Assembly: GCA_030425645.1 (NCBI GenBank)
Contig: JAUHZK010000007.1
Span: forward strand, 62,001 to 126,000
Reading direction: 5' to 3'
Source of the DNA: Gammaproteobacteria bacterium
GTDB lineage: Bacteria > Pseudomonadota > Gammaproteobacteria > JAPPPA01
DNA length: 64,000 nucleotides
Below the pieces are notes generated by a model, which did not search any database, had not been told where the DNA came from, and worked only from the letters and a program-made list of their open reading frames with translations. Each line of letters begins with the position of its first letter. Positions within the stretch are counted from its first letter, which is position 1. The position numbers and the translations under genes are program-made. Below, piece by piece: positions 1 to 64,000 of the stretch.

Positions 1-353
1 ATATCAACAAAGACATAGAACGTAGCCGCCACCATGACGCTAGGCGTTTCAAAACGCAGCCAAAAAACCACCAACAGCACCGCAATAATGGCTAACGTGC
101 TAAGAATCAGAGTAAAGCGCGGAATCCGCGTCACAATGGTCTGGTAAACCGGCACCAGCACCATTAACAGCAAGGCACTACCAATCCAAACATAGGGCAA
201 GATGGCACTAGAGGCCTCTTCCAAAATCATCGAGCGGCTTGCCGCCTTCACCATGTAATAAGCCATGATGATAAGCGCGAAATTAACGAACAACAGTGCC
301 GCTTTTAACCACGGCCTAGGCGTTAGTTGCAACGACTCATGATGCTCCGACAT
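1..353 (-). CDS. Npt1/Npt2-like nucleotide (ATP/ADP) transporter family protein, N-terminal part
   Basis: The reading frame starts at an ATG at 353 and runs leftwards out of the window without a stop, so only the first 117 or so residues are visible. They contain three strongly hydrophobic segments (about residues 17-35, 52-70 and 78-97). The first loop reads YYMVKAASRSMIL then ILPYVWIG, which resembles the start of the bacterial Npt1/Npt2 (ATP/ADP translocase-like, AAA family) carriers, where a Y-Y-x-x-K-x-x-R motif and a PY motif occur in the same places. The family moves nucleotides or related anions across the inner membrane; free-living bacteria carry uncharacterised members. The membrane-protein call is firm; the family rests on the N-terminus only. 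An alternative is a generic MFS carrier. Confidence 0.6.
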   Translation of the reverse strand, partial: MSEHHESLQLTPRPWLKAALLFVNFALIIMAYYMVKAASRSMILEEASSAILPYVWIGSALLLMVLVPVYQTIVTRIPRFTLILSTLAIIAVLLVVFWLRFETPSVMVAATFYVFVD

Positions 354-396
354 TGTGTTCACTTACCCCTTTGCACAACCGAATCCCTAGCTGCAC

Positions 397-1686
397 TTAC
401 GGCCTGTTCTGCAAGGCCTGATTTCTTTTTTCTACCAGTGCATGAATACGTTTTGCCAAAGTTTGGTGACTGACCGCGGCATTTTTTTTCAGCACATTGG
501 ATAACACTACCACTGCATAACGCAGTTGCGGGTTTATTGCGGGATATTCCACTACCGCCACAGATGCCAGAATATTGATGCGATTGCCCTGATACTTGTC
601 GCATTCAAAGCCCGGCTCCGGCTCGCAGCCATACAAGGAACCGGATTTAAAATAAACCGCGGCATCATTCAACACTGGGTGCGAAGCGTAACGAATTCGC
701 TTCTGGGTTAGATATAACAAGCGCTTCAATTCCAAGCTACTCCACGCGTCCACCAAACGCCCGGTTTCCATCGCATACAACAAACGTATGAGCTCTCGTG
801 GTTGACCATAACTATGCGGCCCCCAAGCCTTGCGCTTGGCATTGCGAGTGAAATATTTACCCTGGCGTAGATGTTTAATATCCAGCTGGTTCGCCAACAA
901 ACCTCGCTCTAGCATCGCTACCGTCACCTCACCTTCAGCGCGGTAAGGGGTCTGCTCCAGCCAAGCTTGATGCTCTGACGGCAAGCGCGGGTACTCATCA
1001 CCAAACTGACGCATTAAGGTCGCCTGCTGCATCACCATACTGGCAGCACCATTGGAACTAGCTGAGGTCATCCAGTCTAAAAACTCCCACAAGCTACCGC
1101 GATCTCCCTCAACCAAGCGCCGGTAGCTCAAGCGCCGATTAGTCACATCAAAAATCGGCACCTTGTGCTGGTCGTAAACAGAATACGTGTCGGCCACCAC
1201 TTCGGTATTACGTAGTAGATTTTTACGGGCCTCAATATCCTCTGGATAGATTTCAGACAACTGCTGCAAAAGTCCCACCACTGCCACCAACTTACCCACG
1301 CTACCAATATTGTGTTGATAGTCGCCTCGATGCTCAGCATAAACAGGCTGCGCGGGGTTGCTAAAATCAAGCAAAGCAATGCCGTAACGCGAACGCTCTT
1401 CGTCCGCCACCGCTGCCGTTAGAGCGCTAGACAGCTCAGCATTCCGGGTCGGTAACTGGATACGTCCGACGGCATCCATCTCTACTGCCGGATACGTCAG
1501 CTTAATTTGTGCCTGACCCAATTGGGCACCCGCGGGTAACTGGCGGCCATTTATTTCACCCAGTTGCGCCAGACGATAAAATTCCAATCGCGCAATACCG
1601 GTTTCCGGGTAGGCATCAATTGGATAGGCATAGGCAGACGCTACCGCGCTTATCAGCAAACCTAAGACGCAAGCCTGCCTAATCAT
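397..1686 (-). CDS. Exported serine hydrolase of the class A beta-lactamase/penicillin-binding fold
   Basis: A 429-residue protein with a probable signal peptide (residues 1-20, ending in AYA). The three catalytic motifs of the serine beta-lactamase/DD-peptidase fold are visible in order: S-V-G-K at 129-132 (SxxK), S-S-N at 210-212 (SxN) and K-S-G at 347-349 (KTG box). It should therefore be an acyl-serine hydrolase acting in the periplasm. The overall sequence does not look like a classical antibiotic-inactivating enzyme, and a peptidoglycan or esterase role is equally possible. Its start overlaps the end of the upstream dikinase-like gene by 8 nt, so the two are translationally coupled and probably work together. 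The substrate is unknown. Confidence 0.7.
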   Translation of the reverse strand: MIRQACVLGLLISAVASAYAYPIDAYPETGIARLEFYRLAQLGEINGRQLPAGAQLGQAQIKLTYPAVEMDAVGRIQLPTRNAELSSALTAAVADEERSRYGIALLDFSNPAQPVYAEHRGDYQHNIGSVGKLVAVVGLLQQLSEIYPEDIEARKNLLRNTEVVADTYSVYDQHKVPIFDVTNRRLSYRRLVEGDRGSLWEFLDWMTSASSNGAASMVMQQATLMRQFGDEYPRLPSEHQAWLEQTPYRAEGEVTVAMLERGLLANQLDIKHLRQGKYFTRNAKRKAWGPHSYGQPRELIRLLYAMETGRLVDAWSSLELKRLLYLTQKRIRYASHPVLNDAAVYFKSGSLYGCEPEPGFECDKYQGNRINILASVAVVEYPAINPQLRYAVVVLSNVLKKNAAVSHQTLAKRIHALVEKRNQALQNRP

Positions 1687-4660
1687 GATTTACCCCGAGC
1701 AGTAGTGGCCGCTGCATATCAATCTCAAACTCGCTGCTAGCAGTAAGTGCCTCATCTAGGCTATTCAATAGCCGATTGCGGTTAGCTCGTTTACTTTCCA
1801 CCAACGGGCGAATTTGAAATAACCATAGCTGGCCGTCGGCAAAACCAAACTCCACATCAGCCACCGCCGCGCCACCCACCTCCGGCGACGCGAACTCCGC
1901 CATCCGCCGAGGAATGGAGATAGCCAACTGTTTCAACTGCTCCACTTCGGCTTGATTCAAGAGTGGCTGCCCCGGCCACTCAGTAGCCACTAAAGACGAG
2001 CCTCCATGCTCAAGCAGCAGCCGCTGTTCTAGCGCAGTGGCTGTAGAAGAACGACGCCACTGACCTTCAACGAGAGGAATATGCAGGGTCTCCGCGAGCT
2101 GACCGGCAACACCACCACCAACGCCCTCATTGGTAACCACCGTGATCACATCCCGGCTACCGGAATAAATATCTTTGGTCACCATTACACCGGATTTTTG
2201 CGCCGCAACACTTTTGTGCAACAACACTGAGGCATAAACATGTTCGGGACGATCCATTAACGACTGACGCCAAGCAAAAGCCCGTTCACTGAATGGTGAG
2301 GCCCAGACTCGCCGCACCGCCTGTAAAGTTTTTTCGAAACCCACCACATGCGGCACGGTTAAATTCAAACCAGCACCGGAAAAATTCGGCAGATCTTCTA
2401 CATTGGTATCGCTACGTACAAACACCCCGTAACTACCGTCCTCGCCAAACTCAGCCTGCATAGCAAGTTTTAACCGCTGCACAAAACCGTCAGGCAACGG
2501 CACCGTTAAAAACCACTGGCGTACCGTTTGCAGCAACTGCTTTAATTCGGCCTGATATTGCTCCGGTGCTTTTTCTTTGAGCGTTGCCAACTCTTGGTAA
2601 CGACCACGTAGCCAGTCGTACATTGGCGGGCCATTCGCCTGTAGGGGTTGCTGTAGCAATTGCTTATATAGGCCAAAGGGAATACTTAGACCCGCCGACA
2701 CTTGCCCGGGAAACTGCTGCATTAACTCCCCCAGCTTGGCCGCTTTAGGGCCCACCACCCGGCCAGAATGGTCGGCCCTTAAGGACCTCAGGGGTAATAT
2801 CTGTTTTTGCTCCAACTCAAGCTTGTCCAAATCGATGACTAAGCGGTCGGGCTTGTCATCTCGCCGCCGCGTAAACACCTCATCCCAGGCGGAATCATTT
2901 TGCTGTAGCTGCACAACGCCCGCGGGGCTAGCCGCCATAACCACTTGGGTGCCAAGCTGCTTTTTCAAAGCGGGCAAATATTGTGAAGCCACCACTACAT
3001 TGGGTATGCCCAAGTTACGAGCTAGCAGCTGTACATGAGATAAGGCATTACCTTCGGAACGCGTAATAAGGCCGGCTACCGGCGGCAATTCGGTGAGGGT
3101 TTCTGGCACCACATAAATACCGCCAGGATCATAATCCGCCGGTAAACCGTCTCCCGTCACTTGGTAGAGCACTCCCCTAGCCAAGCCCGGGTTTAAACGG
3201 CGCAGCCCACCACCCACAGATTGACCGAACAACTCATGCCGAACACCGGCCAAGGCGTTCGCATCAAGCATTAGGCGATTGTGCAGCTCTGCAAAAAACA
3301 ACAACAAACTGCCACGCATCCGGTCGGTTGCAAACTGCCTCACCTTCGGCTCAAGCACGGCAAACTTGTCTACTGCCGCTGAAAAATGCATTTGCAGCCG
3401 CTGACCTGCCCATGCGGGTACCAAACCTAGACGATTTAACTCGGCCCTATACAAACCCAGCGGCAACTGTTTGGGAGCAAGCTGAGTAAATACATATCGC
3501 AGCTCCTCAAGTTCGGACTGATTCACAAAACCTGTGCCATACAAGGCCTGCGCCGAGGCCTTTAGCCAAGACAACTGCTCGTGCCGAGTCGGGTTTTGCT
3601 GATCTAGCAACTGCTGCCCAGCGACAAACGCTAAACGTTCCAAATCAATACTGGCATCTAGCAAGGCCAGTCGCGTACCGGCATTGGGTTCCTGATTAAG
3701 ATGTTGACGAATCACCGCCAAAGCCTGACTAGCAGACTGGAACTGCGCGAGCCGCGTGCTATTTTCAGACAACGCTCTCGCAAGATTTTCTAGTGCCGAC
3801 CGCATCGCCTTAGAGCGGCTAACCGCGACGGCGCGCCCAAGCAACTCAGCAACGCCGCCAGCATGATAGGCGGCATCGATAGCCGTGGCTAAGCGTTCAT
3901 ATTCTTCCGCTAGGCTGTCGTCAAACAAACTCGGTCTTTCTAGCTGGGCCGCGTACTCTCTAACTAGCTCAGCATCTGCGGCATCCGGGCGACCATGAAT
4001 TTTGGCGCGGATCGCGTCAAACCCGGCATCTTTTTCATTCAGGCTAGTAGCAAGGTCGCGAATCGTGTTCAACGACATGAACGCACCGTGATGAGTGACC
4101 AAACGCACCGCCTCGCGCAGCAACAACCAACGTTGTGCGAGCCAAGCCTCTTCTCCCGCTAGAGCCTCTAATATCTGTTGACCAAAATACTGCTCATTTT
4201 CTAGCTGTACTGCACCGCCATAAAACTGCGCTTTCCGGAAAATCCACCCATTGTCATAACCAACCAAAAAGTTTTCCAGAATCAGAGCTTTCAATAGCGG
4301 AGTGCCCGCATCACGGGCCAAGACATCATCCGGCCGCAAACGCACTAGCAAGTTAGCTATGGGGTACCCCGCCGAACGAATCGCCTCTGTTTTAGCGCTG
4401 TATTGCCCATGCTGAAAGCCACCACCGAATTCCCGGCAGGCGTATGGTTCAGGCGGCAGCACTTGGCCGTCGTTACAAAACCAACGAATGCGTTGAAACG
4501 GCCCACGCGACCGTTGCTTCATTTCTTGAACCCAAGCCTGCATTTGTGACGGCGTCGGTTCCTTGGCAACGGCAGCGACGCTGAAGCTAGACCATAAAAC
4601 CGCTAGAAACCCCACCGCGGCCATCATGACGTTATGTTTTCTAATTAGATTGCTGTGCAT
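1679..4660 (-). CDS. Signal-peptide-bearing PEP/pyruvate-dikinase-like protein with the glucan-dikinase domain order
   Basis: A 993-residue protein. Residues 1-31 look like a signal peptide (basic start, hydrophobic core, AVA). Residues 32-490 are a mostly helical region I do not recognise. A phosphohistidine swivelling domain follows, with S-H-V-Q-L-L-A-R-N at 541-549 (H542 is the predicted phospho-acceptor). A PPDK-type ATP-grasp domain comes last, with G-P-K-A-A-K-L-G-E-L at 637-646 and V-R-S-D-T-N-V-E-D-L-P-N at 748-759. In PEP synthase the ATP-grasp domain comes first; swivel-then-ATP-grasp is the order of alpha-glucan water dikinases, whose His motif (LSHVSVRARN) is also closer. No PEP-binding barrel is visible. 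Phosphorylation of a glycan or cell-wall component is inference. An ATP-dependent enzyme behind a signal peptide is unexpected. Confidence 0.7.
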   Translation of the reverse strand: MHSNLIRKHNVMMAAVGFLAVLWSSFSVAAVAKEPTPSQMQAWVQEMKQRSRGPFQRIRWFCNDGQVLPPEPYACREFGGGFQHGQYSAKTEAIRSAGYPIANLLVRLRPDDVLARDAGTPLLKALILENFLVGYDNGWIFRKAQFYGGAVQLENEQYFGQQILEALAGEEAWLAQRWLLLREAVRLVTHHGAFMSLNTIRDLATSLNEKDAGFDAIRAKIHGRPDAADAELVREYAAQLERPSLFDDSLAEEYERLATAIDAAYHAGGVAELLGRAVAVSRSKAMRSALENLARALSENSTRLAQFQSASQALAVIRQHLNQEPNAGTRLALLDASIDLERLAFVAGQQLLDQQNPTRHEQLSWLKASAQALYGTGFVNQSELEELRYVFTQLAPKQLPLGLYRAELNRLGLVPAWAGQRLQMHFSAAVDKFAVLEPKVRQFATDRMRGSLLLFFAELHNRLMLDANALAGVRHELFGQSVGGGLRRLNPGLARGVLYQVTGDGLPADYDPGGIYVVPETLTELPPVAGLITRSEGNALSHVQLLARNLGIPNVVVASQYLPALKKQLGTQVVMAASPAGVVQLQQNDSAWDEVFTRRRDDKPDRLVIDLDKLELEQKQILPLRSLRADHSGRVVGPKAAKLGELMQQFPGQVSAGLSIPFGLYKQLLQQPLQANGPPMYDWLRGRYQELATLKEKAPEQYQAELKQLLQTVRQWFLTVPLPDGFVQRLKLAMQAEFGEDGSYGVFVRSDTNVEDLPNFSGAGLNLTVPHVVGFEKTLQAVRRVWASPFSERAFAWRQSLMDRPEHVYASVLLHKSVAAQKSGVMVTKDIYSGSRDVITVVTNEGVGGGVAGQLAETLHIPLVEGQWRRSSTATALEQRLLLEHGGSSLVATEWPGQPLLNQAEVEQLKQLAISIPRRMAEFASPEVGGAAVADVEFGFADGQLWLFQIRPLVESKRANRNRLLNSLDEALTASSEFEIDMQRPLLLGVNHD

Positions 4661-4750
4661 TTATATTTCTTTGCTATTGCGCAGAATTCACCCCGCATAT
4701 AGGTATACGTACATTAGCTAGAAAAAGCCAGTTAGCGCTGGCGGCAGAAA

Positions 4751-4777
4751 CAAAAAAGCCCCGCATTAGCGGGGCTT
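4751..4777 (-). terminator. Rho-independent terminator of the ART-like gene
   Basis: A 9-bp perfect stem (AAGCCCCGC at 4756-4764 with GCGGGGCTT at 4769-4777, loop ATTA) is followed on the minus strand by a run of six T (4752-4757). It lies just downstream of the gene ending at 4803. Confidence 0.85.
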
Positions 4778-4802
4778 CTTAGTCAGATATTGGGGCTGGC
4801 AG

Positions 4803-5366
4803 CTAGGCTGTTACCGGCACTAGCTGAGCAGCGTCAATATCTTCATCGAGATAGGCCATACCCAACACACTTAGGTATTCCATACGCTGGGCCTTCATCA
4901 AATCAATTTCGGGCACGCCGGCATTGTTCTCTTCATACACACGCGCCAGATAGACCATAAAGCGCTCGCCCTCATGCAACAGCAATAGGCTAGCGGCACC
5001 TACATCGGGTTTGACCTTGGCGTTTTGTTCTTCTGGCAACGTCACTGCCAATACCACCGGCTTGTCTTCACTACCCAAACGCAGTTTGCGCTCACTCACT
5101 TTCTGCTCGGCCCAGTAGTAAGCCAGCTCTTTGCTTGGGGTTAAGAAAACCGGCTCTACCGACTCTTCAAACTCATGTTGAATGGTCGCCATAGTTTTCT
5201 TCAAAGCCTCTTTTATGGCTTTGTCGCCAGAGCGTTTTAGGCCATTGGCTTGAATAGACTCCAACAGCTCCGACGAGGTGCCGTGGTACCAAACATTACT
5301 GGTGGTAAAACCCTGCTCGGTGAGTAGGTCTTTGGCGTCTTTTAGATAATTAGGAGTAGCAGACAT
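4803..5366 (-). CDS. Small ADP-ribosyltransferase/KptA-like fold protein
   Basis: I place the start at the ATG at 5366 rather than an in-frame TTG nine bases upstream, giving 187 residues; no clear ribosome-binding site decides it. Residues 24-43 read N-V-W-Y-H-G-T-S-S-E-L-L-E-S-I-Q-A-N-G-L, the HGT-plus-GL pattern that opens NAD-binding ADP-ribosyltransferase and RNA 2'-phosphotransferase domains. Residues 71-86 (EPVFLTPSKELAYYWA) fit the following strand-helix unit and PVVLAVTL the next strand. No signal peptide or toxin delivery domain is seen, and no partner antitoxin, so it is not obviously a toxin. It is a monocistronic gene between isocitrate lyase and the dikinase pair, with its own terminator. 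The fold is suggested by pattern only. Confidence 0.55.
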   Translation of the reverse strand: MSATPNYLKDAKDLLTEQGFTTSNVWYHGTSSELLESIQANGLKRSGDKAIKEALKKTMATIQHEFEESVEPVFLTPSKELAYYWAEQKVSERKLRLGSEDKPVVLAVTLPEEQNAKVKPDVGAASLLLLHEGERFMVYLARVYEENNAGVPEIDLMKAQRMEYLSVLGMAYLDEDIDAAQLVPVTA

Positions 5367-5410
5367 AATCAGCAACCGTCATATTCAAAATCAATAAAGT
5401 GCGTTTAAGA

Positions 5411-5483
5411 AAAAAGGCGACGCCTTGTAGCAAGGGGCCGCCTTCTTTCTTAAAAGCAGCCTTGGCTCGCAAGTAGCCAAGGC
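5411..5483 (-). terminator. Tandem terminators downstream of isocitrate lyase
   Basis: Two hairpins follow the aceA stop codon on the minus strand. The first has a perfect 9-bp stem (5459-5467 with 5475-5483) followed by TTTTA; the second pairs 5414-5419 with 5439-5444, extends inwards, and is followed by TTTTT (5411-5415). Tandem terminators fit a highly expressed gene. Confidence 0.75.
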
Positions 5484-5502
5484 GCTTTAGTACTAGCTAA
5501 GA

Positions 5503-7104
5503 CTAGTTGAACTGGTTAGAGGTGTTTTTCGCACCACCAGCTTTCAGAGCACGGTCACCAGCAAAGTATTCTTTGTGGTCGTCGCCCATGTCTGAACCGG
5601 CCATGTTTTGGTGCTTAACGCAAGCGATACCTTGACGGATCTCTTTACGCTGAACGCCTTCAACATAACCCAACATGCCAGCGTCACCGAAGTACTCTTT
5701 AGACAAGTTATCAACTGACAGAGCAGTAGTGTGATAAGTCGGTAGAGTAATCAAGTGGTGGAACACGTTCGCTTCGCGAGCAGTGTCAGCTTGGAAGGTA
5801 CGTACGCGAGCGTCAGCGGCAGCAGATAGCTCAGAGTCGTCGTACTCAGCAGACATTAGGTTGTCGCGGTCGTAAGCAGAAACGTCTTTACCTTCAGCAG
5901 CCCATGCATCGTAAGTTTGCTGGCGGAAGTTCAAAGTCCAGTTGAACGAAGGAGAGTTGTTGTAAACCAACTTCGCATCTGGGTGTACTTTACGAACTTC
6001 GTCCATCATGCCCTTAATTTCGTGCACGGTAGGAACAGCAGTTTCGATCCATAGCAAGTCAGCGCCAGCGTTGATTGCTTCGATGCAGTCAAATACGCAA
6101 CGCTCATGGCCAGTACCTTGACGGAACTGGTATAGACCTGAAGGTAGACGCTTAGGACGAACAAGCTTGCCGTTACGGCTGATAAGCACGTCGCCTTCAG
6201 CAGTATCTTCTGGAGATACTTCTTCAACGTCTAGGTAAGAGTTGTATACGTCGCCTTGGTCGCCTGGCTCGTTAACCACAGCGATTTCTTTAGTCAGGCC
6301 AGCGCCTTCAGAGTCAGTACGCGCAACGATAATACCGTTGTCGATACCTAGCTCTAGGAAAGCGTAACGTAGTGCACGTAGCTTGCCGTGGAAGTCAGCG
6401 TGAGGAACGGTAACTTTACCGTCTTGGTGACCACACTGCTTCTCGTCAGCAACCTGGTTTTCGATCTGAAGGGCACAAGCACCAGCTTCGATCATTTGCT
6501 TAGCCATCAAGTAGGTAGCTTCAGCGTTACCAAAACCAGCGTCGATATCAGCAACGATAGGCACAACGTGCGTTTCGTGGTTGTCGATAGCGTCTAGGAT
6601 TTCAGCTTCTTTAGCAGAATCACCAGCTTCGCGAGCTTTATCTAGCTCACGGAATAGGCCACCAAGCTCACGAGCGTCAGCTTGACGTAGGAAGGTGTAA
6701 AGCTCTTCTACAAGGCCAGCAACCGCAGTCTTCTCGTGCATAGACTGGTCAGGAAGAGGACCGAAGTCAGAACGTAGAGCAGCAACCATCCAACCTGAAA
6801 GGTATAGGTATTTACGCTCGGTAGTACCGAAGTGCTTCTTAATAGAGATCAGTTTTTGCTGACCTACAAAACCGTGCCAGCAGCCTAGAGACTGGGTGTA
6901 CTTGGTTTTGTCTTTGTCGAACTCAGCCATATCACGACGCATGATGTCGGCTGTGTACTGGGCAATTTCTAGACCAGTTTTGAATTTGTTCTGAGCGCGC
7001 ATGCGAGCAGCAGATTCTGGGTTAATCTCATCCCAAGGGCTGCCAGCGGCTTTCTTTACCGCTTCCAAAGAAGCGATGTCGTCACTGTACTGTGTCATGG
7101 TCAA
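5503..7104 (-). CDS. aceA: Isocitrate lyase
   Basis: A 533-residue protein that cleaves isocitrate to glyoxylate and succinate, the first step of the glyoxylate bypass for growth on acetate and fatty acids. The catalytic motif appears as K-Q-C-G-H at 223-227 (C224 is the active-site base) and the metal-binding V-A-D-I-D-A-G-F-G-N at 184-193. The length matches the long isocitrate lyase class of pseudomonads and relatives, not the 430-residue E. coli type. Codon use is strongly biased (GTA/GCT/CGT-rich), unlike its neighbours, which suggests high expression. It is monocistronic, with tandem terminators behind it and a divergent LysR regulator in front. FadE at 44.1 kb would feed the same pathway. 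Confidence 0.96.
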   Translation of the reverse strand: MTMTQYSDDIASLEAVKKAAGSPWDEINPESAARMRAQNKFKTGLEIAQYTADIMRRDMAEFDKDKTKYTQSLGCWHGFVGQQKLISIKKHFGTTERKYLYLSGWMVAALRSDFGPLPDQSMHEKTAVAGLVEELYTFLRQADARELGGLFRELDKAREAGDSAKEAEILDAIDNHETHVVPIVADIDAGFGNAEATYLMAKQMIEAGACALQIENQVADEKQCGHQDGKVTVPHADFHGKLRALRYAFLELGIDNGIIVARTDSEGAGLTKEIAVVNEPGDQGDVYNSYLDVEEVSPEDTAEGDVLISRNGKLVRPKRLPSGLYQFRQGTGHERCVFDCIEAINAGADLLWIETAVPTVHEIKGMMDEVRKVHPDAKLVYNNSPSFNWTLNFRQQTYDAWAAEGKDVSAYDRDNLMSAEYDDSELSAAADARVRTFQADTAREANVFHHLITLPTYHTTALSVDNLSKEYFGDAGMLGYVEGVQRKEIRQGIACVKHQNMAGSDMGDDHKEYFAGDRALKAGGAKNTSNQFN

Positions 7105-7228
7105 ATCCTATTTATTGATAGAAACACAAGAGATTCCAAAGCCTCGGATTTGCATCACACAGACCATTGGAGTGGCGCGTATTCTAGTCACTCGAATAAA
7201 ATAAATCTAATAAATACCTATTATGTTC

Positions 7229-7249
7229 ATTATCCATTTAATGAATAAT
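7229..7249. promoter_or_regulatory. Candidate operator between aceA and the divergent LysR gene
   Basis: A 21-bp interrupted palindrome: ATTATCCATT at 7229-7238, one base, then AATGAATAAT at 7240-7249, with one mismatch across 10-bp arms. It contains the T-N11-A style symmetry of LysR-type operators and sits 32 bp before the LysR start codon, in the 177-bp divergent promoter region. Binding by that regulator is inferred. Confidence 0.45.
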
Positions 7250-7281
7250 AGTCATCTACAGCAATCAACGGCGCCCGCGCT

Positions 7282-8220
7282 ATGAACCTGAAAAACATCG
7301 ACCTCAACCTGCTGGTCTATCTAGACGCCCTACTCGCCAGCCGCAACGTCACCCAAGCGGCCGAGAGTTTAGGCATTAGCCAACCCGCCATGAGCAATGG
7401 TTTACGCCGCCTGCGCGAGCTATTTTCAGACCCCATTCTGATCCGCACCAAAGACGGCATGAGCCCCACCGAACGCGCCGAAGAACTACAACCACTGGTA
7501 CGTAATATCGTCGCCTCCATTGAACTCGCGGTAGAACCCGACAAAGGCTTTGACCCCGCCGTTGCCGACCGCGTATTCCGCCTCTGCGTTAGCGACTACA
7601 GCGAATGCACCCTGATGCCGCCTCTACTGCAACGCATGCAAAGCATCGCCCCCAATATCACCCTCGATATTCTCACGCCCAGTGACGTTAGCTATAAAGA
7701 CGTAGAAGGCGGCAATGTAGACCTAGTAATCAACCGCTTTGACGACCTGCCGCAATCCTTCCACCAACGCATCATCTGGCGCGACGGCTTCTCCTGCATG
7801 CTTAGCCCCAACAATCCCATTCGGGAAAACTTCAATCTTGATAGCTATTTAGAATCCAGCCACGTCTGGGTGAGTAAAACCGGTATGGGTATCGGCGTTG
7901 GCGTTGAGCCCGACCAAGTCCAGCAACTCGGCTGGGTAGACGACGCCCTTAATCGCTTAGGGAAAAAACGCCGAATCCGACTCTACACCCGCCACTACCA
8001 AGCCGCCATGCAGCTGGCCGAAATGCACGACTTGGTGATCACCATCCCCAGCAAATCCGCCATGCTGCAAAAAGACAACCCCAACGTCATCATCCTGCCA
8101 CCACCGTTTGAAATACCAGAAATCGAGTTAAAAATGGCTTGGAGTTCTTTGCAACATCACAATCCGGCCAACCAATGGCTACGCGGTTTGATTGCTGAAG
8201 TGGCGGCGGAGCTGGACTAG
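7282..8220 (+). CDS. LysR-type transcriptional regulator, divergent from aceA
   Basis: A 312-residue protein with an N-terminal winged helix-turn-helix (about residues 4-63; the recognition-helix region reads N-V-T-Q-A-A-E-S-L-G-I-S-Q-P-A-M-S) and a periplasmic-binding-protein-like effector domain (about 90-300). It is transcribed away from isocitrate lyase across a shared 177-bp region with a near-perfect palindrome. LysR proteins commonly control the divergent neighbour, so regulation of the glyoxylate bypass is a reasonable inference, but the effector cannot be read from the sequence. RluE follows 43 bp downstream on the same strand and may be partly cotranscribed. Confidence 0.85.
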   Translation: MNLKNIDLNLLVYLDALLASRNVTQAAESLGISQPAMSNGLRRLRELFSDPILIRTKDGMSPTERAEELQPLVRNIVASIELAVEPDKGFDPAVADRVFRLCVSDYSECTLMPPLLQRMQSIAPNITLDILTPSDVSYKDVEGGNVDLVINRFDDLPQSFHQRIIWRDGFSCMLSPNNPIRENFNLDSYLESSHVWVSKTGMGIGVGVEPDQVQQLGWVDDALNRLGKKRRIRLYTRHYQAAMQLAEMHDLVITIPSKSAMLQKDNPNVIILPPPFEIPEIELKMAWSSLQHHNPANQWLRGLIAEVAAELD

Positions 8221-8263
8221 GCACTGCATCCATTAGAATTTTAAATTTGACTTGAGCTAACTC

Positions 8264-8884
8264 ATGCCCAATCGCCCAGCAAACTCCTTTAGGAACCGAC
8301 GCGCACAGCGCCAGCAAAACAAACCGCGACGGCCTGGTCCGGCGGAAACCGTACTGGTGGCGTTAAACAAACCCTACGATGTGCTGTGCCAATTTAGTGA
8401 CGACGGCAGCGGGCGAGATAACTTGAGCAAATACGTGGAGATTCCCGATATCTATCCGGCAGGTCGACTTGATCGCGATAGCGAGGGTTTGTTGTTATTG
8501 ACCAATAACGGTCAACTACAGGCTCAAATCAGCTCACCGAAATTCAAACAACCGAAAACCTATTGGGCGCAGGTGGAAGGCATTCCAGATGAAGCAGCGT
8601 TAAAAGCCTTACGTGAAGGCGTGGAGCTAAACGACGGCCTTACCCGCCCGGCTAAAGTACGGCTAATAGACGAACCCGCCAACCTCTGGCAGCGCAAGCC
8701 GCCCGTGCGGGAACGAAAAAGCATTCCCGACTGCTGGTTGGAGCTAACCATTACGGAAGGTAAAAACCGCCAAGTGCGCCGTATGACGGCAGCGGTTGGG
8801 CACCCCACGCTACGGCTGATTCGCGCCGCGATTGGGGATTACCGGCTGGATACGCTCCAGCCGGGTGAGCATAAAGTCTTATAG
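8264..8884 (+). CDS. rluE: 23S rRNA pseudouridine synthase RluE
   Basis: A 206-residue RsuA/RluB/E/F-family protein. The catalytic motif [11 protein letters not shown] lies at 67-77, with the nucleophile D70, and the K-N-R-Q-V-R-R-M motif of the family is near residue 170. The short basic N-terminus without an S4 domain and the [10 protein letters not shown] form fit RluE, which modifies U2457 in 23S rRNA, rather than RluB/RluF. It reads as stand-alone housekeeping; its last 6 bases overlap the convergent rraA stop. Confidence 0.9.
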
Positions 8885-9361
8885 CTCGATTTTTTCGTCA
8901 GAGACGCAGATACCGTCTTCGTCTGAATACAGATAAGCGCCAGGTGTGAAGGTGACATCGGCGAAACGAACCACAACGTTTTCTTCACCCACGCCGCGTT
9001 TAATGGATTTGGTTGGGTTGGTGTTTAGTGCTTTAACACCAATGGCTTGGGCATTAATTTCTACCGCATCACGAATACAGCCATTGACCACAATGCCAGC
9101 CCAGCCGTTATCAACGCCTAGCTGGCCGAGATTACCGCCAACCAAGGCACAGCGTAACGAACCACCACCATCAACCACTAATACGCGACCCTCGCCAGGT
9201 GAGGCCAGCATTTCACGTACTTGTTGGTTATCTTCAAACACGCGCAGGGTGGCAATCGGCCCCATAAAACGGGACTTGCCGCCATAGCTTTTAAACATCG
9301 GGGTAGCGACCTGTAGCTGGTCAATATAGTCATCACATAGGTCGGCGGTGGCGTAGCTCAC
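8879..9361 (-). CDS. rraA: RraA, regulator of ribonuclease E activity
   Basis: The start is the GTG at 9361: a good Shine-Dalgarno (AAGGA) ends 8 bases before it, and a longer reading would overlap the upstream dsbB gene. This gives 160 residues, the usual length. Features of the family are visible: T-A-D-L-C-D near the start, the G-G-K-S-R-F-M-G-P loop, [16 protein letters not shown] and N-G-C-I-R-D. RraA forms trimers that bind RNase E and its degradosome partners and damp mRNA decay. The family was long misnamed MenG; here no menaquinone genes are nearby. It lies 22 bp downstream of dsbB on the same strand. Confidence 0.93.
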
Positions 9362-9383
9362 AGTGCAATCCTTTTTGCTTAAG

Positions 9384-9869
9384 TTAAGGTTGTTTCTTAA
9401 ATCCAATGATCAGCCCGGCGAAGGCCAAGCCAACAAACATAATCAATACCCAGGCAGGCATCGACAGCCCGACAAAGCTCCAGTCTACTTCGGCGCAGTC
9501 ACCCGAACCTTCAAAGGCCACACGAATGGCTTCCCATAGGCCAAAGGCTTCACGCATAAAGTCAAAACCAGCGCCACATTCCGGTACTTTTTCCGGCGGC
9601 AGGTTTTGAATCCAAACGTGACGAGCGGCGGTAGCAATGCCCCAGCCAGCTGGTGCCAGCATTAATACAGACACCACAGCTCGCCCTTTCGGCCATACCA
9701 AACCAACAACCGCAACCGCTGCAATGCCCATCATGGCCATGCGTTGCAAAATGCATAGCGGACAAGGGTCTAAGCCCATCACGTGCTGCACGTATAAGGC
9801 GTAAGCGAGCGAGGCAATACACCAAAGCAAAATTCCGGCATAACCCAGCCGCGTAGAAATCTGATTCAT
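9384..9869 (-). CDS. dsbB: Disulfide bond formation protein B (DsbB)
   Basis: A 161-residue inner-membrane protein with four hydrophobic segments (about 8-28, 44-62, 66-84 and 136-156). The quinone-linked redox pair C36-P-L-C39 sits in the first periplasmic loop and the second pair, C98 and C125, in the long loop between helices 3 and 4. DsbB reoxidises periplasmic DsbA using quinones. DsbA is not in the window. Confidence 0.94.
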   Translation of the reverse strand: MNQISTRLGYAGILLWCIASLAYALYVQHVMGLDPCPLCILQRMAMMGIAAVAVVGLVWPKGRAVVSVLMLAPAGWGIATAARHVWIQNLPPEKVPECGAGFDFMREAFGLWEAIRVAFEGSGDCAEVDWSFVGLSMPAWVLIMFVGLAFAGLIIGFKKQP

Positions 9870-9902
9870 AAAGGTCTATTTAACTACTAATTGGACTCGT
9901 AC

Positions 9903-10229
9903 TTATGGCGCTTGCCATGCAGCTGCGGCGTCACAAAATTTATAATATTCATGCCTGTAACGCTGCGCGGTACCGGTATCACTAGAGGTGAACAAATCGC
10001 GATACTTCTCGCATTGCGCATCCAGCCAGTTATCGGCCTTTAGCGCACATTGTTGCTGCGCCTTTGAGCCTGCCTTGTGATCGGCACAAATGCTATCGAT
10101 CACAATTTTTCCGTTCTTTTCCGAATAACTCGGCGCCTGTGACTGCGTTCCCTGCAAGCCCACATGGCTACATCCCAATAATCCAGCCACCACTACCCCA
10201 ACAGCGACTTTGCGACCCCAATGTTGCAT
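9903..10229 (-). CDS. Small lipoprotein of unknown function
   Basis: About 108 residues (ATG at 10229, or the adjoining GTG at 10232). A hydrophobic leader ends in G-L-L-G-C, a lipobox, so the mature protein should be lipid-anchored and periplasm-facing. The rest is hydrophilic with four further Cys residues (in S-I-C-A-D-H, Q-Q-C-A-L, A-Q-C-E-K and F-C-D-A-A), which could form two disulfides; the DsbB gene lies 33 bp downstream. The start overlaps the stop of the glutathione peroxidase gene, implying coupling. I do not recognise the family. Confidence 0.7.
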   Translation of the reverse strand: MQHWGRKVAVGVVVAGLLGCSHVGLQGTQSQAPSYSEKNGKIVIDSICADHKAGSKAQQQCALKADNWLDAQCEKYRDLFTSSDTGTAQRYRHEYYKFCDAAAAWQAP

Positions 10230-10708
10230 CACAGTACCTTTTTAATATCTTCGAGTATGTCTTCAGGCTTAGTGGTTGGCGCATAGCGATTGACCACATT
10301 GCCTTCTTTGTCGACTAAGAATTTAGTGAAATTCCATTTAATTGCCTTAATGCCTAGAGCACCCGGCGCTTCATCCTTAAGGAACTGGTAAAGCGGGTGT
10401 GCGCCGTCACCGTTCACTTCAATTTTGGAGAACATTGGAAATGAGACCCCAAAGTTCAAATCACAAAACTCTGAAATTTGCCCCTCGTCACCCTGCTCTT
10501 GCTTACCAAATTGGTTGCAGGGAAAGCCGAGCACCTCTAAGCCTTGGGCATTAAAGTCAGCATAAATCTTTTGCAGGCCTTCATACTGTGGGGTAAAACC
10601 ACATTTGCTGGCGGTATTCACAATCAGCAAAACATTACCGGCATAATCACTCAAGGCAACGTCTTCGCCTTTAATGTTTTTTGCCGAGAAGTCATAAATT
10701 TTGGCCAT
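10229..10708 (-). CDS. Glutathione peroxidase (thioredoxin/glutathione-dependent, Cys type)
   Basis: I choose the ATG at 10708, preceded by GGGAT, over the one at 10720; this gives 159 residues, the normal size. The peroxidatic cysteine is C36 in [10 protein letters not shown]. The rest of the catalytic tetrad is visible in L-G-F-P-C-N-Q-F-G and [10 protein letters not shown]. It reduces organic hydroperoxides with thioredoxin or glutathione in the cytoplasm (no signal peptide). It is coupled by a 1-base stop-start overlap to a small lipoprotein gene. Confidence 0.93.
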
Positions 10709-10718
10709 GATAGATCCC

Positions 10719-10982
10719 ATGAATTCAGATGAGTTAAGTCACTTTACCAGCTTCCTAGAGCTGGATGTGCGGCACCAACAAAGTAAAGGCTGGGCCTTTA
10801 AACACTTCAAAAGCCTAACTGCAGAACTGCAAGAAGGCCGTGATTTTTTATGGTTTCACCAGCTTGATGATGCTGATCTCATTACCACACTGCGCCAGCA
10901 AGGCCGGATATATGCCAGCACCGCCAATTTAGTAATGCTGAGTCCCAGCGGTGTAAAGAAATTTGAGCAGGCCTTAAGCTAG
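10719..10982 (+). CDS. Hypothetical protein, 87 residues
   Basis: A small acidic protein beginning MNSDELSH at 10719, only 10 bp from the divergent glutathione peroxidase start, so its promoter would lie inside that gene. No convincing Shine-Dalgarno is seen; ATG 10707 is an alternative start. The C-terminal half ([20 protein letters not shown]) could be a wing of a helix-turn-helix domain, but this is weak. Composition looks protein-like and the end overlaps the convergent hydrolase gene by 9 bases. It may not be a real gene. Confidence 0.45.
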
Positions 10983-11828
10983 GCCGCGAATGTAATCCAC
11001 CACAATGTCTGCTGCCCCAGCGCCATGGGTAGCTTTATTACTTTCCATAGCTTCTAAACGTGCATTAGGCATTTCTGCAATCATGCGTTCTAGGTTTTCT
11101 AGGCCGTGTAACTTGTCGGCCGAGGCGCCAATAATTAAGCAATCTTGGGTAATGTTATGCATGCGGCCCCAAGCGCGATATTTCATCAATGCAAAAACAT
11201 TCTTTTTGAGTTTGTAAGGATCAGCTTGGTCGAGCGTGTTCTCGTATTTGGCCACCTGTTCAGGTTCTTTCTCCGCATCCAAACGGAAAGTACGCAAATA
11301 CCATTTAGCAAAGGCTTTAACAGGCGGGTAAGCAGCCGGCGGAAACAAACGAATAATGGCCATAATAGGCGCCGGGAAACGCAGCTCGGGGTTGGGCGCA
11401 ATTAAAGCATTGCCCATTGGCTGCGGCCCCTGGTGCGTCATCAGGTATTCCATAATGGCCGTTGCCCCCAAGGAGCTACCCGATAGCACAAACGGCCGCC
11501 CGCGCGTAACGCCCTGCTCTAACACTTCTTGCACATCCAGCGTGACACGCGGCAGGTCAAAAGCGGTGCTATTAATATCGTCAACGCGCGACGAAAACTT
11601 CTCGCGCGATTCAACATACAACACGCGATGAGTCGCCGACAGTTGCTTAAGAAAGCCTTGCCAACCAGAAATAAGCGAAATCCAGCCGGCAACAAAAACC
11701 ACCACTGGCTGGCGGACGTCATCATCGGCCGGCACAAAATCGAAAACACGTAAGCCGACGCCATCTGACATCGTCAAATAGCGTTCAGAAATCGTTACAG
11801 AGTCAGCAGCGTAGTCTTTTAAATCCAT
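10974..11828 (-). CDS. Alpha/beta hydrolase
   Basis: A 284-residue cytoplasmic protein with the alpha/beta-hydrolase plan: an oxyanion-side segment V-V-V-F-V-A-G-W-I near 42-50, the nucleophile elbow G-S-S-L-G at 117-121 (S119), a late acid in I-I-G-A-S-A-D-K-L and a terminal histidine in K-A-T-H-G-A-G. A cap region rich in Pro and aromatics (about 150-200) separates the core strands. The substrate cannot be told; lipase/esterase-like and thioesterase-like members share this pattern. It is divergent from the SCP2 gene. Confidence 0.75.
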   Translation of the reverse strand: MDLKDYAADSVTISERYLTMSDGVGLRVFDFVPADDDVRQPVVVFVAGWISLISGWQGFLKQLSATHRVLYVESREKFSSRVDDINSTAFDLPRVTLDVQEVLEQGVTRGRPFVLSGSSLGATAIMEYLMTHQGPQPMGNALIAPNPELRFPAPIMAIIRLFPPAAYPPVKAFAKWYLRTFRLDAEKEPEQVAKYENTLDQADPYKLKKNVFALMKYRAWGRMHNITQDCLIIGASADKLHGLENLERMIAEMPNARLEAMESNKATHGAGAADIVVDYIRGLA

Positions 11829-11950
11829 TTTTGTTTTATATCGCTAAGGCGGTTGTGTTTTGCTTTCAGTGCGTTATAGCATGACCGCCATCAGACCAAA
11901 ACCTGATTCACATTAAATAGATATTCAGAACTCAATACTGGAGACCGCTC

Positions 11951-12265
11951 ATGAGCGCAGTTGAAATGATTAAGCAAATGCCACAAGCCTTTGATGCTGA
12001 GGCAGGCGCTGATGTAAATGCTGTAATTCAATACAACATTTCTACCCCTATGTACGCCACCATTGCTAATGGTACTTGTGAAGTGGCTGAGGGCTCTTCT
12101 GACGACGCTACCGTCACCCTAACCATTGATGACGACGATCTGGTTGACCTTCTTAATGGCGACCTAGACGGCGTAACCGCGTTTATGACCGGCAAACTAC
12201 AGGTTGAAGGCGACATTATGTTTGCTCAAACCATGGCGACCATTTTTGATCGCAGCAAAGTCTAG
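11951..12265 (+). CDS. SCP2 sterol-binding domain protein
   Basis: A 104-residue protein that is entirely one SCP2 domain: an N-terminal helix (M-I-K-Q-M-P-Q-A-F), Y-N-I-S-T-P strands, the D-A-T-V-T-L-T-I-D-D-D-D-L-V strand-turn and a C-terminal F-M-T-G-K-L-Q-V-E-G-D helix-strand. SCP2 domains form a hydrophobic tunnel that binds lipids or acyl-CoA. A good terminator follows at 12287. The ligand is unknown; very acidic composition is notable. Confidence 0.85.
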   Translation: MSAVEMIKQMPQAFDAEAGADVNAVIQYNISTPMYATIANGTCEVAEGSSDDATVTLTIDDDDLVDLLNGDLDGVTAFMTGKLQVEGDIMFAQTMATIFDRSKV

Positions 12266-12286
12266 TCAATACTAGCCTGACGCTGA

Positions 12287-12314
12287 AAACGCCCGCTATA
12301 TGCGGGCGTTTTTG
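12287..12314 (+). terminator. Terminator after the SCP2 gene
   Basis: The stem AACGCCCGC (12288-12296) pairs with GCGGGCGTT (12302-12310), with a five-base loop and a T-run at 12309-12313. Confidence 0.85.
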
Positions 12315-12411
12315 ATTTTAGCCATAGCTAAACGCTACCGCCTGCTTCAGAAATTCACTACACTTCGCAGCTGCTTTTTACACCGAATATATCAACTAAT
12401 GGGAGACAACC

Positions 12412-13176
12412 ATGCGTCGCGTGGTCTTTAACCAAAAAGGTGGCGTGGGCAAATCCACCATCACCTGCAACCTAGCTGCTATCAGCGCTAGCCAAGGCCT
12501 CAAAACTTTGGTGGTGGACCTAGATCCACAATGTAACGCCTCACAGTATTTGCTTAGCTCCGAAGGCATTATTGCCGAGCAAACCATTGCTGATTACTTT
12601 GAAACCATTCTAAAAAGCCGCGTTAAAAAAGCTGACCTAGCCGACTATATAACTGCGACGCCATTTGAAAACCTAGACCTGATTGCCGCCGCCCCCGATC
12701 TAGATGACCTACAAGTGAAGCTAGAAGCGCGCGCCAAGATTTTTAAACTACGCGACGCCCTTAGCAAGCTGGATTACGACCGTATCTATATTGATACACC
12801 ACCAGCTCTGCACTTCTTTACCCGCTCAGCACTGATTGCTGCGACTCGCTGCATTATTCCGTTTGACTGCGACGACTTCTCTCGCCAAGCCCTCTACAAC
12901 CTGCTGGATACGGTTGAAGAAATTCGCGAAGACCATAACGACGATTTGGAAATCGAAGGCATTGCCGTCAACCAATTCCAACCACGCGCCAAATTGCCGC
13001 AGCGTTTGGTTGACGAGTTAATTGAGGAAGGTCAGCCAATGCTGAATACCCGCCTCACCAGCTCAGTAGTAGTGAAAGAATCACACGACGCCTCGGTGCC
13101 GCTGATTTGGCATTCGCCAAAACATAAATTAACCGATTTGTTTGTTTCTCTGCACAATGAGTTAGAAAGCAACTAG
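12412..13176 (+). CDS. Orphan ParA/MinD-family ATPase
   Basis: A 254-residue P-loop ATPase with the deviant Walker A box K-G-G-V-G-K-S-T at 9-16, the D-L-D-P-Q-C-N-A-S box near 42-50 and Y-I-D-T-P-P-A Walker B-like strand near 125. These are the hallmarks of ParA proteins, which form ATP-dependent dimers on DNA to position cargo. No ParB gene or parS-like repeats are beside it, and the gene is on the chromosome with a GAF protein starting 9 bp after its stop. It is thus probably a cargo-positioning ATPase rather than a plasmid partitioner, though the cargo is unknown. The upstream GGGAGAC box is a good Shine-Dalgarno. Confidence 0.88.
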   Translation: MRRVVFNQKGGVGKSTITCNLAAISASQGLKTLVVDLDPQCNASQYLLSSEGIIAEQTIADYFETILKSRVKKADLADYITATPFENLDLIAAAPDLDDLQVKLEARAKIFKLRDALSKLDYDRIYIDTPPALHFFTRSALIAATRCIIPFDCDDFSRQALYNLLDTVEEIREDHNDDLEIEGIAVNQFQPRAKLPQRLVDELIEEGQPMLNTRLTSSVVVKESHDASVPLIWHSPKHKLTDLFVSLHNELESN

Positions 13177-13185
13177 ACTAAGGGC

Positions 13186-13632
13186 ATGAAGCTCACGCCC
13201 GAACAACTAGACAACTGTAAAGAAATGCTCAGCCTAGGCCGCGAAGCACTCGGCCTAGAGCTTGGCATTGTTAGCCATATTGCTGACAACCTCTACACCG
13301 TTATCGCGGTGGATTCAGACAGCGAAGTCTTCCAAGCGGGCGAAACCTTTCAGCTAAAAGACACGCTCTGCCGAGAAGTGATTGCTAGCGGCAAAGCGGT
13401 TGAAATGACCAGCTATAAAGGCAACGTCGGCTTACAAGGCCACCCGCTATACGACGCCCTACACCTGGAAGCCTATATTGCCGCACCGGTTATGCTGGAT
13501 GGGAAAATTTGGGGCACGGTTAACTTCACCTCATTAAAAGTACGTGACGAAGCCTTTAACCAAGGTGAAATTGACTTTGTTCGCGAATGCGCCGATAGCG
13601 TCAGCGGCATGTTAAAAAGCAATCAGGCTTAG
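13186..13632 (+). CDS. GAF-domain protein, coupled to the ParA gene
   Basis: A 148-residue protein consisting of one GAF domain: an N-terminal helix, the strand pair H-I-A-D-N-L-Y-T-V-I-A-V, F-Q-L-K-D-T-L-C-R-E-V, the L-E-A-Y-I-A-A-P-V-M-L-D-G-K-I-W-G-T-V-N-F core and a C-terminal helix. It has no kinase, cyclase or DNA-binding part. GAF domains bind small ligands or act in redox sensing; the Cys in T-L-C-R-E-V is typical of sensor GAFs. It starts 9 bp after the ParA stop and shares its terminator, so the two likely form a unit. It lacks the extra cysteines I would expect of free-methionine-R-sulfoxide reductase. Confidence 0.8.
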   Translation: MKLTPEQLDNCKEMLSLGREALGLELGIVSHIADNLYTVIAVDSDSEVFQAGETFQLKDTLCREVIASGKAVEMTSYKGNVGLQGHPLYDALHLEAYIAAPVMLDGKIWGTVNFTSLKVRDEAFNQGEIDFVRECADSVSGMLKSNQA

Positions 13633-13681
13633 GCAACATGCCTTGTACCAAAGCGTTTGCTTAGTCATAGACCCAAAGACA

Positions 13682-13717
13682 AGAACCCCGTAGAGCGGCA
13701 GCTCTACGCGGGTTTCT
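13682..13717 (+). terminator. Terminator after the ParA-GAF pair
   Basis: A long stem (AACCCCGTAGAGC pairing with GCTCTACGCGGGTT, one mismatch, loop GGCA) is followed by a short T-containing tail. Confidence 0.75.
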
Positions 13718-13840
13718 ATATTCTAAAAATGTCTTAGTGGCGGTTTCGGCCTTTGTAAGTCTTCCCGTTTGTGGCGAATGCCACGTGCGGGCCGAGCCTA
13801 TTTTGAAGCATCAAAACAGGCGAAAAATGCTTTACCCGCC

Positions 13841-13955
13841 GTGCGACCGCTGCGCGGTTCCTTGCGGTGCTCGCTAAATCAAGCGCCTGCGGAACTCGCT
13901 ACGCTCAAACAGGCCGCAGGTTCGATCTTGATTTAGCTCCGCTCCTCAGTCGCAC
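13841..13955. repeat. 115-bp compound inverted repeat in a gene-free stretch
   Basis: The gene-free stretch 13633-14057 holds a terminator and then this nested inverted repeat. Outer arms are GTGCGAC (13841-13847) and GTCGCAC (13949-13955). Middle arms are an 11-bp perfect pair, GCTAAATCAAG (13873-13883) and CTTGATTTAGC (13927-13937). Inner arms are CCTGCGG (13886-13892) and CCGCAGG (13914-13920). The RNA or cruciform would be a large branched hairpin. No open frame fits. It resembles dispersed palindromic intergenic repeats of gammaproteobacteria, and only one copy is in the window. Confidence 0.8.
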
Positions 13956-13991
13956 AAAAGGGCGAAATACTGCTAACCAACTTCCCGCTCG

Positions 13992-14011
13992 CCCTGAGCT
14001 TGTCGAAGGGT
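13992..14011. repeat. Short dispersed repeat (GCCCTGAGCTTGTCGAAGGG type)
   Basis: A 20-base element of the widespread TTCGACAAGCTCAGGG intergenic repeat type seen in many proteobacteria. It follows the compound inverted repeat and lies in the same gene-free stretch downstream of hrpA. Confidence 0.5.
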
Positions 14012-14057
14012 AGCCGAGAATGCCTTCAGCACCTTTATCAAAAGGCTTAGCCAATTA

Positions 14058-17000
14058 CTACCGTTTTAATTCTTCCCAGAGTTTATTGAGTCGCTTCAGC
14101 GACACCACTTCACGTGGTTTTTGCGGCTGCGCAAATAGACCAATCCGAAACTCCTCCAGCAACCAGCGGTATTCACGCACACCGGCTTGATTAATAAAGT
14201 TAGCGTCGGCCTCTAACTTTTCAAATAACTGCTGATACAAAGGCCCTACTTGATTTTGCCAACCGGCATCTCGCTGTGGATTGCTATCTATTTTCTCTAA
14301 GCGTGCCTCTAGCGCCTTTAAATAACGCGGATATTGCTCAACGGCTTCCAAACCCCAGGCCGCCAAAAAGCCAGGAAAAAACAAAGCCTGTGTTTGCATT
14401 TGGATATCCGGCGCAGCCTGCATAGCCCTCAAGCCCAGTTTTTCTAAACGGCTTCTGACACGTTGCAAGGTATCTGCCGCATCGGCCAACTGCCGCCACA
14501 AAGCGACGGCCTTAGGTACTAAATCCGGCTCATGTTCGTAAATCATCAGGCCGAAGTCAGCCGCCCCATAAACCGGCGCTTTGGCAAACACCGGTTTGAG
14601 CACCACCTCATCAACCAACACCTCACATAACTCTGGCACCAATCCGGGCCACTGGGCCGCACAGTGCTGATAGCGCTGCTGAATCGTGCTTTGCTGCCAA
14701 ACATTAGGCTGCTTAGCGGCACATAGCCGCGTGGCAATGCGGTCGGCACCACCACATTCCTTAGCAATATATTTCAGGGTCTTATTGACTTTAATCATCG
14801 CCAATCGGCGCACACCTTGTCGGTGCAGTTGCGCGGCGCTGGTTTCGTTATCCACCAAGCGAATAGCGGCGTCTTTACCGCCATCTTCCAGCACCGGCCA
14901 AGCTTGCGTGCTCACTGCGCCGCGTTCTAGGCGAATCACCTGCGGTAGGTCATCAAAGCTCCACTCGGTTAAACCGCTTTTTTCTAGTGGATGTTTGCCA
15001 GCACCGCCAGTGGCCTTTTCAAACGCCACCTTAGTCGCCGCGCTATGCGCTTGTTTTACGTCGCCCAAATCACGCCCAGCACCCAAGACTTTGTTCTTGT
15101 CACCCAAGGTGCGGAAACGAAAAGACAAATGCGGCTCTAAGCTTAAGTTCTCAAACTGCTCGGCACTAACTGGCGCGCCAGTAATCGCTTGCAAAGCTTT
15201 GGCCAACTCGTCAGTCAAACGACCTTGTCCGTAATCCATGCGCTGAATGGCTGCCCGTGCAAAATCAGGCGCTGGCACAAATTGGCGGCGCACCGCTTTT
15301 GGCAGCGCACGAATCATGGCCGTGACTTTTTCTTCAATCAGCCCCGGTACTAACCAATCTAAGCGCCGACGGTCTAGCTGGTTTAAAACCTCAGCCGGCA
15401 CATCCACGGTAATGCCATCTTTGTCTTGGCCCGGCTCAAAGGCATAACGCAACGGTAACCGTACGCCGCCGCAATCAATATGTTCAGGGAACTGTTCACC
15501 AGCAACTAGGTGCGCACCCTCGCGAATCAATAACTCGCGGCTGAACAGCAGCAGCTGTGGCTGAGCTTTTTCAGCCTTGCCGTACCAGTCGCGAAAGCTT
15601 TTCGCGTCTACTACAGACTCGGGAATACGCTGTTCGTAAAACTCTTCCAAAGCTGACTCATCAATCATGACGTCGCGCCGCCGGGCCTTGGCTTCAATTT
15701 GTTCAACCTCGTCTCGCAAAGCTTGATTGGCTTTCAGAAAGGCCGGCTGTGACCACTGGCCCCGCCCCTTGTGTTCACGGTACTGACCGGCAACCAAGGC
15801 CTCGCGAATAAAGATCTGCCGTGCTTCTTTCGGGTTTACCGGCGCATAACGCGCGCGCCGATTAGCCGCCAAAATAATGCCAAATAAACTTAACTGCTCA
15901 TGCGCCATAACCTCGCCTTGGCGTTGCGACCAATGCGGATCGGAATAGCTACGTTTAATTTGCGATTGGCCGATTTGTTCCAGCCATTCGGGTTCGATGG
16001 TGGCGACAGAGCGGGCGTAAACCCGGGCGGTTTCAACAATTTCCCAGGCCATTAACCACTGTGGCTTTTTCTTCTGCAAGGCCGAGCTAGGGAAAATAGA
16101 AAAATGCGTATTGCGCGCGCCTTGATAAGTCACCGGCGGTTTACGCCGCGGCCCCTTGGCACCTTTGCTGATTTTCTTAGTGGCTTCGGTTTCTTCTTTT
16201 AAACCAATGCGGTCGAGCAAACCATGCAATAAGGACTTATGCAGACGCTCGTAAGGAATCTCTAGCGACGTCCGCGGCTCCACTTGCCAGCGTAAGGCAC
16301 GGCATTGCTGTAGCAGCTGCGCATGTACATCTTGCCATTCATGCAAACGCAAAGGGCTTAAGTAGTGTTGCTTGCACCACTTCTGATATTGATTACTGGA
16401 GAGCGCTTTACGTTGCTCGCGCGTGGTCTGCCAAAGCTTGATCCAAGATAGGAAATCAGAACGTTCGTCGTTATAAGCGGCATGTGCCTCATCGGCCGCC
16501 TGCTGCTTTTCCTGTGGCCGTTCACGCGGATCTTGAATGCTTAGGCCGGACACCACAATCAAGGCATCATGCAGACATTGGCTACGTTCAGCCGCCACCA
16601 AAACTCGCGCTAGCCGTGGGTCTAAAGGCAGTTGCGCCATCTGCCGGCCAACACGCGTTAAACCCTTATTGTTGATAGCACCCAGTTGTTCTAGCAACTT
16701 CAGGCCGTCACGTACAAAACGCGAATCCGGCGCATCTAAAAACGGAAAGGCCTCAATATCGCCCAAACGCAGATCGTGCATTTGCAGCAGCACGTTGGCG
16801 AGATTGGTACGCCGAATTTCAGGCTCGGTAAATTCCGGACGCGCGATAAAGTCGGCTTCTTCATACAGACGAATACAGATGCCGGGCGAGGTACGACCAC
16901 AACGCCCTTGCCGTTGATTAGCACTGGCTTGTGAAACCGCCTCAATTGGCAGGCGTTGCACTTTGCTGCGATGCGAATATCGGCTAATGCGAGCCACGCC

Positions 17001-18047
17001 GGTGTCCACCACATGCTTGATACCGGGCACAGTAATCGAGGTTTCGGCGACGTTAGTGGCCAAAATCACCCGACGCTTACCACCAGGACTAAAAATACGC
17101 TGTTGCTGCGCTGCTGACAGCCGTGCGTATAGCGGTAGGATTTCAGCGCTTTTTAAGCTGGCCCGTTCTAGATGTTTGGCAGTTTCGCGGATATCACGCT
17201 CGCCTGGCAAAAATACCAACACATCGCCCGGCTCACGTTGCCATAGTTCTTTAATCGCCGCTTCAATGGCCTGCGGTTGAGTCGCCTCCTCGTCATAGCG
17301 ATAACGAGTTTCGACCGGATAACTACGCCCTTCTGCCAAAATCATCGGCACTTTGGTTTGTAGTGACTTCTCAAAAAAGTCAGCAAAACGCTGCGGGTCA
17401 ATCGTGGCCGAAGTAATAATGACTTTAAGGTCTTTGCGCTTGGGCAGCAGTTGTGCCAAATAGCCCAAAAGAAAATCAATATTAAGGCTACGCTCATGCG
17501 CCTCATCAATAATGATGGTGTCGTATTTATTCAGCCAACGGTCGTCGCGCGTTTCCGCCAGCAAAATACCGTCGGTCATCAGCTTGATATAACTGCTAGC
17601 CGATACCTGCTCATTAAAGCGCACCTGATAACCCACCGCTGCACCCAACTCGCTATGCAGCTCTTCAGCAATACGTTGCGCCACATTGCGCGCGGCCAAA
17701 CGGCGCGGCTGGGTATGACCGATTAGGCCTCGCATGCCTTGCCCGGCTTCTAAACAAAGCTTGGGTAACTGGGTGGTTTTACCGGAGCCGGTTTCGCCAC
17801 AGAGCACTACCACTTGATGGTCGCGAATGGCTTCAACAATTTCCTCGCGGCGCTGCACTACCGGCAAATCAACTGGGTATTCCAACTTCGGACAGGCATC
17901 CAAGCGTGCCTGCACCGCCGCCAATGACTGCTGGATAGCCGACTGCAAACTTTCTGGTGATTCTTTTTTCCGCAGGCGGCCGAGCAGCCGCGGCACATCT
18001 TCGGTGCGGCAGTGCGGGATGGCTTGTTGGAAGGACGAAAGACTCAT
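14058..18047 (-). CDS. hrpA: ATP-dependent RNA helicase HrpA
   Basis: A 1329-residue DEAH-box helicase of normal HrpA length. Near residues 80-90 lies G-E-T-G-S-G-K-T-T-Q-L-P-K-L (Walker A), followed by T-Q-P-R-R-L-A-A (Ia), D-E-A-H-E-R-S-L (II), S-A-T-I-D (III) and Q-R-Q-G-R-C-G-R (VI); the long C-terminal region is the DUF3418-type extension of HrpA. Known HrpA proteins act in mRNA processing and in rescuing stalled or collided ribosomes. It is followed on the same strand by a gene-free stretch with repeats, and preceded by mazG with a 44-bp gap, so mazG and hrpA may be cotranscribed. Confidence 0.95.
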   Translation of the reverse strand: MSLSSFQQAIPHCRTEDVPRLLGRLRKKESPESLQSAIQQSLAAVQARLDACPKLEYPVDLPVVQRREEIVEAIRDHQVVVLCGETGSGKTTQLPKLCLEAGQGMRGLIGHTQPRRLAARNVAQRIAEELHSELGAAVGYQVRFNEQVSASSYIKLMTDGILLAETRDDRWLNKYDTIIIDEAHERSLNIDFLLGYLAQLLPKRKDLKVIITSATIDPQRFADFFEKSLQTKVPMILAEGRSYPVETRYRYDEEATQPQAIEAAIKELWQREPGDVLVFLPGERDIRETAKHLERASLKSAEILPLYARLSAAQQQRIFSPGGKRRVILATNVAETSITVPGIKHVVDTGVARISRYSHRSKVQRLPIEAVSQASANQRQGRCGRTSPGICIRLYEEADFIARPEFTEPEIRRTNLANVLLQMHDLRLGDIEAFPFLDAPDSRFVRDGLKLLEQLGAINNKGLTRVGRQMAQLPLDPRLARVLVAAERSQCLHDALIVVSGLSIQDPRERPQEKQQAADEAHAAYNDERSDFLSWIKLWQTTREQRKALSSNQYQKWCKQHYLSPLRLHEWQDVHAQLLQQCRALRWQVEPRTSLEIPYERLHKSLLHGLLDRIGLKEETEATKKISKGAKGPRRKPPVTYQGARNTHFSIFPSSALQKKKPQWLMAWEIVETARVYARSVATIEPEWLEQIGQSQIKRSYSDPHWSQRQGEVMAHEQLSLFGIILAANRRARYAPVNPKEARQIFIREALVAGQYREHKGRGQWSQPAFLKANQALRDEVEQIEAKARRRDVMIDESALEEFYEQRIPESVVDAKSFRDWYGKAEKAQPQLLLFSRELLIREGAHLVAGEQFPEHIDCGGVRLPLRYAFEPGQDKDGITVDVPAEVLNQLDRRRLDWLVPGLIEEKVTAMIRALPKAVRRQFVPAPDFARAAIQRMDYGQGRLTDELAKALQAITGAPVSAEQFENLSLEPHLSFRFRTLGDKNKVLGAGRDLGDVKQAHSAATKVAFEKATGGAGKHPLEKSGLTEWSFDDLPQVIRLERGAVSTQAWPVLEDGGKDAAIRLVDNETSAAQLHRQGVRRLAMIKVNKTLKYIAKECGGADRIATRLCAAKQPNVWQQSTIQQRYQHCAAQWPGLVPELCEVLVDEVVLKPVFAKAPVYGAADFGLMIYEHEPDLVPKAVALWRQLADAADTLQRVRSRLEKLGLRAMQAAPDIQMQTQALFFPGFLAAWGLEAVEQYPRYLKALEARLEKIDSNPQRDAGWQNQVGPLYQQLFEKLEADANFINQAGVREYRWLLEEFRIGLFAQPQKPREVVSLKRLNKLWEELKR

Positions 18048-18091
18048 GTGCTAACGGGGACAGACCCCTCCTAACAGGTCACAACAAACAC

Positions 18092-18922
18092 TCAAAGTTC
18101 GCTCGCTCCGTCCGAAGCGGGTTCTGCCCCCAACTGCGTACTGAGTTTGTGCTTAGCTCTCTGCCAAGCGGCCTCTAGCTCGTCGATATTCTTTGAGGCA
18201 AAGTCATCAACGTCTTGTTCCATCTGCCGGAAACGCTGCTCAAATTTCAGACTCGCTGCACGTAGGGCCATGTCCGGATCAATTTTTCGGTGGCGAGCGT
18301 AGTTCATCATCGCAAACAACAAATCACCAAACTCCGATTCTTCTCGCTCACGATCACCGCTTTCAAGTTCAACTTTTAGCTCGTCAACTTCCTCATGCAC
18401 TTTATCCAGCACGCCGTCGATGTTGGGCCAGTCGAAACCGACTTTAGAGGCTTTCTTACCCAGCTTGACGGCTTGCGTCATGGCCGGCAATCCACCACTA
18501 ATGCCAGCCAAGGCACTCTGGTCTTGTTCGCCCTTGTCGGCACGTTCCTTGGCTTTGATCTTTTCCCAATTATCTTTAACGTCGGCTTCGTTATTCGCGG
18601 TTGCATCGGCAAACACATGCGGATGCCGCCGAATCATCTTGTCACAGATCGCCTGCACCACATCGGCAAACGCGAAAGCTCCTATTTCTTCCGCCATACG
18701 CGCATGAAATACCACCTGTAGTAGCAAGTCACCGAGCTCGTCTTTTAGATCGACGAGGTCGTCGCGGGCAATGGCATCGGCTACCTCATGCGCCTCTTCA
18801 ATGGTATACGGCGCAATACTGCGGAAGTCTTGTTGCAAGTCCCAAGGGCAGCCCTCGGCGGGGTCCCGCAAGCGCGCCATAATTTCAAGTAGGTTATGAA
18901 TGTTTTTGTTACCGCTAGGCAA
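18092..18922 (-). CDS. mazG: Nucleoside triphosphate pyrophosphohydrolase MazG
   Basis: A 276-residue protein with the two MazG all-alpha NTP-pyrophosphohydrolase repeats. The first reads M-A-R-L-R-D-P-A-E-G-C-P-W-D then E-E-A-H-E-V-A-D-A and D-E-L-G-D-L-L-L-Q-V, and the second E-E-V-D-E-L-K-V-E-L and E-S-E-F-G-D-L-L-F-A; EExxE and ExxD motifs bind Mg. It hydrolyses dNTPs and NTPs to monophosphates, cleaning damaged nucleotides and affecting ppGpp levels. The start at 18922 keeps the N-terminal helix seen in E. coli MazG. No mazEF toxin pair is adjacent. Confidence 0.94.
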   Translation of the reverse strand: MPSGNKNIHNLLEIMARLRDPAEGCPWDLQQDFRSIAPYTIEEAHEVADAIARDDLVDLKDELGDLLLQVVFHARMAEEIGAFAFADVVQAICDKMIRRHPHVFADATANNEADVKDNWEKIKAKERADKGEQDQSALAGISGGLPAMTQAVKLGKKASKVGFDWPNIDGVLDKVHEEVDELKVELESGDREREESEFGDLLFAMMNYARHRKIDPDMALRAASLKFEQRFRQMEQDVDDFASKNIDELEAAWQRAKHKLSTQLGAEPASDGASEL

Positions 18923-19148
18923 TGTATTGCTACCGTTCGTCGTGAAAAAAATCTAAAAGTTATCAACCGCTTAGCGTGCACCAAAGTAGCACAAACCATA
19001 AATCAATCACTTAGCTTAAGAGAAAAGCCAAAACACGCTAAGCCATTGATAAATAAAACATTATTGCTTTTGTTTGTTTTTTTGCCAAATTAGCCAAATG
19101 CCCGCCACACGGGGCTTTGACCTAGATTTCAAAATATTGCCCACAAAG

Positions 19149-19157
19149 TTATCCACA
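19149..19157 (+). promoter_or_regulatory. Isolated consensus DnaA box
   Basis: A perfect TTATCCACA lies between dusC and mazG, in a 250-bp AT-rich gap. One box alone does not make an origin; it may titrate DnaA or be chance. The rest of the gap (18923-19172) shows nothing else I can name. Confidence 0.45.
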
Positions 19158-19172
19158 GATAATGTGTAAAAC

Positions 19173-20183
19173 TTACGGTACCAACGGTAAAGCCGCTTCG
19201 GCTTCGTAGCGCTGCAGAATTGCTAGCACCTCATCGGGCTCACGTTGGCGGCGAATTTCAGCAAACATGGGCTCGGCCTGACCGTAATTTCTGGGCAATT
19301 GTTTGAGCCATTGCTTCATCCGCGAGACGGCTTGATGCGGCTTCGCTACTTGCGGCAAAGAGCTGCGGTAATAACTAGCGACCACCTCTAAAGCGTCAGC
19401 CCATTCCATCGCCGCATGCTGTTCACCGCGCATCGCATACTCAATTTGGCGCGGCAAATCCGGGCAGGCAATCGCACCCCGGCCCAACATAAAATGCTCG
19501 CAACCACTGACTTCGCGACAGCGCCGCCAATCATCCAGCGTCCAGATCTCACCATTGGCGACCACCGGAACCGTTAAGGCTTGGTTTACTCTGGCTAACC
19601 ATTCCCAGTGGGCCGGCGGTTTGTAAGCTTCCACCTTCGTGCGCGCATGCACGGTGACCCAAGCGGCACCGCCCGCTTCTAGGGCCTGGGCATTTTCAAT
19701 GGCCAAGGCTTTGTCTTCATAACCCAAACGCATTTTGGCAGTGACAGGGATTTCTGCCGGTACCGCAGCACGCACCGCAGCCACAATGCCATGTAGTTGC
19801 TCAGGCCATTGCAGTAGGCAGGCGCCACCGTTGTGTCGGTTGACGGTTTTAGCTGGGCAGCCAAAATTCAAATCCACACCCAGCGCACCTAATTCGGCGG
19901 CTCGGGCAGCGTTGGCGGCCAAGGCGTCATGATCACTACCTAACAGCTGCACAAAGGTTGGGACACCGTGCTTGGTTTTGCCTTGCAACTCACCTTCATG
20001 CTTCAGTTCGGGGGCAAAACGGTAAAACACCTTACGTGGCAGTAACTGATTAGTGACTCGCACAAACTCGGTCACACACTGGCCGATACCACCCACTGCG
20101 GTTAGCAACTCGCGGGTAAGCGGATCTACCACGCCCTCCATAGGCGCAAGGTGGATATCAGCCGGAGTAAAGTTTGCAGGCAC
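19173..20183 (-). CDS. dusC: tRNA-dihydrouridine(16) synthase DusC
   Basis: A 336-residue FMN-dependent Dus protein: L-A-P-M-E-G-V at the first strand, then N-F-G-C-P-A-K-T-V-N with the catalytic Cys, and H-N-G-G-A. M-E-G (instead of M-D-W/M-A-G) and the A-K-T-V-N continuation distinguish DusC from DusA and DusB, so it should reduce U16 of tRNAs. A second Dus gene, dusA, is at 31.6 kb. The gene stands alone, divergent from the DUF2058 gene. Confidence 0.9.
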   Translation of the reverse strand: MPANFTPADIHLAPMEGVVDPLTRELLTAVGGIGQCVTEFVRVTNQLLPRKVFYRFAPELKHEGELQGKTKHGVPTFVQLLGSDHDALAANAARAAELGALGVDLNFGCPAKTVNRHNGGACLLQWPEQLHGIVAAVRAAVPAEIPVTAKMRLGYEDKALAIENAQALEAGGAAWVTVHARTKVEAYKPPAHWEWLARVNQALTVPVVANGEIWTLDDWRRCREVSGCEHFMLGRGAIACPDLPRQIEYAMRGEQHAAMEWADALEVVASYYRSSLPQVAKPHQAVSRMKQWLKQLPRNYGQAEPMFAEIRRQREPDEVLAILQRYEAEAALPLVP

Positions 20184-20262
20184 GCGATGCTGGAACCGTT
20201 TTCAAGGAGCGCGTATTCTACGCGCCTTTAGTTCCCCCGTTACTTTTTAGAGTCTTGTGAGT

Positions 20263-20769
20263 ATGTCAGGTCTGTTTGGAAAAGCTCTCGGTGAGCAGTT
20301 AGTGCAAGCCGGTGTTGCCACTGAAAAACAATTAGAGAAGGCCAAAGAGAAACCTAGCAAGGCCGGTTACAAGAAAAAAACCGGCGGCAAGCGCAAAGGC
20401 AAAGGCCAACGGGGACAGAAAGCGGCCGATCCAGCCAAGCAAAAAATTGAAGTCTCAGAAACGGCGGTGACTCGACAAGTCAGTAAAAAAGACAAGGTCA
20501 ATGCCATCATTCGCAAGCAGTTAGTGGTTGCCGGTGACGGTCAGAGTTTTAACTTTGTCTTGGCCGGCAAATTAAAACAATTGGAAGTTTCGGCAGAACA
20601 GGCAGCGCAGCTAGCGAGTGGCGAATTGACCATTGTGAAGTCTGAGGTGCGACGCGACCCCTACGTATTAGTACCTAAAGAAGCGGCAGCCGAAATTGCC
20701 GCCCTGCTACCCAGCCGAGTGTTGTTGTCCAACAGCGACGAACCCGAGCAAGATAGCGGCACCGAATAA
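20263..20769 (+). CDS. DUF2058 (YaiL-like) basic protein
   Basis: A protein of about 168 residues from ATG 20263 (a GTG six bases earlier is possible). The N-terminal half is very Lys/Gly-rich (K-K-K-T-G-G-K-R-K-G-K-G), and the C-terminal half has the DUF2058 pattern around F-N-F-V-L-A-G-K-L-K-Q-L and Y-V-L-V-P. The family is annotated as nucleoprotein/polynucleotide-associated; the function is unproven, but the basic tail suits nucleic-acid binding. A strong bidirectional terminator follows. Confidence 0.8.
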   Translation: MSGLFGKALGEQLVQAGVATEKQLEKAKEKPSKAGYKKKTGGKRKGKGQRGQKAADPAKQKIEVSETAVTRQVSKKDKVNAIIRKQLVVAGDGQSFNFVLAGKLKQLEVSAEQAAQLASGELTIVKSEVRRDPYVLVPKEAAAEIAALLPSRVLLSNSDEPEQDSGTE

Positions 20770-20801
20770 GCACTGAATTAGGTCAGTTAGACAGCCAAAC
20801 G

Positions 20802-20829
20802 AAAACGGCCCCGCAAGCGGGGCCGTTTT
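20802..20829. terminator. Bidirectional terminator between convergent genes
   Basis: A 13-bp perfect inverted repeat (AAAACGGCCCCGC with GCGGGGCCGTTTT) at 20802-20814/20817-20829 lies between the DUF2058 gene and the convergent YHS gene. It has A and T runs on its two sides, so it should stop transcription from both. Confidence 0.9.
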
Positions 20830-20851
20830 ATTAACTGCAACTGACTAGGAC

Positions 20852-21310
20852 TTAAAGATCGCCAGCAGCCACGTCTTCAATAGTGATCCAATGACCTTCG
20901 GCTTTTAATACATTGCCTGGAATGTCTTTTTTCCACACTTTGTATACGCCTTCATCTTTGTTCACATAAAGACGGCCATTCACAACTTCAAACGCTTTGC
21001 CGTTAACCGCAAACTTCTTACCTAGCGATGCGCCGTAAGCACAGAAGCCGCCGTAAGCAGGGGCGTATGCCGCCGGGTTGGCTTGGAAGCGGTTGCGGTT
21101 GGCCTTGCTAGCAAAACGATATACCGCACCGTCATAAACTGCGGTGTATTCTTGGGTACCTTTAACCGGCTTGCCTTCAGTGAAGTAAGCGACGGCATCA
21201 TAGCCATTCAAAATAACGTCGTTGCTGTCGACGCTCACTTGCACACCCGCTGCAAACAATTGCGTTGCAAATAAACTGGCTGCCAATACGCTGAGTAACT
21301 TTTTCATCAT
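20852..21310 (-). CDS. Exported YHS-domain protein
   Basis: A 152-residue protein with a clear signal peptide (residues 1-20, ending in LFA). A YHS domain follows: V-I-L-N-G-Y-D-A-V-A-Y-F then Y-R-F-A-S-K-A-N-R-N-R-F and Y-G-G-F-C-A-Y-G. YHS domains are small metal-binding modules seen with heavy-metal pumps and as free periplasmic proteins; no metal pump gene is adjacent. It is a single gene. The ligand and role are unknown. Confidence 0.85.
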   Translation of the reverse strand: MMKKLLSVLAASLFATQLFAAGVQVSVDSNDVILNGYDAVAYFTEGKPVKGTQEYTAVYDGAVYRFASKANRNRFQANPAAYAPAYGGFCAYGASLGKKFAVNGKAFEVVNGRLYVNKDEGVYKVWKKDIPGNVLKAEGHWITIEDVAAGDL

Positions 21311-21430
21311 TCAATCCTCTATAAAAATAAAACGCTACCAACCTCAGTTGATGACGCTACTTTAGAGTTCTTGAACGATACGCAGTGATCCGAAAATCCC
21401 GAGATTATTGCTAATCGTCTCGAATTGAAA

Positions 21431-22816
21431 TTAGCTACCAAACCACGCCAAGCGCTCACGCAGCTCAACCACGTCACCCACAATAATCAAGGCGGGTGAT
21501 TTCACGTTTTCTTCAATAACGGTTTCAGCAATATCAGCCAAAGTGCCGGTCACCACGCGTTGCTGACTAGTAGTACCACGCTCCACTAACGCCACTGGCC
21601 GTGACTCTGGTGCTCCATGCGCCATCAGCTGCTTGCTAATTTCCGGCAGGCTATTCAGTCCCATATAGAACACAACCGTATGCGCTGGACGCGAGAGTTC
21701 ACTCCACTCCAAGTCCAACACATCGTCTTTCATATGGCCCGTCACAAACTGGCAAGACTGGGCGTAGTCTCGATGCGTTAGCGGGATACCAGCGTAAGAC
21801 GAACAACCAGAAGCCGAAGTAATACCCGGCACCACTTGGAATGGGATGTCATTCTCAGCAAGGCGATCAATCTCTTCACCGCCGCGGCCAAAGATAAACG
21901 GGTCGCCGCCTTTAAGCCGCAGCACACGCTTACCTTCTTTGGCTAGATCAATCAGCATCTGATTGATTTCGTCCTGAGGCACCACATGCTCGGCTTCTTT
22001 TTTGCCGACATAAATGCGATCTGCATCACGCCGTACCAACTCCATAATGGCAGGCGCCACTAGGCGGTCATACAACACCACGTCGCAGTTTTGCATTAAA
22101 CGCAAGGCTCTAAAGGTCAGCAGGTCAGGATCACCCGGGCCAGCACCCACCAACCAGACTTCACCTTTTTGGTATTTCTGGTCTTGGCTATAGGCATTCA
22201 GCAACTCAAGCAAAGCTTGCTCGGCCTCTGACTTTCTCCCGGCCAACATCTGCTCACCAATTGGGCCTTCGCAAACTTCTTCCCAAAAGCGCCGCCGCAG
22301 TTTTTCTGGCAAACGCGTTTTCACGGTGTCGCGATAACGCGATGTGAGTTGCGCTAGATCGCCCCAAGCCGCCGGCACAAAGGTTTCTAAACGCGCGCGG
22401 GTTTGGCGTGCCAACACTGGTGCTTCACCACCTGACGACACCGCCAGCAACAGTGGCGAGCGATCCAAAATCGAGGGAAAGATAAAACTACAGTGTGCTG
22501 GGTCGTCGACTACATTGACTGGGATGTTGCGCTGCCCAGCATCGTGAGCCACACGTTGGTTCAGCTCACTGTCATCCGTCGCCGCAATAACAATTCGGTA
22601 CGGTGTCTCCAGCAGCGTGGTTTCATACGCGCTGGCAATATGCCACTGGGCATCAGGCAGCATATCGGCTACTGCTGCATTCAGTTCTGCCGCCACCACA
22701 TTAACCTGGGCGCCAGCCTTTAGTAGTAGCCGTAGCTTACGTTCTGCAACACTGCCGCCGCCTACAAGCAGCACTTTCTCGCCACGCAGGCGTAAAAAAA
22801 TTGGAAAGTTATCCAT
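21431..22816 (-). CDS. cysG: Siroheme synthase CysG
   Basis: A 461-residue trifunctional enzyme. Residues 1-200 are the precorrin-2 dehydrogenase/ferrochelatase part, with L-L-V-G-G-G-S-V-A-E-R-K near 15-26. Residues 215-460 are the uroporphyrinogen-III methyltransferase, with V-G-A-G-P-G-D-P-D-L-L and L-K-G-G-D-P-F-I-F-G-R-G-G-E-E. It makes siroheme from uroporphyrinogen III. Siroheme is the cofactor of the sulfite reductase encoded 2 kb away (24862), and CysB, a sulfur regulator, lies between them, which shows that this is a sulfur assimilation block. Confidence 0.96.
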   Translation of the reverse strand: MDNFPIFLRLRGEKVLLVGGGSVAERKLRLLLKAGAQVNVVAAELNAAVADMLPDAQWHIASAYETTLLETPYRIVIAATDDSELNQRVAHDAGQRNIPVNVVDDPAHCSFIFPSILDRSPLLLAVSSGGEAPVLARQTRARLETFVPAAWGDLAQLTSRYRDTVKTRLPEKLRRRFWEEVCEGPIGEQMLAGRKSEAEQALLELLNAYSQDQKYQKGEVWLVGAGPGDPDLLTFRALRLMQNCDVVLYDRLVAPAIMELVRRDADRIYVGKKEAEHVVPQDEINQMLIDLAKEGKRVLRLKGGDPFIFGRGGEEIDRLAENDIPFQVVPGITSASGCSSYAGIPLTHRDYAQSCQFVTGHMKDDVLDLEWSELSRPAHTVVFYMGLNSLPEISKQLMAHGAPESRPVALVERGTTSQQRVVTGTLADIAETVIEENVKSPALIIVGDVVELRERLAWFGS

Positions 22817-22849
22817 ATATCAATGCAAGCCTGCCAGCGCCAACAGCGA

Positions 22850-23638
22850 CTAGAACAGCAGCGACACCCCGATGACCAAGAGTAAAACCGCCATTATAGG
22901 CTTCAGAATATGATCTGGCAGTTTCATACCCACTTTTGAGCCCAGCCAAATACCTGGCAGCGAGCCAATCAACAGATAAGTCAGCATCGACAAATCGGTG
23001 GTACCAAGATGCATATGGCCCAATCCAGCCAGAGCCGTTAACGGCACGGCATGGGCAAGGTCAGTTCCAACTACCTCGATCGCCCGCATCCGCGGATACA
23101 GCAATAACAAGATGGTGGCACCGATAACGCCTGCGCCTACTGACGAAAGTGTTACCAAGACACCCAAGAAGGCACCAGCCATGATCGTCAAAGGCACTCG
23201 TAAACGTTTACGTACCAAACGCAGGCGATCTAAATGCTGACTACCGTTGCCATTACGAACCACGCGCAACAAACCGGCTTTAAACAAGACACTTAGCGAG
23301 GTAAAGCCAATAGCACCCGCTAGCGCCTGTTTCATCAGCACTTCCATTTCTGGACTAATGCCCTGCTGGTTTAAAAACATCACAGTTAACAAGGAAGCAG
23401 GCAGCGAACCACAGGCCAGCAAGCCGACAACGGGCCAATTCACATTGCCCGCATTGCGGTGCAAGACCGTACCAAACGCCTTGGTAATGGCCGCAAACAG
23501 CAAGTCGGTGCCCACCGCCACTGCGGGTGAGATACCAAAGCCTAAGATAAGGATAGGTGTCATCAGGGCACCGCCGCCAACGCCCGTAGCGCCAACCACA
23601 ATACCTACTACCAATCCGGCAACTGTAAAAGCAATCAT
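22850..23638 (-). CDS. TauE/SafE-family sulfite or sulfur-anion permease
   Basis: A membrane protein of 262 residues from ATG 23638, with about eight hydrophobic helices and the family motif V-G-A-T-G-V-G-G-G-A-L-M-T-P near the start, repeated in looser form at V-T-L-S-S-V-G-A-G-V-I-G. TauE/SafE proteins export or import sulfite, sulfoacetate and related anions. Placement between cysG and cysB/cysI makes a sulfur anion the likely substrate. It is 33 bp upstream of cysG on the same strand. Confidence 0.85.
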   Translation of the reverse strand: MIAFTVAGLVVGIVVGATGVGGGALMTPILILGFGISPAVAVGTDLLFAAITKAFGTVLHRNAGNVNWPVVGLLACGSLPASLLTVMFLNQQGISPEMEVLMKQALAGAIGFTSLSVLFKAGLLRVVRNGNGSQHLDRLRLVRKRLRVPLTIMAGAFLGVLVTLSSVGAGVIGATILLLLYPRMRAIEVVGTDLAHAVPLTALAGLGHMHLGTTDLSMLTYLLIGSLPGIWLGSKVGMKLPDHILKPIMAVLLLVIGVSLLF

Positions 23639-23752
23639 GTGAACCAAGCCATAGAATTTTGAGCGAACTATACGGCGGGTTTTAATAATTAAAAGGAATG
23701 ATTTGCTATGCTTTAAGAACTAAAAGTTATATCGAGATAGGCCGAGTAGATT

Positions 23753-24748
23753 ATGAAACTACAGCAGCTCAGATACATTGTTGAAGTAGCCGATCGTGAC
23801 CTCAACGTCACCACGGCCGCCGAACACTTGCATACCTCGCAACCTGGCGTCTCAAAACAAATCCGCTTATTAGAAGATGAGCTAGGCCTAAGAATCTTTG
23901 AGCGCAGCGGTAAACATCTATCCGGCATCACAGGCGCCGGTGAGCAAATTCTGCAGCGCGCCCGCGAGGTACTAGCGCAAACCGGCAACATCGAAACCTT
24001 TGCCGCTGAAGCGCGCGCCGAAGACAAAGGCAGTATTACCCTCGCCACCACCCATACCCAGGCGCGGTACGCTCTGCCAGAAACCATTCTTAATTTCCGC
24101 CAGCAATACCCGGCCGTAACTTTGCATATGCACCAAGGCGCGCCACGACAAATTGCTGAATGGGCCTCTCGCGGCAAGGCTGATTTTTGCGTCGCCACCG
24201 AGGCCATGGAGTTATTCGAGAACCTAGTGATGATGCCCTGCTATCACTGGAACCGCTGTGTACTGGTGACCAAGGATCACCCCTTAACGCAAACCGACAA
24301 ACTAAGCCTGCAAGAGCTGGCACAACACCCTATCGTCACCTACGTGCTCGGATTTACAGGCCGCGGCAAGATCAACGACGCTTTTGCCCAACACGACTTA
24401 GAAGCCAATATCGTACTCACAGCGGTTGATGCCGACGTAATCAAAACCTATGTGCGCTTGGGATTAGGCGTTGGCATCGTTGCCAATATGGCCTATGACC
24501 CCACCCAAGACCGCGACTTAGTCGCCATTCCCGCCGACCACCTATTCAGTCCCAGCACCACTCGCTTAGGCTTCCGTAGCGACATGTTTATGCGCCAATA
24601 CTTCTACGATTTTATGGCGCTGTTTGCACCACATTTAACGCCCGAGTTTATTGACCAAGTACTGGCCGCACGTACAGCCGAGCGCCGCGAGAAACTCTAC
24701 GCCACTATGAGCGAACAGCTACCGTATATGGACACGCCAGCAAAATAA
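23753..24748 (+). CDS. cysB: LysR-type regulator CysB
   Basis: A 331-residue protein starting M-K-L-Q-Q-L-R-Y-I-V-E-V, the normal start of CysB/Cbl regulators. A winged-helix region follows (T-A-A-E-H-L-H-T-S-Q-P-G-V-S-K-Q-I-R) and then the effector domain, with A-T-T-H-T-Q-A-R-Y and T-Y-V-L-G-F-T-G-R that line the acetylserine/sulfate pocket. CysB activates sulfur assimilation genes when N-acetylserine signals sulfur limitation. It sits directly before cysI and divergent from the TauE/cysG pair, both expected targets. Confidence 0.93.
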   Translation: MKLQQLRYIVEVADRDLNVTTAAEHLHTSQPGVSKQIRLLEDELGLRIFERSGKHLSGITGAGEQILQRAREVLAQTGNIETFAAEARAEDKGSITLATTHTQARYALPETILNFRQQYPAVTLHMHQGAPRQIAEWASRGKADFCVATEAMELFENLVMMPCYHWNRCVLVTKDHPLTQTDKLSLQELAQHPIVTYVLGFTGRGKINDAFAQHDLEANIVLTAVDADVIKTYVRLGLGVGIVANMAYDPTQDRDLVAIPADHLFSPSTTRLGFRSDMFMRQYFYDFMALFAPHLTPEFIDQVLAARTAERREKLYATMSEQLPYMDTPAK

Positions 24749-24861
24749 GACGCTATATAACTAAAACATATAAAGACAGCGCAAATCAGTCCCACAATGC
24801 ATAAGGCAAATCTGTAGAATACGCGCCCATTTTTATAAATTTGCCCTAATGGGGCTATGCG

Positions 24862-26520
24862 ATGTATCAATACAATACTGTTGACCAAAAAATCGTAGAC
24901 GAGCGCGTAGAGCAATACCGCCGTCAGGTTGAACGTTATCAGGCTGGCTTGCTCAGCGAAGAAGAGTTTTTGCCGTTACGCCTACAAAACGGCCTCTATG
25001 TACAAACCCAAGCGCCAATGCTGCGTGTTGCCATTCCTTACGGCACACTCAATAGCAAACAAGTCCGCATGCTTGGTCACATCGCCCGCAAATACGACAA
25101 AGGCTACGGCCACATCAGTACGCGCCAAAACATCCAGTACAACTGGCCGACCATTGAAAGTACGCCCGACATTTTGGCCGACTTGGCCAGCGTACAAATG
25201 CATGCCATCCAAACCAGTGGCAACTGCATCCGTAACACCACTACCGACCAGCTAGCAGGTGTTGCTAAAGACGAACTAGTAGACCCACGCCCTTACTGCG
25301 AAATCATTCGCCAGTGGAGCACCTTCCACCCTGAGTTTGCTTACCTACCGCGTAAGTTCAAGATTGCCGTTTCAGCTTCTGAAACCGACCGTGCCGCGAC
25401 TAAGCTGCACGACATCGCCCTATTCTTAGAGAAAAATGAAAACGGCGAGTTAGGCTTCCAAGTTGACGTTGGCGGCGGCCAAGGCCGTACCCCAATCATC
25501 AGCAAAACGCTTTACGACTGGGTGCCAGTTGAAGACATTCTGTCTTGCTGCGAAGCCATTCTGCGTATTTATAACCAACACGGCCGCCGCGATAACAAAT
25601 ACAAAGCCCGCATCAAAATCACCGTTAAAGAAATGGGCTTGGACAAATTCCGCGAAATGGTCGATGCCGAATGGGCAGTGATCCGCGACACCGGCCTGAA
25701 GCTGCCCGAGCAAGAAGTTGAGCGTATGAAAGCCTTTTTCCCTGCTTTCCCAGTGGACGCCGACGCCAGTAGCGACAACAGTTTTGCTGCGCAAGAAGCC
25801 GACAACCCAGCCTTTGCCCGCTGGGTTAAACAAAACACCGTCGAAACCAAACACGACGGTTACCGTTCGGTTTACGTATCACTGAAAGCCCACGGCCAAC
25901 CGCCCGGCGATGTGACCGACGATCAACTAGAAGCGATCGCCGACTTTGCTGATGAATACAGCTTTGGCGAAGCCCGCACCACGCACAACCAGAACATGGT
26001 GCTACCTTGCGTTAAACAAGCTGACCTGTTCGCGCTGTGGAACAAGCTACGTGAGCAATCATTAGCGATGCCAAATATCGGCACCCTTGCCGATATGATT
26101 TGCTGCCCAGGCTTGGACTTCTGCGCCCTAGCGAATGCCCACTCTATTCCGGTAGCCGAAGCCATTAATGAACGCTTTGATGACTTAGATTACCTCTATG
26201 ACATCGGCGAGCTAGAAATCAAAATGTCTGGCTGCATGAACGCCTGTGGTCACCACCACGTTGGCCATATCGGTATTTTGGGCGTCGATAAAAAAGGCGA
26301 GAGCTGGTACCAAATCACCCTAGGCGGCTCAGCCAGTAACGATGCCTCGCTCGGCGAACGTCTAGGCCCTGCCGTTAAGCAAGAAGATATGGCTGACGTT
26401 GTTGAAAACCTAATCAAGGTTTACTTAGAAGAACGTCAGGAAGGCGAACGCTTTGTCGACACCGTGCGCCGTACCGGCGTGGCCCCATTCAAAGCTCGCG
26501 TATACCCTGAGGCAGCCTAA
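24862..26520 (+). CDS. cysI: Sulfite reductase hemoprotein (CysI-type)
   Basis: A 552-residue siroheme/4Fe-4S reductase. The cluster ligands are visible as C-P-G-L-D-F-C (C-x5-C) and G-C-M-N-A-C-G-H-H (C-x3-C), and siroheme-binding S-T-R-Q-N-I-Q and I-Q-T-S-G-N-C-I-R-N motifs lie in the N-terminal half. It reduces sulfite to sulfide in the cytoplasm. No cysJ flavoprotein gene is adjacent, which matches the single-gene layout of pseudomonads, where a DUF934 partner follows. A nitrite reductase is the alternative, but CysB, CysG and DUF934 favour sulfite. Confidence 0.93.
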   Translation: MYQYNTVDQKIVDERVEQYRRQVERYQAGLLSEEEFLPLRLQNGLYVQTQAPMLRVAIPYGTLNSKQVRMLGHIARKYDKGYGHISTRQNIQYNWPTIESTPDILADLASVQMHAIQTSGNCIRNTTTDQLAGVAKDELVDPRPYCEIIRQWSTFHPEFAYLPRKFKIAVSASETDRAATKLHDIALFLEKNENGELGFQVDVGGGQGRTPIISKTLYDWVPVEDILSCCEAILRIYNQHGRRDNKYKARIKITVKEMGLDKFREMVDAEWAVIRDTGLKLPEQEVERMKAFFPAFPVDADASSDNSFAAQEADNPAFARWVKQNTVETKHDGYRSVYVSLKAHGQPPGDVTDDQLEAIADFADEYSFGEARTTHNQNMVLPCVKQADLFALWNKLREQSLAMPNIGTLADMICCPGLDFCALANAHSIPVAEAINERFDDLDYLYDIGELEIKMSGCMNACGHHHVGHIGILGVDKKGESWYQITLGGSASNDASLGERLGPAVKQEDMADVVENLIKVYLEERQEGERFVDTVRRTGVAPFKARVYPEAA

Positions 26521-26530
26521 GGAGACTGAT

Positions 26531-27013
26531 ATGACGAACTTAATCATTGACGGTCAACTGGCCGAAAACACATTTACGCATCTTGATGACGACGCGGCGA
26601 TCCCAGCAAACGGTGACATTTCCGTAAGCGCGACACGTTGGCTAGAAGAAGCCGAAACGCTGGCCGCCCACGACGGCACGGTAGCGCCGCGCCTAAATGG
26701 CGCAGACGAACTGCTAAACGTCGTTGCCAAGTTACATAAGCTTGAGGTTGTGTGCTTGGAGTTTCCGGCCTTTGCTGACGGCCGCTGCTATAGCTTTGCT
26801 ACCCGCCTACGCCGCGCTGGCTTTGAAGGCCAAATCCGCGCACTAGGCAACGTACTGCGCGACCAAATGTTCTACATGCAACGCGTTGGCATCAATGCCT
26901 TTGAAGTCGACGAAGGCCGTGACGCAGAGGCAGCGATTGAGTCGCTTAGCGACTTCAGCGAAACCTACCAAGCCGCTAGCGACAACCCACTACCGGTTTA
27001 TCGGCAGGCATAA
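26531..27013 (+). CDS. DUF934 protein, sulfite reductase partner
   Basis: The start is the ATG at 26531, preceded by a strong AAGGAG overlapping the cysI stop; this gives 160 residues. The DUF934 core is visible: R-L-N-G-A-D-E-L, V-V-C-L-E-F-P-A-F-A-D-G-R-C-Y-S-F-A-T-R-L-R and R-D-Q-M-F-Y-M-Q-R-V-G-I-N-A-F. The family is almost always encoded right after a CysI-type reductase, and a role in electron supply or assembly has been supposed. It is translationally close (10 bp) to cysI. Confidence 0.92.
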   Translation: MTNLIIDGQLAENTFTHLDDDAAIPANGDISVSATRWLEEAETLAAHDGTVAPRLNGADELLNVVAKLHKLEVVCLEFPAFADGRCYSFATRLRRAGFEGQIRALGNVLRDQMFYMQRVGINAFEVDEGRDAEAAIESLSDFSETYQAASDNPLPVYRQA

Positions 27014-27027
27014 CCGAAGGCCATTGC

Positions 27028-28782
27028 TTGAGCAATAAGCCTGCAAAAAACATTAGGCCACTGCGTAAGCTGTGGCCTTTTTTGCGCCTGTATAAAAAAC
27101 AACTGGCCTATGCCAGCACCGCATTAGTCGTTGCCGCAGCGGCCACGCTAGCTCTCCCTGTGGCACTGCGTTTCCTTATCGACGCCGGCTTTAGTGCCGA
27201 AAACAGTAGCCAAATTAACCAGCAATTTAGCGGCCTGTTAGTCCTTGCCGTGGTGCTTGGCATCGCTACCGCGACCCGCTATTACTTCGTCACATGGATT
27301 GGCGAGCGTCTCGTAGCCGATATTCGCAACGCCGTCTATCAACATATTCTTAAGCTCAGCCCAGTATTTTTTGAAAGCACACGCACCGGCGAAGTACTGT
27401 CGCGACTCACCACCGACACCACCTTAATTCAATCAGTAATCGGCTCCAGCCTGTCGATTGCGCTGCGCAATGCACTGACTTTTAGTGGTGGCCTGACAAT
27501 GCTTTTTGTGACCAGTCCCAAGTTGACCGCCATCATCCTGCTAGTGATACCTGTTGTGCTTGTGCCGATTATTATCTTCGGCCGCCGCGTTAGAACGCTT
27601 TCCCGCGCCAGCCAAGACACAGTCGCCGACACCAGCTCGCTCGCACAGGAAGTACTCAATGCCATGCAAACCGTGCAGGCCTATACCGCCGAAGCTTACG
27701 AGGCCAAACGCTACCAAACCGCGGTAGAAACCGCTTTCAGCACCGCCCTACGCCGCATACGCACCCGCGCCGTGCTGACGCTACTGGTTATTCTGCTGGT
27801 ATTTGCTGCCGTCGTCGCGGTACTTTGGATTGGCGCTCAATCAGTCATGAGCGGCAATATGACACCGGGCTTGCTGGGCCAGTTTTTGCTCTACGCCATC
27901 TTTACCGCCGGCGCAGTTGGCGCTCTCAGTGAAACTTGGGGCGAACTACAGCGCGCCGCCGGCGCCACTGAAAGGCTGGTAGAAATTCTAGATACCGAAC
28001 CGGCTATACAAGCGCCAACACAAATCAGCACCATGCCAAGTAGCCTGCGCGGCGAAGTGCATTTCGATGGCATTCACTTCAGCTACCCGTCGCGCCCGGA
28101 TGTTGCTGTATTAGAAAACTTTGACTTACATATCAAAGCCGGCGAAACAGTGGCATTAGTCGGCCCTTCCGGCGCCGGCAAAACCACGGTTTTTCAATTA
28201 CTACTACGTTTCTATGATCCACAAAGCGGCAGCATTCGGCTCGACAACACAGCCATTACCGCTTGCGACCCTGCCGCGGTGCGCCGCCACCTTGGCCTAG
28301 TGCCTCAAGAGCCTATTATTTTTGCTGCCAGCGCCGCCGACAATATTCGCTATGGCGACGAAGACGCTAGCCAAGAGCAAGTGATTCACGCCGCCAAACA
28401 TGCCGCCGCCGACGGTTTCATTCAGCAACAGCCAGAAGGCTACAACACCTTCCTTGGCGAACGTGGCATGCGGCTCTCTGGCGGTCAGAAACAACGTATT
28501 GCCATCGCCCGCGCAATGCTTAAAAACGCCGAAGTCGTGCTACTAGATGAAGCCACCAGCGCACTCGACGCCGAGTCTGAACAGCTTGTTCAGCAAGCCC
28601 TTGAAGAGCTTACCGAAAACCGTACTACCTTAGTAATAGCGCACCGCCTAGCGACAGTACGCGAGGCCGATCGGATTGTGGTGATGGAAAAAGGCCGAGT
28701 AGTCGCCACTGGCAGCCACGACGAGTTGGTCGCTGAGGGCGGTTTATACGCGCGCTTAGCAAAGCTGCAATTCAAAGATTAG
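27028..28782 (+). CDS. ABC exporter, fused permease and ATPase (MsbA/ABCB type)
   Basis: A 584-residue half-transporter starting at TTG 27028. Six hydrophobic segments fill residues 20-310; then a nucleotide-binding domain with G-P-S-G-A-G-K-T-T (about 378-386), L-S-G-G-Q-K-Q-R (about 482) and V-V-L-L-D-E-A-T-S-A (about 503). It should homodimerise and export a lipid, peptide or drug. It starts 14 bp after the DUF934 stop, so it is cotranscribed with cysI, though a link with sulfur is not evident. Relatives are annotated as lipid A/multidrug exporters; the substrate cannot be told. Confidence 0.9.
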   Translation: MSNKPAKNIRPLRKLWPFLRLYKKQLAYASTALVVAAAATLALPVALRFLIDAGFSAENSSQINQQFSGLLVLAVVLGIATATRYYFVTWIGERLVADIRNAVYQHILKLSPVFFESTRTGEVLSRLTTDTTLIQSVIGSSLSIALRNALTFSGGLTMLFVTSPKLTAIILLVIPVVLVPIIIFGRRVRTLSRASQDTVADTSSLAQEVLNAMQTVQAYTAEAYEAKRYQTAVETAFSTALRRIRTRAVLTLLVILLVFAAVVAVLWIGAQSVMSGNMTPGLLGQFLLYAIFTAGAVGALSETWGELQRAAGATERLVEILDTEPAIQAPTQISTMPSSLRGEVHFDGIHFSYPSRPDVAVLENFDLHIKAGETVALVGPSGAGKTTVFQLLLRFYDPQSGSIRLDNTAITACDPAAVRRHLGLVPQEPIIFAASAADNIRYGDEDASQEQVIHAAKHAAADGFIQQQPEGYNTFLGERGMRLSGGQKQRIAIARAMLKNAEVVLLDEATSALDAESEQLVQQALEELTENRTTLVIAHRLATVREADRIVVMEKGRVVATGSHDELVAEGGLYARLAKLQFKD

Positions 28783-28873
28783 GCTAGCGGCCCCTCCACT
28801 GGTCAGTTTCTACAACAGAACCAGCGTAAAACATTAAACTAGCGCCATAATTACAATAGTTTATGGATGAGAT

Positions 28874-29848
28874 ATGACGCGCGCTTTAACACTGGCTGCC
28901 ACTTTACTACTAGCCGCCTGTGGCTCTGAAAACAACAGCCCCGAAACCGAAACCAACAATGGCAATGTTGAGCCACGCGAACTCTGCGTAAACAGCCTTT
29001 GCGGCAGCAAAACGGTACTCGCTGAAATGCCCGGCGCAGAGTATCTGCACTTCACCCCAGACGGGCGACTATTCGCTGCCAGCGATCTCAATATTTTTGA
29101 AGTCACTCGCAACGGCGACCAGTGGATTACCACACCGCTAGCGAGCATGGACTGCGGCTTTGCCGGCATAGAACAACGTGGCGATGTGCTTTACGCCAAT
29201 GGCTGCAACCAGTTATTTGCTGGCGAACTAAGCGACACTCCAGTGATGGAACCGATCCATAGCTACAGCGGCTTCCAACTCGCCAATGGCTTAACCGCAG
29301 ACGCCGATGGCAAGCTCTACGCGGTAAATGGCCCCATCTCTACCAGCGGTTTGGTTGACGCCAAAATAGCCCGTATCACGCTCAATCCCAATAATCCGTT
29401 TGAGGTCATCGAAGAAATCACTTGGGCCGCCGACGGACTCGAATTCCCCAATGGCATCGACTACTTTGACGGCACTATGTACGTCACCGATTCCAGCGTG
29501 TCACAAGTGCAACTAGGTTCGGTAAAAACCATCCCCATCAATAGCGATGGTAGTGCTGGCACCGTCGCCACTTTAAGCACTTGGCCGGGCATATTGGACG
29601 ATTTAACCGTAGTAGATGGCAGCTATATTCTAGTGGCCGATTACGGTAGCGGCATGATTGGCCAAATAGATCTCAACGGCGACATCCTACAAGCCACGTT
29701 GCCGCTCACCTTTCAAAATGCCAGCGCCGTGCTACCGGGTGAACCACCCATGTTTAGCCGTGAAGAAATCTTAGTGACAGAAAAAGGCCTGCTGGGCGAC
29801 ACTGTGTCTCCGATTGGCAATCAGCTATCAGTTTTCCGCCCTAACTAG
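28874..29848 (+). CDS. Lipoprotein with an SMP-30/gluconolactonase-like beta-propeller
   Basis: A 324-residue protein with a lipoprotein signal (L-L-L-A-A-C at 13-18) and then a low-complexity N/E/T linker. The rest has the repeated blade pattern of a six-bladed propeller: F-T-P-D-G-R-L-F-A-A, L-A-N-G-L-T-A-D-A-D-G-K-L-Y-A-V-N-G and F-P-N-G-I-D-Y-F-D-G-T-M-Y-V-T-D-S, the last resembling the metal-binding motif of SMP-30 family lactonases. It is probably anchored in the outer membrane facing the periplasm. Activity is unknown. The last 8 bases overlap the convergent GGDEF-EAL gene. Confidence 0.75.
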   Translation: MTRALTLAATLLLAACGSENNSPETETNNGNVEPRELCVNSLCGSKTVLAEMPGAEYLHFTPDGRLFAASDLNIFEVTRNGDQWITTPLASMDCGFAGIEQRGDVLYANGCNQLFAGELSDTPVMEPIHSYSGFQLANGLTADADGKLYAVNGPISTSGLVDAKIARITLNPNNPFEVIEEITWAADGLEFPNGIDYFDGTMYVTDSSVSQVQLGSVKTIPINSDGSAGTVATLSTWPGILDDLTVVDGSYILVADYGSGMIGQIDLNGDILQATLPLTFQNASAVLPGEPPMFSREEILVTEKGLLGDTVSPIGNQLSVFRPN

Positions 29849-31538
29849 ACTTAGCAAACTCATCAAGCAAGTCTGCTAGCGCCATTGGTTTAGCTAAGCA
29901 AAAACCCTGCAGCTCATCGCAACCAAGCGACTTGACCACGTCGAGCTGCTGGGTGGTTTCCACGCCTTCACACACCACCTGCATACCTAAATCGTGACAC
30001 ATGCTAATGGTGGTTCTAACCACGTGGCGATAACGCTCATCGTGATCGATCTTGGCAATAAAACTGCGATCCAGCTTGACCTTATCAATCGGCAGCTGCG
30101 CCAAATAATTCAGCGACGAGTAGCCAGTGCCGAAATCATCCAACACGATCACAAAGCCAGCCTGTCGAAGCTGATGCAATACAGCGATGGTGTTCTCAAT
30201 ATTTCCAAACACCACCGTCTCTGTTATTTCTAGATGCACTAGCTCAGGTGGCAGCTGATATTTTTTCACCACTGCCAACACCTGCTCTACAAACCCGGCG
30301 GCCGACAACTGCGCCGGACTGACATTGATCGCAACGAACTGTGAAGCTGACTGTTGCTTAGCTGCCAGCGCACGACGCCATTTAACAAAGTCACGACAAG
30401 CCAACTCCAAGGCCAACTGTCCTAGGGCGTGAATACATTCAGCACGCTCCGCTACTGCAATAAACTCAGCTGGTCGCACTAACACACCGTCGTGCTGCCA
30501 ACGCAACAGCGCTTCAACGCCCAGCAACTGTCCGGAAACTGAGAATTGCGGCTGGTAATGCATCAAAAATTCGCGTGCAGCCAAACCCTCGTCAATATCT
30601 CGCAGCAGCGCCATTTCCGCATCAGCCACGTAATGCGCCTCGGGGTCGTAGAGGGTTACCGCGCCTCGACCCGATATTTTCGACTGATACATTGCCAAGT
30701 CTGCACAACGCAGACAGGTCTCTACGTCGTCATTCGGTTGCGCAATATAAACCCCAGCACTAGCGCCCAAGTTAATCGGCCGCGAAGCCACAATTAGCGG
30801 CTGCCGTATTAACTCAACCAACTTACCTGCCACAAGCCGTGATTCGTTTTCTAGGGCGGCATGCTCCGGCCCCTGCCAGAGCAAAAGAAACTCATCTCCA
30901 CCCAAACGAGCTACTAACCAGTTGTCCGGAACCTTCAGCTGTAAACGCTGGCTAAGCGCCATTAACACCTGGTCACCAAATGCGTGGCCATAAAGATCAT
31001 TCACATCTTTAAAGCCATCTAGATCAATGTAAATCACACTCGCGCCGGCGCCCGTTTTTAAGGCGCAAGAAAGCTCCTGCTCAACCGCACGGCGGTTTGC
31101 CAACCCGGTTAGGGCATCATGCGTGGCCTCGAAATTGAGTCGTGCTTCTGCAGTTTTACGCTCGGTGATATCGCTGTAGGTCCCCATCACGCCGACAACC
31201 TCACCATCGGCATTACGCAATGGAACCTTGTTGGTGACCAGCCAGTGCTGTTCGCCATCCCCCTGCGTCTGCGGCTCTTCAATATTCAGCTTCGACTCAC
31301 CAGAGCTCATCACCTCCTGATCATCCTGACGAAAAGCCTCGGCTTGCTCGGGCGTCCACGCCAATTCGAAATCTGTCTTGCCTATTAGCTCGTCGACGTG
31401 ACTCAGGCCAGCATCTTGAACAAAGGCCGCATTGCCGCCCAGATATACAGAATCGCGGTCTTTATAGAATATTCGCAAGGGTAGGCAATCAACGACCTGC
31501 TGAAAAAGCGCTAACGGCGGTAAGTTGTTATCAACCAC
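29841..31538 (-). CDS. PAS-GGDEF-EAL cyclic-di-GMP signalling protein
   Basis: A 565-residue soluble protein starting at GTG 31538. A PAS domain covers about 10-125, then a GGDEF domain with intact G-G-D-E-F at 213-217, then an EAL domain with E-A-L at 342-344 and the conserved E-I-T-E-T, D-D-F-G-T-G-Y-S-S-L, K-L-D and E-G-V-E-T motifs. Both diguanylate cyclase and phosphodiesterase activities look possible. No RxxD inhibitory site lies before GGDEF, and no membrane segment is seen. The PAS ligand is unknown. It stands alone. Confidence 0.94.
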   Translation of the reverse strand: MVDNNLPPLALFQQVVDCLPLRIFYKDRDSVYLGGNAAFVQDAGLSHVDELIGKTDFELAWTPEQAEAFRQDDQEVMSSGESKLNIEEPQTQGDGEQHWLVTNKVPLRNADGEVVGVMGTYSDITERKTAEARLNFEATHDALTGLANRRAVEQELSCALKTGAGASVIYIDLDGFKDVNDLYGHAFGDQVLMALSQRLQLKVPDNWLVARLGGDEFLLLWQGPEHAALENESRLVAGKLVELIRQPLIVASRPINLGASAGVYIAQPNDDVETCLRCADLAMYQSKISGRGAVTLYDPEAHYVADAEMALLRDIDEGLAAREFLMHYQPQFSVSGQLLGVEALLRWQHDGVLVRPAEFIAVAERAECIHALGQLALELACRDFVKWRRALAAKQQSASQFVAINVSPAQLSAAGFVEQVLAVVKKYQLPPELVHLEITETVVFGNIENTIAVLHQLRQAGFVIVLDDFGTGYSSLNYLAQLPIDKVKLDRSFIAKIDHDERYRHVVRTTISMCHDLGMQVVCEGVETTQQLDVVKSLGCDELQGFCLAKPMALADLLDEFAKSS

Positions 31539-31581
31539 TCGAGCCTACCAAGCAACACGAATTAGAAAACAATATAGCAAA

Positions 31582-32562
31582 TTAACGCGCAGGGCCGCCC
31601 ACCAGAGCGGCCGCATCCGCTAGCACCTGGCTACCGGCATCGGCTTTCCAGGCGTTTTCAGACAGAAACCGTTTGAAAGCTTTGGCACCATTCTGGGCTT
31701 GGAACAGCCCCATCATATGGCGGGTACTGTAAAAAAGACGCTGGCCAGCGGCTAGCTCGGCATCAATGAAAGGCAACATTTTGGCAACGGCGTCCTGCCG
31801 GCTTTGCAGCGGATCTGCTTGCCCAAAATAACGGCTATCGACTTCCGCCATTAGCCACGGGTTGTGATACGCCTCTCGCCCTAGCATGACGCCGTCAACA
31901 TGCTGCAAATGCAGCTCACATTCTTGATGCGTTTTAATGCCGCCGTTAATAATAATGTTGAGCTGCGGCAACTCACGTTTTAAGCGATACACATACTCGT
32001 ATTTTAACGGCGGCACTTCGCGGTTTTGCTTAGGCGAAAGCCCACCTAATACCGCCTTACGCGCATGCACAATAAACGTATCACAACCGCTTTCAGCCAC
32101 GGTAACAACAAAATTAAGCATATCTTCATAGCGATCAGCATCATCAATCCCGATACGATGTTTAACCGTAACCGGTATCGCCACGGCGTCTTGCATTGCC
32201 TTAATGCAATCCCTAACCAACTCAGGCTGCGCCATTAGGCAAGCACCAAACTGGCCGTTTTGGACCCGGTCGCTGGGACAGCCACAGTTCAAGTTAACTT
32301 CGTCATAACCCCACTGCTCGGCTAATTTTGTCGCCTTGGCTAAATCCGCTGGATCGCTGCCACCCAACTGCAGCGCTAACGGATGCTCAGCATCATCAAA
32401 ACGCAGATGGCGTTCAACGTCGCCAAACAGCAAGGCGCCGGTGGTTACCATTTCGGTGTACAGCAGCGCCTGCTGCGTCAACTGGCGATGGAAGTAACGG
32501 CACTCGCGTGTCGTCCAATCCATCATCGGTGCGACAGAAAATCGGTGGTAAGCAGCAGCCAT
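31582..32562 (-). CDS. dusA: tRNA-dihydrouridine(20/20a) synthase DusA
   Basis: A 326-residue FMN enzyme beginning F-S-V-A-P-M-M-D-W-T, the DusA signature, with N-C-G-C-P-S-D-R-V-Q-N-G-Q-F-G-A-C-L-M carrying the catalytic Cys and H-A-R-K-A-V-L-G-G-L-S-P-K-Q-N-R for tRNA contact. It reduces U20/U20a in the D-loop. It is a stand-alone gene on the minus strand, downstream of a strong terminator. Confidence 0.95.
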   Translation of the reverse strand: MAAAYHRFSVAPMMDWTTRECRYFHRQLTQQALLYTEMVTTGALLFGDVERHLRFDDAEHPLALQLGGSDPADLAKATKLAEQWGYDEVNLNCGCPSDRVQNGQFGACLMAQPELVRDCIKAMQDAVAIPVTVKHRIGIDDADRYEDMLNFVVTVAESGCDTFIVHARKAVLGGLSPKQNREVPPLKYEYVYRLKRELPQLNIIINGGIKTHQECELHLQHVDGVMLGREAYHNPWLMAEVDSRYFGQADPLQSRQDAVAKMLPFIDAELAAGQRLFYSTRHMMGLFQAQNGAKAFKRFLSENAWKADAGSQVLADAAALVGGPAR

Positions 32563-32573
32563 AACGCGTTACA

Positions 32574-32608
32574 TAAAAAAAGGGGCGCTATTGTAGCGCC
32601 CCTTTTTA
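32574..32608 (-). terminator. Terminator after the Met/His-rich outer-membrane protein gene
   Basis: The perfect stem AGGGGCGCTA/TAGCGCCCCT (loop TTG) is flanked by seven A and five T, so it works on the minus strand for the gene ending at 32624. Confidence 0.88.
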
Positions 32609-32623
32609 CAACTAGCCTTAATT

Positions 32624-33649
32624 CTAGAAGGCGTACTGATAACCAATTGTTGCTGTGCTATCCACTTCCAACTGAGGGCCGTTCAGGTTTTGCTGAACTG
32701 GAACGCCGTATTCCAGCGCCAAACGATGACCGCCACTAGACAGCCAGTTAACGCCCAAGTGTAAATCGGTGCGACGACCGGCGCGACGCTCTGGATCAGC
32801 CGTTGGCACCATCATTGGGTTAACCGAAGGCGCCGGATCCGCACCTTCGATATTCTGCCAAGACTGCCATTGCAAACGGCTAGACACACTAATCGCACTG
32901 CTTAGATTCCAAGCTACCCAGCTTTGCACATCAAGCGCATTGCCTAGGCGGTAATCACGGTCGTTATCGCCACCAAGACGAATAGTTGCGGTGGTTTGTG
33001 CGCCCCAAGACCAACCTTGGTTGAGTTTGCTCCAAGTAATGGCCGGACGTAGGTCATAAGTACCAGAACCCAACTGCATTGGGTAAGGCAAGATCACTTC
33101 GTTACCCATCGACGCTGGCGTCTGGTCTTTTTCTTCAATCGAACCCGTCGGCAAGCTCAGCGCCATAGTGGCGTGCATCTTGCCTCCTTGGTAATCATAT
33201 AGTGGCAACAAAGCCGCTACGCGAATATCGCCTAGACCTTCAGTTTTAGTTATGAAGCGACCACCCGACGCCGTTTCATGGTCCATTTCGGTTTCTAGGT
33301 AAGGCACCATCAACATCAATGTGACCTTGTCACTAGGGGCATACATCGCGCCAAACATATGCATTTGCATATCCATTTTCAGTGGCGCCACCATGTAACC
33401 CATCGGGCCTGGGCCAGCGGCTAGGGTTTCCGCAGTAGACAAGCGGCGATCGCCGTCGCGGTTGCCTTCCATTGCCATATGCATGTAGCGGTAGGAGAAC
33501 ATCCATTCGCCCTCTTTGTGCATGTGGTCCGCCATTACGCCAATCGGCGCATGACTATCAGCACGTGCGGCATGATTTTCGTGGGCGTTAAGTACAGAAC
33601 AGGTAAAAGAGGCAGCGCAAGCGCCAGCCAAAACAAAAGCATTTTTCAT
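32624..33649 (-). CDS. Met/His-rich outer-membrane beta-barrel protein (probable metal-linked transporter family)
   Basis: A 341-residue protein with a signal peptide (1-22) followed by H-E-N-H-A-A and a Met/His-rich stretch (M-A-D-H-M-H-K-E-G-E-W-M then Y-R-Y-M-H-M-A-M-E-G and M-Q-M-H-M-F-G-A-M-Y). The remaining sequence alternates hydrophobic and polar residues and ends in Y-Q-Y-A-F, a typical barrel with a C-terminal Phe. Similar proteins sit beside copper genes, and Met/His clusters bind copper or silver, so metal handling is likely but inferred. The DUF2946 gene (linked to copper in other genomes) is 73 bp upstream on the same strand. Confidence 0.7.
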   Translation of the reverse strand: MKNAFVLAGACAASFTCSVLNAHENHAARADSHAPIGVMADHMHKEGEWMFSYRYMHMAMEGNRDGDRRLSTAETLAAGPGPMGYMVAPLKMDMQMHMFGAMYAPSDKVTLMLMVPYLETEMDHETASGGRFITKTEGLGDIRVAALLPLYDYQGGKMHATMALSLPTGSIEEKDQTPASMGNEVILPYPMQLGSGTYDLRPAITWSKLNQGWSWGAQTTATIRLGGDNDRDYRLGNALDVQSWVAWNLSSAISVSSRLQWQSWQNIEGADPAPSVNPMMVPTADPERRAGRRTDLHLGVNWLSSGGHRLALEYGVPVQQNLNGPQLEVDSTATIGYQYAF

Positions 33650-33722
33650 TGGTTTTAATCTTCAAATAATCAAGCACAAGCCACGGACTTGTCCGCAGCC
33701 ATTAAATATAAGTAAGCGTTGA

Positions 33723-34142
33723 TTATTGAGGTGGTGCGCGCGCTGAGTAGCGGCTAAAAAAAGCGCTTTGTGGCTCTACCGCTTGTAGAGCCAGTTGTTC
33801 GCGAAACAGCTCAAACTTAGGCTCTTCAAGCTCAGCTGCATTAGCAATGGCGAATAAGCCGGCCGCGCAAAGCTCACAGTCGTTGCCGTCGGCCATCGCG
33901 CTGGCCGGCAATAGCTGCTGCAGCAACTCCGCCGGCAAATCCATAGCCCGTAGCTGCTGCGACAACTGCGGCGACATTTGGCCACAGTAATAGGGGCTAG
34001 ACACATCCGCAGAGCGCATCGCCGCCTGTGCCGCCATTGGCAGCAAGGCTTGAAATAAAGCGGCGCATAACAACAGCAAGCGCAATGCGCGGCCGCCCAA
34101 AAGGCTGCGTGCATGGCCACGTTGGCGGAATGAATTCAGCAT
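33723..34142 (-). CDS. DUF2946-like exported protein with a C-x-x-C motif
   Basis: A 139-residue protein. A hydrophobic segment (residues 20-42, L-R-L-L-L-L-C-A-A-L-F-Q-A-L-L-P) acts as a signal or anchor. A periplasmic region follows with Y-C-G-Q-M and D-C-E-L-C-A-A-G, the Cys pattern of DUF2946, a family associated with copper regulons. It starts 4 bp after the end of the SRPBCC-SDR gene, so it probably shares that transcript, and the Met/His-rich barrel gene follows it. This ties the metal pair to the light-stress cluster. Confidence 0.65.
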   Translation of the reverse strand: MLNSFRQRGHARSLLGGRALRLLLLCAALFQALLPMAAQAAMRSADVSSPYYCGQMSPQLSQQLRAMDLPAELLQQLLPASAMADGNDCELCAAGLFAIANAAELEEPKFELFREQLALQAVEPQSAFFSRYSARAPPQ

Positions 34143-34146
34143 GTGC

Positions 34147-35550
34147 CTATTTTAACAGGGGCGCACAATGCTCCGCTACAAAGGCTTGCAAACGCTGCCA
34201 CTGTTTTTCAGTCACCCGCGTTTTGGCAATGACTTCGGTCGGCACCTGCTGACGGTCAAACCACAGCTTGCCGCTAGGTAACTGCGCCGAAGCACTGGCC
34301 AACCAAACCATAGTGTCGGCACCCATTTGGCTATCGCGTAGGCGTTTTTGCATTTTCTTATTAAAGCCAGGCAAGGACTTTTCCACGCCCGGGGTAGCAG
34401 CCCAGCCCGGATGCATAGCGCTGATGCACAAGTCGGAGCGCTGCTCGGCCCAATGCTGGGTATAGGCCATTAGCGCCCGTTTGGCGCGGGCGTAGGATTT
34501 GCTGCCATCGTACTTTTCGTTTTCAAACTGCCAGTCACTTGGCTTTAAAGCTTGCAAATACATGCCACCGCTGACCACGTTGATCACGCGTGCGCCGTCG
34601 GTCAGCCTCGGCAACAACGCTTCGGTTAGCAGATAAGGTGCCATAAAATTCACCGCAAAACCGAGCTCGCAACCATCCGCCGTAGTTTCGCGCTTGGCGA
34701 ACAAGGCACCGGCATTGTTGATCACCACGTCAATTGACGGCCACTGTTCGGCAATGTTTTCCGCCACCACGTTAATACTAGGCAACTCTAATAAGTCAGC
34801 CTGATAACAATGCAGCCGACTTCCATCCACTCCGGCAAAATCTTGGATGCTTTGCTTAGCCGCTGCCAGCTTTCCTTGGCCACGCCCCAGCAACAGCAAG
34901 GTCGCGCCTAAACGCGCCATTTCACATGCGGCTGCCAAACCCAAACCCGCTGTAGGACCGGTAATTAACACCACTTTGCCGTCCATGCGCTCACTTAAAC
35001 CGCGATTGGGCATATTCCAATAACCACGCTCAGTAAACGACCATGCCGCTGGCAAAATGGCGCGGTAGTTAAACCGCTGTTTGACCGATAGCGGCTGGGG
35101 AGCGGCGGGAGTCAGTGCCGTCGCCATGCCATCCACAGCTTTTTTGCCGACACCATTCAGCCACGGTTGCAAAGCGGATTCCATCCGCGCAACGCCGCCT
35201 GAAAAGGTTAAGTCGGCTTTGTAATGAATCTCGGTTTGGTCGTCGCCACGCGCCGCCAAACTAATCACGTCGTAGGCACCAAAACTGCTGCCTTCGCCAC
35301 TGAGTACAATCTGTGCTTTGCCGTTCGCGGGCGGCTCTAAAGCCTCGGTCACATAACGCATGGGTACGCGGCGTCCGGCACTATTCAACATCAAATCGTA
35401 TTCGGTACCAACCGCGGGCCCACCAGCGGTGAACTTATTGGCGCGGTATACGCCCGGATCCCACTGCTGGATGGTGGAAAAGTCGGCAAGGTAGCGATAG
35501 ACGTCTTCTAAGCTGCGTGGCACCACGCGCTTTTCTTCTAGAGTAACCAT
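34147..35550 (-). CDS. SRPBCC (polyketide cyclase-like) and short-chain dehydrogenase fusion protein
   Basis: A 467-residue fusion. Residues 1-150 form a START-like SRPBCC lipid/hydrophobic-ligand domain (V-P-R-S-L-E-D-V-Y-R-Y-L-A-D-F then I-Q-Q-W-D-P-G-V). Residues 188-467 form a short-chain dehydrogenase with T-G-P-T-A-G-L-G at 197-204, N-N-A-G, and the Y-A-R-A-K catalytic pair. The two parts are usually separate genes in photolyase clusters. An NAD(P)-dependent reaction on a lipid-like substrate held by the first domain is a sensible guess. It is divergent from the merR gene, sharing a 100-bp promoter region with the TATACAA/TGTACAA motifs. Confidence 0.85.
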   Translation of the reverse strand: MVTLEEKRVVPRSLEDVYRYLADFSTIQQWDPGVYRANKFTAGGPAVGTEYDLMLNSAGRRVPMRYVTEALEPPANGKAQIVLSGEGSSFGAYDVISLAARGDDQTEIHYKADLTFSGGVARMESALQPWLNGVGKKAVDGMATALTPAAPQPLSVKQRFNYRAILPAAWSFTERGYWNMPNRGLSERMDGKVVLITGPTAGLGLAAACEMARLGATLLLLGRGQGKLAAAKQSIQDFAGVDGSRLHCYQADLLELPSINVVAENIAEQWPSIDVVINNAGALFAKRETTADGCELGFAVNFMAPYLLTEALLPRLTDGARVINVVSGGMYLQALKPSDWQFENEKYDGSKSYARAKRALMAYTQHWAEQRSDLCISAMHPGWAATPGVEKSLPGFNKKMQKRLRDSQMGADTMVWLASASAQLPSGKLWFDRQQVPTEVIAKTRVTEKQWQRLQAFVAEHCAPLLK

Positions 35551-35589
35551 GAAGTCTTTCTCGAGTTAAATGCTATTAAATATAGTCAA

Positions 35590-35623
35590 TGTACAATATA
35601 ATGACGGCATTATACTTATACAA
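35590..35623. promoter_or_regulatory. Candidate MerR (LitR-type) operator at the divergent SDR-fusion/merR promoter
   Basis: TGTACAA at 35590-35596 and TATACAA at 35617-35623 lie in the 100-bp AT-rich region between the two divergent genes. The same T(A/G)TACAA words recur upstream of the amine oxidase, fadE/DUF2256 and MFS genes. LitR/CarH-type MerR proteins bind repeats of similar TGTACA-like words. Confidence 0.5.
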
Positions 35624-35650
35624 TTCCATTACAACATAAAAATTTTTAGA

Positions 35651-36601
35651 ATGAGCCAGAATAACTTATACAAAATAGGAGCCGTATCACGGCTCACCGG
35701 CATCCCCACCGTGACCATTCGCATGTGGGAACGCCGCTACCAACTAGTGGAGCCACAACGCACCGAAGCCGGCGGACGACTTTACTCGCAAGAGGACTTG
35801 CACCGGCTAGGACTAGTCAAGCAAGCCGTAGACGCTGGCAATGCGATTTCTACCGTCGCTACCCTAAGCAACCAAGAACTGCAAGAACGCCTGGCTAATA
35901 GCAGCTTTACGCCACAAACCTCGGATCAACCGATTCGTGTGACGGTTGTCGGTGAATTTCTTAGCCGCCGCTTACAGTCTGATGACCAAGCCGATGAACT
36001 ATTGAACATAGTCCAGCATTGCGATCGCATTGATGAAGTGCAACAGCAAGAGAGCGGTGTCGACGTTGTCATTTTTGAATGTGACTACCTCAGCAGCGAA
36101 GTTGGCCAGCAACTGCAGCAAGCCCGCCAAGCCAGCAACGCCCGCACCGCTGTTGTAGTGTATAGCTTTGGCTCAAAACAGGCCTTAGAGCAAATCGAAA
36201 ACCTTGTAGCGTACGCGATCAAGGGGCCACTCAATCGCCAACAGCTAGCGCGTGCCTGTGTCGCCGCCGTTGGCTTGCCCAACTTAGCCGACATTGAAGC
36301 ACCAGAAGAGCTACAACAGCTTCTCTATCAACCGATTCCGTCGCGTCGCTTCAGCCCAACTCGCTTGGCCGAATTAGCCGAAGCAACCGATGTGGTGAAG
36401 TGCGAATGCCCACAGCACCTCGCTGAATTAATCAAAAGCTTGCACGCTTTCGAACAGTATTCTGCGCACTGCGAAAACCAAAGCAAACAAGATGCCGCCA
36501 TGCACATGCTGCTGCATGTCACCACCGCCAAAGCAAGGCGCCTGATGGAAGACGCCCTCAATCATTTGGTGGAATACGAAGGCACCACAGAAGCCGGTTA
36601 G
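35651..36601 (+). CDS. MerR-family light/stress regulator, LitR/CarH-like but lacking the B12-binding motif
   Basis: I set the start at ATG 35651 (316 residues), where the MerR domain begins, rather than an in-frame upstream codon. Residues 7-75 are the winged helix (I-G-A-V-S-R-L-T-G-I-P-T-V-T-I-R-M-W-E-R-R-Y). Residues 97-200 look like a Rossmann domain (R-V-T-V-V-G, D-V-V-I-F-E-C-D), but the cobalamin signature D-x-H-x-x-G is absent, replaced by E-F-L-S-R-R-L, and the helical bundle that caps B12 in CarH is missing. The C-terminal part has K-C-E-C-P-Q-H-L and F-E-Q-Y-S-A-H-C, conserved in B12-independent relatives. Such proteins repress photolyase clusters in the dark; some depend on a separate LOV photoreceptor, not seen here. 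FAD gene 36608 follows 6 bp on. Confidence 0.85.
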   Translation: MSQNNLYKIGAVSRLTGIPTVTIRMWERRYQLVEPQRTEAGGRLYSQEDLHRLGLVKQAVDAGNAISTVATLSNQELQERLANSSFTPQTSDQPIRVTVVGEFLSRRLQSDDQADELLNIVQHCDRIDEVQQQESGVDVVIFECDYLSSEVGQQLQQARQASNARTAVVVYSFGSKQALEQIENLVAYAIKGPLNRQQLARACVAAVGLPNLADIEAPEELQQLLYQPIPSRRFSPTRLAELAEATDVVKCECPQHLAELIKSLHAFEQYSAHCENQSKQDAAMHMLLHVTTAKARRLMEDALNHLVEYEGTTEAG

Positions 36602-36607
36602 CGCCAC

Positions 36608-37675
36608 ATGCAGCAGTCCAGCGTAATCATTATTGGCACCGGGGTCGCAGGCCTCGCCGCAGCAGCTACGCTGGCCTATGCCAACTGGCAAGTTACTCTT
36701 CTAGACAAAGCCCGCAGCGCGGGTGGCCGCTGCGCCACCCGCCGCACCACCAAAGCAGCTGACAGCCCATGGTTTGATTTTGGCGCGCAGTACTTTACCG
36801 CTCGCCATACCGACTTTATTGACCATACCCAACAGGCACTGCAAGCAGGACAATTACAGCATTGGCGACCTGATATTGGCTGCTGGCAAAATGGCAAAGT
36901 TCAGGCCTCGCACGATGAACAAGTTCGCCTCGTGGCAACGGCTGGACTGTCAAGCTGGCTGAAGCATCAAGCCGCCAGCTTAGCGTCGCAAGCCAACGTA
37001 GCGCTGCATTTTCAGCAACAGGTTTCCCAGCCGACTTACCAAGCCAATAAAAAACGCTGGTCCGTAACTACTCAGCAAGGTCAAAACTTTACTGCTGACT
37101 ACCTAATCGTGACCGCACCACCGGAGCAAAGCTCCGTACTTTGCTCAGAGGCCGCAGCTGAACTTAGCAACCGAATCCAAGCATTCAAAAGTGCTGCCTG
37201 CTGGTCAGTAGTGATGCGCACCACAGTTATGCTGCCCTACCAGGCACTATTCTTCAAAGACCACCCTATTCTCAATTGGGCCGCTAATAACGCATCAAAG
37301 CATCCACCACAAAAAGCACCCAAAAACGCCGAGCTAGGTTTATGGACGTTACACGCCAACCCAGCATGGTCAGCGCAGCACGTCGATAGCGACCCCACCG
37401 CCGTTGCTCAGCAATTGATCAACGACTTTATCGCCTGCTTTCCTGAATCCAATTCAAGCAATCAAAGCATCCAAAATCCGCCGGAGGCCGTACATACCCA
37501 TAGATGGTTGTACGCGCGACCGGCTGATGACTTGAGCACCACGACTGAAAACGCCGCCCCGTTTATCTACCAGCAGCAACAACAAATTGGGCTTGCTGGC
37601 GACTGGCTAGCGGGCGGGCGCGTTGAAGGCGCTTGGGTTTCGGGCAACGCATTAGCCAAGCAACTACTGGCTTAG
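36608..37675 (+). CDS. FAD-dependent oxidoreductase (renalase-like)
   Basis: A 355-residue flavoprotein beginning with the FAD-binding dinucleotide fold I-I-I-G-T-G-V-A-G-L-A-A-A and R-S-A-G-G-R-C-A-T-R-R, followed by D-F-G-A-Q-Y-F-T-A-R. This pattern is typical of the renalase-like/NAD(P)-binding oxidoreductases in photolyase clusters. The C-terminal G-L-A-G-D-W-L-A-G-G-R-V-E-G-A closes the FAD site. It starts 6 bp after the merR stop, so the two form an operon. The substrate is unknown. Confidence 0.85.
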   Translation: MQQSSVIIIGTGVAGLAAAATLAYANWQVTLLDKARSAGGRCATRRTTKAADSPWFDFGAQYFTARHTDFIDHTQQALQAGQLQHWRPDIGCWQNGKVQASHDEQVRLVATAGLSSWLKHQAASLASQANVALHFQQQVSQPTYQANKKRWSVTTQQGQNFTADYLIVTAPPEQSSVLCSEAAAELSNRIQAFKSAACWSVVMRTTVMLPYQALFFKDHPILNWAANNASKHPPQKAPKNAELGLWTLHANPAWSAQHVDSDPTAVAQQLINDFIACFPESNSSNQSIQNPPEAVHTHRWLYARPADDLSTTTENAAPFIYQQQQQIGLAGDWLAGGRVEGAWVSGNALAKQLLA

Positions 37676-37757
37676 CTCGGGGCGATTAGGCGCGACGCCC
37701 TTTTCAAACAGCTTTGGTACAGCTAGAAATATAAAAATCTTCGGCATTTTCACAAAA

Positions 37758-37819
37758 TGTATAACTTTTGTTTGATTTTTATATTTTAATAGCGCTACAA
37801 TCATCGTATTGTTATACAA
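37758..37819. promoter_or_regulatory. Candidate MerR operator upstream of the amine oxidase operon
   Basis: The 190-bp gap between the two FAD genes is AT-rich and carries TGTATA (37758-37763) and TTATACAA (37812-37819), the latter within an interrupted palindrome TTGT-TAT-ACAA (37809-37819). These words match those in the merR promoter region. Confidence 0.5.
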
Positions 37820-37865
37820 AACACAGTTTTGTTACTTACATTCCAAATACAAAGTAAGACAAACG

Positions 37866-39194
37866 ATGAACACAACACAAAACATTGCCATTATTGGCAG
37901 CGGTATCTCTGGCCTCGTTAGCGCCTACGTTCTTAGCAGCCAACACAAGGTCACCGTATTTGAGGCAGGTAGCTACGCTGGCGGCCACACCAACACCATC
38001 GACGTCGAAGAAAACGGCAAGAACCTTGCCGTGGATACCGGATTTATCGTCTTTAACAACCGTACCTACCCCAACTTTATCCAGCTGCTAGACCAGTTAG
38101 GCGTGGGTAGCCAAGAAACAAACATGAGCTTTTCGGTTGCCGAGCCTCCCGGCAGCCCACGCAGCGGTTTTGAATATGCCAGCCATGTGCGTGGCTTAGT
38201 AGCCCGCAAGCGCAACCTGATTGACCCGGACTTTCTACGCATGTTGCGTGACAAATTCCGCTTCGACGCCCTATGCAAAAAAGCACTGAAGGAAAACCCA
38301 GACGCGCTTAACGAACTGACGCTTGGTGAATTCTTAGACCAGCACAAATTTTCTGAGGCTTTTGCGCGTTATTACATCTTGCCAATGGCCGCTGCCGTTT
38401 GGTCGGCGCCACTAGGCGAAATAACCGACTACCCGATGCTGACGCTAACGACCTTCCTCAGCAATCACGGCCTACTTGGCGTTAATGACGCCCCAACTTG
38501 GCGTGTCGTTAACGGCGGCTCGCGCGAGTATGTCCGCGCACTGCTAAAAAGTTTTGACGGCGAACTAAAGCTGAATACGCCGGTGACCGCCGTCAAACGC
38601 CATAAGAATAAAGTTGTTGTTGAGTCTAGTGCCGGCAAGCAAAGCTTTGACCACGTTATCTTCGCCTGTCACAGCGACCAAGCTCTCGACTTGCTGGCCG
38701 ACGCCAGCAAGACCGAACGCGAGGTTTTGGGCGATATCGAGTACCAAGCCAATGAAGCGGCGTTACATACCGACACCCGCTTACTGCCAAGCCGTAAAAA
38801 CGCACACGCAGCTTGGAACTACCAGCTGCCGCTTGGCGACTCACCACGCGCCACCCTCACCTACAACATGAATGTGCTGCAAAACCTGCAAAGCAAAAAA
38901 ACCTACTGCGTCACCCTCAACCAAACTGACGATATCGATCCAGACAGCATTATTCGCCGGATTGACTACGCACACCCCATTTACAACCGCAAAAGTGTTG
39001 CCGCGCAGTCACGCTGGCGCGAAATATCTGGCCTAGAACAGCGCACCCACTTCTGCGGCGCCTACTGGTTTTACGGTTTCCACGAAGATGGCACCCGCAG
39101 CGGTCTGCGCGTATGCCAAGACTTTGGCCTCAGCCTACGAGACCGCGCCGCGGCTGAGCCCTCTAGCCTAATGGCAGACAATCATGCAGCCTAA
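37866..39194 (+). CDS. FAD-dependent amine oxidase-like protein
   Basis: The start is ATG 37866; earlier in-frame codons extend into the promoter. The 442-residue protein opens with A-I-I-G-S-G-I-S-G-L-V-S-A and F-E-A-G-S-Y-A-G-G-H-T-N-T, then V-D-T-G-F-I-V-F-N, the standard start of the amine oxidase-like flavoproteins found next to DUF1365 and a cyclopropane-synthase-like methyltransferase. In Rhodobacter a protein set of this kind makes methylated/furan fatty acids under singlet oxygen; a desaturase-like step on a methylated acyl chain is a possible role. It overlaps DUF1365 by 11 bases. Confidence 0.88.
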   Translation: MNTTQNIAIIGSGISGLVSAYVLSSQHKVTVFEAGSYAGGHTNTIDVEENGKNLAVDTGFIVFNNRTYPNFIQLLDQLGVGSQETNMSFSVAEPPGSPRSGFEYASHVRGLVARKRNLIDPDFLRMLRDKFRFDALCKKALKENPDALNELTLGEFLDQHKFSEAFARYYILPMAAAVWSAPLGEITDYPMLTLTTFLSNHGLLGVNDAPTWRVVNGGSREYVRALLKSFDGELKLNTPVTAVKRHKNKVVVESSAGKQSFDHVIFACHSDQALDLLADASKTEREVLGDIEYQANEAALHTDTRLLPSRKNAHAAWNYQLPLGDSPRATLTYNMNVLQNLQSKKTYCVTLNQTDDIDPDSIIRRIDYAHPIYNRKSVAAQSRWREISGLEQRTHFCGAYWFYGFHEDGTRSGLRVCQDFGLSLRDRAAAEPSSLMADNHAA

Positions 39195-39975
39195 ACTCGG
39201 CATCGGCACCGTGCGACACCGCCGCGGCAGCGCCCAACCAGACGCGACACAACATGCATTTAGCTATCCGTTGTTTATGCCGCTGCTGGATTTGGACCAC
39301 GTTGCAGAAACGCTATCTGCCAGCTCGTGGTGGTCAGTGGAAAAACCCAATATCGCCAGCCATCGTCGCGCTGACTATTTGGGTGACGAGCGCATACCAC
39401 TAAAGCAAGCGGTACTTGACGAAGTCGAAAAACAGCTCGGCTTTCGTCCTAATGGCCAAGTACTGCAGCTGGCTCACGCCCGTTATTTTGGGCACAACTT
39501 TAATCCGATTGCGCTGTATTTTTGTTTCGATCAGGAACAGCAGTTGCAAGCCTGCTTGGCAGAAGTGAACAACATTCCCTGGCGAGAGCAAACCTGTTAC
39601 GCCATGCCGGTTAACAACGAAACCAATCGCCGCGATCGCTGGACATGGACGCATCGAAACGACAAAAACCTGCATGTCTCGCCATTTATGCCAATGGACA
39701 TGGAATACCGCTGGCGCGTCAAATTAAGTGACAACCGCCTCGTGGTGCACATCGAAAATTGGCAGCAGATAGAAGACTCGAAGCGCGAACAAAAACAGTT
39801 CGACGCCACTCTGCAACTCGAGCTGCATCAGATCACCCCACAACGCCTACGCAGTGTGCTGTGGCGCTACCCCGCCATGACCGCCAAGGTCGTTGGCGCG
39901 ATCCACTGGCAAGCCCTAAAGCTATGGCTTAATGGCGTGCCCTATATCCCCAAACCACAGCAGGCGCCGCATTAA
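39184..39975 (+). CDS. DUF1365 protein
   Basis: A 263-residue soluble protein with DUF1365 landmarks: V-R-H-R-R-G-S-A-Q near the start, H-A-F-S-Y-P-L-F-M, L-A-H-A-R-Y-F-G-H-N-F-N-P-I-A-L-Y-F and H-V-S-P-F-M-P-M-D-M-E-Y-R-W. The conserved His and Asn residues suggest an active centre, but no activity is established. Its start lies inside the amine oxidase gene (11-bp overlap), and the methyltransferase gene follows 36 bp on, so the three act as one unit. Confidence 0.92.
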   Translation: MQPKLGIGTVRHRRGSAQPDATQHAFSYPLFMPLLDLDHVAETLSASSWWSVEKPNIASHRRADYLGDERIPLKQAVLDEVEKQLGFRPNGQVLQLAHARYFGHNFNPIALYFCFDQEQQLQACLAEVNNIPWREQTCYAMPVNNETNRRDRWTWTHRNDKNLHVSPFMPMDMEYRWRVKLSDNRLVVHIENWQQIEDSKREQKQFDATLQLELHQITPQRLRSVLWRYPAMTAKVVGAIHWQALKLWLNGVPYIPKPQQAPH

Positions 39976-40011
39976 GCAGCACTGCAATCCATTACTTTAC
40001 GAGGAACCATT

Positions 40012-41349
40012 ATGGCCACTCTAGTTAACCCTCAGCAGCACAACAACAAAGTTGCACACAGCAGCGCAAAAGCACAGGCAAAACCTTCCCTGCTGCCCGC
40101 CAAACAAGTCCTATTAAAACGACTAGGCGCAAAACTACGCCAACCTATGAACGCTGCGCTAGAACATATCGAATGGGGCACACTCAGTGTCCTCACACCC
40201 AACGGCCAGCATTTCACCGCGGGTAACGGCTCACCCGATCAACCGGCCGCCACCGTGCAGATTCACGATGATCGCTTTTACGCTCTACTGGCATTGGAAA
40301 AAGACATTGGCGCCGGCCGTGCCTACGCCAACGGTTACTGGAGCAGTAGCGATTTATATCAAGCACTGCGCATCTTTTTACACAACGAAGATGCCCTAAA
40401 CCAACTACAGGGACAGTTCAGCTGGGCCACCAGTGGCCTCTATCGCTTACTGCACAAACTTAACGCGAATAGCCAACGCCAAGCCAAAGACAACATCAGC
40501 GCCCATTACGATTTAGGTAATGATTTTTTTAGCGCCTGGTTAGACCCTCGCATGATGTACAGCTCGGCTGTTTATAGTCATGAAAACGCCTCGCTAGAAA
40601 CCGCTCAGCTGGAAAAGATTGATCGCATCTGCCGCAAGCTACGACTAAAGCCCGGCCAAACCGTATTGGAAATTGGCACGGGTTGGGGCGGCTTTGCCAT
40701 TCATGCGGCACGCAAATACGGCGTTCACGTCACCACCACGACCATCTCCAAAGAGCAGCACAGCTATGCCCAGCAAGCCATAAAAGACGCCAAGCTGGAA
40801 GACAAAATCACCCTACTGCTACAAGACTATCGAGAACTAGAAGGCCAATTTGATGCCGTAGTGTCGATAGAAATGGTCGAAGCCGTTGGCTACGAATACT
40901 TTGATAGCTACACCAGCACCATTAGTCGCTGCCTAAAAGCAGACGGCCAAGCGCTGATTCAAGCCATCACCATTCCAGACAACCGCTTTGACAGCTATAA
41001 ACGCGACACCGACTTTATTAAGCACTTTATTTTCCCCGGCGGCTGCCTGCCATCAGTCAGCGCGCTGCTAGAAAGCTTTGCCAAGTCCGGTGATATGCGC
41101 AGCTACCACATGGAAGATTTTGGCCCACATTACGCCACCACCTTATTGGAGTGGAACCGCCGCTTTAAAGACAAACTACCCAGTATGAAACAGCGCTACC
41201 AAAGCCCTTGGTTCGCGCGCATCTGGGAGTTTTACTTAGTGGTCTGCGCAGCGCTATTTACCGAGCACAAATGCGGTCTCGTGCAACTGCACTTACTGAA
41301 AGCCGACGCTCGTCCAGAGCCGGTGTTAATGGAGCAGCTACCCGCTTAA
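40012..41349 (+). CDS. Cyclopropane-fatty-acid-synthase-like SAM methyltransferase
   Basis: A 445-residue protein with a preceding AGGA box. A lipid-binding N-terminal domain (about 30-150) is followed by the SAM domain: H-Y-D-L-G-N-D-F-F, M-M-Y-S-S-A-V-Y, V-L-E-I-G-T-G-W-G-G-F-A near 219-230 and Q-D-Y-R-E-L-E-G-Q-F-D. The catalytic-type S-I-E-M-V-E-A-V-G and the K-H-F-I-F-P-G-G match CFA synthase. It methylates unsaturated acyl chains of membrane phospholipids, giving cyclopropane or, in relatives from this type of cluster, methyl-branched unsaturated chains. It is 11 bp upstream of the photolyase gene. Confidence 0.92.
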   Translation: MATLVNPQQHNNKVAHSSAKAQAKPSLLPAKQVLLKRLGAKLRQPMNAALEHIEWGTLSVLTPNGQHFTAGNGSPDQPAATVQIHDDRFYALLALEKDIGAGRAYANGYWSSSDLYQALRIFLHNEDALNQLQGQFSWATSGLYRLLHKLNANSQRQAKDNISAHYDLGNDFFSAWLDPRMMYSSAVYSHENASLETAQLEKIDRICRKLRLKPGQTVLEIGTGWGGFAIHAARKYGVHVTTTTISKEQHSYAQQAIKDAKLEDKITLLLQDYRELEGQFDAVVSIEMVEAVGYEYFDSYTSTISRCLKADGQALIQAITIPDNRFDSYKRDTDFIKHFIFPGGCLPSVSALLESFAKSGDMRSYHMEDFGPHYATTLLEWNRRFKDKLPSMKQRYQSPWFARIWEFYLVVCAALFTEHKCGLVQLHLLKADARPEPVLMEQLPA

Positions 41350-41360
41350 AGGACAGCAAA

Positions 41361-42812
41361 ATGAGTACCACCATTGTTTGGTTCCGGCGCGATCTGCGCC
41401 TAACCCATAACCCTGCGCTCGCAGCTGCCGCAGAACGCGGCAGCGTAGTGCCGGTGTATATCCACGCTCCCGACGAAGAAGCCCCGTGGCAACCCGGCGC
41501 CGCTAGCCGCTGGTGGAACCACCACAGCCTCAGCGCCTTGCAACGCAGCCTTAAGGCGCAAGGCGTCAATCTCACCATTCGCAGCGGCGATAGCTTCGAG
41601 CAACTGCAACAAATCATTCAGGAAACCGGCGCCACCTCAGTGGTCTGGAACCGCCTTTACGAACCCGCCATTATTGAGCGCGACAGCCGTATTAAAGCCC
41701 AGCTTAGCGATAGCGGCATTCACTGCCAAAGCTTTAACGCCAACCTGTTGTTTGAGCCGTGGCAGATAGAAAACAAAAGCGGCCAACCCTTCAGAGTATT
41801 CACGCCCTATTGGAAAACCTGCCTGGCACGCTTACAAGCCTGCGAAACCCGTATCCAAGCCGCACCAAAGCTGGTAGCACTTGAAGGCAAAGCACTCAAA
41901 AGCCAAACGCTAGACGAGCTAAAACTGCTTCCAACACTCAACTGGGATGCCAGCTTCTACGACCACTGGCAACCGGGCGAAGCTGGCGCCATGGCAGCGC
42001 TGCAAAGTTTTAAGCAAGACTGTCTTAGCAGCTACAAACGCGATCGTGATTTCCCCGGTTTAGATTGCAGCTCCAAGCTATCACCGCATCTGCATTTCGG
42101 CGAGATTAGCCCTTGGCAAATTTGGGCGGCGATTTCTCAATTACCGCCTACGCACAATGAAAGCGAAGAAAACAGCCGCAAGCACTTTATGTCAGAAATC
42201 GGCTGGCGCGAGTTTGCTCACCACCTGCTATATCACTTCCCCTTTACCACCACAGAACCGCTTAACGCCAAATACAAGGCCATGCCGTGGTGGCGAAGTG
42301 GTGCATCCAGCGCCATTGAACTACCTCACCAAGTAGACGCAGCCAAGCACCTAAAACGGTGGCAGCAAGGCAACACCGGCGTCAGCCTAGTCGACGCCGG
42401 TATGCAACAACTCTGGCAAAGCGGCTGGATGCATAACCGTGTGCGTATGGTGGTCGCCAGCTTACTCACCAAAAATATGGGCATTCATTGGCTAGAAGGC
42501 GCGCATTGGTTTTGGGACACCTTGGTTGACGCCGATCTCGCCTGCAACAGTCTTGGCTGGCAATGGGCCGCCGGCTGCGGCGCCGATGCCGCGCCCTACT
42601 TCCGTATTTTTAACCCAAATACCCAGGCCGCTCGTTTCGACGAACCCGGCAGCTATCGCAGCCAATGGCTTGGCGCCGACTGGCAACAGCGTGAAAGCTG
42701 CATCGACCTCAAAAGCAGTCGCCAACACGCGCTCGAAGCCTACGAACATATACGCCAGTTAGACGCACCACCGCCAAAGCCGAGAGGTAACTCCAATGCA
42801 TCCCTGGCTTAG
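41361..42812 (+). CDS. phrB: Deoxyribodipyrimidine photolyase (class I CPD photolyase)
   Basis: The start is ATG 41361, with AGGA just upstream, overlapping nothing; this gives 483 residues. The antenna-binding N-terminus reads T-I-V-W-F-R-R-D-L-R-L-T-H-N-P-A-L. The FAD-binding half has the typical S-K-L-S-P-H-L-H-F-G-E, F-M-S-E-I-G-W-R-E-F-A-H-H-L-L and Q-W-A-A-G-C-G-A-D-A-A-P-Y-F-R-I-F-N-P. It repairs cyclobutane pyrimidine dimers with blue light. Position in an operon with lipid-modifying enzymes, after a MerR regulator, suggests light-induced expression. Confidence 0.95.
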   Translation: MSTTIVWFRRDLRLTHNPALAAAAERGSVVPVYIHAPDEEAPWQPGAASRWWNHHSLSALQRSLKAQGVNLTIRSGDSFEQLQQIIQETGATSVVWNRLYEPAIIERDSRIKAQLSDSGIHCQSFNANLLFEPWQIENKSGQPFRVFTPYWKTCLARLQACETRIQAAPKLVALEGKALKSQTLDELKLLPTLNWDASFYDHWQPGEAGAMAALQSFKQDCLSSYKRDRDFPGLDCSSKLSPHLHFGEISPWQIWAAISQLPPTHNESEENSRKHFMSEIGWREFAHHLLYHFPFTTTEPLNAKYKAMPWWRSGASSAIELPHQVDAAKHLKRWQQGNTGVSLVDAGMQQLWQSGWMHNRVRMVVASLLTKNMGIHWLEGAHWFWDTLVDADLACNSLGWQWAAGCGADAAPYFRIFNPNTQAARFDEPGSYRSQWLGADWQQRESCIDLKSSRQHALEAYEHIRQLDAPPPKPRGNSNASLA

Positions 42813-43071
42813 ACGTAAACACCGCTCCAATCAAAAAACGGCAGCACAGCGTGAGTCGTCCCAAAGCGAAACTAGGCAGTCGACAGCGGCGTACCACGCG
42901 CCCGGCACCGAGGCCCCTAGCCATATTAACCAGCAAAAAAAACGCCGACGCGATGTAAAGCAATTACTCACCAATCATTGGGATTTAGACACCCTGACAC
43001 GCGAGCAACTTGAAGAAGCTCTCGGCCTCCTCGTTGACCTCAATGACAAACCGTCCAATAGAGAGACATGA
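42796..43071 (+). CDS. Small basic hypothetical protein of the photolyase operon
   Basis: A 91-residue protein overlapping the end of the photolyase gene by 17 bases, so likely coupled. The first 55 residues are highly charged and disordered-looking (Q-K-K-R-R-R-D-V-K); the last 35 could form helices (T-L-T-R-E-Q-L-E-E-A-L-G-L-L). I do not recognise a family. A strong 8-bp GC hairpin (43079-43105) lies just behind its stop. Confidence 0.6.
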   Translation: MHPWLRRKHRSNQKTAAQRESSQSETRQSTAAYHAPGTEAPSHINQQKKRRRDVKQLLTNHWDLDTLTREQLEEALGLLVDLNDKPSNRET

Positions 43072-43078
43072 GCACATC

Positions 43079-43105
43079 GCCGGGCGCAATCGCAGCACGC
43101 CCGGC
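43079..43105. terminator. GC-rich hairpin between convergent genes
   Basis: GCCGGGCG (43079-43086) pairs perfectly with CGCCCGGC (43098-43105). It lies between the small basic protein gene and the convergent SDR gene. There is no T-run on either side, so termination is likely but not certain. Confidence 0.5.
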
Positions 43106-43111
43106 CGCTAT

Positions 43112-43801
43112 TTAGTAGGCCAACGCCGTACCATCCCAATGCAACAAACGGCCGCTATCGGCGGCTTTTAAAGCATTCGCCACTGCTAACAAACGCCGCG
43201 CGCTGCGTTCTGGGCTGAACAGCCTATCCTCGGGCAGTCGCTTGGTGAATGGCGCCGACAAAGCCGTATCCGTGGTACCCGGGTGCGCCGCGGCAACCGA
43301 CCAATTAGGTCGCGTACGCGACCATTCAATAGCAACGTTTTTTATACCCATATTCAAGGCCGCTTTCGACATGCGGTAGCTATACCAGCCACCAATACGG
43401 TTGTCGTTAATCGAGCCCACCATGGCCGACAAGGCCAACACCTTAAGCTTTATTTGCGGCGACATCGCTTGTTCCAATTGCTGCAACAAATACAGATGCG
43501 CGGTGCAGTTCAGGGCTAAGTTCTGCGCTAGATATTCAGCGTCAAATTCCCCCAAACGCTTCTCCGGTTCCATCTGCGAGTTATGCAACACGCCGCTGCA
43601 GCTAATAACCGTGTCGATATTTCTTACTGACAACCAATCGCCGACCGATTGCGGCTCTTGCAACAGGCTAGCGTGCAGCGTTTCCACACCGGCAATTTCT
43701 CGCTGTGAGCTAATGGCATATACCTGATGGCCTTCGCTTCTGGCCTCATTCACAAGCGCCGAACCAATGCCGCCGGCGGCACCTACTACTAATAATTTCA
43801 T
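43112..43801 (-). CDS. Short-chain dehydrogenase of the photolyase cluster
   Basis: A 229-residue SDR with the cofactor motif G-A-A-G-G-I-G at 8-14, the C-S-G-V-L-H in place of the N-N-A-G motif, S-A-M-V-G-S-I and the catalytic Y-R-M-S-K. SDRs of this C-factor-like kind commonly accompany photolyase. A good AGGA box precedes the ATG at 43801, 9 bp after the DUF2256 gene; the two are an operon. The substrate is unknown. Confidence 0.88.
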   Translation of the reverse strand: MKLLVVGAAGGIGSALVNEARSEGHQVYAISSQREIAGVETLHASLLQEPQSVGDWLSVRNIDTVISCSGVLHNSQMEPEKRLGEFDAEYLAQNLALNCTAHLYLLQQLEQAMSPQIKLKVLALSAMVGSINDNRIGGWYSYRMSKAALNMGIKNVAIEWSRTRPNWSVAAAHPGTTDTALSAPFTKRLPEDRLFSPERSARRLLAVANALKAADSGRLLHWDGTALAY

Positions 43802-43810
43802 CGTTTTCCT

Positions 43811-43957
43811 CTAAGGCTGACAACTGGGCGCGGCTGAGCGCCGCCCACGGCAACGCTTTGAACAATATTTAACGGCCTCCCAGTCACGACGCCATTTCTT
43901 GCGCCAGCTAAAAGACCGCTTGCAAATCACACAGGTTTTTATTGGCTTCCGTTTCAT
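43811..43957 (-). CDS. DUF2256 small zinc-ribbon-like protein
   Basis: A 48-residue gene, easily missed because of its size, starting at ATG 43957 and ending at a TAG at 43811. Residues 8-12 are T-C-V-I-C, followed by [10 protein letters not shown] and Y-C-S-K-R-C-R, giving the C-x2-C...C-x3-C zinc-binding pattern and the R-P-F-x-W-R-K-K-W core of DUF2256. The family is typically found next to photolyase or cryptochrome genes. A GGGG box lies 8 bases upstream, and the SDR gene follows after 9 bp. Confidence 0.9.
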
Positions 43958-43983
43958 TTACAGCCCCAAAAACCCCAAAAATA

Positions 43984-44060
43984 TATACATATTCATTTCA
44001 AAACGTCAGTTTGTTGAAATAAATTGCCACAAAAACTGGACTAAGTCTAATTTTTGTATA
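43984..44060. promoter_or_regulatory. Candidate MerR half-sites between the DUF2256 and fadE promoters
   Basis: TATACAT at 43984-43990 and TTGTATA (reverse complement of TATACAA) at 44054-44060 lie in the 148-bp AT-rich divergent promoter region. They match words in the other cluster promoters, but AT-rich DNA yields such words by chance. Confidence 0.4.
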
Positions 44061-44105
44061 AAAATCTCGGTAAATTAATTGCAAATACTTACACAAGGAT
44101 TAGAC

Positions 44106-46475
44106 ATGAATAGCGTTTTAGTCGTAACCATCGTTTCAATCGTGATTTTGTTGAGCGCGATCTGCTTAATACGCCCATTGCGCCAACAACTAATCACCCG
44201 CCCAATATTCAACGGCTTCAAAGCAGTGCTACCACCCATGAGCAGCACTGAGCGCGAAGCCCTAGAAGCTGGCGACGTCTGGTGGGAAGCCGAGCTCTTT
44301 GCCGGCAAGCCCAATTGGAAGCGCTTCAGCCAGCTAACCCCACCAACACTGACGGAAGAAGAGCAGCGCTTTTTAGACCACGAAACCGAGCAGCTTTGCG
44401 CCATGCTCGACGAGTGGGAGATCACTCATGACCGTAACGATCTGCCCCCTACCGTGTGGCAATTTATTCGCGACAAGGGTTTCTTTTCACTGATCATCCC
44501 TAAGGAATTCGGCGGCAAAGCTTTTTCGCCTTACGCACAAAGCTGCATCGTTACCAAAATTGCTACGCAAAGCATTAACGCCGCCGTTACCGTCATGGTG
44601 CCTAACTCATTAGGGCCCGGCGAACTGCTGATGCATTACGGCACCCCAGAACAGCAACAACGCTGGCTGCCAGGCCTAGCTGCTGGTAAAGAGATTCCTT
44701 GTTTTGGCCTCACCAGCCCCGAAGCCGGCTCGGATGCGGGCGCCATTCCCGACATTGGCACCGTATGCATGGGCAGCCACGGCGGCAAACGCCAACTCGG
44801 TATTCGCCTAAACTTTGCTAAGCGTTGGATTACCCTAGCGCCAGTCGCCACAGTAGTTGGTTTAGCCTTTAAGTTGCGCGACCCAGATGGGCTGCTGGGC
44901 GACAGCGACAAGGTGGATTACGACATCACCTGCGCTTTAATTCCTGCCAACCATCGCGGCGTAGAAATTGGCCGCCGACATTATCCGGGCGCGTTTATGA
45001 ACGGCCCCATTAACGGCAAAGACGTATTTATCCCTATTGATTGGATTATTGGCGGCCGCGACAACGCTGGCAAAGGCTGGCGCATGCTCATGGAATGCCT
45101 GTCGGTTGGCCGCGGTATTTCGCTGCCTGCGCTGGGTGCAGCGGCTTCTAAAGTCAGCTACCGCACCACCGGTGCTTACAGCCGCATTCGTCGCCAGTTC
45201 AATACTTCTATTGGCCAGTTTGAAGGCGTCAAAGAAGCCACCGCGCGTATCGCTGGCCTCAGCTACACGCTGGAGGCCATGCGCCAGATGGTCTGCAGCG
45301 GTTTAGAAGAATGTTCACCGCCAGTGGTCTCAGCCATTGCCAAATACCATATGACTGAAATGATGCGCACCGTGATGAATGACGCCATGGATGTTCACGG
45401 CGGACGCGCCATTCAACTTGGGCCACGCAATTATTTGGCCGCGGCTTACCAAGCCATTCCGATTGCCATTACTGTTGAAGGCGCCAACATTCTCACCCGT
45501 TCATTGATGATCTTTGGCCAGGGCGCGGTGCGCTGCCACCCTTATGTATTCGATGAAATGGAAGCAGCTCGCAACCCTGACAGCAAACAGGGCTTGCGGG
45601 ACTTTGACCGCGTATTTTGGCGCCATATCGGCTATAGCATTGCTAGAACCGTGCGCGCCTTCGGCCTAGGAATCAGCGCTGCGCGCTTTAGCAAAACCGC
45701 TGATTTCTCTAATCAGCAAGCATTTAAGCGACACTATCAACGCATTAACCAGCTGAGCGCAAGTCTCGCCTTTACCGCCGATTTAGCCATGGCTTTACTA
45801 GGCGGCGACCTTAAACGCCGAGAGTTACTCTCTGCGCGCCTAGGCGATATGCTTTCACAGCTCTTTATCGCGACTGCGGTATTGCGCCACCATGCGCACG
45901 CAAAAGCACAAGGCGAGACTAACGACCAACATGCCGAATGGGCCGTTAACCATGCCTTGTTCCAGGCACAAGAAGCCTTTATCGCTTTCTGTGACAACTT
46001 TCCTAAGGCCGCTATTGGCCGCATTATCAAACGCATTGGTCTGCCACTTGGACGTTTTGCCAAAGCCCCTAGCGACGAGCTCACCAATCGAGTCGGCAAC
46101 AGCATTATGCAAGCCACCCCGGTACGCGACGAAGTTAGCTTCCCGGCCTATATCACCGAGAACCGCAATGACGCCAGAGGCCGTGTAGAACATACCTTTC
46201 GCAACCTATTGGCGACAGAGCCGACTTATCTGCGCGTATTGGCAGCAGTGCGTCGCGGCGATTTAAACGGCGAAAACTTTGACATACAACTCAAACAAGC
46301 CCTCGCCGCCAACCTCATTAGCGCCGATGAGGCTTTGCAACTGTCGCACTACGACCGCGTCCGTCAGGACTGCCTGCTAACCGATGCCTTTGACCCCGCC
46401 GCTATCAGCGGCAGGCGGCAAATACCGTCTAGCGCCCAAACCAAACTCAGACAGCGCGCTGAACAAGCCGCCTAA
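44106..46475 (+). CDS. fadE: Acyl-CoA dehydrogenase FadE
   Basis: The start is ATG 44106, with AAGGA ending 6 bases upstream; this gives 789 residues. A single membrane segment covers about 3-22. The FadE core follows: V-L-P-P-M-S-S-T-E-R-E-A, W-W-E-A-E-L-F-A-G-K-P-N-W, P-N-S-L-G-P-G-E-L-L, F-G-L-T-S-P-E-A-G-S-D-A-G-A and I-T-V-E-G-A-N-I-L-T-R-S. It is near full-length E. coli FadE and distinct from small soluble acyl-CoA dehydrogenases. It carries out the first step of beta-oxidation at the inner membrane. Being in the photolyase cluster, it may recycle oxidised or remodelled acyl chains (inference). Confidence 0.94.
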   Translation: MNSVLVVTIVSIVILLSAICLIRPLRQQLITRPIFNGFKAVLPPMSSTEREALEAGDVWWEAELFAGKPNWKRFSQLTPPTLTEEEQRFLDHETEQLCAMLDEWEITHDRNDLPPTVWQFIRDKGFFSLIIPKEFGGKAFSPYAQSCIVTKIATQSINAAVTVMVPNSLGPGELLMHYGTPEQQQRWLPGLAAGKEIPCFGLTSPEAGSDAGAIPDIGTVCMGSHGGKRQLGIRLNFAKRWITLAPVATVVGLAFKLRDPDGLLGDSDKVDYDITCALIPANHRGVEIGRRHYPGAFMNGPINGKDVFIPIDWIIGGRDNAGKGWRMLMECLSVGRGISLPALGAAASKVSYRTTGAYSRIRRQFNTSIGQFEGVKEATARIAGLSYTLEAMRQMVCSGLEECSPPVVSAIAKYHMTEMMRTVMNDAMDVHGGRAIQLGPRNYLAAAYQAIPIAITVEGANILTRSLMIFGQGAVRCHPYVFDEMEAARNPDSKQGLRDFDRVFWRHIGYSIARTVRAFGLGISAARFSKTADFSNQQAFKRHYQRINQLSASLAFTADLAMALLGGDLKRRELLSARLGDMLSQLFIATAVLRHHAHAKAQGETNDQHAEWAVNHALFQAQEAFIAFCDNFPKAAIGRIIKRIGLPLGRFAKAPSDELTNRVGNSIMQATPVRDEVSFPAYITENRNDARGRVEHTFRNLLATEPTYLRVLAAVRRGDLNGENFDIQLKQALAANLISADEALQLSHYDRVRQDCLLTDAFDPAAISGRRQIPSSAQTKLRQRAEQAA

Positions 46476-46495
46476 ACCCAACACTTTTTAATCAA

Positions 46496-46519
46496 CCCGC
46501 TCCGCGCAAGCGGCGCGGG
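46496..46519 (+). other. Intercistronic hairpin with a GCAA tetraloop
   Basis: CCCGC-T-CCGC pairs with GCGG-C-GCGGG around a GCAA loop, right between the fadE stop and the next gene. It lacks a T-run. GNRA tetraloops stabilise hairpins, so this could be a processing or attenuation element, or protect the fadE message. Confidence 0.45.
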
Positions 46520-46534
46520 GCATTGAGAAATAGC

Positions 46535-47587
46535 ATGAAACATCTTTTAAAACCGCCACAACAGAAAACACGCAACACAGTCCGCCTAGCTGAGACTGTT
46601 GTTGTCGCGGGCGGCTCTGGCTACCTAGGCCGCGCCTTAGTGCGCGAGTTATTAGCCCACGGCCATAGCGTGATGATCGCCACCCGCAACCCAAGCAAAA
46701 CACTGCGACAGCCTGGCTTTCCCGTGCACCCGCGATTAGCCGTATTTGACCTACACAAGCAACCACCACATCAACCCACCGTGGTTATCAACCTATGTGG
46801 CGAAAACATTGCCGCCAAACGCTGGAGCAGCAAACGCAAACAAGTACTGATAGATTCACGCATCGACCCTACGCTACTACTGGTTAATCGCTGCAACCGC
46901 GACTGGCCACAAGTCCATAGCTTTATTAACGCCTCCGCTATCGGTTTGTATGGCGACCATGGCGATGCCTGGATTGATGAAGACAGTCGCTGCGGCAACG
47001 ACTTTGCCGCCCAACTATGTCAGCAATGGGAATTATGCTTACAACCGCTGCGGCCGGACATACGCCGCGTCCATAGCCGCCTAGGTGTGGTAATAGGCGA
47101 AGCCCGATCAGGCTCCTTTCTCGGCCGCCTGCTGCCAGCCTATCGTTTTTGCATGGGCGCCCAACTTGGCAATGGTCAGCACTGGTTCAGCTGGATACAC
47201 CGACAAGACGCCGCCGCCGCGCTTTGTTTTTTAATGGAAAACTATCGCTGCCAAGGCAGCTACAACCTCTGCGCGCCGCAAGCAGTACGCCACCAACGGC
47301 TACATTACCTGATAGCCAAGGTACTCAAGCGCCCCAGTAAACTGCGCTTACCCGCGGCCGCCATTAGGCTACTGTTTGGAGAAATGGCGCAACTACTACT
47401 TTGCTCACAACGCGTCACCCCTAGACGCTTAGCCAAAGCTGGCTTTGAGTTTCAATACCCCAATCTACATGGCGCGCTGTATCACGCCATCACCGGCCGG
47501 CAGCCCATTAACGGGCTGCCGTTGCCCAAGCTTGCGCGCTTGGCAACTCAGCACAGACCTCATCATCCCGCCGCTGGAAGGCGATAG
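46535..47587 (+). CDS. TIGR01777-family NAD-dependent epimerase
   Basis: A protein of about 350 residues from ATG 46535 (TTG 46523 also possible). The Rossmann start is V-V-V-A-G-G-S-G-Y-L-G-R-A-L-V, followed by N-L-C-G-E-N-I-A-A-K-R-W and F-I-N-A-S-A-I-G-L-Y-G-D-H-G, diagnostic of TIGR01777 (SDR39U1-like) proteins. The last 80 bases overlap the convergent DUF3833 gene. The family is frequent in photolyase clusters; the reaction is unknown. Confidence 0.85.
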   Translation: MKHLLKPPQQKTRNTVRLAETVVVAGGSGYLGRALVRELLAHGHSVMIATRNPSKTLRQPGFPVHPRLAVFDLHKQPPHQPTVVINLCGENIAAKRWSSKRKQVLIDSRIDPTLLLVNRCNRDWPQVHSFINASAIGLYGDHGDAWIDEDSRCGNDFAAQLCQQWELCLQPLRPDIRRVHSRLGVVIGEARSGSFLGRLLPAYRFCMGAQLGNGQHWFSWIHRQDAAAALCFLMENYRCQGSYNLCAPQAVRHQRLHYLIAKVLKRPSKLRLPAAAIRLLFGEMAQLLLCSQRVTPRRLAKAGFEFQYPNLHGALYHAITGRQPINGLPLPKLARLATQHRPHHPAAGRR

Positions 47588-48110
47588 ATACTTTGCCAAC
47601 CGTTATTCCAAACTTTTTTAGCAAACTGTAATTAAGCAACACGCCATCTGGCTGCAATCGCAGCCAGTCGTCTACGGTAAGCACAATATCTGAGCCTCCC
47701 CGCGGCACGCGTAGGCGGTATTTCCAGCGCAAGGTATTACCAATCACCTCGCCGCTGGCTTCGCCCTCCACATCAGCGGCAGTACCGCGGTATTGGTTTG
47801 GACTGGTTTCCTGAATACGCCATACCCGCGTCGAGCGGCTAGCATCGTCGTAGACAAACTGCTCATCCAGAGTGAGTACGCCTCGGTCATCAATGGAGCC
47901 GTCGATATGCACTTTAAATCGCGAAGCTGGCTCACCGCGCCAGTTATCGATCACGCCCCAACCCACCACGCAGCCATCAAAATAATTGCTTAGCTCAAAG
48001 GCCGGCAATGCGCCTTCAAAGCTGGCGTGGCGCGTACTAAAGCAAGCGCTTAGTGTCGTTGCGGCCAACGCGACCAAAGCAATACGACGAACAGGGAATA
48101 TTGAGAACAT
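47508..48110 (-). CDS. DUF3833 lipoprotein
   Basis: The start is ATG 48110 (200 residues), 4 bp after the previous stop, rather than an earlier in-frame codon inside the upstream gene. A lipoprotein signal ends in L-S-A-C. The mature part has the DUF3833 pattern: L-S-N-Y-F-D-G, G-W-G-V-I-D-N-W-R-G, and R-W-K-Y-R-L-R-V-P. About 20 residues extend past the usual end and overlap the convergent TIGR01777 gene. A lipocalin-like lipid-binding role is possible. It lies in one operon with the next two genes. Confidence 0.85.
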   Translation of the reverse strand: MFSIFPVRRIALVALAATTLSACFSTRHASFEGALPAFELSNYFDGCVVGWGVIDNWRGEPASRFKVHIDGSIDDRGVLTLDEQFVYDDASRSTRVWRIQETSPNQYRGTAADVEGEASGEVIGNTLRWKYRLRVPRGGSDIVLTVDDWLRLQPDGVLLNYSLLKKFGITVGKVSIAFQRRDDEVCAELPSAQAWATAAR

Positions 48111-48114
48111 GAGT

Positions 48115-48660
48115 TTATCCTTCACTAGCAAGCTGCTGCTGATACGCCAGCCAGTGGGCATACAACAAACTGCGTTGTTTAAGACTAATAGGCTGCTCGC
48201 CCATCCATACTGACAGCAGCATCTTTGCCACTTGCGGGTTATTTAAGCGGTGCAGTGGTTGCCGATTAAGGCTCAGCAGTAGCTCAGCCCCAGTCCACTG
48301 CAACTGGTAGTGGTCGCCCTTTTCCACATCTTCAAATGCGTTCACAAAGGCTTCGATCGGGGCTCTCTGACCTAATAGATCCTTGCCGTAGTTGGCCTCA
48401 ATGGTGTCCATAAATAAACCCGACAAGCGCTCGGCGGAAACTGCGATGCCGTAATCAATACGCAAACGTTTTGGATATGCGGGTGACAGCCAATCGTCGA
48501 CTTCAAGCTCGGCGGGCACTGCCAGCGAAGCGGTGGTTAGGGTTTTAAACAGAAAACGATATTTGGCGCTACCGACATCTACCCACTGGGCAGCCTGGGT
48601 TGGCAAACTGAGCAGCAAGAAAATGCAACAGCTTAGTAATGACGTTCTGAGCTTAGCCAT
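48115..48660 (-). CDS. Chalcone-isomerase-like exported protein
   Basis: The start is ATG 48660, with AAGG 9 bases upstream, overlapping the MFS gene end by 8 bases. This gives 181 residues with a signal peptide (about 1-23, ending T-Q-A). The bacterial chalcone isomerase fold is suggested by V-D-V-G-S-A-K-Y-R-F-L-F-K, L-R-I-D-Y-G-I-A-V-S-A-E-R-L, Y-Q-L-Q-W and the C-terminal L-L-S-V-W-M-G. Bacterial members are thought to bind fatty acids rather than flavonoids. It fits a lipid-handling operon. Confidence 0.8.
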   Translation of the reverse strand: MAKLRTSLLSCCIFLLLSLPTQAAQWVDVGSAKYRFLFKTLTTASLAVPAELEVDDWLSPAYPKRLRIDYGIAVSAERLSGLFMDTIEANYGKDLLGQRAPIEAFVNAFEDVEKGDHYQLQWTGAELLLSLNRQPLHRLNNPQVAKMLLSVWMGEQPISLKQRSLLYAHWLAYQQQLASEG

Positions 48661-49912
48661 GCGGAAGCACCTTAGTGTTTTCATCAGTAGAAACCGAGGA
48701 ACTAGATAAGGCCATTAACGGCCGCACCATGAGCGGCGAAAACATCAACAAGGCAACGATGGACTTAAGCGCCACCGGCACCCAAACATATACCGCCGTG
48801 ACAAGGCTAGAAGGCAATATCGCAGCGCCTTGAGCAACCGTTGGCGACGGCCCTAGGGCACCAAACAACGCGAATGCGACCACTACTGCCAACCCCAAAG
48901 CCAGCTTCTGCGCCATACCCCAAAAGCCAAAACTGGCGCCGACGTTTTCCGCGCCGGCCTGCAAACGCAGCGATACCCATCGGGTTTGCAAGGTCACTGG
49001 GGCAACACTATCAATACCGGCACAAAAGCCAGTAACCACACAGCAAAGCAAAAACCACAACACATCACCCTGGCCAAGCAAGGCCACTGGCGCAAAGGCC
49101 AAAATCGAGACCAGCACGGCGGTTCGCCACAGGCGCAGCAGGCCCAACTGAGGAGCAAAACGCTTGTAGATGAGAACCGCAGCAATAGCCGACAAGAAGT
49201 AGGCTATTAACAGCGCCGGCAACCACTGCTCTGCACCTAACACGTCGCGACAGAACACCAGCAAGACCACACCCGGGACAGCGTTAGCAGTCGAATTCAG
49301 CAACCATAACCACCATAGGCGCAGGCCAGCCTTGTCCTGCCATAGCACTACCAAATCCTGCTTAACCGAATTTCGCGAACTCGCAGCATTGACGCTTGGC
49401 TGCAACCACACCGAAACCGCCATCAACAGCAGCATCAACAGCAGCAACCACCAAGCAAAACCAAACAGCGCCGGCAATAACAAACCTAAGATGGTGCCAA
49501 CTAGCAGCAACGCCTCTCGACCAGCGTTCCAGCTCAACTGCTCTAGCGGCGCCCGCGTTGTTGGCGCCGCCAACCACGGTACGGCGAGCAATGTCCATCC
49601 GAAAAACAACAGTGCAATCGCCGCGGCAGCAACGAATGGGGTATAGGCCGAGAACAACAATGCCGCAGCCAACAACAGCACCAGCAGCCCCAGTTGCATA
49701 ACACGGTCACGGCGAGCGACCCGATCCACCCACACTCCGACCGGCAGGTCGGTGCAGACATCAATAAAACGCGCCAACAGAAACAACCATGCGACCTCGC
49801 CAAAACCAAAGCCGCGCTGCTCTACCAACCACGTGGGCACATATAGATAGAACGGCAGCCCAAGCGCCGCCAAAGGCAAAGCCAGCAAAGAATATCGGAT
49901 TATGTACAACAT
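48653..49912 (-). CDS. MFS transporter of the photolyase cluster
   Basis: I put the start at ATG 49912 (419 residues, beginning M-L-Y-I-I-R-Y-S-L-L-A-L-P), where the sequence starts to look like protein; the upstream open frame runs into promoter-like DNA. There are about 12 hydrophobic helices, and E-Q-R-G-F-G-F-G-E-V-A-W and A-R-F-I-D-V-C-T-D-L-P-V-G of the MFS_2 sugar-type carriers. Related carriers belong to the singlet-oxygen regulon of Rhodobacter. The ATG sits inside a 34-bp palindrome and lacks a Shine-Dalgarno, so transcription or translation may be controlled right at the start. The substrate is unknown. Confidence 0.85.
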   Translation of the reverse strand: MLYIIRYSLLALPLAALGLPFYLYVPTWLVEQRGFGFGEVAWLFLLARFIDVCTDLPVGVWVDRVARRDRVMQLGLLVLLLAAALLFSAYTPFVAAAAIALLFFGWTLLAVPWLAAPTTRAPLEQLSWNAGREALLLVGTILGLLLPALFGFAWWLLLLMLLLMAVSVWLQPSVNAASSRNSVKQDLVVLWQDKAGLRLWWLWLLNSTANAVPGVVLLVFCRDVLGAEQWLPALLIAYFLSAIAAVLIYKRFAPQLGLLRLWRTAVLVSILAFAPVALLGQGDVLWFLLCCVVTGFCAGIDSVAPVTLQTRWVSLRLQAGAENVGASFGFWGMAQKLALGLAVVVAFALFGALGPSPTVAQGAAILPSSLVTAVYVWVPVALKSIVALLMFSPLMVRPLMALSSSSVSTDENTKVLPHG

Positions 49913-49937
49913 ATTTTTAAATAATAATATGTTGTAC
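49904..49937. promoter_or_regulatory. 34-bp palindromic operator overlapping the MFS start codon
   Basis: Two perfect 12-bp arms, GTACAACATATT at 49904-49915 and AATATGTTGTAC at 49926-49937, are separated by 10 bp. The MFS start codon (49910-49912) lies in the left arm. The outer words are TGTACAA and TTGTAC, the same as in the merR promoter. A further TTGTATA occurs at 49943-49949. It is the strongest candidate site for the cluster's MerR protein. Confidence 0.65.
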
Positions 49938-49960
49938 TGTTTTTGTATATGTTTTATTAT
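49932..49960 (+). promoter_or_regulatory. Candidate promoter for the small RNA
   Basis: TTGTAC (49932-49937) and TATTAT (49955-49960) are separated by 17 bp, a good sigma-70 arrangement on the plus strand. The -35 word is the right end of the 34-bp palindrome, so binding there would shut off both directions. Confidence 0.5.
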
Positions 49961-49966
49961 CTTGTT

Positions 49967-50069
49967 TCGCGCAAGCGAGTCACTTCCCTCTAGTCTCCTC
50001 CAGGAAGTGAGGCCACGCCAGTGGTCAACAGCAAAACTTGAGGCCGCCATTTGGCGGCCTCTTTTTTTT
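49967..50069 (+). ncRNA. Candidate trans-acting small RNA, about 100 nt
   Basis: Both neighbouring protein signals point away from this stretch, yet it ends in a strong plus-strand terminator. The first hairpin is CACTTCC (49981-49987) with GGAAGTG (50003-50009), and its 15-nt loop holds CCTCC (49997-50001), the complement of a Shine-Dalgarno. A second short hairpin is at 50011-50026 and the terminator hairpin at 50040-50061. Such loops occur in stress-induced small RNAs of alphaproteobacteria that curb translation. There is no sensible reading frame. I infer induction together with the photolyase cluster. Confidence 0.55.
50040..50069 (+). terminator. Strong terminator of the candidate small RNA
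   Basis: A 9-bp perfect GC-rich stem (GAGGCCGCC, loop ATTT, GGCGGCCTC) is followed by eight T on the plus strand. Confidence 0.88.
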
Positions 50070-50140
50070 GCACAACCACATGCGTATACAACTTTGCAGC
50101 AAAGCCATCTAGCCGAAACAATCGAAACCAATATGCAGGC

Positions 50141-50172
50141 AAAAAAAAACCAGCCCGAGGGCTGGTTTTTTT
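50141..50172. terminator. Bidirectional terminator, originally that of tRNA-Lys
   Basis: The stem ACCAGCCC/GGGCTGGT (50049 offset: 50149-50156 with 50159-50166) has nine A before and seven T after it. On the minus strand it lies directly behind the truncated tRNA-Lys copy at 50177, so before insertion of the island it would have ended the tRNA-Lys transcript. It is now 7.4 kb from the complete tRNA. Confidence 0.8.
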
Positions 50173-50176
50173 GAAG

Positions 50177-50227
50177 ATGGTGGGTCGTGTAGGATTCGAA
50201 CCTACGACCAATTGGTTAAAAGCCAAC
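50177..50227 (-). repeat. Left attachment repeat (3' part of tRNA-Lys)
   Basis: These 51 bases are identical to 57556-57606, which is the 3' part of the tRNA-Lys gene (anticodon stem through CCA). Here the 5' part is missing, so this is not a working tRNA but the att site left by insertion. Confidence 0.95.
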
Positions 50228-50385
50228 AACGGTATTTTAAAAAAAATTATCTAATTCAATGGGATACGAAGTTTATACTATCCCTCCAACTTCAGAATGA
50301 CACAACTGTAAGCCTTTGTTTTTTATATCTTTGGCATATAGAGTGGGATAAGCTCTTATTACGTTTATTAGCTGACCAGCACTTC

Positions 50386-50667
50386 CTATCTATGGCTCGT
50401 ATCTTCTCGTATGGGAAATGTTGCTGAGTACTGTTTTGCTATCGCACCCATAGCAAGCGAAAGCTCAGGTGGAAGCATAAACCACATAGGATTTCCGAAA
50501 GCATTTGGGTAGCCAATATCTTCGTCACCATCTTCCCCATTCCACCGCATTGCCAGCTGAATATCTCCGTGCTCATACCGCCCCCACGCAACTGAAAAAC
50601 CATTCAAGTCATACAAGACTTCTACAACTTGAAAGTTTTTAGGATTTACACGACTTGGATTGACCAT
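50386..50667 (-). CDS. Hypothetical cargo protein, 93 residues
   Basis: A cytoplasmic, acidic protein, with V-E-V-L-Y-D-L-N-G-F-S-V-A-W-G-R-Y-E, then L-A-M-R-W-N-G-E and G-Y-P-N-A-F-G-N-P-M-W-F-M-L-P-P. The L-A-M-R-W-N and G-(N/K)-P-x-W-F motifs suggest a compact conserved fold, but I cannot name it. A GGAA-type box upstream supports it. It lies in the cargo region of the island, nearest the left repeat. The stretch 50228-50385 before it holds only possible integrase sites. Confidence 0.65.
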   Translation of the reverse strand: MVNPSRVNPKNFQVVEVLYDLNGFSVAWGRYEHGDIQLAMRWNGEDGDEDIGYPNAFGNPMWFMLPPELSLAMGAIAKQYSATFPIREDTSHR

Positions 50668-50781
50668 TTTCTTCCTTATTTATCCTTATTTTCAGCGCAA
50701 ATTAACAATCGCACCCCAGTAGATTGATAGCAAACTCAAAACGGGTTATCAAACCGCGAAAGGTCTTACCAATAACCATAG

Positions 50782-51834
50782 CTACCTGAATATCGCATCA
50801 TACTTACGCAAAGTCCTATCGTCCCGAATAAGCTCGTCAACAAAATCTTCATTGGAATAAATACCTGACAACATATCTCTTACACGAAGCGGCAAATCCA
50901 CAGCCTCCTCCGCGATGACAAACTGCAAATAAGCCTTGTTAGCTTCAAACCGTTCATTTGTCATATCAAAAATTACATAAGCCGAGAGTTTTTTAAGGTC
51001 TTCATAATTTTTAAGTGCCGTGTAACGCTTAACTTCCTCCTGATAATCCAACAGGCGTTTGATAGGTATGTATCCGCTTCCCTCATCAGCTAGGATCATG
51101 CGCTGACCATCGGGACGAGGAAACTCATTTACACACTCCATTAGCCTCTGTTGGATACCTTTGTAGGAAGTATCGGTATAAGGCTGATTCATTTTGTTTC
51201 GTGGTTCTATTGGCTCGTCAGCGTGCGTATCAAAAAAGTCAGGGGCGGAATATTGCAAGTAAATCTTGTTGGACAGCTCACTACGTCTATTGGAAGTGTT
51301 TTTAGCATATTCAAGAGTAATCTCATCTCCCCGTTCGACCTTCATTAATATCTCTTGAGCCAACTTGTTGCTCTCGCTCACAAAGGCTTTCAACTCGCTA
51401 AAGATATAATCACTTTCGGCGCTTACCTCGACCCAACCATTCTCAAACTTATCAGCTAATAATTGAGATTCGCATGCCCCAAATTTAATCAAGTGTTTGT
51501 TGAAGTGAATATCTTTCTTGAGTTTCCGCAGTTTAATTTTGTTGGCCTCATTTATTGCGGTTTGCTTCTTTACAAGCGCATCAACAAGCTCCGATACGCC
51601 ACTCATTTCACATTCGTACCTAACCTCAGCAAAGCCTTCACTTTCATTTAGAACGTCCCATTTAGTTGCGTCACAGCTTTGCCATGCATCGAACACCAAA
51701 CCAATAGGTTTGATTCCGAAGCTGCTAATGCTCTGTTCTTTTAGATCCGTGATCCAATCTTTTTTTCCGCAGCCTGATATACCAACAACCAATAGACAAC
51801 AAAGGAAAACCATCAATTTTTTAAGGTCAAACAT
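50782..51834 (-). CDS. Cargo lipoprotein of unknown function
   Basis: A 350-residue protein with a lipobox (G-I-S-G-C at 18-22) after a hydrophobic leader, followed by K-K-D. The mature part is rich in charged helices with coiled-coil-like parts (about 90-180). AT-rich codon use unlike the chromosomal neighbours suggests recent transfer. It could be a surface protein such as an exclusion or phage-blocking lipoprotein, as carried by some mobile elements, but nothing proves this. I do not recognise the family. Confidence 0.7.
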   Translation of the reverse strand: MFDLKKLMVFLCCLLVVGISGCGKKDWITDLKEQSISSFGIKPIGLVFDAWQSCDATKWDVLNESEGFAEVRYECEMSGVSELVDALVKKQTAINEANKIKLRKLKKDIHFNKHLIKFGACESQLLADKFENGWVEVSAESDYIFSELKAFVSESNKLAQEILMKVERGDEITLEYAKNTSNRRSELSNKIYLQYSAPDFFDTHADEPIEPRNKMNQPYTDTSYKGIQQRLMECVNEFPRPDGQRMILADEGSGYIPIKRLLDYQEEVKRYTALKNYEDLKKLSAYVIFDMTNERFEANKAYLQFVIAEEAVDLPLRVRDMLSGIYSNEDFVDELIRDDRTLRKYDAIFR

Positions 51835-52288
51835 CTAAGACACTCCCGCCAGTCAAGCCTAATAACAACTTCGTTAGATACAAACCAATCTATGGCCGCA
51901 TCTACATAATTAAAACTACCGCCCAATTGCAAGTAGCTAATTAGATTAAAATTTTATCCACAGTAACAAGCCTTTACTAAGTGTCAACCTATTTTGTAGT
52001 GTGCGAAGGCACTACGGCACGTGCTCTACTTACAACACGCTTTACCCACAAAAGCCCGCTACAGCCTACCATAGAATCGGCCCTCCTTTTGTATTGGATG
52101 CAAACAGATAAAACGTATCTAAACACCGGATGCAATCAAACCTGTTAACCGTATTAAAGGCCTTTTGCTTCTGCCGAAAAGGCTCCATAGCCATTTACTT
52201 GTCTTGTGGTAGCACGTTATTAGCAAAACTAATTGAGTCGTCACGGTGAGCTTCATATCCTGACCTTCTATGTAAGGAAAAAAAGGAA
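51835..52288. other. Gene-free AT-rich stretch, candidate replication origin of the island
   Basis: A consensus DnaA box (TTATCCACA, 51954-51962) is followed by inverted repeats (TAGTG...CACTA around 51997-52014), two GGATGCAA words (near 52097 and 52129) and the 25-bp operator at 52215. The RepL-like gene starts at 52289. This is the usual make-up of a plasmid origin, but iterons are weak, so the call is tentative. Confidence 0.4.
52215..52239. repeat. Island operator copy 1
   Basis: The first of three copies of a 25-bp sequence whose core TTAGYAAAACTAA is palindromic (TTAGT-AAA-ACTAA; this copy has C for the T). It lies 50 bp before the RepL-like gene. The other copies are at 54955 and 56077. 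Confidence 0.85.
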
Positions 52289-52726
52289 ATGAACCAATTT
52301 GATTTAATCGACAGAGAAACAGGCGAAGTCTTAGATGCAAAACACATTGTTGCGCCTAAGAAGATACCTTCAGCCTTCCACGAAGGCTTCAATATGATTG
52401 GCCTATTCGGCTGTGAATACCTGACTAAATTAGGTGCTGAAGGAAAACTCACGCTGACCGATTTCGTAGTCTTGTGTAAGTTACTCACGGATAACAACTA
52501 CGAGAACAGCCAAGGCTTAAACATAGCTAAGCTGGCAAGAGACATTGGGAAAGACCGATCTCAAGTCAGCAAAGCAATCAAGCATTTGCAAAGCCACGAT
52601 TTATTCATTCGACAAAAAGATAAAGACGGCCTGCCTGAGTTGCTCTTCAACCCCAACTACTTTTGGCGTGGCAGGCCAGCGCTCCATAAGCAAGCTATTC
52701 GCCACTACAAAAAAGACAAGTCTTAA
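52289..52726 (+). CDS. Winged-helix RepL-like replication or regulatory protein
   Basis: A 145-residue protein with a strong Shine-Dalgarno (AAGGAA). Residues 55-110 form a winged helix: L-T-D-F-V-V-L-C-K-L-L, then L-N-I-A-K-L-A-R-D-I-G-K-D-R-S-Q-V-S-K-A-I-K-H-L. The end, F-N-P-N-Y-F-W-R-G, matches RepL-type plasmid initiators. It may start replication at the stretch before it or bind the 25-bp operators. Its stop overlaps that of the convergent relaxase by 4 bases. Confidence 0.7.
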   Translation: MNQFDLIDRETGEVLDAKHIVAPKKIPSAFHEGFNMIGLFGCEYLTKLGAEGKLTLTDFVVLCKLLTDNNYENSQGLNIAKLARDIGKDRSQVSKAIKHLQSHDLFIRQKDKDGLPELLFNPNYFWRGRPALHKQAIRHYKKDKS

Positions 52727-54471
52727 AGCCCTAAGTCACGGCTATTATCTTGCTCTCTACGCTTCAACTCACGATACAGCTTGTTACTGATTGTCATTTT
52801 CGGTTTGGGTTGCGGTGCTTCTTTATCAGCAACCATTTTTTTCACCAAACCTAATGCCTTTTCACAGCAAAGAGCCGACAGGTGCAATATCTTGGTCAGG
52901 AAGTTGCCGTAATGCCTAAAGCCGGACAAGTGGTAACCCTGTTGTATTTCTCCGCCTATGTGATTGGCAAAATTTTCCGCAAAATCATTCAGCGATTCTT
53001 GGCTTAGTTCTAAGCCATAAAGCGGAACACTAAACACCACCTCAAAATCATTTGTGGCTAGTTGTTGAGTCAGACTAGGCATATAGCCTTGCGCTTCCAG
53101 TTTGTCGATTTGGCGTTGCGACAAATCACCAATGCAAAACTGAAAATAGCCCTCGCGGCGCGGGGCAATCTGCAAGACATAACCCTTGCTCGACAACTGC
53201 ATTAAGCCAGCCATTTTGTCGCTGAGTTGCTCCTCTGAATAAACATGACGCTTAGGTGCTTGGTAGTTGTTTGGGTTTGAGATTATTAGCTCGTATTTAT
53301 CAGCCTGAATAGCGTCGAACTGCTTTTGCAGTTCCTTCATTTTGTATTGATAACTCATGCTGCTTACAACGCCTCCTTGATTGGAGAGAAGCTCATCAAG
53401 AGCACGCCAGCGACGATACCCAGCACGAAGGCTGAGGTTATGGTCCACAGCGTGCTTCTCAAAGTCGCCAGCTCGTGCTTCTGCATTATCTGAAGCTGGA
53501 GCTTCCTGTTGCGGTCCAGGGTTTTGCTGAACTTCTGGTATTGCTTGGTTAGACTTTGGCTCGCCTGAGTGCTCTGCTTTGTAACCCGTGTCATTTGCTC
53601 GTTGATGTTCAACAAGGTTTGTTGCAGAACTTTCTGAGTTTCTGCTTCTGTTCTGACTAAGTGCTTTTTTGATTTGGTTTGTGCAGCGGATAAGTTCTCC
53701 GCTTTCTGTGGCTTGTTCATAGCTAACTCCTTTTTCTAATAATTGTTTTAAGCTGTAGCCTTTCCCTAGTTGGGAACCCTTGAACGTAATGCCTTCCAGT
53801 TGAAAGGCCATTCCGTTGAGTCGTCCGGTGCTTGCCACATTAGGTATGGCAATCACTCCTGACGCTTTTAATCGCTCTATAAAAGCGAAAACTGATTGAG
53901 GCTCATTCAATGCCTCGTCTATGAGCTGTTGTAGCTGTTGGCGGATTGGGGCGCGCCCTTCACGCAACGCTTTTTCCATCTCGTTTTTAGTTGCTTGTTT
54001 CTTGTCGCGTTGGGCTTCTTCAAACGTCTTTGTAATCGTCAAACCGAACTGCTTTTCTAAATCGCTAGCGACGCGCATGGCAGAAAAGTATTCCCAGCGC
54101 CCATTCCATAACTGCCCGTTTAAACCGATACGGCTGGCAACGATGTGAATATGTTGTCCGTTGGTGTCGCTATGCGATACGGCAACCCATTGGTGAGCGT
54201 CGCTAAACCCCATGCGCTCCACATAGGCATTGGCCACCTCGGAAAACTTCTCTGCTGGGATGGTTTCGTTATCGGGCAGTCTTAGCCACGAGTGGCTGAC
54301 TGGCTTAATGATTGAAGGGCGTTTATTTCGGCTAATGCCGAACTCTGCCGATAACTGTAGCGGGTTAGTGCCTGACATATTCCCAGCGACGATTTCAGCA
54401 CCCTTGCTGTCGCCGAATACATACGACAGCGCACCGTAAAAACCGTTGCCTCTTATTGCTCCGGCTTTCAT
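52723..54471 (-). CDS. mobA: Relaxase (MobA/VirD2-type mobilization protein)
   Basis: A 582-residue protein with an N-terminal relaxase domain. Motif III, H-S-D-T-N-G-Q-H-I-H at 100-109 (H-x-D-x4-H-x-H), binds the metal; P-V-S-H-S-W at 57-62 is motif II; a candidate catalytic Tyr is in L-S-Y-V-F-G near 15-20. It cuts one strand at oriT and pilots it to a recipient. The C-terminal half is less conserved and carries the nested MobB-like frame (53364-53720). It overlaps mobC by 4 bases (ATGA). Confidence 0.9.
   Translation of the reverse strand: MKAGAIRGNGFYGALSYVFGDSKGAEIVAGNMSGTNPLQLSAEFGISRNKRPSIIKPVSHSWLRLPDNETIPAEKFSEVANAYVERMGFSDAHQWVAVSHSDTNGQHIHIVASRIGLNGQLWNGRWEYFSAMRVASDLEKQFGLTITKTFEEAQRDKKQATKNEMEKALREGRAPIRQQLQQLIDEALNEPQSVFAFIERLKASGVIAIPNVASTGRLNGMAFQLEGITFKGSQLGKGYSLKQLLEKGVSYEQATESGELIRCTNQIKKALSQNRSRNSESSATNLVEHQRANDTGYKAEHSGEPKSNQAIPEVQQNPGPQQEAPASDNAEARAGDFEKHAVDHNLSLRAGYRRWRALDELLSNQGGVVSSMSYQYKMKELQKQFDAIQADKYELIISNPNNYQAPKRHVYSEEQLSDKMAGLMQLSSKGYVLQIAPRREGYFQFCIGDLSQRQIDKLEAQGYMPSLTQQLATNDFEVVFSVPLYGLELSQESLNDFAENFANHIGGEIQQGYHLSGFRHYGNFLTKILHLSALCCEKALGLVKKMVADKEAPQPKPKMTISNKLYRELKRREQDNSRDLGL
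53364..53720 (-). CDS. MobB-like protein nested in the relaxase gene
   Basis: A 118-residue open frame entirely inside mobA, in another frame of the same strand. The protein is not what chance would give: long Gln/Lys/Thr-rich coiled coil (about 20-85) followed by a clean membrane helix (about 92-112, S-A-F-V-L-G-I-V-A-G-V-L-L). ColE1-type plasmids carry mobB and mobD inside mobA in this manner, and MobB has the same coiled coil plus membrane helix plan. MobB stabilises the relaxosome and links it to the coupling protein. Confidence 0.7.
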   Translation of the reverse strand: MNKPQKAENLSAAQTKSKKHLVRTEAETQKVLQQTLLNINEQMTRVTKQSTQASQSLTKQYQKFSKTLDRNRKLQLQIMQKHELATLRSTLWTITSAFVLGIVAGVLLMSFSPIKEAL

Positions 54472-54806
54472 TGCGCTTTCACCCCGATTAAAGCGTTGCG
54501 GGTATCGGCTAAGACGTTTTGCGTCCGCTCAACATCTTCGATTACGCCAGCAATGTTGGCGCGGCGCGCCAACTGATTAAGCAAGCCTGACAGCTTATTG
54601 AGCTGGGACCATGCTTTGAAATTAACAGGTGGGATATGTTGCACTTGGGCGGTAAACGCCAAGGTGCGCAAGTATTCGCCACGGGCAGCATGCCCGCGTA
54701 AATCGTCGAGTTGATTTAGTTCTAAATCCGTTAGTCGGCACCCTATGCGGTGCGACCTTTTAAGGTCTGCGGGCAGTCTTTTTCTGCCTCTTCTTCTGTG
54801 CTCCAT
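54468..54806 (-). CDS. mobC: MobC-like relaxosome accessory protein
   Basis: The start is ATG 54806, with an AGAAG box upstream; this gives 112 residues. A basic start (H-R-R-R-G-R-K-R-L-P) leads to R-I-G-C-R-L-T-D-L-E-L-N-Q-L-D-D-L, the ribbon-helix-helix start of MobC proteins, and L-N-K-L-S-G-L-L-N-Q-L-A-R-R-A-N is the family core. It binds at oriT and helps the relaxase. It overlaps mobA by the ATGA stop-start. Confidence 0.85.
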   Translation of the reverse strand: MEHRRRGRKRLPADLKRSHRIGCRLTDLELNQLDDLRGHAARGEYLRTLAFTAQVQHIPPVNFKAWSQLNKLSGLLNQLARRANIAGVIEDVERTQNVLADTRNALIGVKAQ

Positions 54807-54858
54807 GTTTGTTGTTCTTCTAATGTCTTGCCGTCGTAAGCAAAGCGCCACAAGGGCA

Positions 54859-54907
54859 CCCGTTAACGGGCAAGCAAGGATATTTGGCCAGCCAAATTAC
54901 TCCTTGC
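54859..54907. other. Candidate origin of transfer (oriT)
   Basis: The region upstream of mobC holds a 12-bp palindrome (CCCGTTAACGGG, 54859-54870) and next to it a compound inverted repeat: GCAAGGA/TCCTTGC (54874-54880/54901-54907) enclosing ATTTGGC/GCCAAAT (54882-54888/54891-54897). oriT sites usually lie here with such repeats. The nick site is not recognised. Confidence 0.5.
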
Positions 54908-54954
54908 TACTTCTCACAGTAAACTATTTTACGATCTATATCAATAACTTATAT

Positions 54955-54979
54955 CGTTATTAGTAAAACTAATTGAGTC
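54955..54979. repeat. Island operator copy 2
   Basis: This copy of the 25-bp palindromic sequence lies between the divergent mobC and 55031 genes, 52 bp before the latter. Confidence 0.85.
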
Positions 54980-55030
54980 AAGCAGGAGAGATCCATAAGC
55001 TGAAATAGTCAATTCAATAAGGAGTTATAT

Positions 55031-55420
55031 ATGACAAGAAGAAAATTAGTAAGTAGCCACAGCCCGCGCGAATACCTCACCAAGTGCAATAAAGCCATCA
55101 ACATATATTGGGATTTCTACACCGTGCTAGACAAACCAGAAAAAAGAGGTTTTGTAGTCACAAATTTCACTTTAAACAATAGGTTCTTATGCTTTAAACC
55201 CGAGTTCCCTACAAGGGGCCGTTTTAACACCACGGCATTCCCCGATGAATTGAGAAGGGAGCTCCAAGTGTTTTTTTATACGAAATGTGATTTCTCTAAG
55301 GAAAATTTTGAAAAATTGGGGTTCATAATTGAGCTAGCAATTATGCTGATTAAGCACAGTAAGCACTTCGAGAATCATTGCATGAGCTTTTATGAAATGG
55401 CTGTAAGAACCGGGTCATAA
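55031..55420 (+). CDS. Hypothetical cargo protein, 129 residues
   Basis: A soluble protein with a strong AGGAG box. It is basic at the start (M-T-R-R-K-L-V-S-S), with F-T-L-N-N-R-F-L-C-F-K-P and F-I-I-E-L-A-I-M-L-I-K-H in the body. AT-rich codons indicate transfer. No family recognised. It is divergent from the mobilization genes, with an operator copy between, so it may be regulated together with them. Confidence 0.65.
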   Translation: MTRRKLVSSHSPREYLTKCNKAINIYWDFYTVLDKPEKRGFVVTNFTLNNRFLCFKPEFPTRGRFNTTAFPDELRRELQVFFYTKCDFSKENFEKLGFIIELAIMLIKHSKHFENHCMSFYEMAVRTGS

Positions 55421-55482
55421 CCCTTTTAATTTTAACTTTGGTCACAGCCAGAACAGTATATGACGCAGTCACCCATAGGCCT

Positions 55483-56019
55483 TTATAAAACACTCTCTAT
55501 CTCTGAGCTTATGTGTCTGGCCTGTGTGACTTGCTTCCGCCTCATTTCGTCAGAGGCTTTCAAAATATCCCATAGCTCGGTGCGCTTTGTTCCACCGTCG
55601 CTATCATTCTCTGCCTTGCCAAGGCCCGCTATTTGGCTGTGTAGACGAGCAACTTGTCTTTCTAAACGCTCGTTGTCAGAAGTCAAAAATTGAAGCCTTG
55701 CAGTCATAGCATTAAGGCGGTTGGCTTCTTGTGTTTGTTTCATTTGCAACCATAGTGCCTTGGCTTGCTCGGCGTTTGCGTCGGTGCTGGCCTTTAGCTC
55801 TCGTCCCTGTAGCAAGATAGCAATAAGCCCAAGCGTAATTGCCATTGTGGTGAAAATTCCGTCAGTGATCGCTAAGGCATCACCCAGCCCCGCTAAAGTT
55901 GTGGGTAGCTCCATACCCTCCAAAAACGTTGGCAGCGGAGCTAATCCCGTCGCCACCAAAAGTACTGCTCCCCAAGTCGAAAGAACTAGCGCTACTAGCA
56001 GTGCAACATTCGCATTCAT
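55483..56019 (-). CDS. Cargo membrane protein with coiled coil
   Basis: The start is ATG 56019 (AGG box upstream), since the longer frame runs through the operator repeat; this gives 178 residues. Two membrane helices (about 3-22 and 50-69) are followed by a soluble coiled coil (about 75-130, Q-A-K-A-L-W-L-Q-M-K-Q-T-Q-E-A). The tail has D-S-D-G-G-T-K-R-T-E. No family is recognised. A two-helix anchor plus cytoplasmic coiled coil could sense or block something at the membrane. Divergent from the integrase operon. Confidence 0.65.
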   Translation of the reverse strand: MNANVALLVALVLSTWGAVLLVATGLAPLPTFLEGMELPTTLAGLGDALAITDGIFTTMAITLGLIAILLQGRELKASTDANAEQAKALWLQMKQTQEANRLNAMTARLQFLTSDNERLERQVARLHSQIAGLGKAENDSDGGTKRTELWDILKASDEMRRKQVTQARHISSEIESVL

Positions 56020-56076
56020 ATTGATTACCTGTGCTTTTTGACAATTATTTTTAACCAACGCATAAGGCCTAACCCA

Positions 56077-56101
56077 CGTTATTAGTAAAACTAATTGAGT
56101 C
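56077..56101. repeat. Island operator copy 3
   Basis: This copy, identical to copy 2, lies between the divergent membrane protein gene and the integrase operon. Confidence 0.85.
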
Positions 56102-56147
56102 ACTATTGCACGCTCAATAGTATGGGCGCCTCTAATAAGGAAGAGGC

Positions 56148-56246
56148 ATGAACCAATACGAAAAAACTATATATAACAGGCGAGTAGAGTGGCGCCAAGC
56201 GCACGTAAAAAATACAGACTCAAGTGAAACCGGAGGTGACTCATGA
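56148..56246 (+). CDS. 32-residue leader protein of the integrase operon
   Basis: A short frame with a good GGAAGAGG box (ATG 56148, TGA 56244-56246). It overlaps the next start by ATGA, the same coupling that joins the two genes after it. The product, M-N-Q-Y-E-K-T-I-Y-N-R-R-V-E-W-R-Q-A..., is basic and may be a small protein or just a coupling leader. Confidence 0.55.
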   Translation: MNQYEKTIYNRRVEWRQAHVKNTDSSETGGDS

Positions 56247-56467
56247 AACCTTCTGATCAACTTGGATCAACATATTCACGATTTTTATCGAAGCAGGAGC
56301 TAATAGATTTAACAGGCAAGAGGGCTGCTTCAGCCCAACGCCGTGCGTTAGATTTTATGAAACTGCCCTACATAAGGAGACCCGACGGCACACCAGTTGT
56401 CACGTCTGGAATCTTTGAAAGCAGAGGCAATAGGAAAAACTCACCTAACTGGGAGAGCTTGTCATGA
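56243..56467 (+). CDS. DUF4224 protein (excisionase-like)
   Basis: A 74-residue protein with the DUF4224 motif F-L-S-K-Q-E-L-I-D-L-T-G-K-R and A-Q-R-R-A-L-D-F-M. The family is found before phage and island integrases and is probably a directionality factor or DNA binding partner. ATGA overlaps on both sides join it to the 32-residue frame and to the integrase. Confidence 0.85.
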   Translation: MKPSDQLGSTYSRFLSKQELIDLTGKRAASAQRRALDFMKLPYIRRPDGTPVVTSGIFESRGNRKNSPNWESLS

Positions 56468-57489
56468 AATCATTTGCGCAAGGAGTCCGCTGGAAGTGCG
56501 GCGCATATCGTTATCGCGTACCCCGCTGGGTAGAGCAAAGCACCGTGGATAGCGTATTCAACGGGAAAAGAGAATATAAATTAGGTAAAACCCAATATGA
56601 AGCGGCGGTCGAGTATGCCCGCGTTATGCGTGAGCTTGAGGGACCAATTAGTACCATAGTAACCATGGGCGACTTAATGACCCGTTATAGGTCGGAAGTC
56701 GTCCCTCTGAAGCACCCCAAGACTCAAACAAGCAATATCATTAGCTTAAACAGGCTTTACAGTGTTTTTGCCAATATTCAACCAATTAACTTTGAGACCA
56801 CTTTTGTCTTCCAATACCGAGACAAGCTAAAGGACACACGAACTAGCGCCAACAGAGACTTAGAAGTTTTAAGCCATCTTTTTAGCAAAGCGATTGAGTG
56901 GGGGGTTATAAAAAACGAAGCACACCCAATGAGGGGATTGAACTATAAATATAGCAATCCCCCACGAGACAGGTACGTGAGCGACACAGAAGTCGAAGAA
57001 GCCCTTAAGGTGGCTTCTCCATTCCTATACGCCTATATCCAGCTCAAGCTCTCTCTGGGGTTGCGCAAAGGCGACATGCTACGCATTAAGCTCTCTGATT
57101 TGACTCCCGAGGGCATACAAGCGACCAATACTAAAACAGGCAAAAAAACTTTATATACGCTGACTCCAGAGAGAAAAACGGCATGGGACTTATGCCTTAA
57201 AGCTCGACCAAGGAGTCGCACTCACTTCAATCTTTTGTTCTGCACAAGAGACGGCAAACCCTATATTGACGAGCAAGGCACAACCTCTGGTTTCGATAGT
57301 GTATGGCAACGCTTTATGAAAAAAGCTTTGGCAGAAACCAATCTAGAAGAAAGATTTACGGAACACGATCTAAGGGCAAAAGTTGCTAGCGACAGCAAAG
57401 ACAGCGAACAAGCGCGCAAGCGTATGGGCCACACCAGCTCTGCCGTAACAGAACGCGTATATAGGAGAAAAGCTGAGAGAGCAGACTAA
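56464..57489 (+). CDS. int: Tyrosine recombinase/integrase
   Basis: A 341-residue phage-type integrase with the full catalytic set: R201 in G-L-R-K-G-D, H301-x-x-R304 in E-H-D-L-R, H323 in M-G-H-T-S-S and the nucleophile Y333 in R-V-Y-R-R. The N-terminal arm-binding and core-binding parts cover about 1-165. It lies 68 bp from the repeat in tRNA-Lys, the normal layout for an integrase that uses a tRNA site. It should insert and excise the element. Confidence 0.95.
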   Translation: MKSFAQGVRWKCGAYRYRVPRWVEQSTVDSVFNGKREYKLGKTQYEAAVEYARVMRELEGPISTIVTMGDLMTRYRSEVVPLKHPKTQTSNIISLNRLYSVFANIQPINFETTFVFQYRDKLKDTRTSANRDLEVLSHLFSKAIEWGVIKNEAHPMRGLNYKYSNPPRDRYVSDTEVEEALKVASPFLYAYIQLKLSLGLRKGDMLRIKLSDLTPEGIQATNTKTGKKTLYTLTPERKTAWDLCLKARPRSRTHFNLLFCTRDGKPYIDEQGTTSGFDSVWQRFMKKALAETNLEERFTEHDLRAKVASDSKDSEQARKRMGHTSSAVTERVYRRKAERAD

Positions 57490-57491
57490 CT

Positions 57492-57526
57492 CCGTGGGAT
57501 AAACCACGGTTTGTGGGATAAGCTCT
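57492..57526. promoter_or_regulatory. Candidate integrase arm-type sites, right end
   Basis: GTGGGATA occurs at 57495-57502 and 57513-57520; 14 bases starting at 57513 are repeated exactly at 50343-50356 near the left end. Repeats near both ends fit integrase arm sites. The hairpin CCGTGG/CCACGG (57492-57509) overlaps them. The rest of the stretch to queC holds the tRNA only. Confidence 0.45.
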
Positions 57527-57555
57527 CCGGCCCGAAGGCCGGAAACCCTTATAAA

Positions 57556-57606
57556 ATGGTGGGTCGTGTAGGATTCGAACCTACGACCAATTGGTTAAAA
57601 GCCAAC
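57556..57606 (-). repeat. Right attachment repeat within tRNA-Lys
   Basis: Identical to 50177-50227 over 51 bp. It covers the tRNA from the anticodon region to its 3' end plus one base. The crossover took place somewhere within it. Confidence 0.95.
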
Positions 57607-57632
57607 TGCTCTACCAACTGAGCTAACGACCC
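57557..57632 (-). tRNA. tRNA-Lys (anticodon TTT)
   Basis: A complete 76-nt tRNA with encoded CCA: acceptor arm GGGTCGT/ACGACCC, D arm AGCTCAGTTGGTAGAGC, anticodon loop CTTTTAA with TTT, and T arm GGTTCGAATCC. It follows queC, as in pseudomonads. Its 3' part is now supplied by the inserted island. Confidence 0.97.
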
Positions 57633-57719
57633 AAAACGCTGTTTGTAGCTTAACTACTTGCAAGCTGGTTGGTACAGCATGCTAGCGAGGCGCGAATTCT
57701 ACGAATTTATGCAAAAAAC

Positions 57720-58439
57720 TCAAGTGTTTTTTTCATCCGTTGCTAGGTATTGAGTCGGATCATCAACACCAGCCTCAGAAAAACCAGCTTGCCGTATACG
57801 GCAAGAGTCACAACGACCGCAGGCTTTACCTTCGGCATTGGCCTGATAACAGGAAACCGTTTGCCCGTAATCAACACCCAGAGCTAGGCCTTGGCGAATA
57901 ATGTCTGCCTTAGTTAAATCAATTAGCGGCGTTTCGATCGCAATCGTGTCACCTTCGACACCGGCCTTGGTTGCCAAGTTAGCCATGGTTTGAAAAGCAC
58001 TGATGTACTGCGGACGACAGTCGGGGTAGCCGGAGTAATCAACCGCATTAACGCCGGCAAAAATGGCCTGCGCTCCCAGCACCTCTGCGCAACCCAGAGC
58101 AACGCTGAGCATAATCGTATTCCGCGCCGGCACATAGGTAACCGGGATACCGCTCTCAAGCGGCTCATCGGCCTCATGCTCTGGCACAGCAATATCGTCG
58201 GTTAACGCTGAGCCACCGATGGCACGCATATCCACATCAACAATCCGGTGCTCAATGGCACCCAGTTGCTGGGCAACTCGCTTGGCGGCGTTTAGCTCTG
58301 CAATATGGCGCTGGCCATAAGAAACACTTAGGGCGTAACAGGCGTAGCCCTGAGCTTTAGCCATCGCCAAGGCGGTGGCAGAGTCCAAGCCACCCGAGAG
58401 CAGCACCACCGCGCGCTTATTGACAGCATAACTACACAC
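57720..58439 (-). CDS. queC: 7-cyano-7-deazaguanine synthase QueC
   Basis: I place the start at GTG 58439, overlapping the queE end by 8 bases, since the longer frame only reads through queE; this gives 239 residues. The PP-loop reads [14 protein letters not shown] near the start. Zinc ligands are C-Y-Q-A-N and [10 protein letters not shown] near the end. It converts carboxydeazaguanine to preQ0 with ATP and ammonia, on the way to queuosine in tRNA. It follows queE in the tol-pal operon. Confidence 0.94.
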
Positions 58440-59106
58440 CGGGCTTATTTCCCCATAGCAATTTGTGTAACTGCATTTGCAGCCGCACTGGAAGCTTGTC
58501 GTCCAAAATCCATTGCGCCAGCTCAGCAGCATCAAGCTGTTCGTGACTGGGCGAAAACAATACCGTACAGACGTCGGCTAACGACTTTTCCTGCAGCAGC
58601 TGTTTGGCCCAGTCATAGTCCGCCCGCGAACAAAGCACGATTTTAATTTGATCCTGTGGCGTTAAATGCGACAAGTTTTCCCATAAGTTTTTGTCGCATT
58701 CAGCCGAATCTGGAGTTTTTAAATCCAACACTCGGATCACCCTTGGATCGGTAACCGAGATATCCATAGCGCCACTGGTCTCGAGTGAAACACTCAGGCC
58801 TTCATCCAATAAGCGCGATAGAAACTGGGAGCAATTCTTTTGCGCCAGAGGCTCTCCCCCTGTGACACAAACATGAGGCGTACCGTGACTTTTAATTTCA
58901 GCCACTAGCTCATCAAAACTGCGCCAATCGCCACCATGAAATGAATAAGTGGTATCGCAATAAAGACAACGCAACGGGCAACCCGTTAGGCGCACAAACA
59001 CAGTCGGCAAGCCAACTTGTAAGGCCTCACCCTGTAGCGAATAAAAGACTTCGGTAATTTTCAGGCGCTCGGCACGTTCGGCCAAGCGCCCTTTACTATC
59101 TGACAT
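58432..59106 (-). CDS. queE: 7-carboxy-7-deazaguanine synthase QueE
   Basis: A 224-residue radical SAM enzyme with the cluster motif C43-P-L-R-C47-L-Y-C50, F-Y-S-L-Q-G-E at 21-27 and the T-G-G-E-P-L SAM motif. It makes carboxydeazaguanine from carboxytetrahydropterin. It starts 5 bp after the cpoB stop, the conserved pseudomonad order. Confidence 0.94.
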
Positions 59107-59111
59107 ATGAG

Positions 59112-59840
59112 TTAGAAGCTAGCGAGCTTTTGCTGCGCGAGTTTAGCCTGCGTAGTGCCGGCATAGTCGGTTACTACTTGTTGCAGCAACTTACGCGCTT
59201 CGTCTTTATGCCCTTGAGCCAAACGGGTATAGCCTAGCTTTAACATCGCATCACGGCCCTTTTTGCTGCCCGGGTATTGAGTCAACACCGCCTCAAAGGC
59301 TGTAGCCGCTTTAGCAAAGGACTGCCCCACATACAAACTTTCACCCAACCAATACTGGGCATTAGGTGCCAAATCATGCTGCGGGTATTGCTTCAAGAAC
59401 TGCGTAAAGCCAACGTTGGCTTGGTCATAACGGCCTTTTTTCAATAAGCCGAAGGCCTGGTCATAGGCTAGCTTGGCATTATCCGTTGCTACCGGCGAAG
59501 CGCCACCAGTGCTAGCACCGTTGGATTCCAACGCTTGCAAACGGCTATCCAAATCAACATAGAGATTTTTCTGCTGGGTGCGCAACTGGGTTAACTCAAA
59601 ACTCATGCGCTCTAACTCACCACGTAACTCTCGTTCACGGGCCTGCAACTCTTGCAGGTCGGTAAACAGGTTCACTTGGTTTTGCCCCTGCGCACGACGC
59701 TCCAGATCAGCAAGCCTAGAGCTCATCTCGTTAAGTTTTACTTCCGTAGGGCTAGGCTGCCCCGGTTGCCCATTTAACGGCACACAGGCAGCAGCGCCAA
59801 GCACTAGCGAAGCAACACCAAGGCAACGGAAAAAACGCAT
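59112..59840 (-). CDS. cpoB: Tol-Pal system protein CpoB (YbgF)
   Basis: ATG 59840 (242 residues; an upstream in-frame codon also exists). A signal peptide is followed by a coiled coil (about 30-105, E-L-R-G-E-L-E-R-M-S-F-E-L) and C-terminal TPR repeats (Y-D-Q-A-F-G-L-L-K-K-G-R-Y-D-Q-A and Y-W-L-G-E-S-L-Y-V-G). It couples outer-membrane constriction with peptidoglycan synthesis, together with TolA. Confidence 0.93.
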   Translation of the reverse strand: MRFFRCLGVASLVLGAAACVPLNGQPGQPSPTEVKLNEMSSRLADLERRAQGQNQVNLFTDLQELQARERELRGELERMSFELTQLRTQQKNLYVDLDSRLQALESNGASTGGASPVATDNAKLAYDQAFGLLKKGRYDQANVGFTQFLKQYPQHDLAPNAQYWLGESLYVGQSFAKAATAFEAVLTQYPGSKKGRDAMLKLGYTRLAQGHKDEARKLLQQVVTDYAGTTQAKLAQQKLASF

Positions 59841-59895
59841 GATAAACACCTATGGGTTAGGCCCTATGAGTTAGGCCTATGAGTTAGGACAACAA

Positions 59896-60429
59896 TTAGT
59901 AACGCAATTCAACACGGCGGTTCAAAGACCAGCTGCGCTCGTCATGACCCAACGCTGCCGGTTTTTCTTCACCATAGCTAAGGATACGAATCTGAGCTGG
60001 GGTCACGCCGTAAAGCAACATCATGCGACGCACTGATTCTGCCCGCTGTTGCCCCAAAGCAATATTGTATTCACGAGTACCACGCTCATCGGCATGGCCT
60101 TCTAGCACGACACTCTCAGACGGCGTAGCCGCCAAGTACTTAGCGTGCGCCTCTACCAACTGGCGACCTTCAGCACTGAGGCTAGAGTCGTCAAAGGCAA
60201 AATAGATAACACGACTCTGCAGTGGCGAGTCGGGATGATTTAACGGGTCTACCTGCCAAGCCGGGCCACGCTCAATCGTAGTCACCTGGGCACCAGAGCC
60301 ATTACTACCGTTGCTAGCAGCCGGGTCAAAACCACCATTTTCATCGGTTTTCACTACATCTTGACCACCACAAGCAGCCAACAGTGCAATTCCAGAAACC
60401 AGTAAACCGTTACGTAATATCTTGTTCAT
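59896..60429 (-). CDS. pal: Peptidoglycan-associated lipoprotein Pal
   Basis: A 177-residue lipoprotein (L-L-A-A-C at 16-20). The OmpA-like domain has I-Y-F-A-F-D-D-S-S-L, L-E-G-H-A-D-E-R-G-T-R-E-Y-N and S-Y-G-E-E-K-P-A, the peptidoglycan-binding residues. It ties the outer membrane to the wall. Confidence 0.96.
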   Translation of the reverse strand: MNKILRNGLLVSGIALLAACGGQDVVKTDENGGFDPAASNGSNGSGAQVTTIERGPAWQVDPLNHPDSPLQSRVIYFAFDDSSLSAEGRQLVEAHAKYLAATPSESVVLEGHADERGTREYNIALGQQRAESVRRMMLLYGVTPAQIRILSYGEEKPAALGHDERSWSLNRRVELRY

Positions 60430-60467
60430 TGTTAATTCCTAGCTGTACAAGCAATAGAAGAATAGGT

Positions 60468-61763
60468 CTATTTTACAAAAGGTGACCAAATAGGTTCACG
60501 AATATCACCAAAAGAGTCGCTAAGCCGTTGATGCACTTGGCCGTCAACCGACACCGCCGCCAACTCCGCGCGATTTCCGCGCTGCGTGGCGTAGACAATA
60601 ATGGCACCGTTCGGCGAAAAGCTTGGCGACTCATCCAAAGCACCGTCAGTCAACGTCAGCTGGCTACGGCTAGCAATATCAAATACGGCAATTTTATAAC
60701 TACCGCGGTCATTGGTAACCAAGGTGAGTTTTTTGCCATCCGGCGAATAACGCGCGCGCAGATTTTCTTTACCTTCAAACGTTAAGCGCTGGATACGATT
60801 GCTGGATAAATCCATTTCGTAAATTTGTGCACCGCCGCCACGGTTCGAGGTAAATACCAATTTGTCGCCATTCGGAGAAAACGCCGGCTCGGTATCAATC
60901 GAAGGATTACGCGTAAGGCGCTGTTTGCGCCCACTGGCAATATGGTGCAGCCAAATATCAATATTGCCGCCCTTTGAAAGCGTCAAAGCTATGCGGGAAC
61001 CGTCTGGCGAAAATACCGGCGCGCCGTTAATGCCATCTTGGCTCGACACCTTAGTCCGCTGCCCCGTACGCAGGTCTTGAATATAAATAGCCGAGCGGCC
61101 CTTCTCAAAACTCACGTACGCAAGCTGCTGACCGTCTGGCGACCAAGTCGGTGACATTAATGGCTCAGCCGAACGGGTTACTGGGCGCGGATTGGCACCG
61201 TCAATATCTGCCACATTCAAGACATATTGCAGGCCACCATCACGCTGAGTAAGAGAGACATAGGCGATATTGGTATTAAATGCGCCTCGCTCACCCAAAA
61301 TTTTCTCGTAAATCAGGTCGCTAATGTAGTGCGCACCGGCGCGCTCCTGCCCTTTAGCCACAGGAATGTTATAGGCCGACAGGCGCTCCTGCTTAAACAC
61401 GTCCAGCAGTTCAAATTGGTAGATATAGCCGCCATTTCCGGCCGGCTTAATATTGCCCACCACCAGAAAATCCATATCGAGAATGCGCCAGTTCGGATAG
61501 TCCACGGCCGCCGACGTGCTAGGTTTCTCTAACATATCGCCACGCGCCATCGCCTTAAAGCGCCCGGTGAGCTGTAAGTCGGTTTCAATAATGCGAGCGA
61601 CGTCATTATCGCCGGTGCTGGCGCCCTCCAACATCTCAAATGGCACCACCGCAATCGGTAAAGCGCCGACTGCACCTTGTGTAATTTCAACCTTAAGCAC
61701 AGCCTGCGCTGGCAACCAGCAAGAGGCTAAAACAAGGATGGCAACTCGGAAAAACGATTTCAT
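60468..61763 (-). CDS. tolB: Tol-Pal system protein TolB
   Basis: ATG 61763 (431 residues) begins [12 protein letters not shown], a signal peptide ending in QA. After an N-terminal alpha/beta domain, six propeller blades with the S-P-D-G or S-P-N-G motif repeat (P-T-W-S-P-D-G, V-F-S-P-D-G, A-F-S-P-N-G, Y-S-P-D-G, F-S-P-N-G). It is periplasmic and shuttles between Pal and TolA. Confidence 0.96.
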
Positions 61764-61793
61764 AATCAGCAATTCACTATTCAAACAGGCACG

Positions 61794-62810
61794 CTACTGC
61801 GGCCTAAATAAAAATTCTATCTCGCGCTCAAACACATCAGGGTTTGGCGGCGCAGGCAACGGCGACGCATCCTCAACGGCTTTCACAACCGAGCGTTGAA
61901 ACAAGGCGTTGCCACCGCAACGAGACGTTTGCGGCTCTACTCGCACCACTTCACCACCGGGAATCTGGGTCACGCGCAATACGCATTCCGCCACCTCAGC
62001 AGTATCAGGACGAATCCATTGCCGCTGTACCGCCTGCGCGATTAGGCCGCGATAGATTTCCCGGTCACGCGCTGCTTCATCACTATTCTCTTCAGCCGCA
62101 ATCGCCGCTGCCAATTCACTTTCTAGCGCCGCTCGACGGCGCGCCTCTTCGGCACGCTTTTTAGCCGCGGCTTCCTCTTTAGCCTTACGTTCTGCGGCCG
62201 CCTTCTGACGCGCCGCCTCCTCAGCTTTCGCCTTGCGCTCAGCTTCTGCTTGCTGCGCAGCTAACTTGGCCTGCTCTTCGGCAATGCGCTTATTCTCGGC
62301 CTCCAACTTAGCTTTGGCCTCGGCTTCTTTCTTTTTCTGAGCTGCAACTTCTTTCAAACGTTGCTCTTCGGCAATTCGTTGTTTTTCAACTTCTGCTTTG
62401 CGGCGTTCTTCAGCCTTGCGCTTTTCGGCTAAGGCCGCCAAACGCTGCTGCTCTTTTTCACGTTCCGCTTTAGCCTTCTGCGCTTCGGCTTTGCGTTTTT
62501 TCTCTAAGGCTTGCAGGCGCTTTTCTTCTTCTTGGCGCTTCTTTTTAGCCTCAGCCGCGGCGGCCTTAAGTTTATTCTGGCGGTCTTCTTCAGCCTGTTT
62601 CTTTTGATCTTCCAAGGCCTGTAGACGCGCCACTTCCTGCTCAACCTGATTGGCATCCAACACTTCGGCCAGCACCGGCTCGGGCAGGTTGTTACTAGGC
62701 GGTGGCAGTACGGTTTTACCACTATCTAAATTAAAGGTAATTAACAGCGAGCCAAGCAGCACAACGTGTAAACCGACCGAGCTAAAAAAAGCTTTAATGG
62801 TAGTGAGCAT
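61794..62810 (-). CDS. tolA: Tol-Pal system protein TolA
   Basis: A 338-residue protein with one membrane helix (about 7-27), a very long Ala/Lys/Glu-rich helix (about 55-245) spanning the periplasm, and a C-terminal domain with G-L-I-A-Q-A-V-Q-R-Q-W and the C-V-L-R...S-R-C-G Cys pair. It links the TolQR motor to TolB/Pal. The helix is low in complexity, as normal for TolA. Confidence 0.95.
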   Translation of the reverse strand: MLTTIKAFFSSVGLHVVLLGSLLITFNLDSGKTVLPPPSNNLPEPVLAEVLDANQVEQEVARLQALEDQKKQAEEDRQNKLKAAAAEAKKKRQEEEKRLQALEKKRKAEAQKAKAEREKEQQRLAALAEKRKAEERRKAEVEKQRIAEEQRLKEVAAQKKKEAEAKAKLEAENKRIAEEQAKLAAQQAEAERKAKAEEAARQKAAAERKAKEEAAAKKRAEEARRRAALESELAAAIAAEENSDEAARDREIYRGLIAQAVQRQWIRPDTAEVAECVLRVTQIPGGEVVRVEPQTSRCGGNALFQRSVVKAVEDASPLPAPPNPDVFEREIEFLFRPQ

Positions 62811-62811
62811 G

Positions 62812-63264
62812 CTACTGCGCAGCCTCTAGGTTACGGATTGCTGGCGGCGGGTCCGTAATCAAACCGACCTTTGGTGCACCGGCCTTTTGCAGTAGCGCCA
62901 TCGCCGACACAACACGACCATAGTTGACGCCACGGTCACCTTTCACCATTACTGGGGTATTTGGCTTTAGTCGCAATACCGCGGCAGCTCTAGCCATCAA
63001 TATCTGTGGCGCAACCGGTTGATCCGGCTCGTCACCGACGTTTAAAAAGAATTGGCCGTCAGCATCAACACTCACCACTAGGGGTTCCTGACCTTCCGCC
63101 TCACTCGGATCCAAGGCCTTAGCATCCGCCTTCGGCAGATCCACCGTCACCCCCTGGGTTAACAAAGGCGCGGTAATCATAAAGATCACCAGTAGCACCA
63201 ACATCACATCGATATAGGGCACTACGTTCATTTCCGCCATTACGCGACGTTTTTGCTTAGCCAT
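62812..63264 (-). CDS. tolR: Tol-Pal system protein TolR
   Basis: A 150-residue ExbD-family protein with a single helix carrying the key Asp (P-Y-I-D-V-M-L-V-L-L-V-I-F-M-I-T-A-P) and the periplasmic domain (V-D-L-P-K-A). It forms the proton-driven motor with TolQ. Its stop is one base from the tolA start. Confidence 0.96.
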   Translation of the reverse strand: MAKQKRRVMAEMNVVPYIDVMLVLLVIFMITAPLLTQGVTVDLPKADAKALDPSEAEGQEPLVVSVDADGQFFLNVGDEPDQPVAPQILMARAAAVLRLKPNTPVMVKGDRGVNYGRVVSAMALLQKAGAPKVGLITDPPPAIRNLEAAQ

Positions 63265-63291
63265 AAGTTATTCCCGAACGAGCTGGCCGCC

Positions 63292-63984
63292 TTACGCCTT
63301 GTCTGCAGGGCCTTGTAGGTGGCGCAACAAGATCTGCGTCAACTCTTCAGCAAAGGTTTCATAGCGCGTATCCAGTCGTTCTACCCGATTAGACAAACCG
63401 TTGTAGGCCACCACCGCCGGAATCGCTGCAAACAAACCCATGGCTGTAGCCACCAAGGCTTCTGCAATACCTGGTGCAACCATCGACAGCGTTGCCTGCT
63501 GCACGCCGCCTAAGGCTCTGAACGAGTTCATGATGCCCCAAACAGTACCGAACAAGCCGACATAGGGAGAGGTGGAGCCAATCGTCGCCAGCATTGTCAA
63601 TTCGGCTTCTAAGCTGTCGATTTCGCGGGTAGTGTGGACTTTCATCGCGCGCGTAATGGCCTCATCCGGCGCAAAACCATGACGCGGTTTGTCCTCATCC
63701 TGAGCAACCCGCAAATACTCTTTAAAGCCCGCCAAAAAGATTGCCGCCAAACCCTGCTGTTGACCGCTTTCGCGGACCTGGTGGTACAACTGCGTGAGAT
63801 CGTCAGCTTTCCAAAACTGCTGCTCAAAGTTCTGTGCCGCCTTTTGGGCCACGGCCAGCTGGCGACGTTTTTTCAGAATAATCGTCCAAGACGCCACTGA
63901 AGCTAACAGCAGCATTAGCATCACTAACTGCACCAGCAAGCTAGCGCCAGTAATAAGCCCCAAAATCGACATATCGTGGTTCAT
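63292..63984 (-). CDS. tolQ: Tol-Pal system protein TolQ
   Basis: A 230-residue ExbB-family membrane protein with three helices (about 10-35, 130-155 and 170-195), with G-L-F-G-T-V-W-G-I-M and A-P-G-I-A-E-A-L-V-A-T-A motifs, the proton channel part. It is the first gene of the operon in the window; a good AGGAAG box precedes the start at 63984. Confidence 0.96.
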   Translation of the reverse strand: MNHDMSILGLITGASLLVQLVMLMLLLASVASWTIILKKRRQLAVAQKAAQNFEQQFWKADDLTQLYHQVRESGQQQGLAAIFLAGFKEYLRVAQDEDKPRHGFAPDEAITRAMKVHTTREIDSLEAELTMLATIGSTSPYVGLFGTVWGIMNSFRALGGVQQATLSMVAPGIAEALVATAMGLFAAIPAVVAYNGLSNRVERLDTRYETFAEELTQILLRHLQGPADKA

Positions 63985-64000
63985 GTTTCTTCCTATTCAG

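Follow-up and report, generated by a model that had tools for sequence, protein, structure and literature searches.

The window (the whole stretch of DNA that was analysed, 64,000 nucleotides long) contains a light cluster of genes, a mobilizable island and, between the two, a candidate small RNA. The light cluster is similar to the P. mendocina pmlR1 region, in which genes near pmlR1 are light-induced (PMC9758184). The features relevant to the candidate RNA are as follows.

34147-49912: light cluster, encoding an SDR, a regulator, two FAD oxidoreductases, DUF1365, a CFA synthase-like protein, photolyase, a further SDR, FadE-like, TIGR01777, DUF3833 and chalcone isomerase-like proteins, and an MFS transporter
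35617-35634, minus strand: operator-like direct repeat TTGTAATGGAATTGTATA, within the promoter immediately ahead of the regulator gene
35651-36601, plus strand: MerR/LitR-CarH-type regulator of the light cluster (Pfam MerR_1)
48653-49912, minus strand: divergent MFS transporter gene, starting at 49912 and transcribed away from the RNA
49904-49937: inverted repeat GTACAACATATTTTTA / TAATAATATGTTGTAC between the divergent MFS gene and the RNA
49932-49949, plus strand: operator-like direct repeat TTGTACTGTTTTTGTATA, 11-bp period, spanning the RNA -35 and part of the spacer
49932-49960, plus strand: predicted RNA promoter, with -35 TTGTAC at 49932-49937, a 17-nt spacer and -10 TATTAT at 49955-49960
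49964-50069, plus strand: candidate small RNA, ~100 nt, three hairpins and an intrinsic terminator, 5' end at about 49964-49969
49966-49979, plus strand: hairpin 1 (by folding), 4-nt loop
49980-50010, plus strand: hairpin 2 (by folding), 8-bp stem
49988-50002, plus strand: 15-nt loop of hairpin 2 (by folding), CTCTAGTCTCCTCCA (in RNA letters CUCUAGUCUCCUCCA), with CCTCC at 49997-50001
50011-50026, plus strand: hairpin 3 (by folding), 4-nt loop
50027-50039, plus strand: linker AACAGCAAAACTT
50040-50069, plus strand: intrinsic terminator (by terminator scan), stem 50040-50061, eight T at 50062-50069
50178-57632: mobilizable island in tRNA-Lys(ttt)
50178-50227: 50-nt copy of the tRNA-Lys 3' end, marking the left end of the island
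52723-54471: island MobA/VirD2-type relaxase
54468-54851: island NikA-like protein
56464-57489: island integrase

Folding of the candidate RNA gave a minimum free energy (MFE) of -45.9 kcal/mol, whereas shuffled sequences averaged -27.9 kcal/mol (z -5.9) and none of the 200 folded as well; with the terminator removed the fold still had a z of -3.3, with 3 of 500 shuffles as good. The main elements named in a preliminary description of this DNA were confirmed, namely three consecutive hairpins, a CCTCC loop (within the 15-nt loop of hairpin 2), a GC-rich terminator with eight T (a 9-bp stem with GC in 8 of 9 pairs) and ~100 nt devoid of a plausible protein, the candidate RNA holding no closed ORF of more than 6 codons; likewise, no gene reads into the terminator from the left, as the MFS gene points away. 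There may be weak internal pairing in the loop of hairpin 2: the bases C49998 and T49999 are ~40% unpaired, their neighbours >95%. On the plus strand of the 64 kb, CCTCC occurs 27 times (~0.4 per kb) and CTCCTCC three times, and by simple arithmetic from these window counts the chance of CCTCC in any given 15-nt loop is ~0.5%. The linker is single-stranded throughout in the MFE structure and, read as sequence, its triplets AAC-AGC-AAA form an A-R-N series resembling the Hfq distal-face motif. The unit has a stable fold, a terminator of its own, no ORF and a promoter that is read from the sequence only, as befits an independent small RNA.

Since the tRNA-Lys 3' copy is the left end of the island, the RNA lies outside the island. 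The sequence suggests that in the pre-island order a convergent tRNA-Lys came next after the RNA, close by. A role of the RNA as leader of a downstream gene is unlikely. A near-perfect bidirectional terminator, AAAAAAAAACCAGCCCGAGGGCTGGTTTTTTT, is found at about 50140-50172; it is probably the terminator of the tRNA-Lys, severed from its gene by the island.

The RNA promoter and the operator of the light regulator

The RNA promoter matches the consensus at 3 of 6 positions in the -35 element and 5 of 6 in the -10 element (8 of 12 in total). Both elements of the sigma-70-like promoter with 17-bp spacer that had been described are present, but the -35 is weak and the promoter is absent from the list given by our promoter scan, and we regard it as plausible rather than strong. 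The predicted promoter of the divergent MFS gene (-35 at 49949-49944, -10 at 49926-49921) overlaps it. The MFS ATG falls in the inverted repeat, ~9 nt past the predicted -10, and the MFS mRNA may therefore be leaderless or nearly so.

The direct repeats at 49932-49949 and, in the opposite orientation, at 35634-35617 share TTGTANTGNNNTTGTATA and an 11-bp period. When the whole 2.75-Mb genome was searched with TTGTANTNNNNTTGTATA, allowing up to one mismatch, exactly two sites were found, in the regulator promoter and the RNA promoter, both with zero mismatches. The motif was read from one of its own two sites, and with the same tolerance of one mismatch a reversed control motif matched 3 times and the true motif twice, so that the bare count is not unusual and only the exactness and location of the matches speak for it. 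Over the RNA -35 and spacer the sequence reads TTGTAC-TGTTT-TTGTATA, in which the second box fits the CarH repeat and the first is a pseudo-repeat; the LitR spacing TGTACA-N12-TGTACA is missing at the RNA promoter.

The regulator itself has MlrA and CarH as its best NCBIfam matches, both below the cut-off, and 3whp and CarH 5c8d as its best matches in the PDB. Its HTH part alone fits known models, the C-terminal two thirds having no Pfam domain; as 19 full-length relatives (30-42% identity) occur in other gammaproteobacterial families, the presumed light-sensing part is one that Pfam does not describe. In 300 kb of sequence around these 19 orthologues, exact TTGTA-N6-TTGTA occurs four times, in all four cases where a MerR/LitR-type regulator gene begins (L112, L117, L123 and L126), whereas other spacings of the TTGTA pair give ~1 exact chance match each. 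CarH binds 11-bp direct repeats and its operator can include the -35 (PMC9304148), and the boxes of Pseudomonas LitR are TGTACA-like, one of them overlapping the -35 (PMC9758184). An operator-like site of the LitR/CarH type, that is, an 11-bp direct repeat or TGTACA-type operator over the -35, is seen at the RNA promoter, the sole such site besides the regulator promoter. Because of the exact sites, the repeat positions at the orthologues and the 11-bp repeats over the -35 known for CarH, the inference that the cluster's MerR/LitR-type regulator has an operator in the RNA promoter is well supported. The earlier proposal that the RNA is made from the palindromic operator of the light cluster accordingly survives in altered form: the direct repeat is common to the RNA and regulator promoters, but the palindrome at 49904-49937 is not repeated at other light-cluster promoters. 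The common operator, together with the orphan terminator and the strong fold, makes an independent non-coding small RNA of the light regulon a predicted unit that is well supported in silico.

Relatives of the RNA and comparison with known systems

The candidate RNA matched no Rfam family at the gathering threshold, and BLASTN against 93 relatives (94 genomes in all) gave no second copy. A covariance model built from the single sequence and run on 369 genomes detected, in the 368 other gammaproteobacterial genomes, terminator look-alikes only, the next best at 36 bits. The exact loop had no second copy in ~85,000 genomes, and plasmids held no copy of the RNA. Around the 19 regulators, terminators with CCTCC upstream were found at the window locus only. 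Since BLASTN, the covariance model and the exact loop all failed to return a second copy, the RNA is lineage-restricted, and with no homologue there is no covariation. We treat 49964-50069 as a candidate for a real, new, lineage-restricted small RNA gene. A search of genome contigs with the MFS protein returned nothing, and distant MFS relatives lie mostly within CFA operons and hence have no upstream RNA. The sole relative of the same genus compared (G001, 88% complete) lacks the RNA and has no match to the MFS protein or the regulator; an integrase of the same kind is present at its tRNA-Lys, where the contig breaks off inside the integrated element. Two weak foreign BLASTN matches were rejected as chance, one (L003) lying inside the start of a coding gene and the other (L002) being AT-rich.

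The best sub-threshold Rfam scores (bits against gathering threshold) were 20.1/50 for RF02278, 22.5/52 for Hrs13 (RF02631) and 19.9/111 for SorY (RF02651). All three have a GC terminator like that of the window RNA and the aligned parts are mostly terminator; RF02278, a toxic small RNA of Betaproteobacteria, also has GUCUCC in common with it. Among the alphaproteobacterial Rfam small RNA models, only suhB/mmgR and BjrC1505 gave matches, far below gathering.

The preliminary description had also referred to alphaproteobacterial small RNAs with CCUCC-type loops, induced in singlet oxygen and other stress. As in alpha-r14, NfeR1 and CcsR, which carry the CCUCCUCCC motif, the window RNA is short, consists of hairpins and has CCUCC in an unpaired loop, but the likeness ends at the motif. 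In the known RNAs an ultraconserved CCUCCUCCC is present in each of three hairpins, whereas the window RNA has CTCCTCC in one loop and hairpins 1 and 3 are without it; CcsR is made from the ccaF1 3' UTR under alternative sigma factors, in contrast to the window RNA with its own putative promoter in a LitR-type operator; and the known RNAs are alphaproteobacterial, whereas the window RNA, with no Rfam match, comes from a different bacterial class. The CcsR RNAs form part of the response to photo-oxidative stress (PMC8307010, PMC10746234).

What the known LitR/CarH light regulons (P. putida PplR1, P. mendocina PmlR1/2, myxobacterial CarH) share with the window cluster is the grouping of a MerR-type regulator with photolyase, SDR, an FAD oxidoreductase and a CFA-like synthase in a single cluster, as well as TTGTA/TGTACA boxes over the -35. 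The window operator has the 11-bp repeat of CarH and not TGTACA-N12-TGTACA. A further difference is that one promoter of the operator pair appears to drive an RNA at the window locus, whereas the P. mendocina paper (PMC9758184) mentions no small RNA.

Putative mode of action of the candidate RNA

The explanation that we favour, at a probability of roughly 0.55, is that the locus encodes a ~100-nt RNA under LitR/CarH-type control, which is released by light and acts in trans on a few targets via the loop of hairpin 2. Transcription of this non-coding RNA would begin from a sigma-70-type promoter within the LitR/CarH-type operator and stop at the RNA's terminator. Without light, the MerR/LitR-type repressor of the cluster would occupy the 11-bp direct repeat that spans the -35 and spacer, and would silence the RNA promoter together with the divergent MFS promoter that overlaps it; on illumination, the repressor would be released and the RNA made along with the photolyase cluster. 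The RNA would most likely act in trans, probably with Hfq, which is encoded in the genome, and the exposed C-rich loop of hairpin 2 would pair with a few target messages. The RNA unit, the common operator and the presence of Hfq give this explanation its footing in silico; we infer the light control, the use of Hfq and the pairing mechanism, of which the pairing is the weakest step.

The preliminary description had the loop repressing many messages as an anti-Shine-Dalgarno element and proposed target prediction at ribosome-binding sites. Run on the 49 start regions of the window, this prediction gave pairing at background level: 10 of the 49 pair with the loop at -9 kcal/mol or better, compared to 17% of random sites, and shuffled loops reach the same mean pairing energy, 158 of 300 having one as low. 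Of all the start regions in the window, that of hrpA pairs most strongly (-16.1 kcal/mol). In the whole genome, the complement of the extended loop is found at the RNA itself and at one other site with one mismatch. Given the background-level pairing and the single mismatched extra site, the sequence data do not support a general block of ribosome-binding sites; a few specific targets may exist.

Background-level pairing would suit a real small RNA that works by another route, as a sponge, as a protein-binding RNA or by pairing via the AACAGCAAAACUU linker, with the CCUCC loop incidental; the unpaired linker with its A-R-N triplets is consistent with such a role, but there is no positive evidence of a partner and a long loop on an 8-bp stem resembles a display structure, and we consider this explanation unlikely. 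We are more sceptical still of a global anti-Shine-Dalgarno RNA whose CCUCC loop masks the ribosome-binding sites of many messages at the onset of light stress. The motif does lie in a loop and is rare in the window, and alpha-r14 and NfeR1 of alphaproteobacteria act in this way with CCUCCUCCC (PMC10746234), but the motif here is shorter than CCUCCUCCC and confined to one loop, loop pairing with the start regions does not exceed that seen for random sites or for shuffled loops, and no second genomic site has full complementarity to the extended loop. The RNA could also be a functionless by-product: the divergent MFS promoter would give rise to a short transcript, abortive or antisense, and the terminator would merely shield the convergent tRNA-Lys from it. 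This would fit the overlapping promoters, the close tRNA-Lys of the pre-island order (3' copy at 50178-50227) and the lack of conservation in the genomes searched, but is very improbable, as a likely bidirectional terminator at 50146-50172 already serves the tRNA side and as hairpins upstream of the RNA terminator beat shuffles and are needless in plain spacer DNA.

Photoregulation by LitR/CarH is known mainly as control of protein genes, and singlet-oxygen small RNAs are known in Rhodobacter. If the favoured explanation, a light-released RNA acting in trans, is true, a small RNA made from a repressor operator would give non-phototrophic bacteria a fast change of translation at the onset of light, as with the Rhodobacter RNAs.

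A short RNA beside the LitR-type regulator in family f40

In a gammaproteobacterial family with small genomes of about 1 Mb (f40), the divergent intergenic region of a regulator relative (L126) ends in an orphan terminator, which delimits a short RNA at about 10655-10737 on the plus strand (genome G286; also at L128-L138). The region is conserved in 11 of 12 family genomes, in most cases up to the terminator and no further. The conserved RNA measures 65-80 nt; its 3' part, AUCCCCUGGAGCA...UGCUCC...ACUUGUAGCCGG....CCGGCUACUUUUUU, is nearly invariant and the flanks vary. The f40 RNA belongs to no Rfam family, and its pairs are invariant, so there is no covariation. Like the window RNA, it has its own terminator and LitR-type TTGTA boxes, is divergent from a light-regulon gene and is C-rich, with a 5' seed AUCCCC. 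There is, however, no convincing sequence homology between the two: the f40 covariance model scores the window RNA at 21.9 bits (ACUUG and terminator in common), which is in the range of plain terminators, unrelated ones reaching 29.6 bits.

The presence of an unrelated, conserved short RNA beside the f40 LitR-type regulator suggests that LitR-linked small RNAs may recur across lineages. We tentatively propose, with somewhat more doubt than confidence, that LitR/CarH-type light regulons of non-phototrophic Gammaproteobacteria carry a post-transcriptional arm. This arm would be a short RNA that is bounded by a terminator, exposes a C-rich seed and is transcribed from the operator of the repressor itself, beside photolyase and regulator genes; it would have arisen, or diverged past recognition, in two families or more, namely the window lineage and f40 at least. 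That a LitR-type regulon should have a short terminated RNA on its operator in two unrelated lineages would be the most interesting outcome of this work, and the conserved f40 RNA makes the idea testable by comparison, beyond one genome. A cis role of the f40 RNA for the downstream 2Fe-2S ferredoxin gene is also conceivable; this gene, the regulator and the photolyase hold their positions in 11 f40 genomes.
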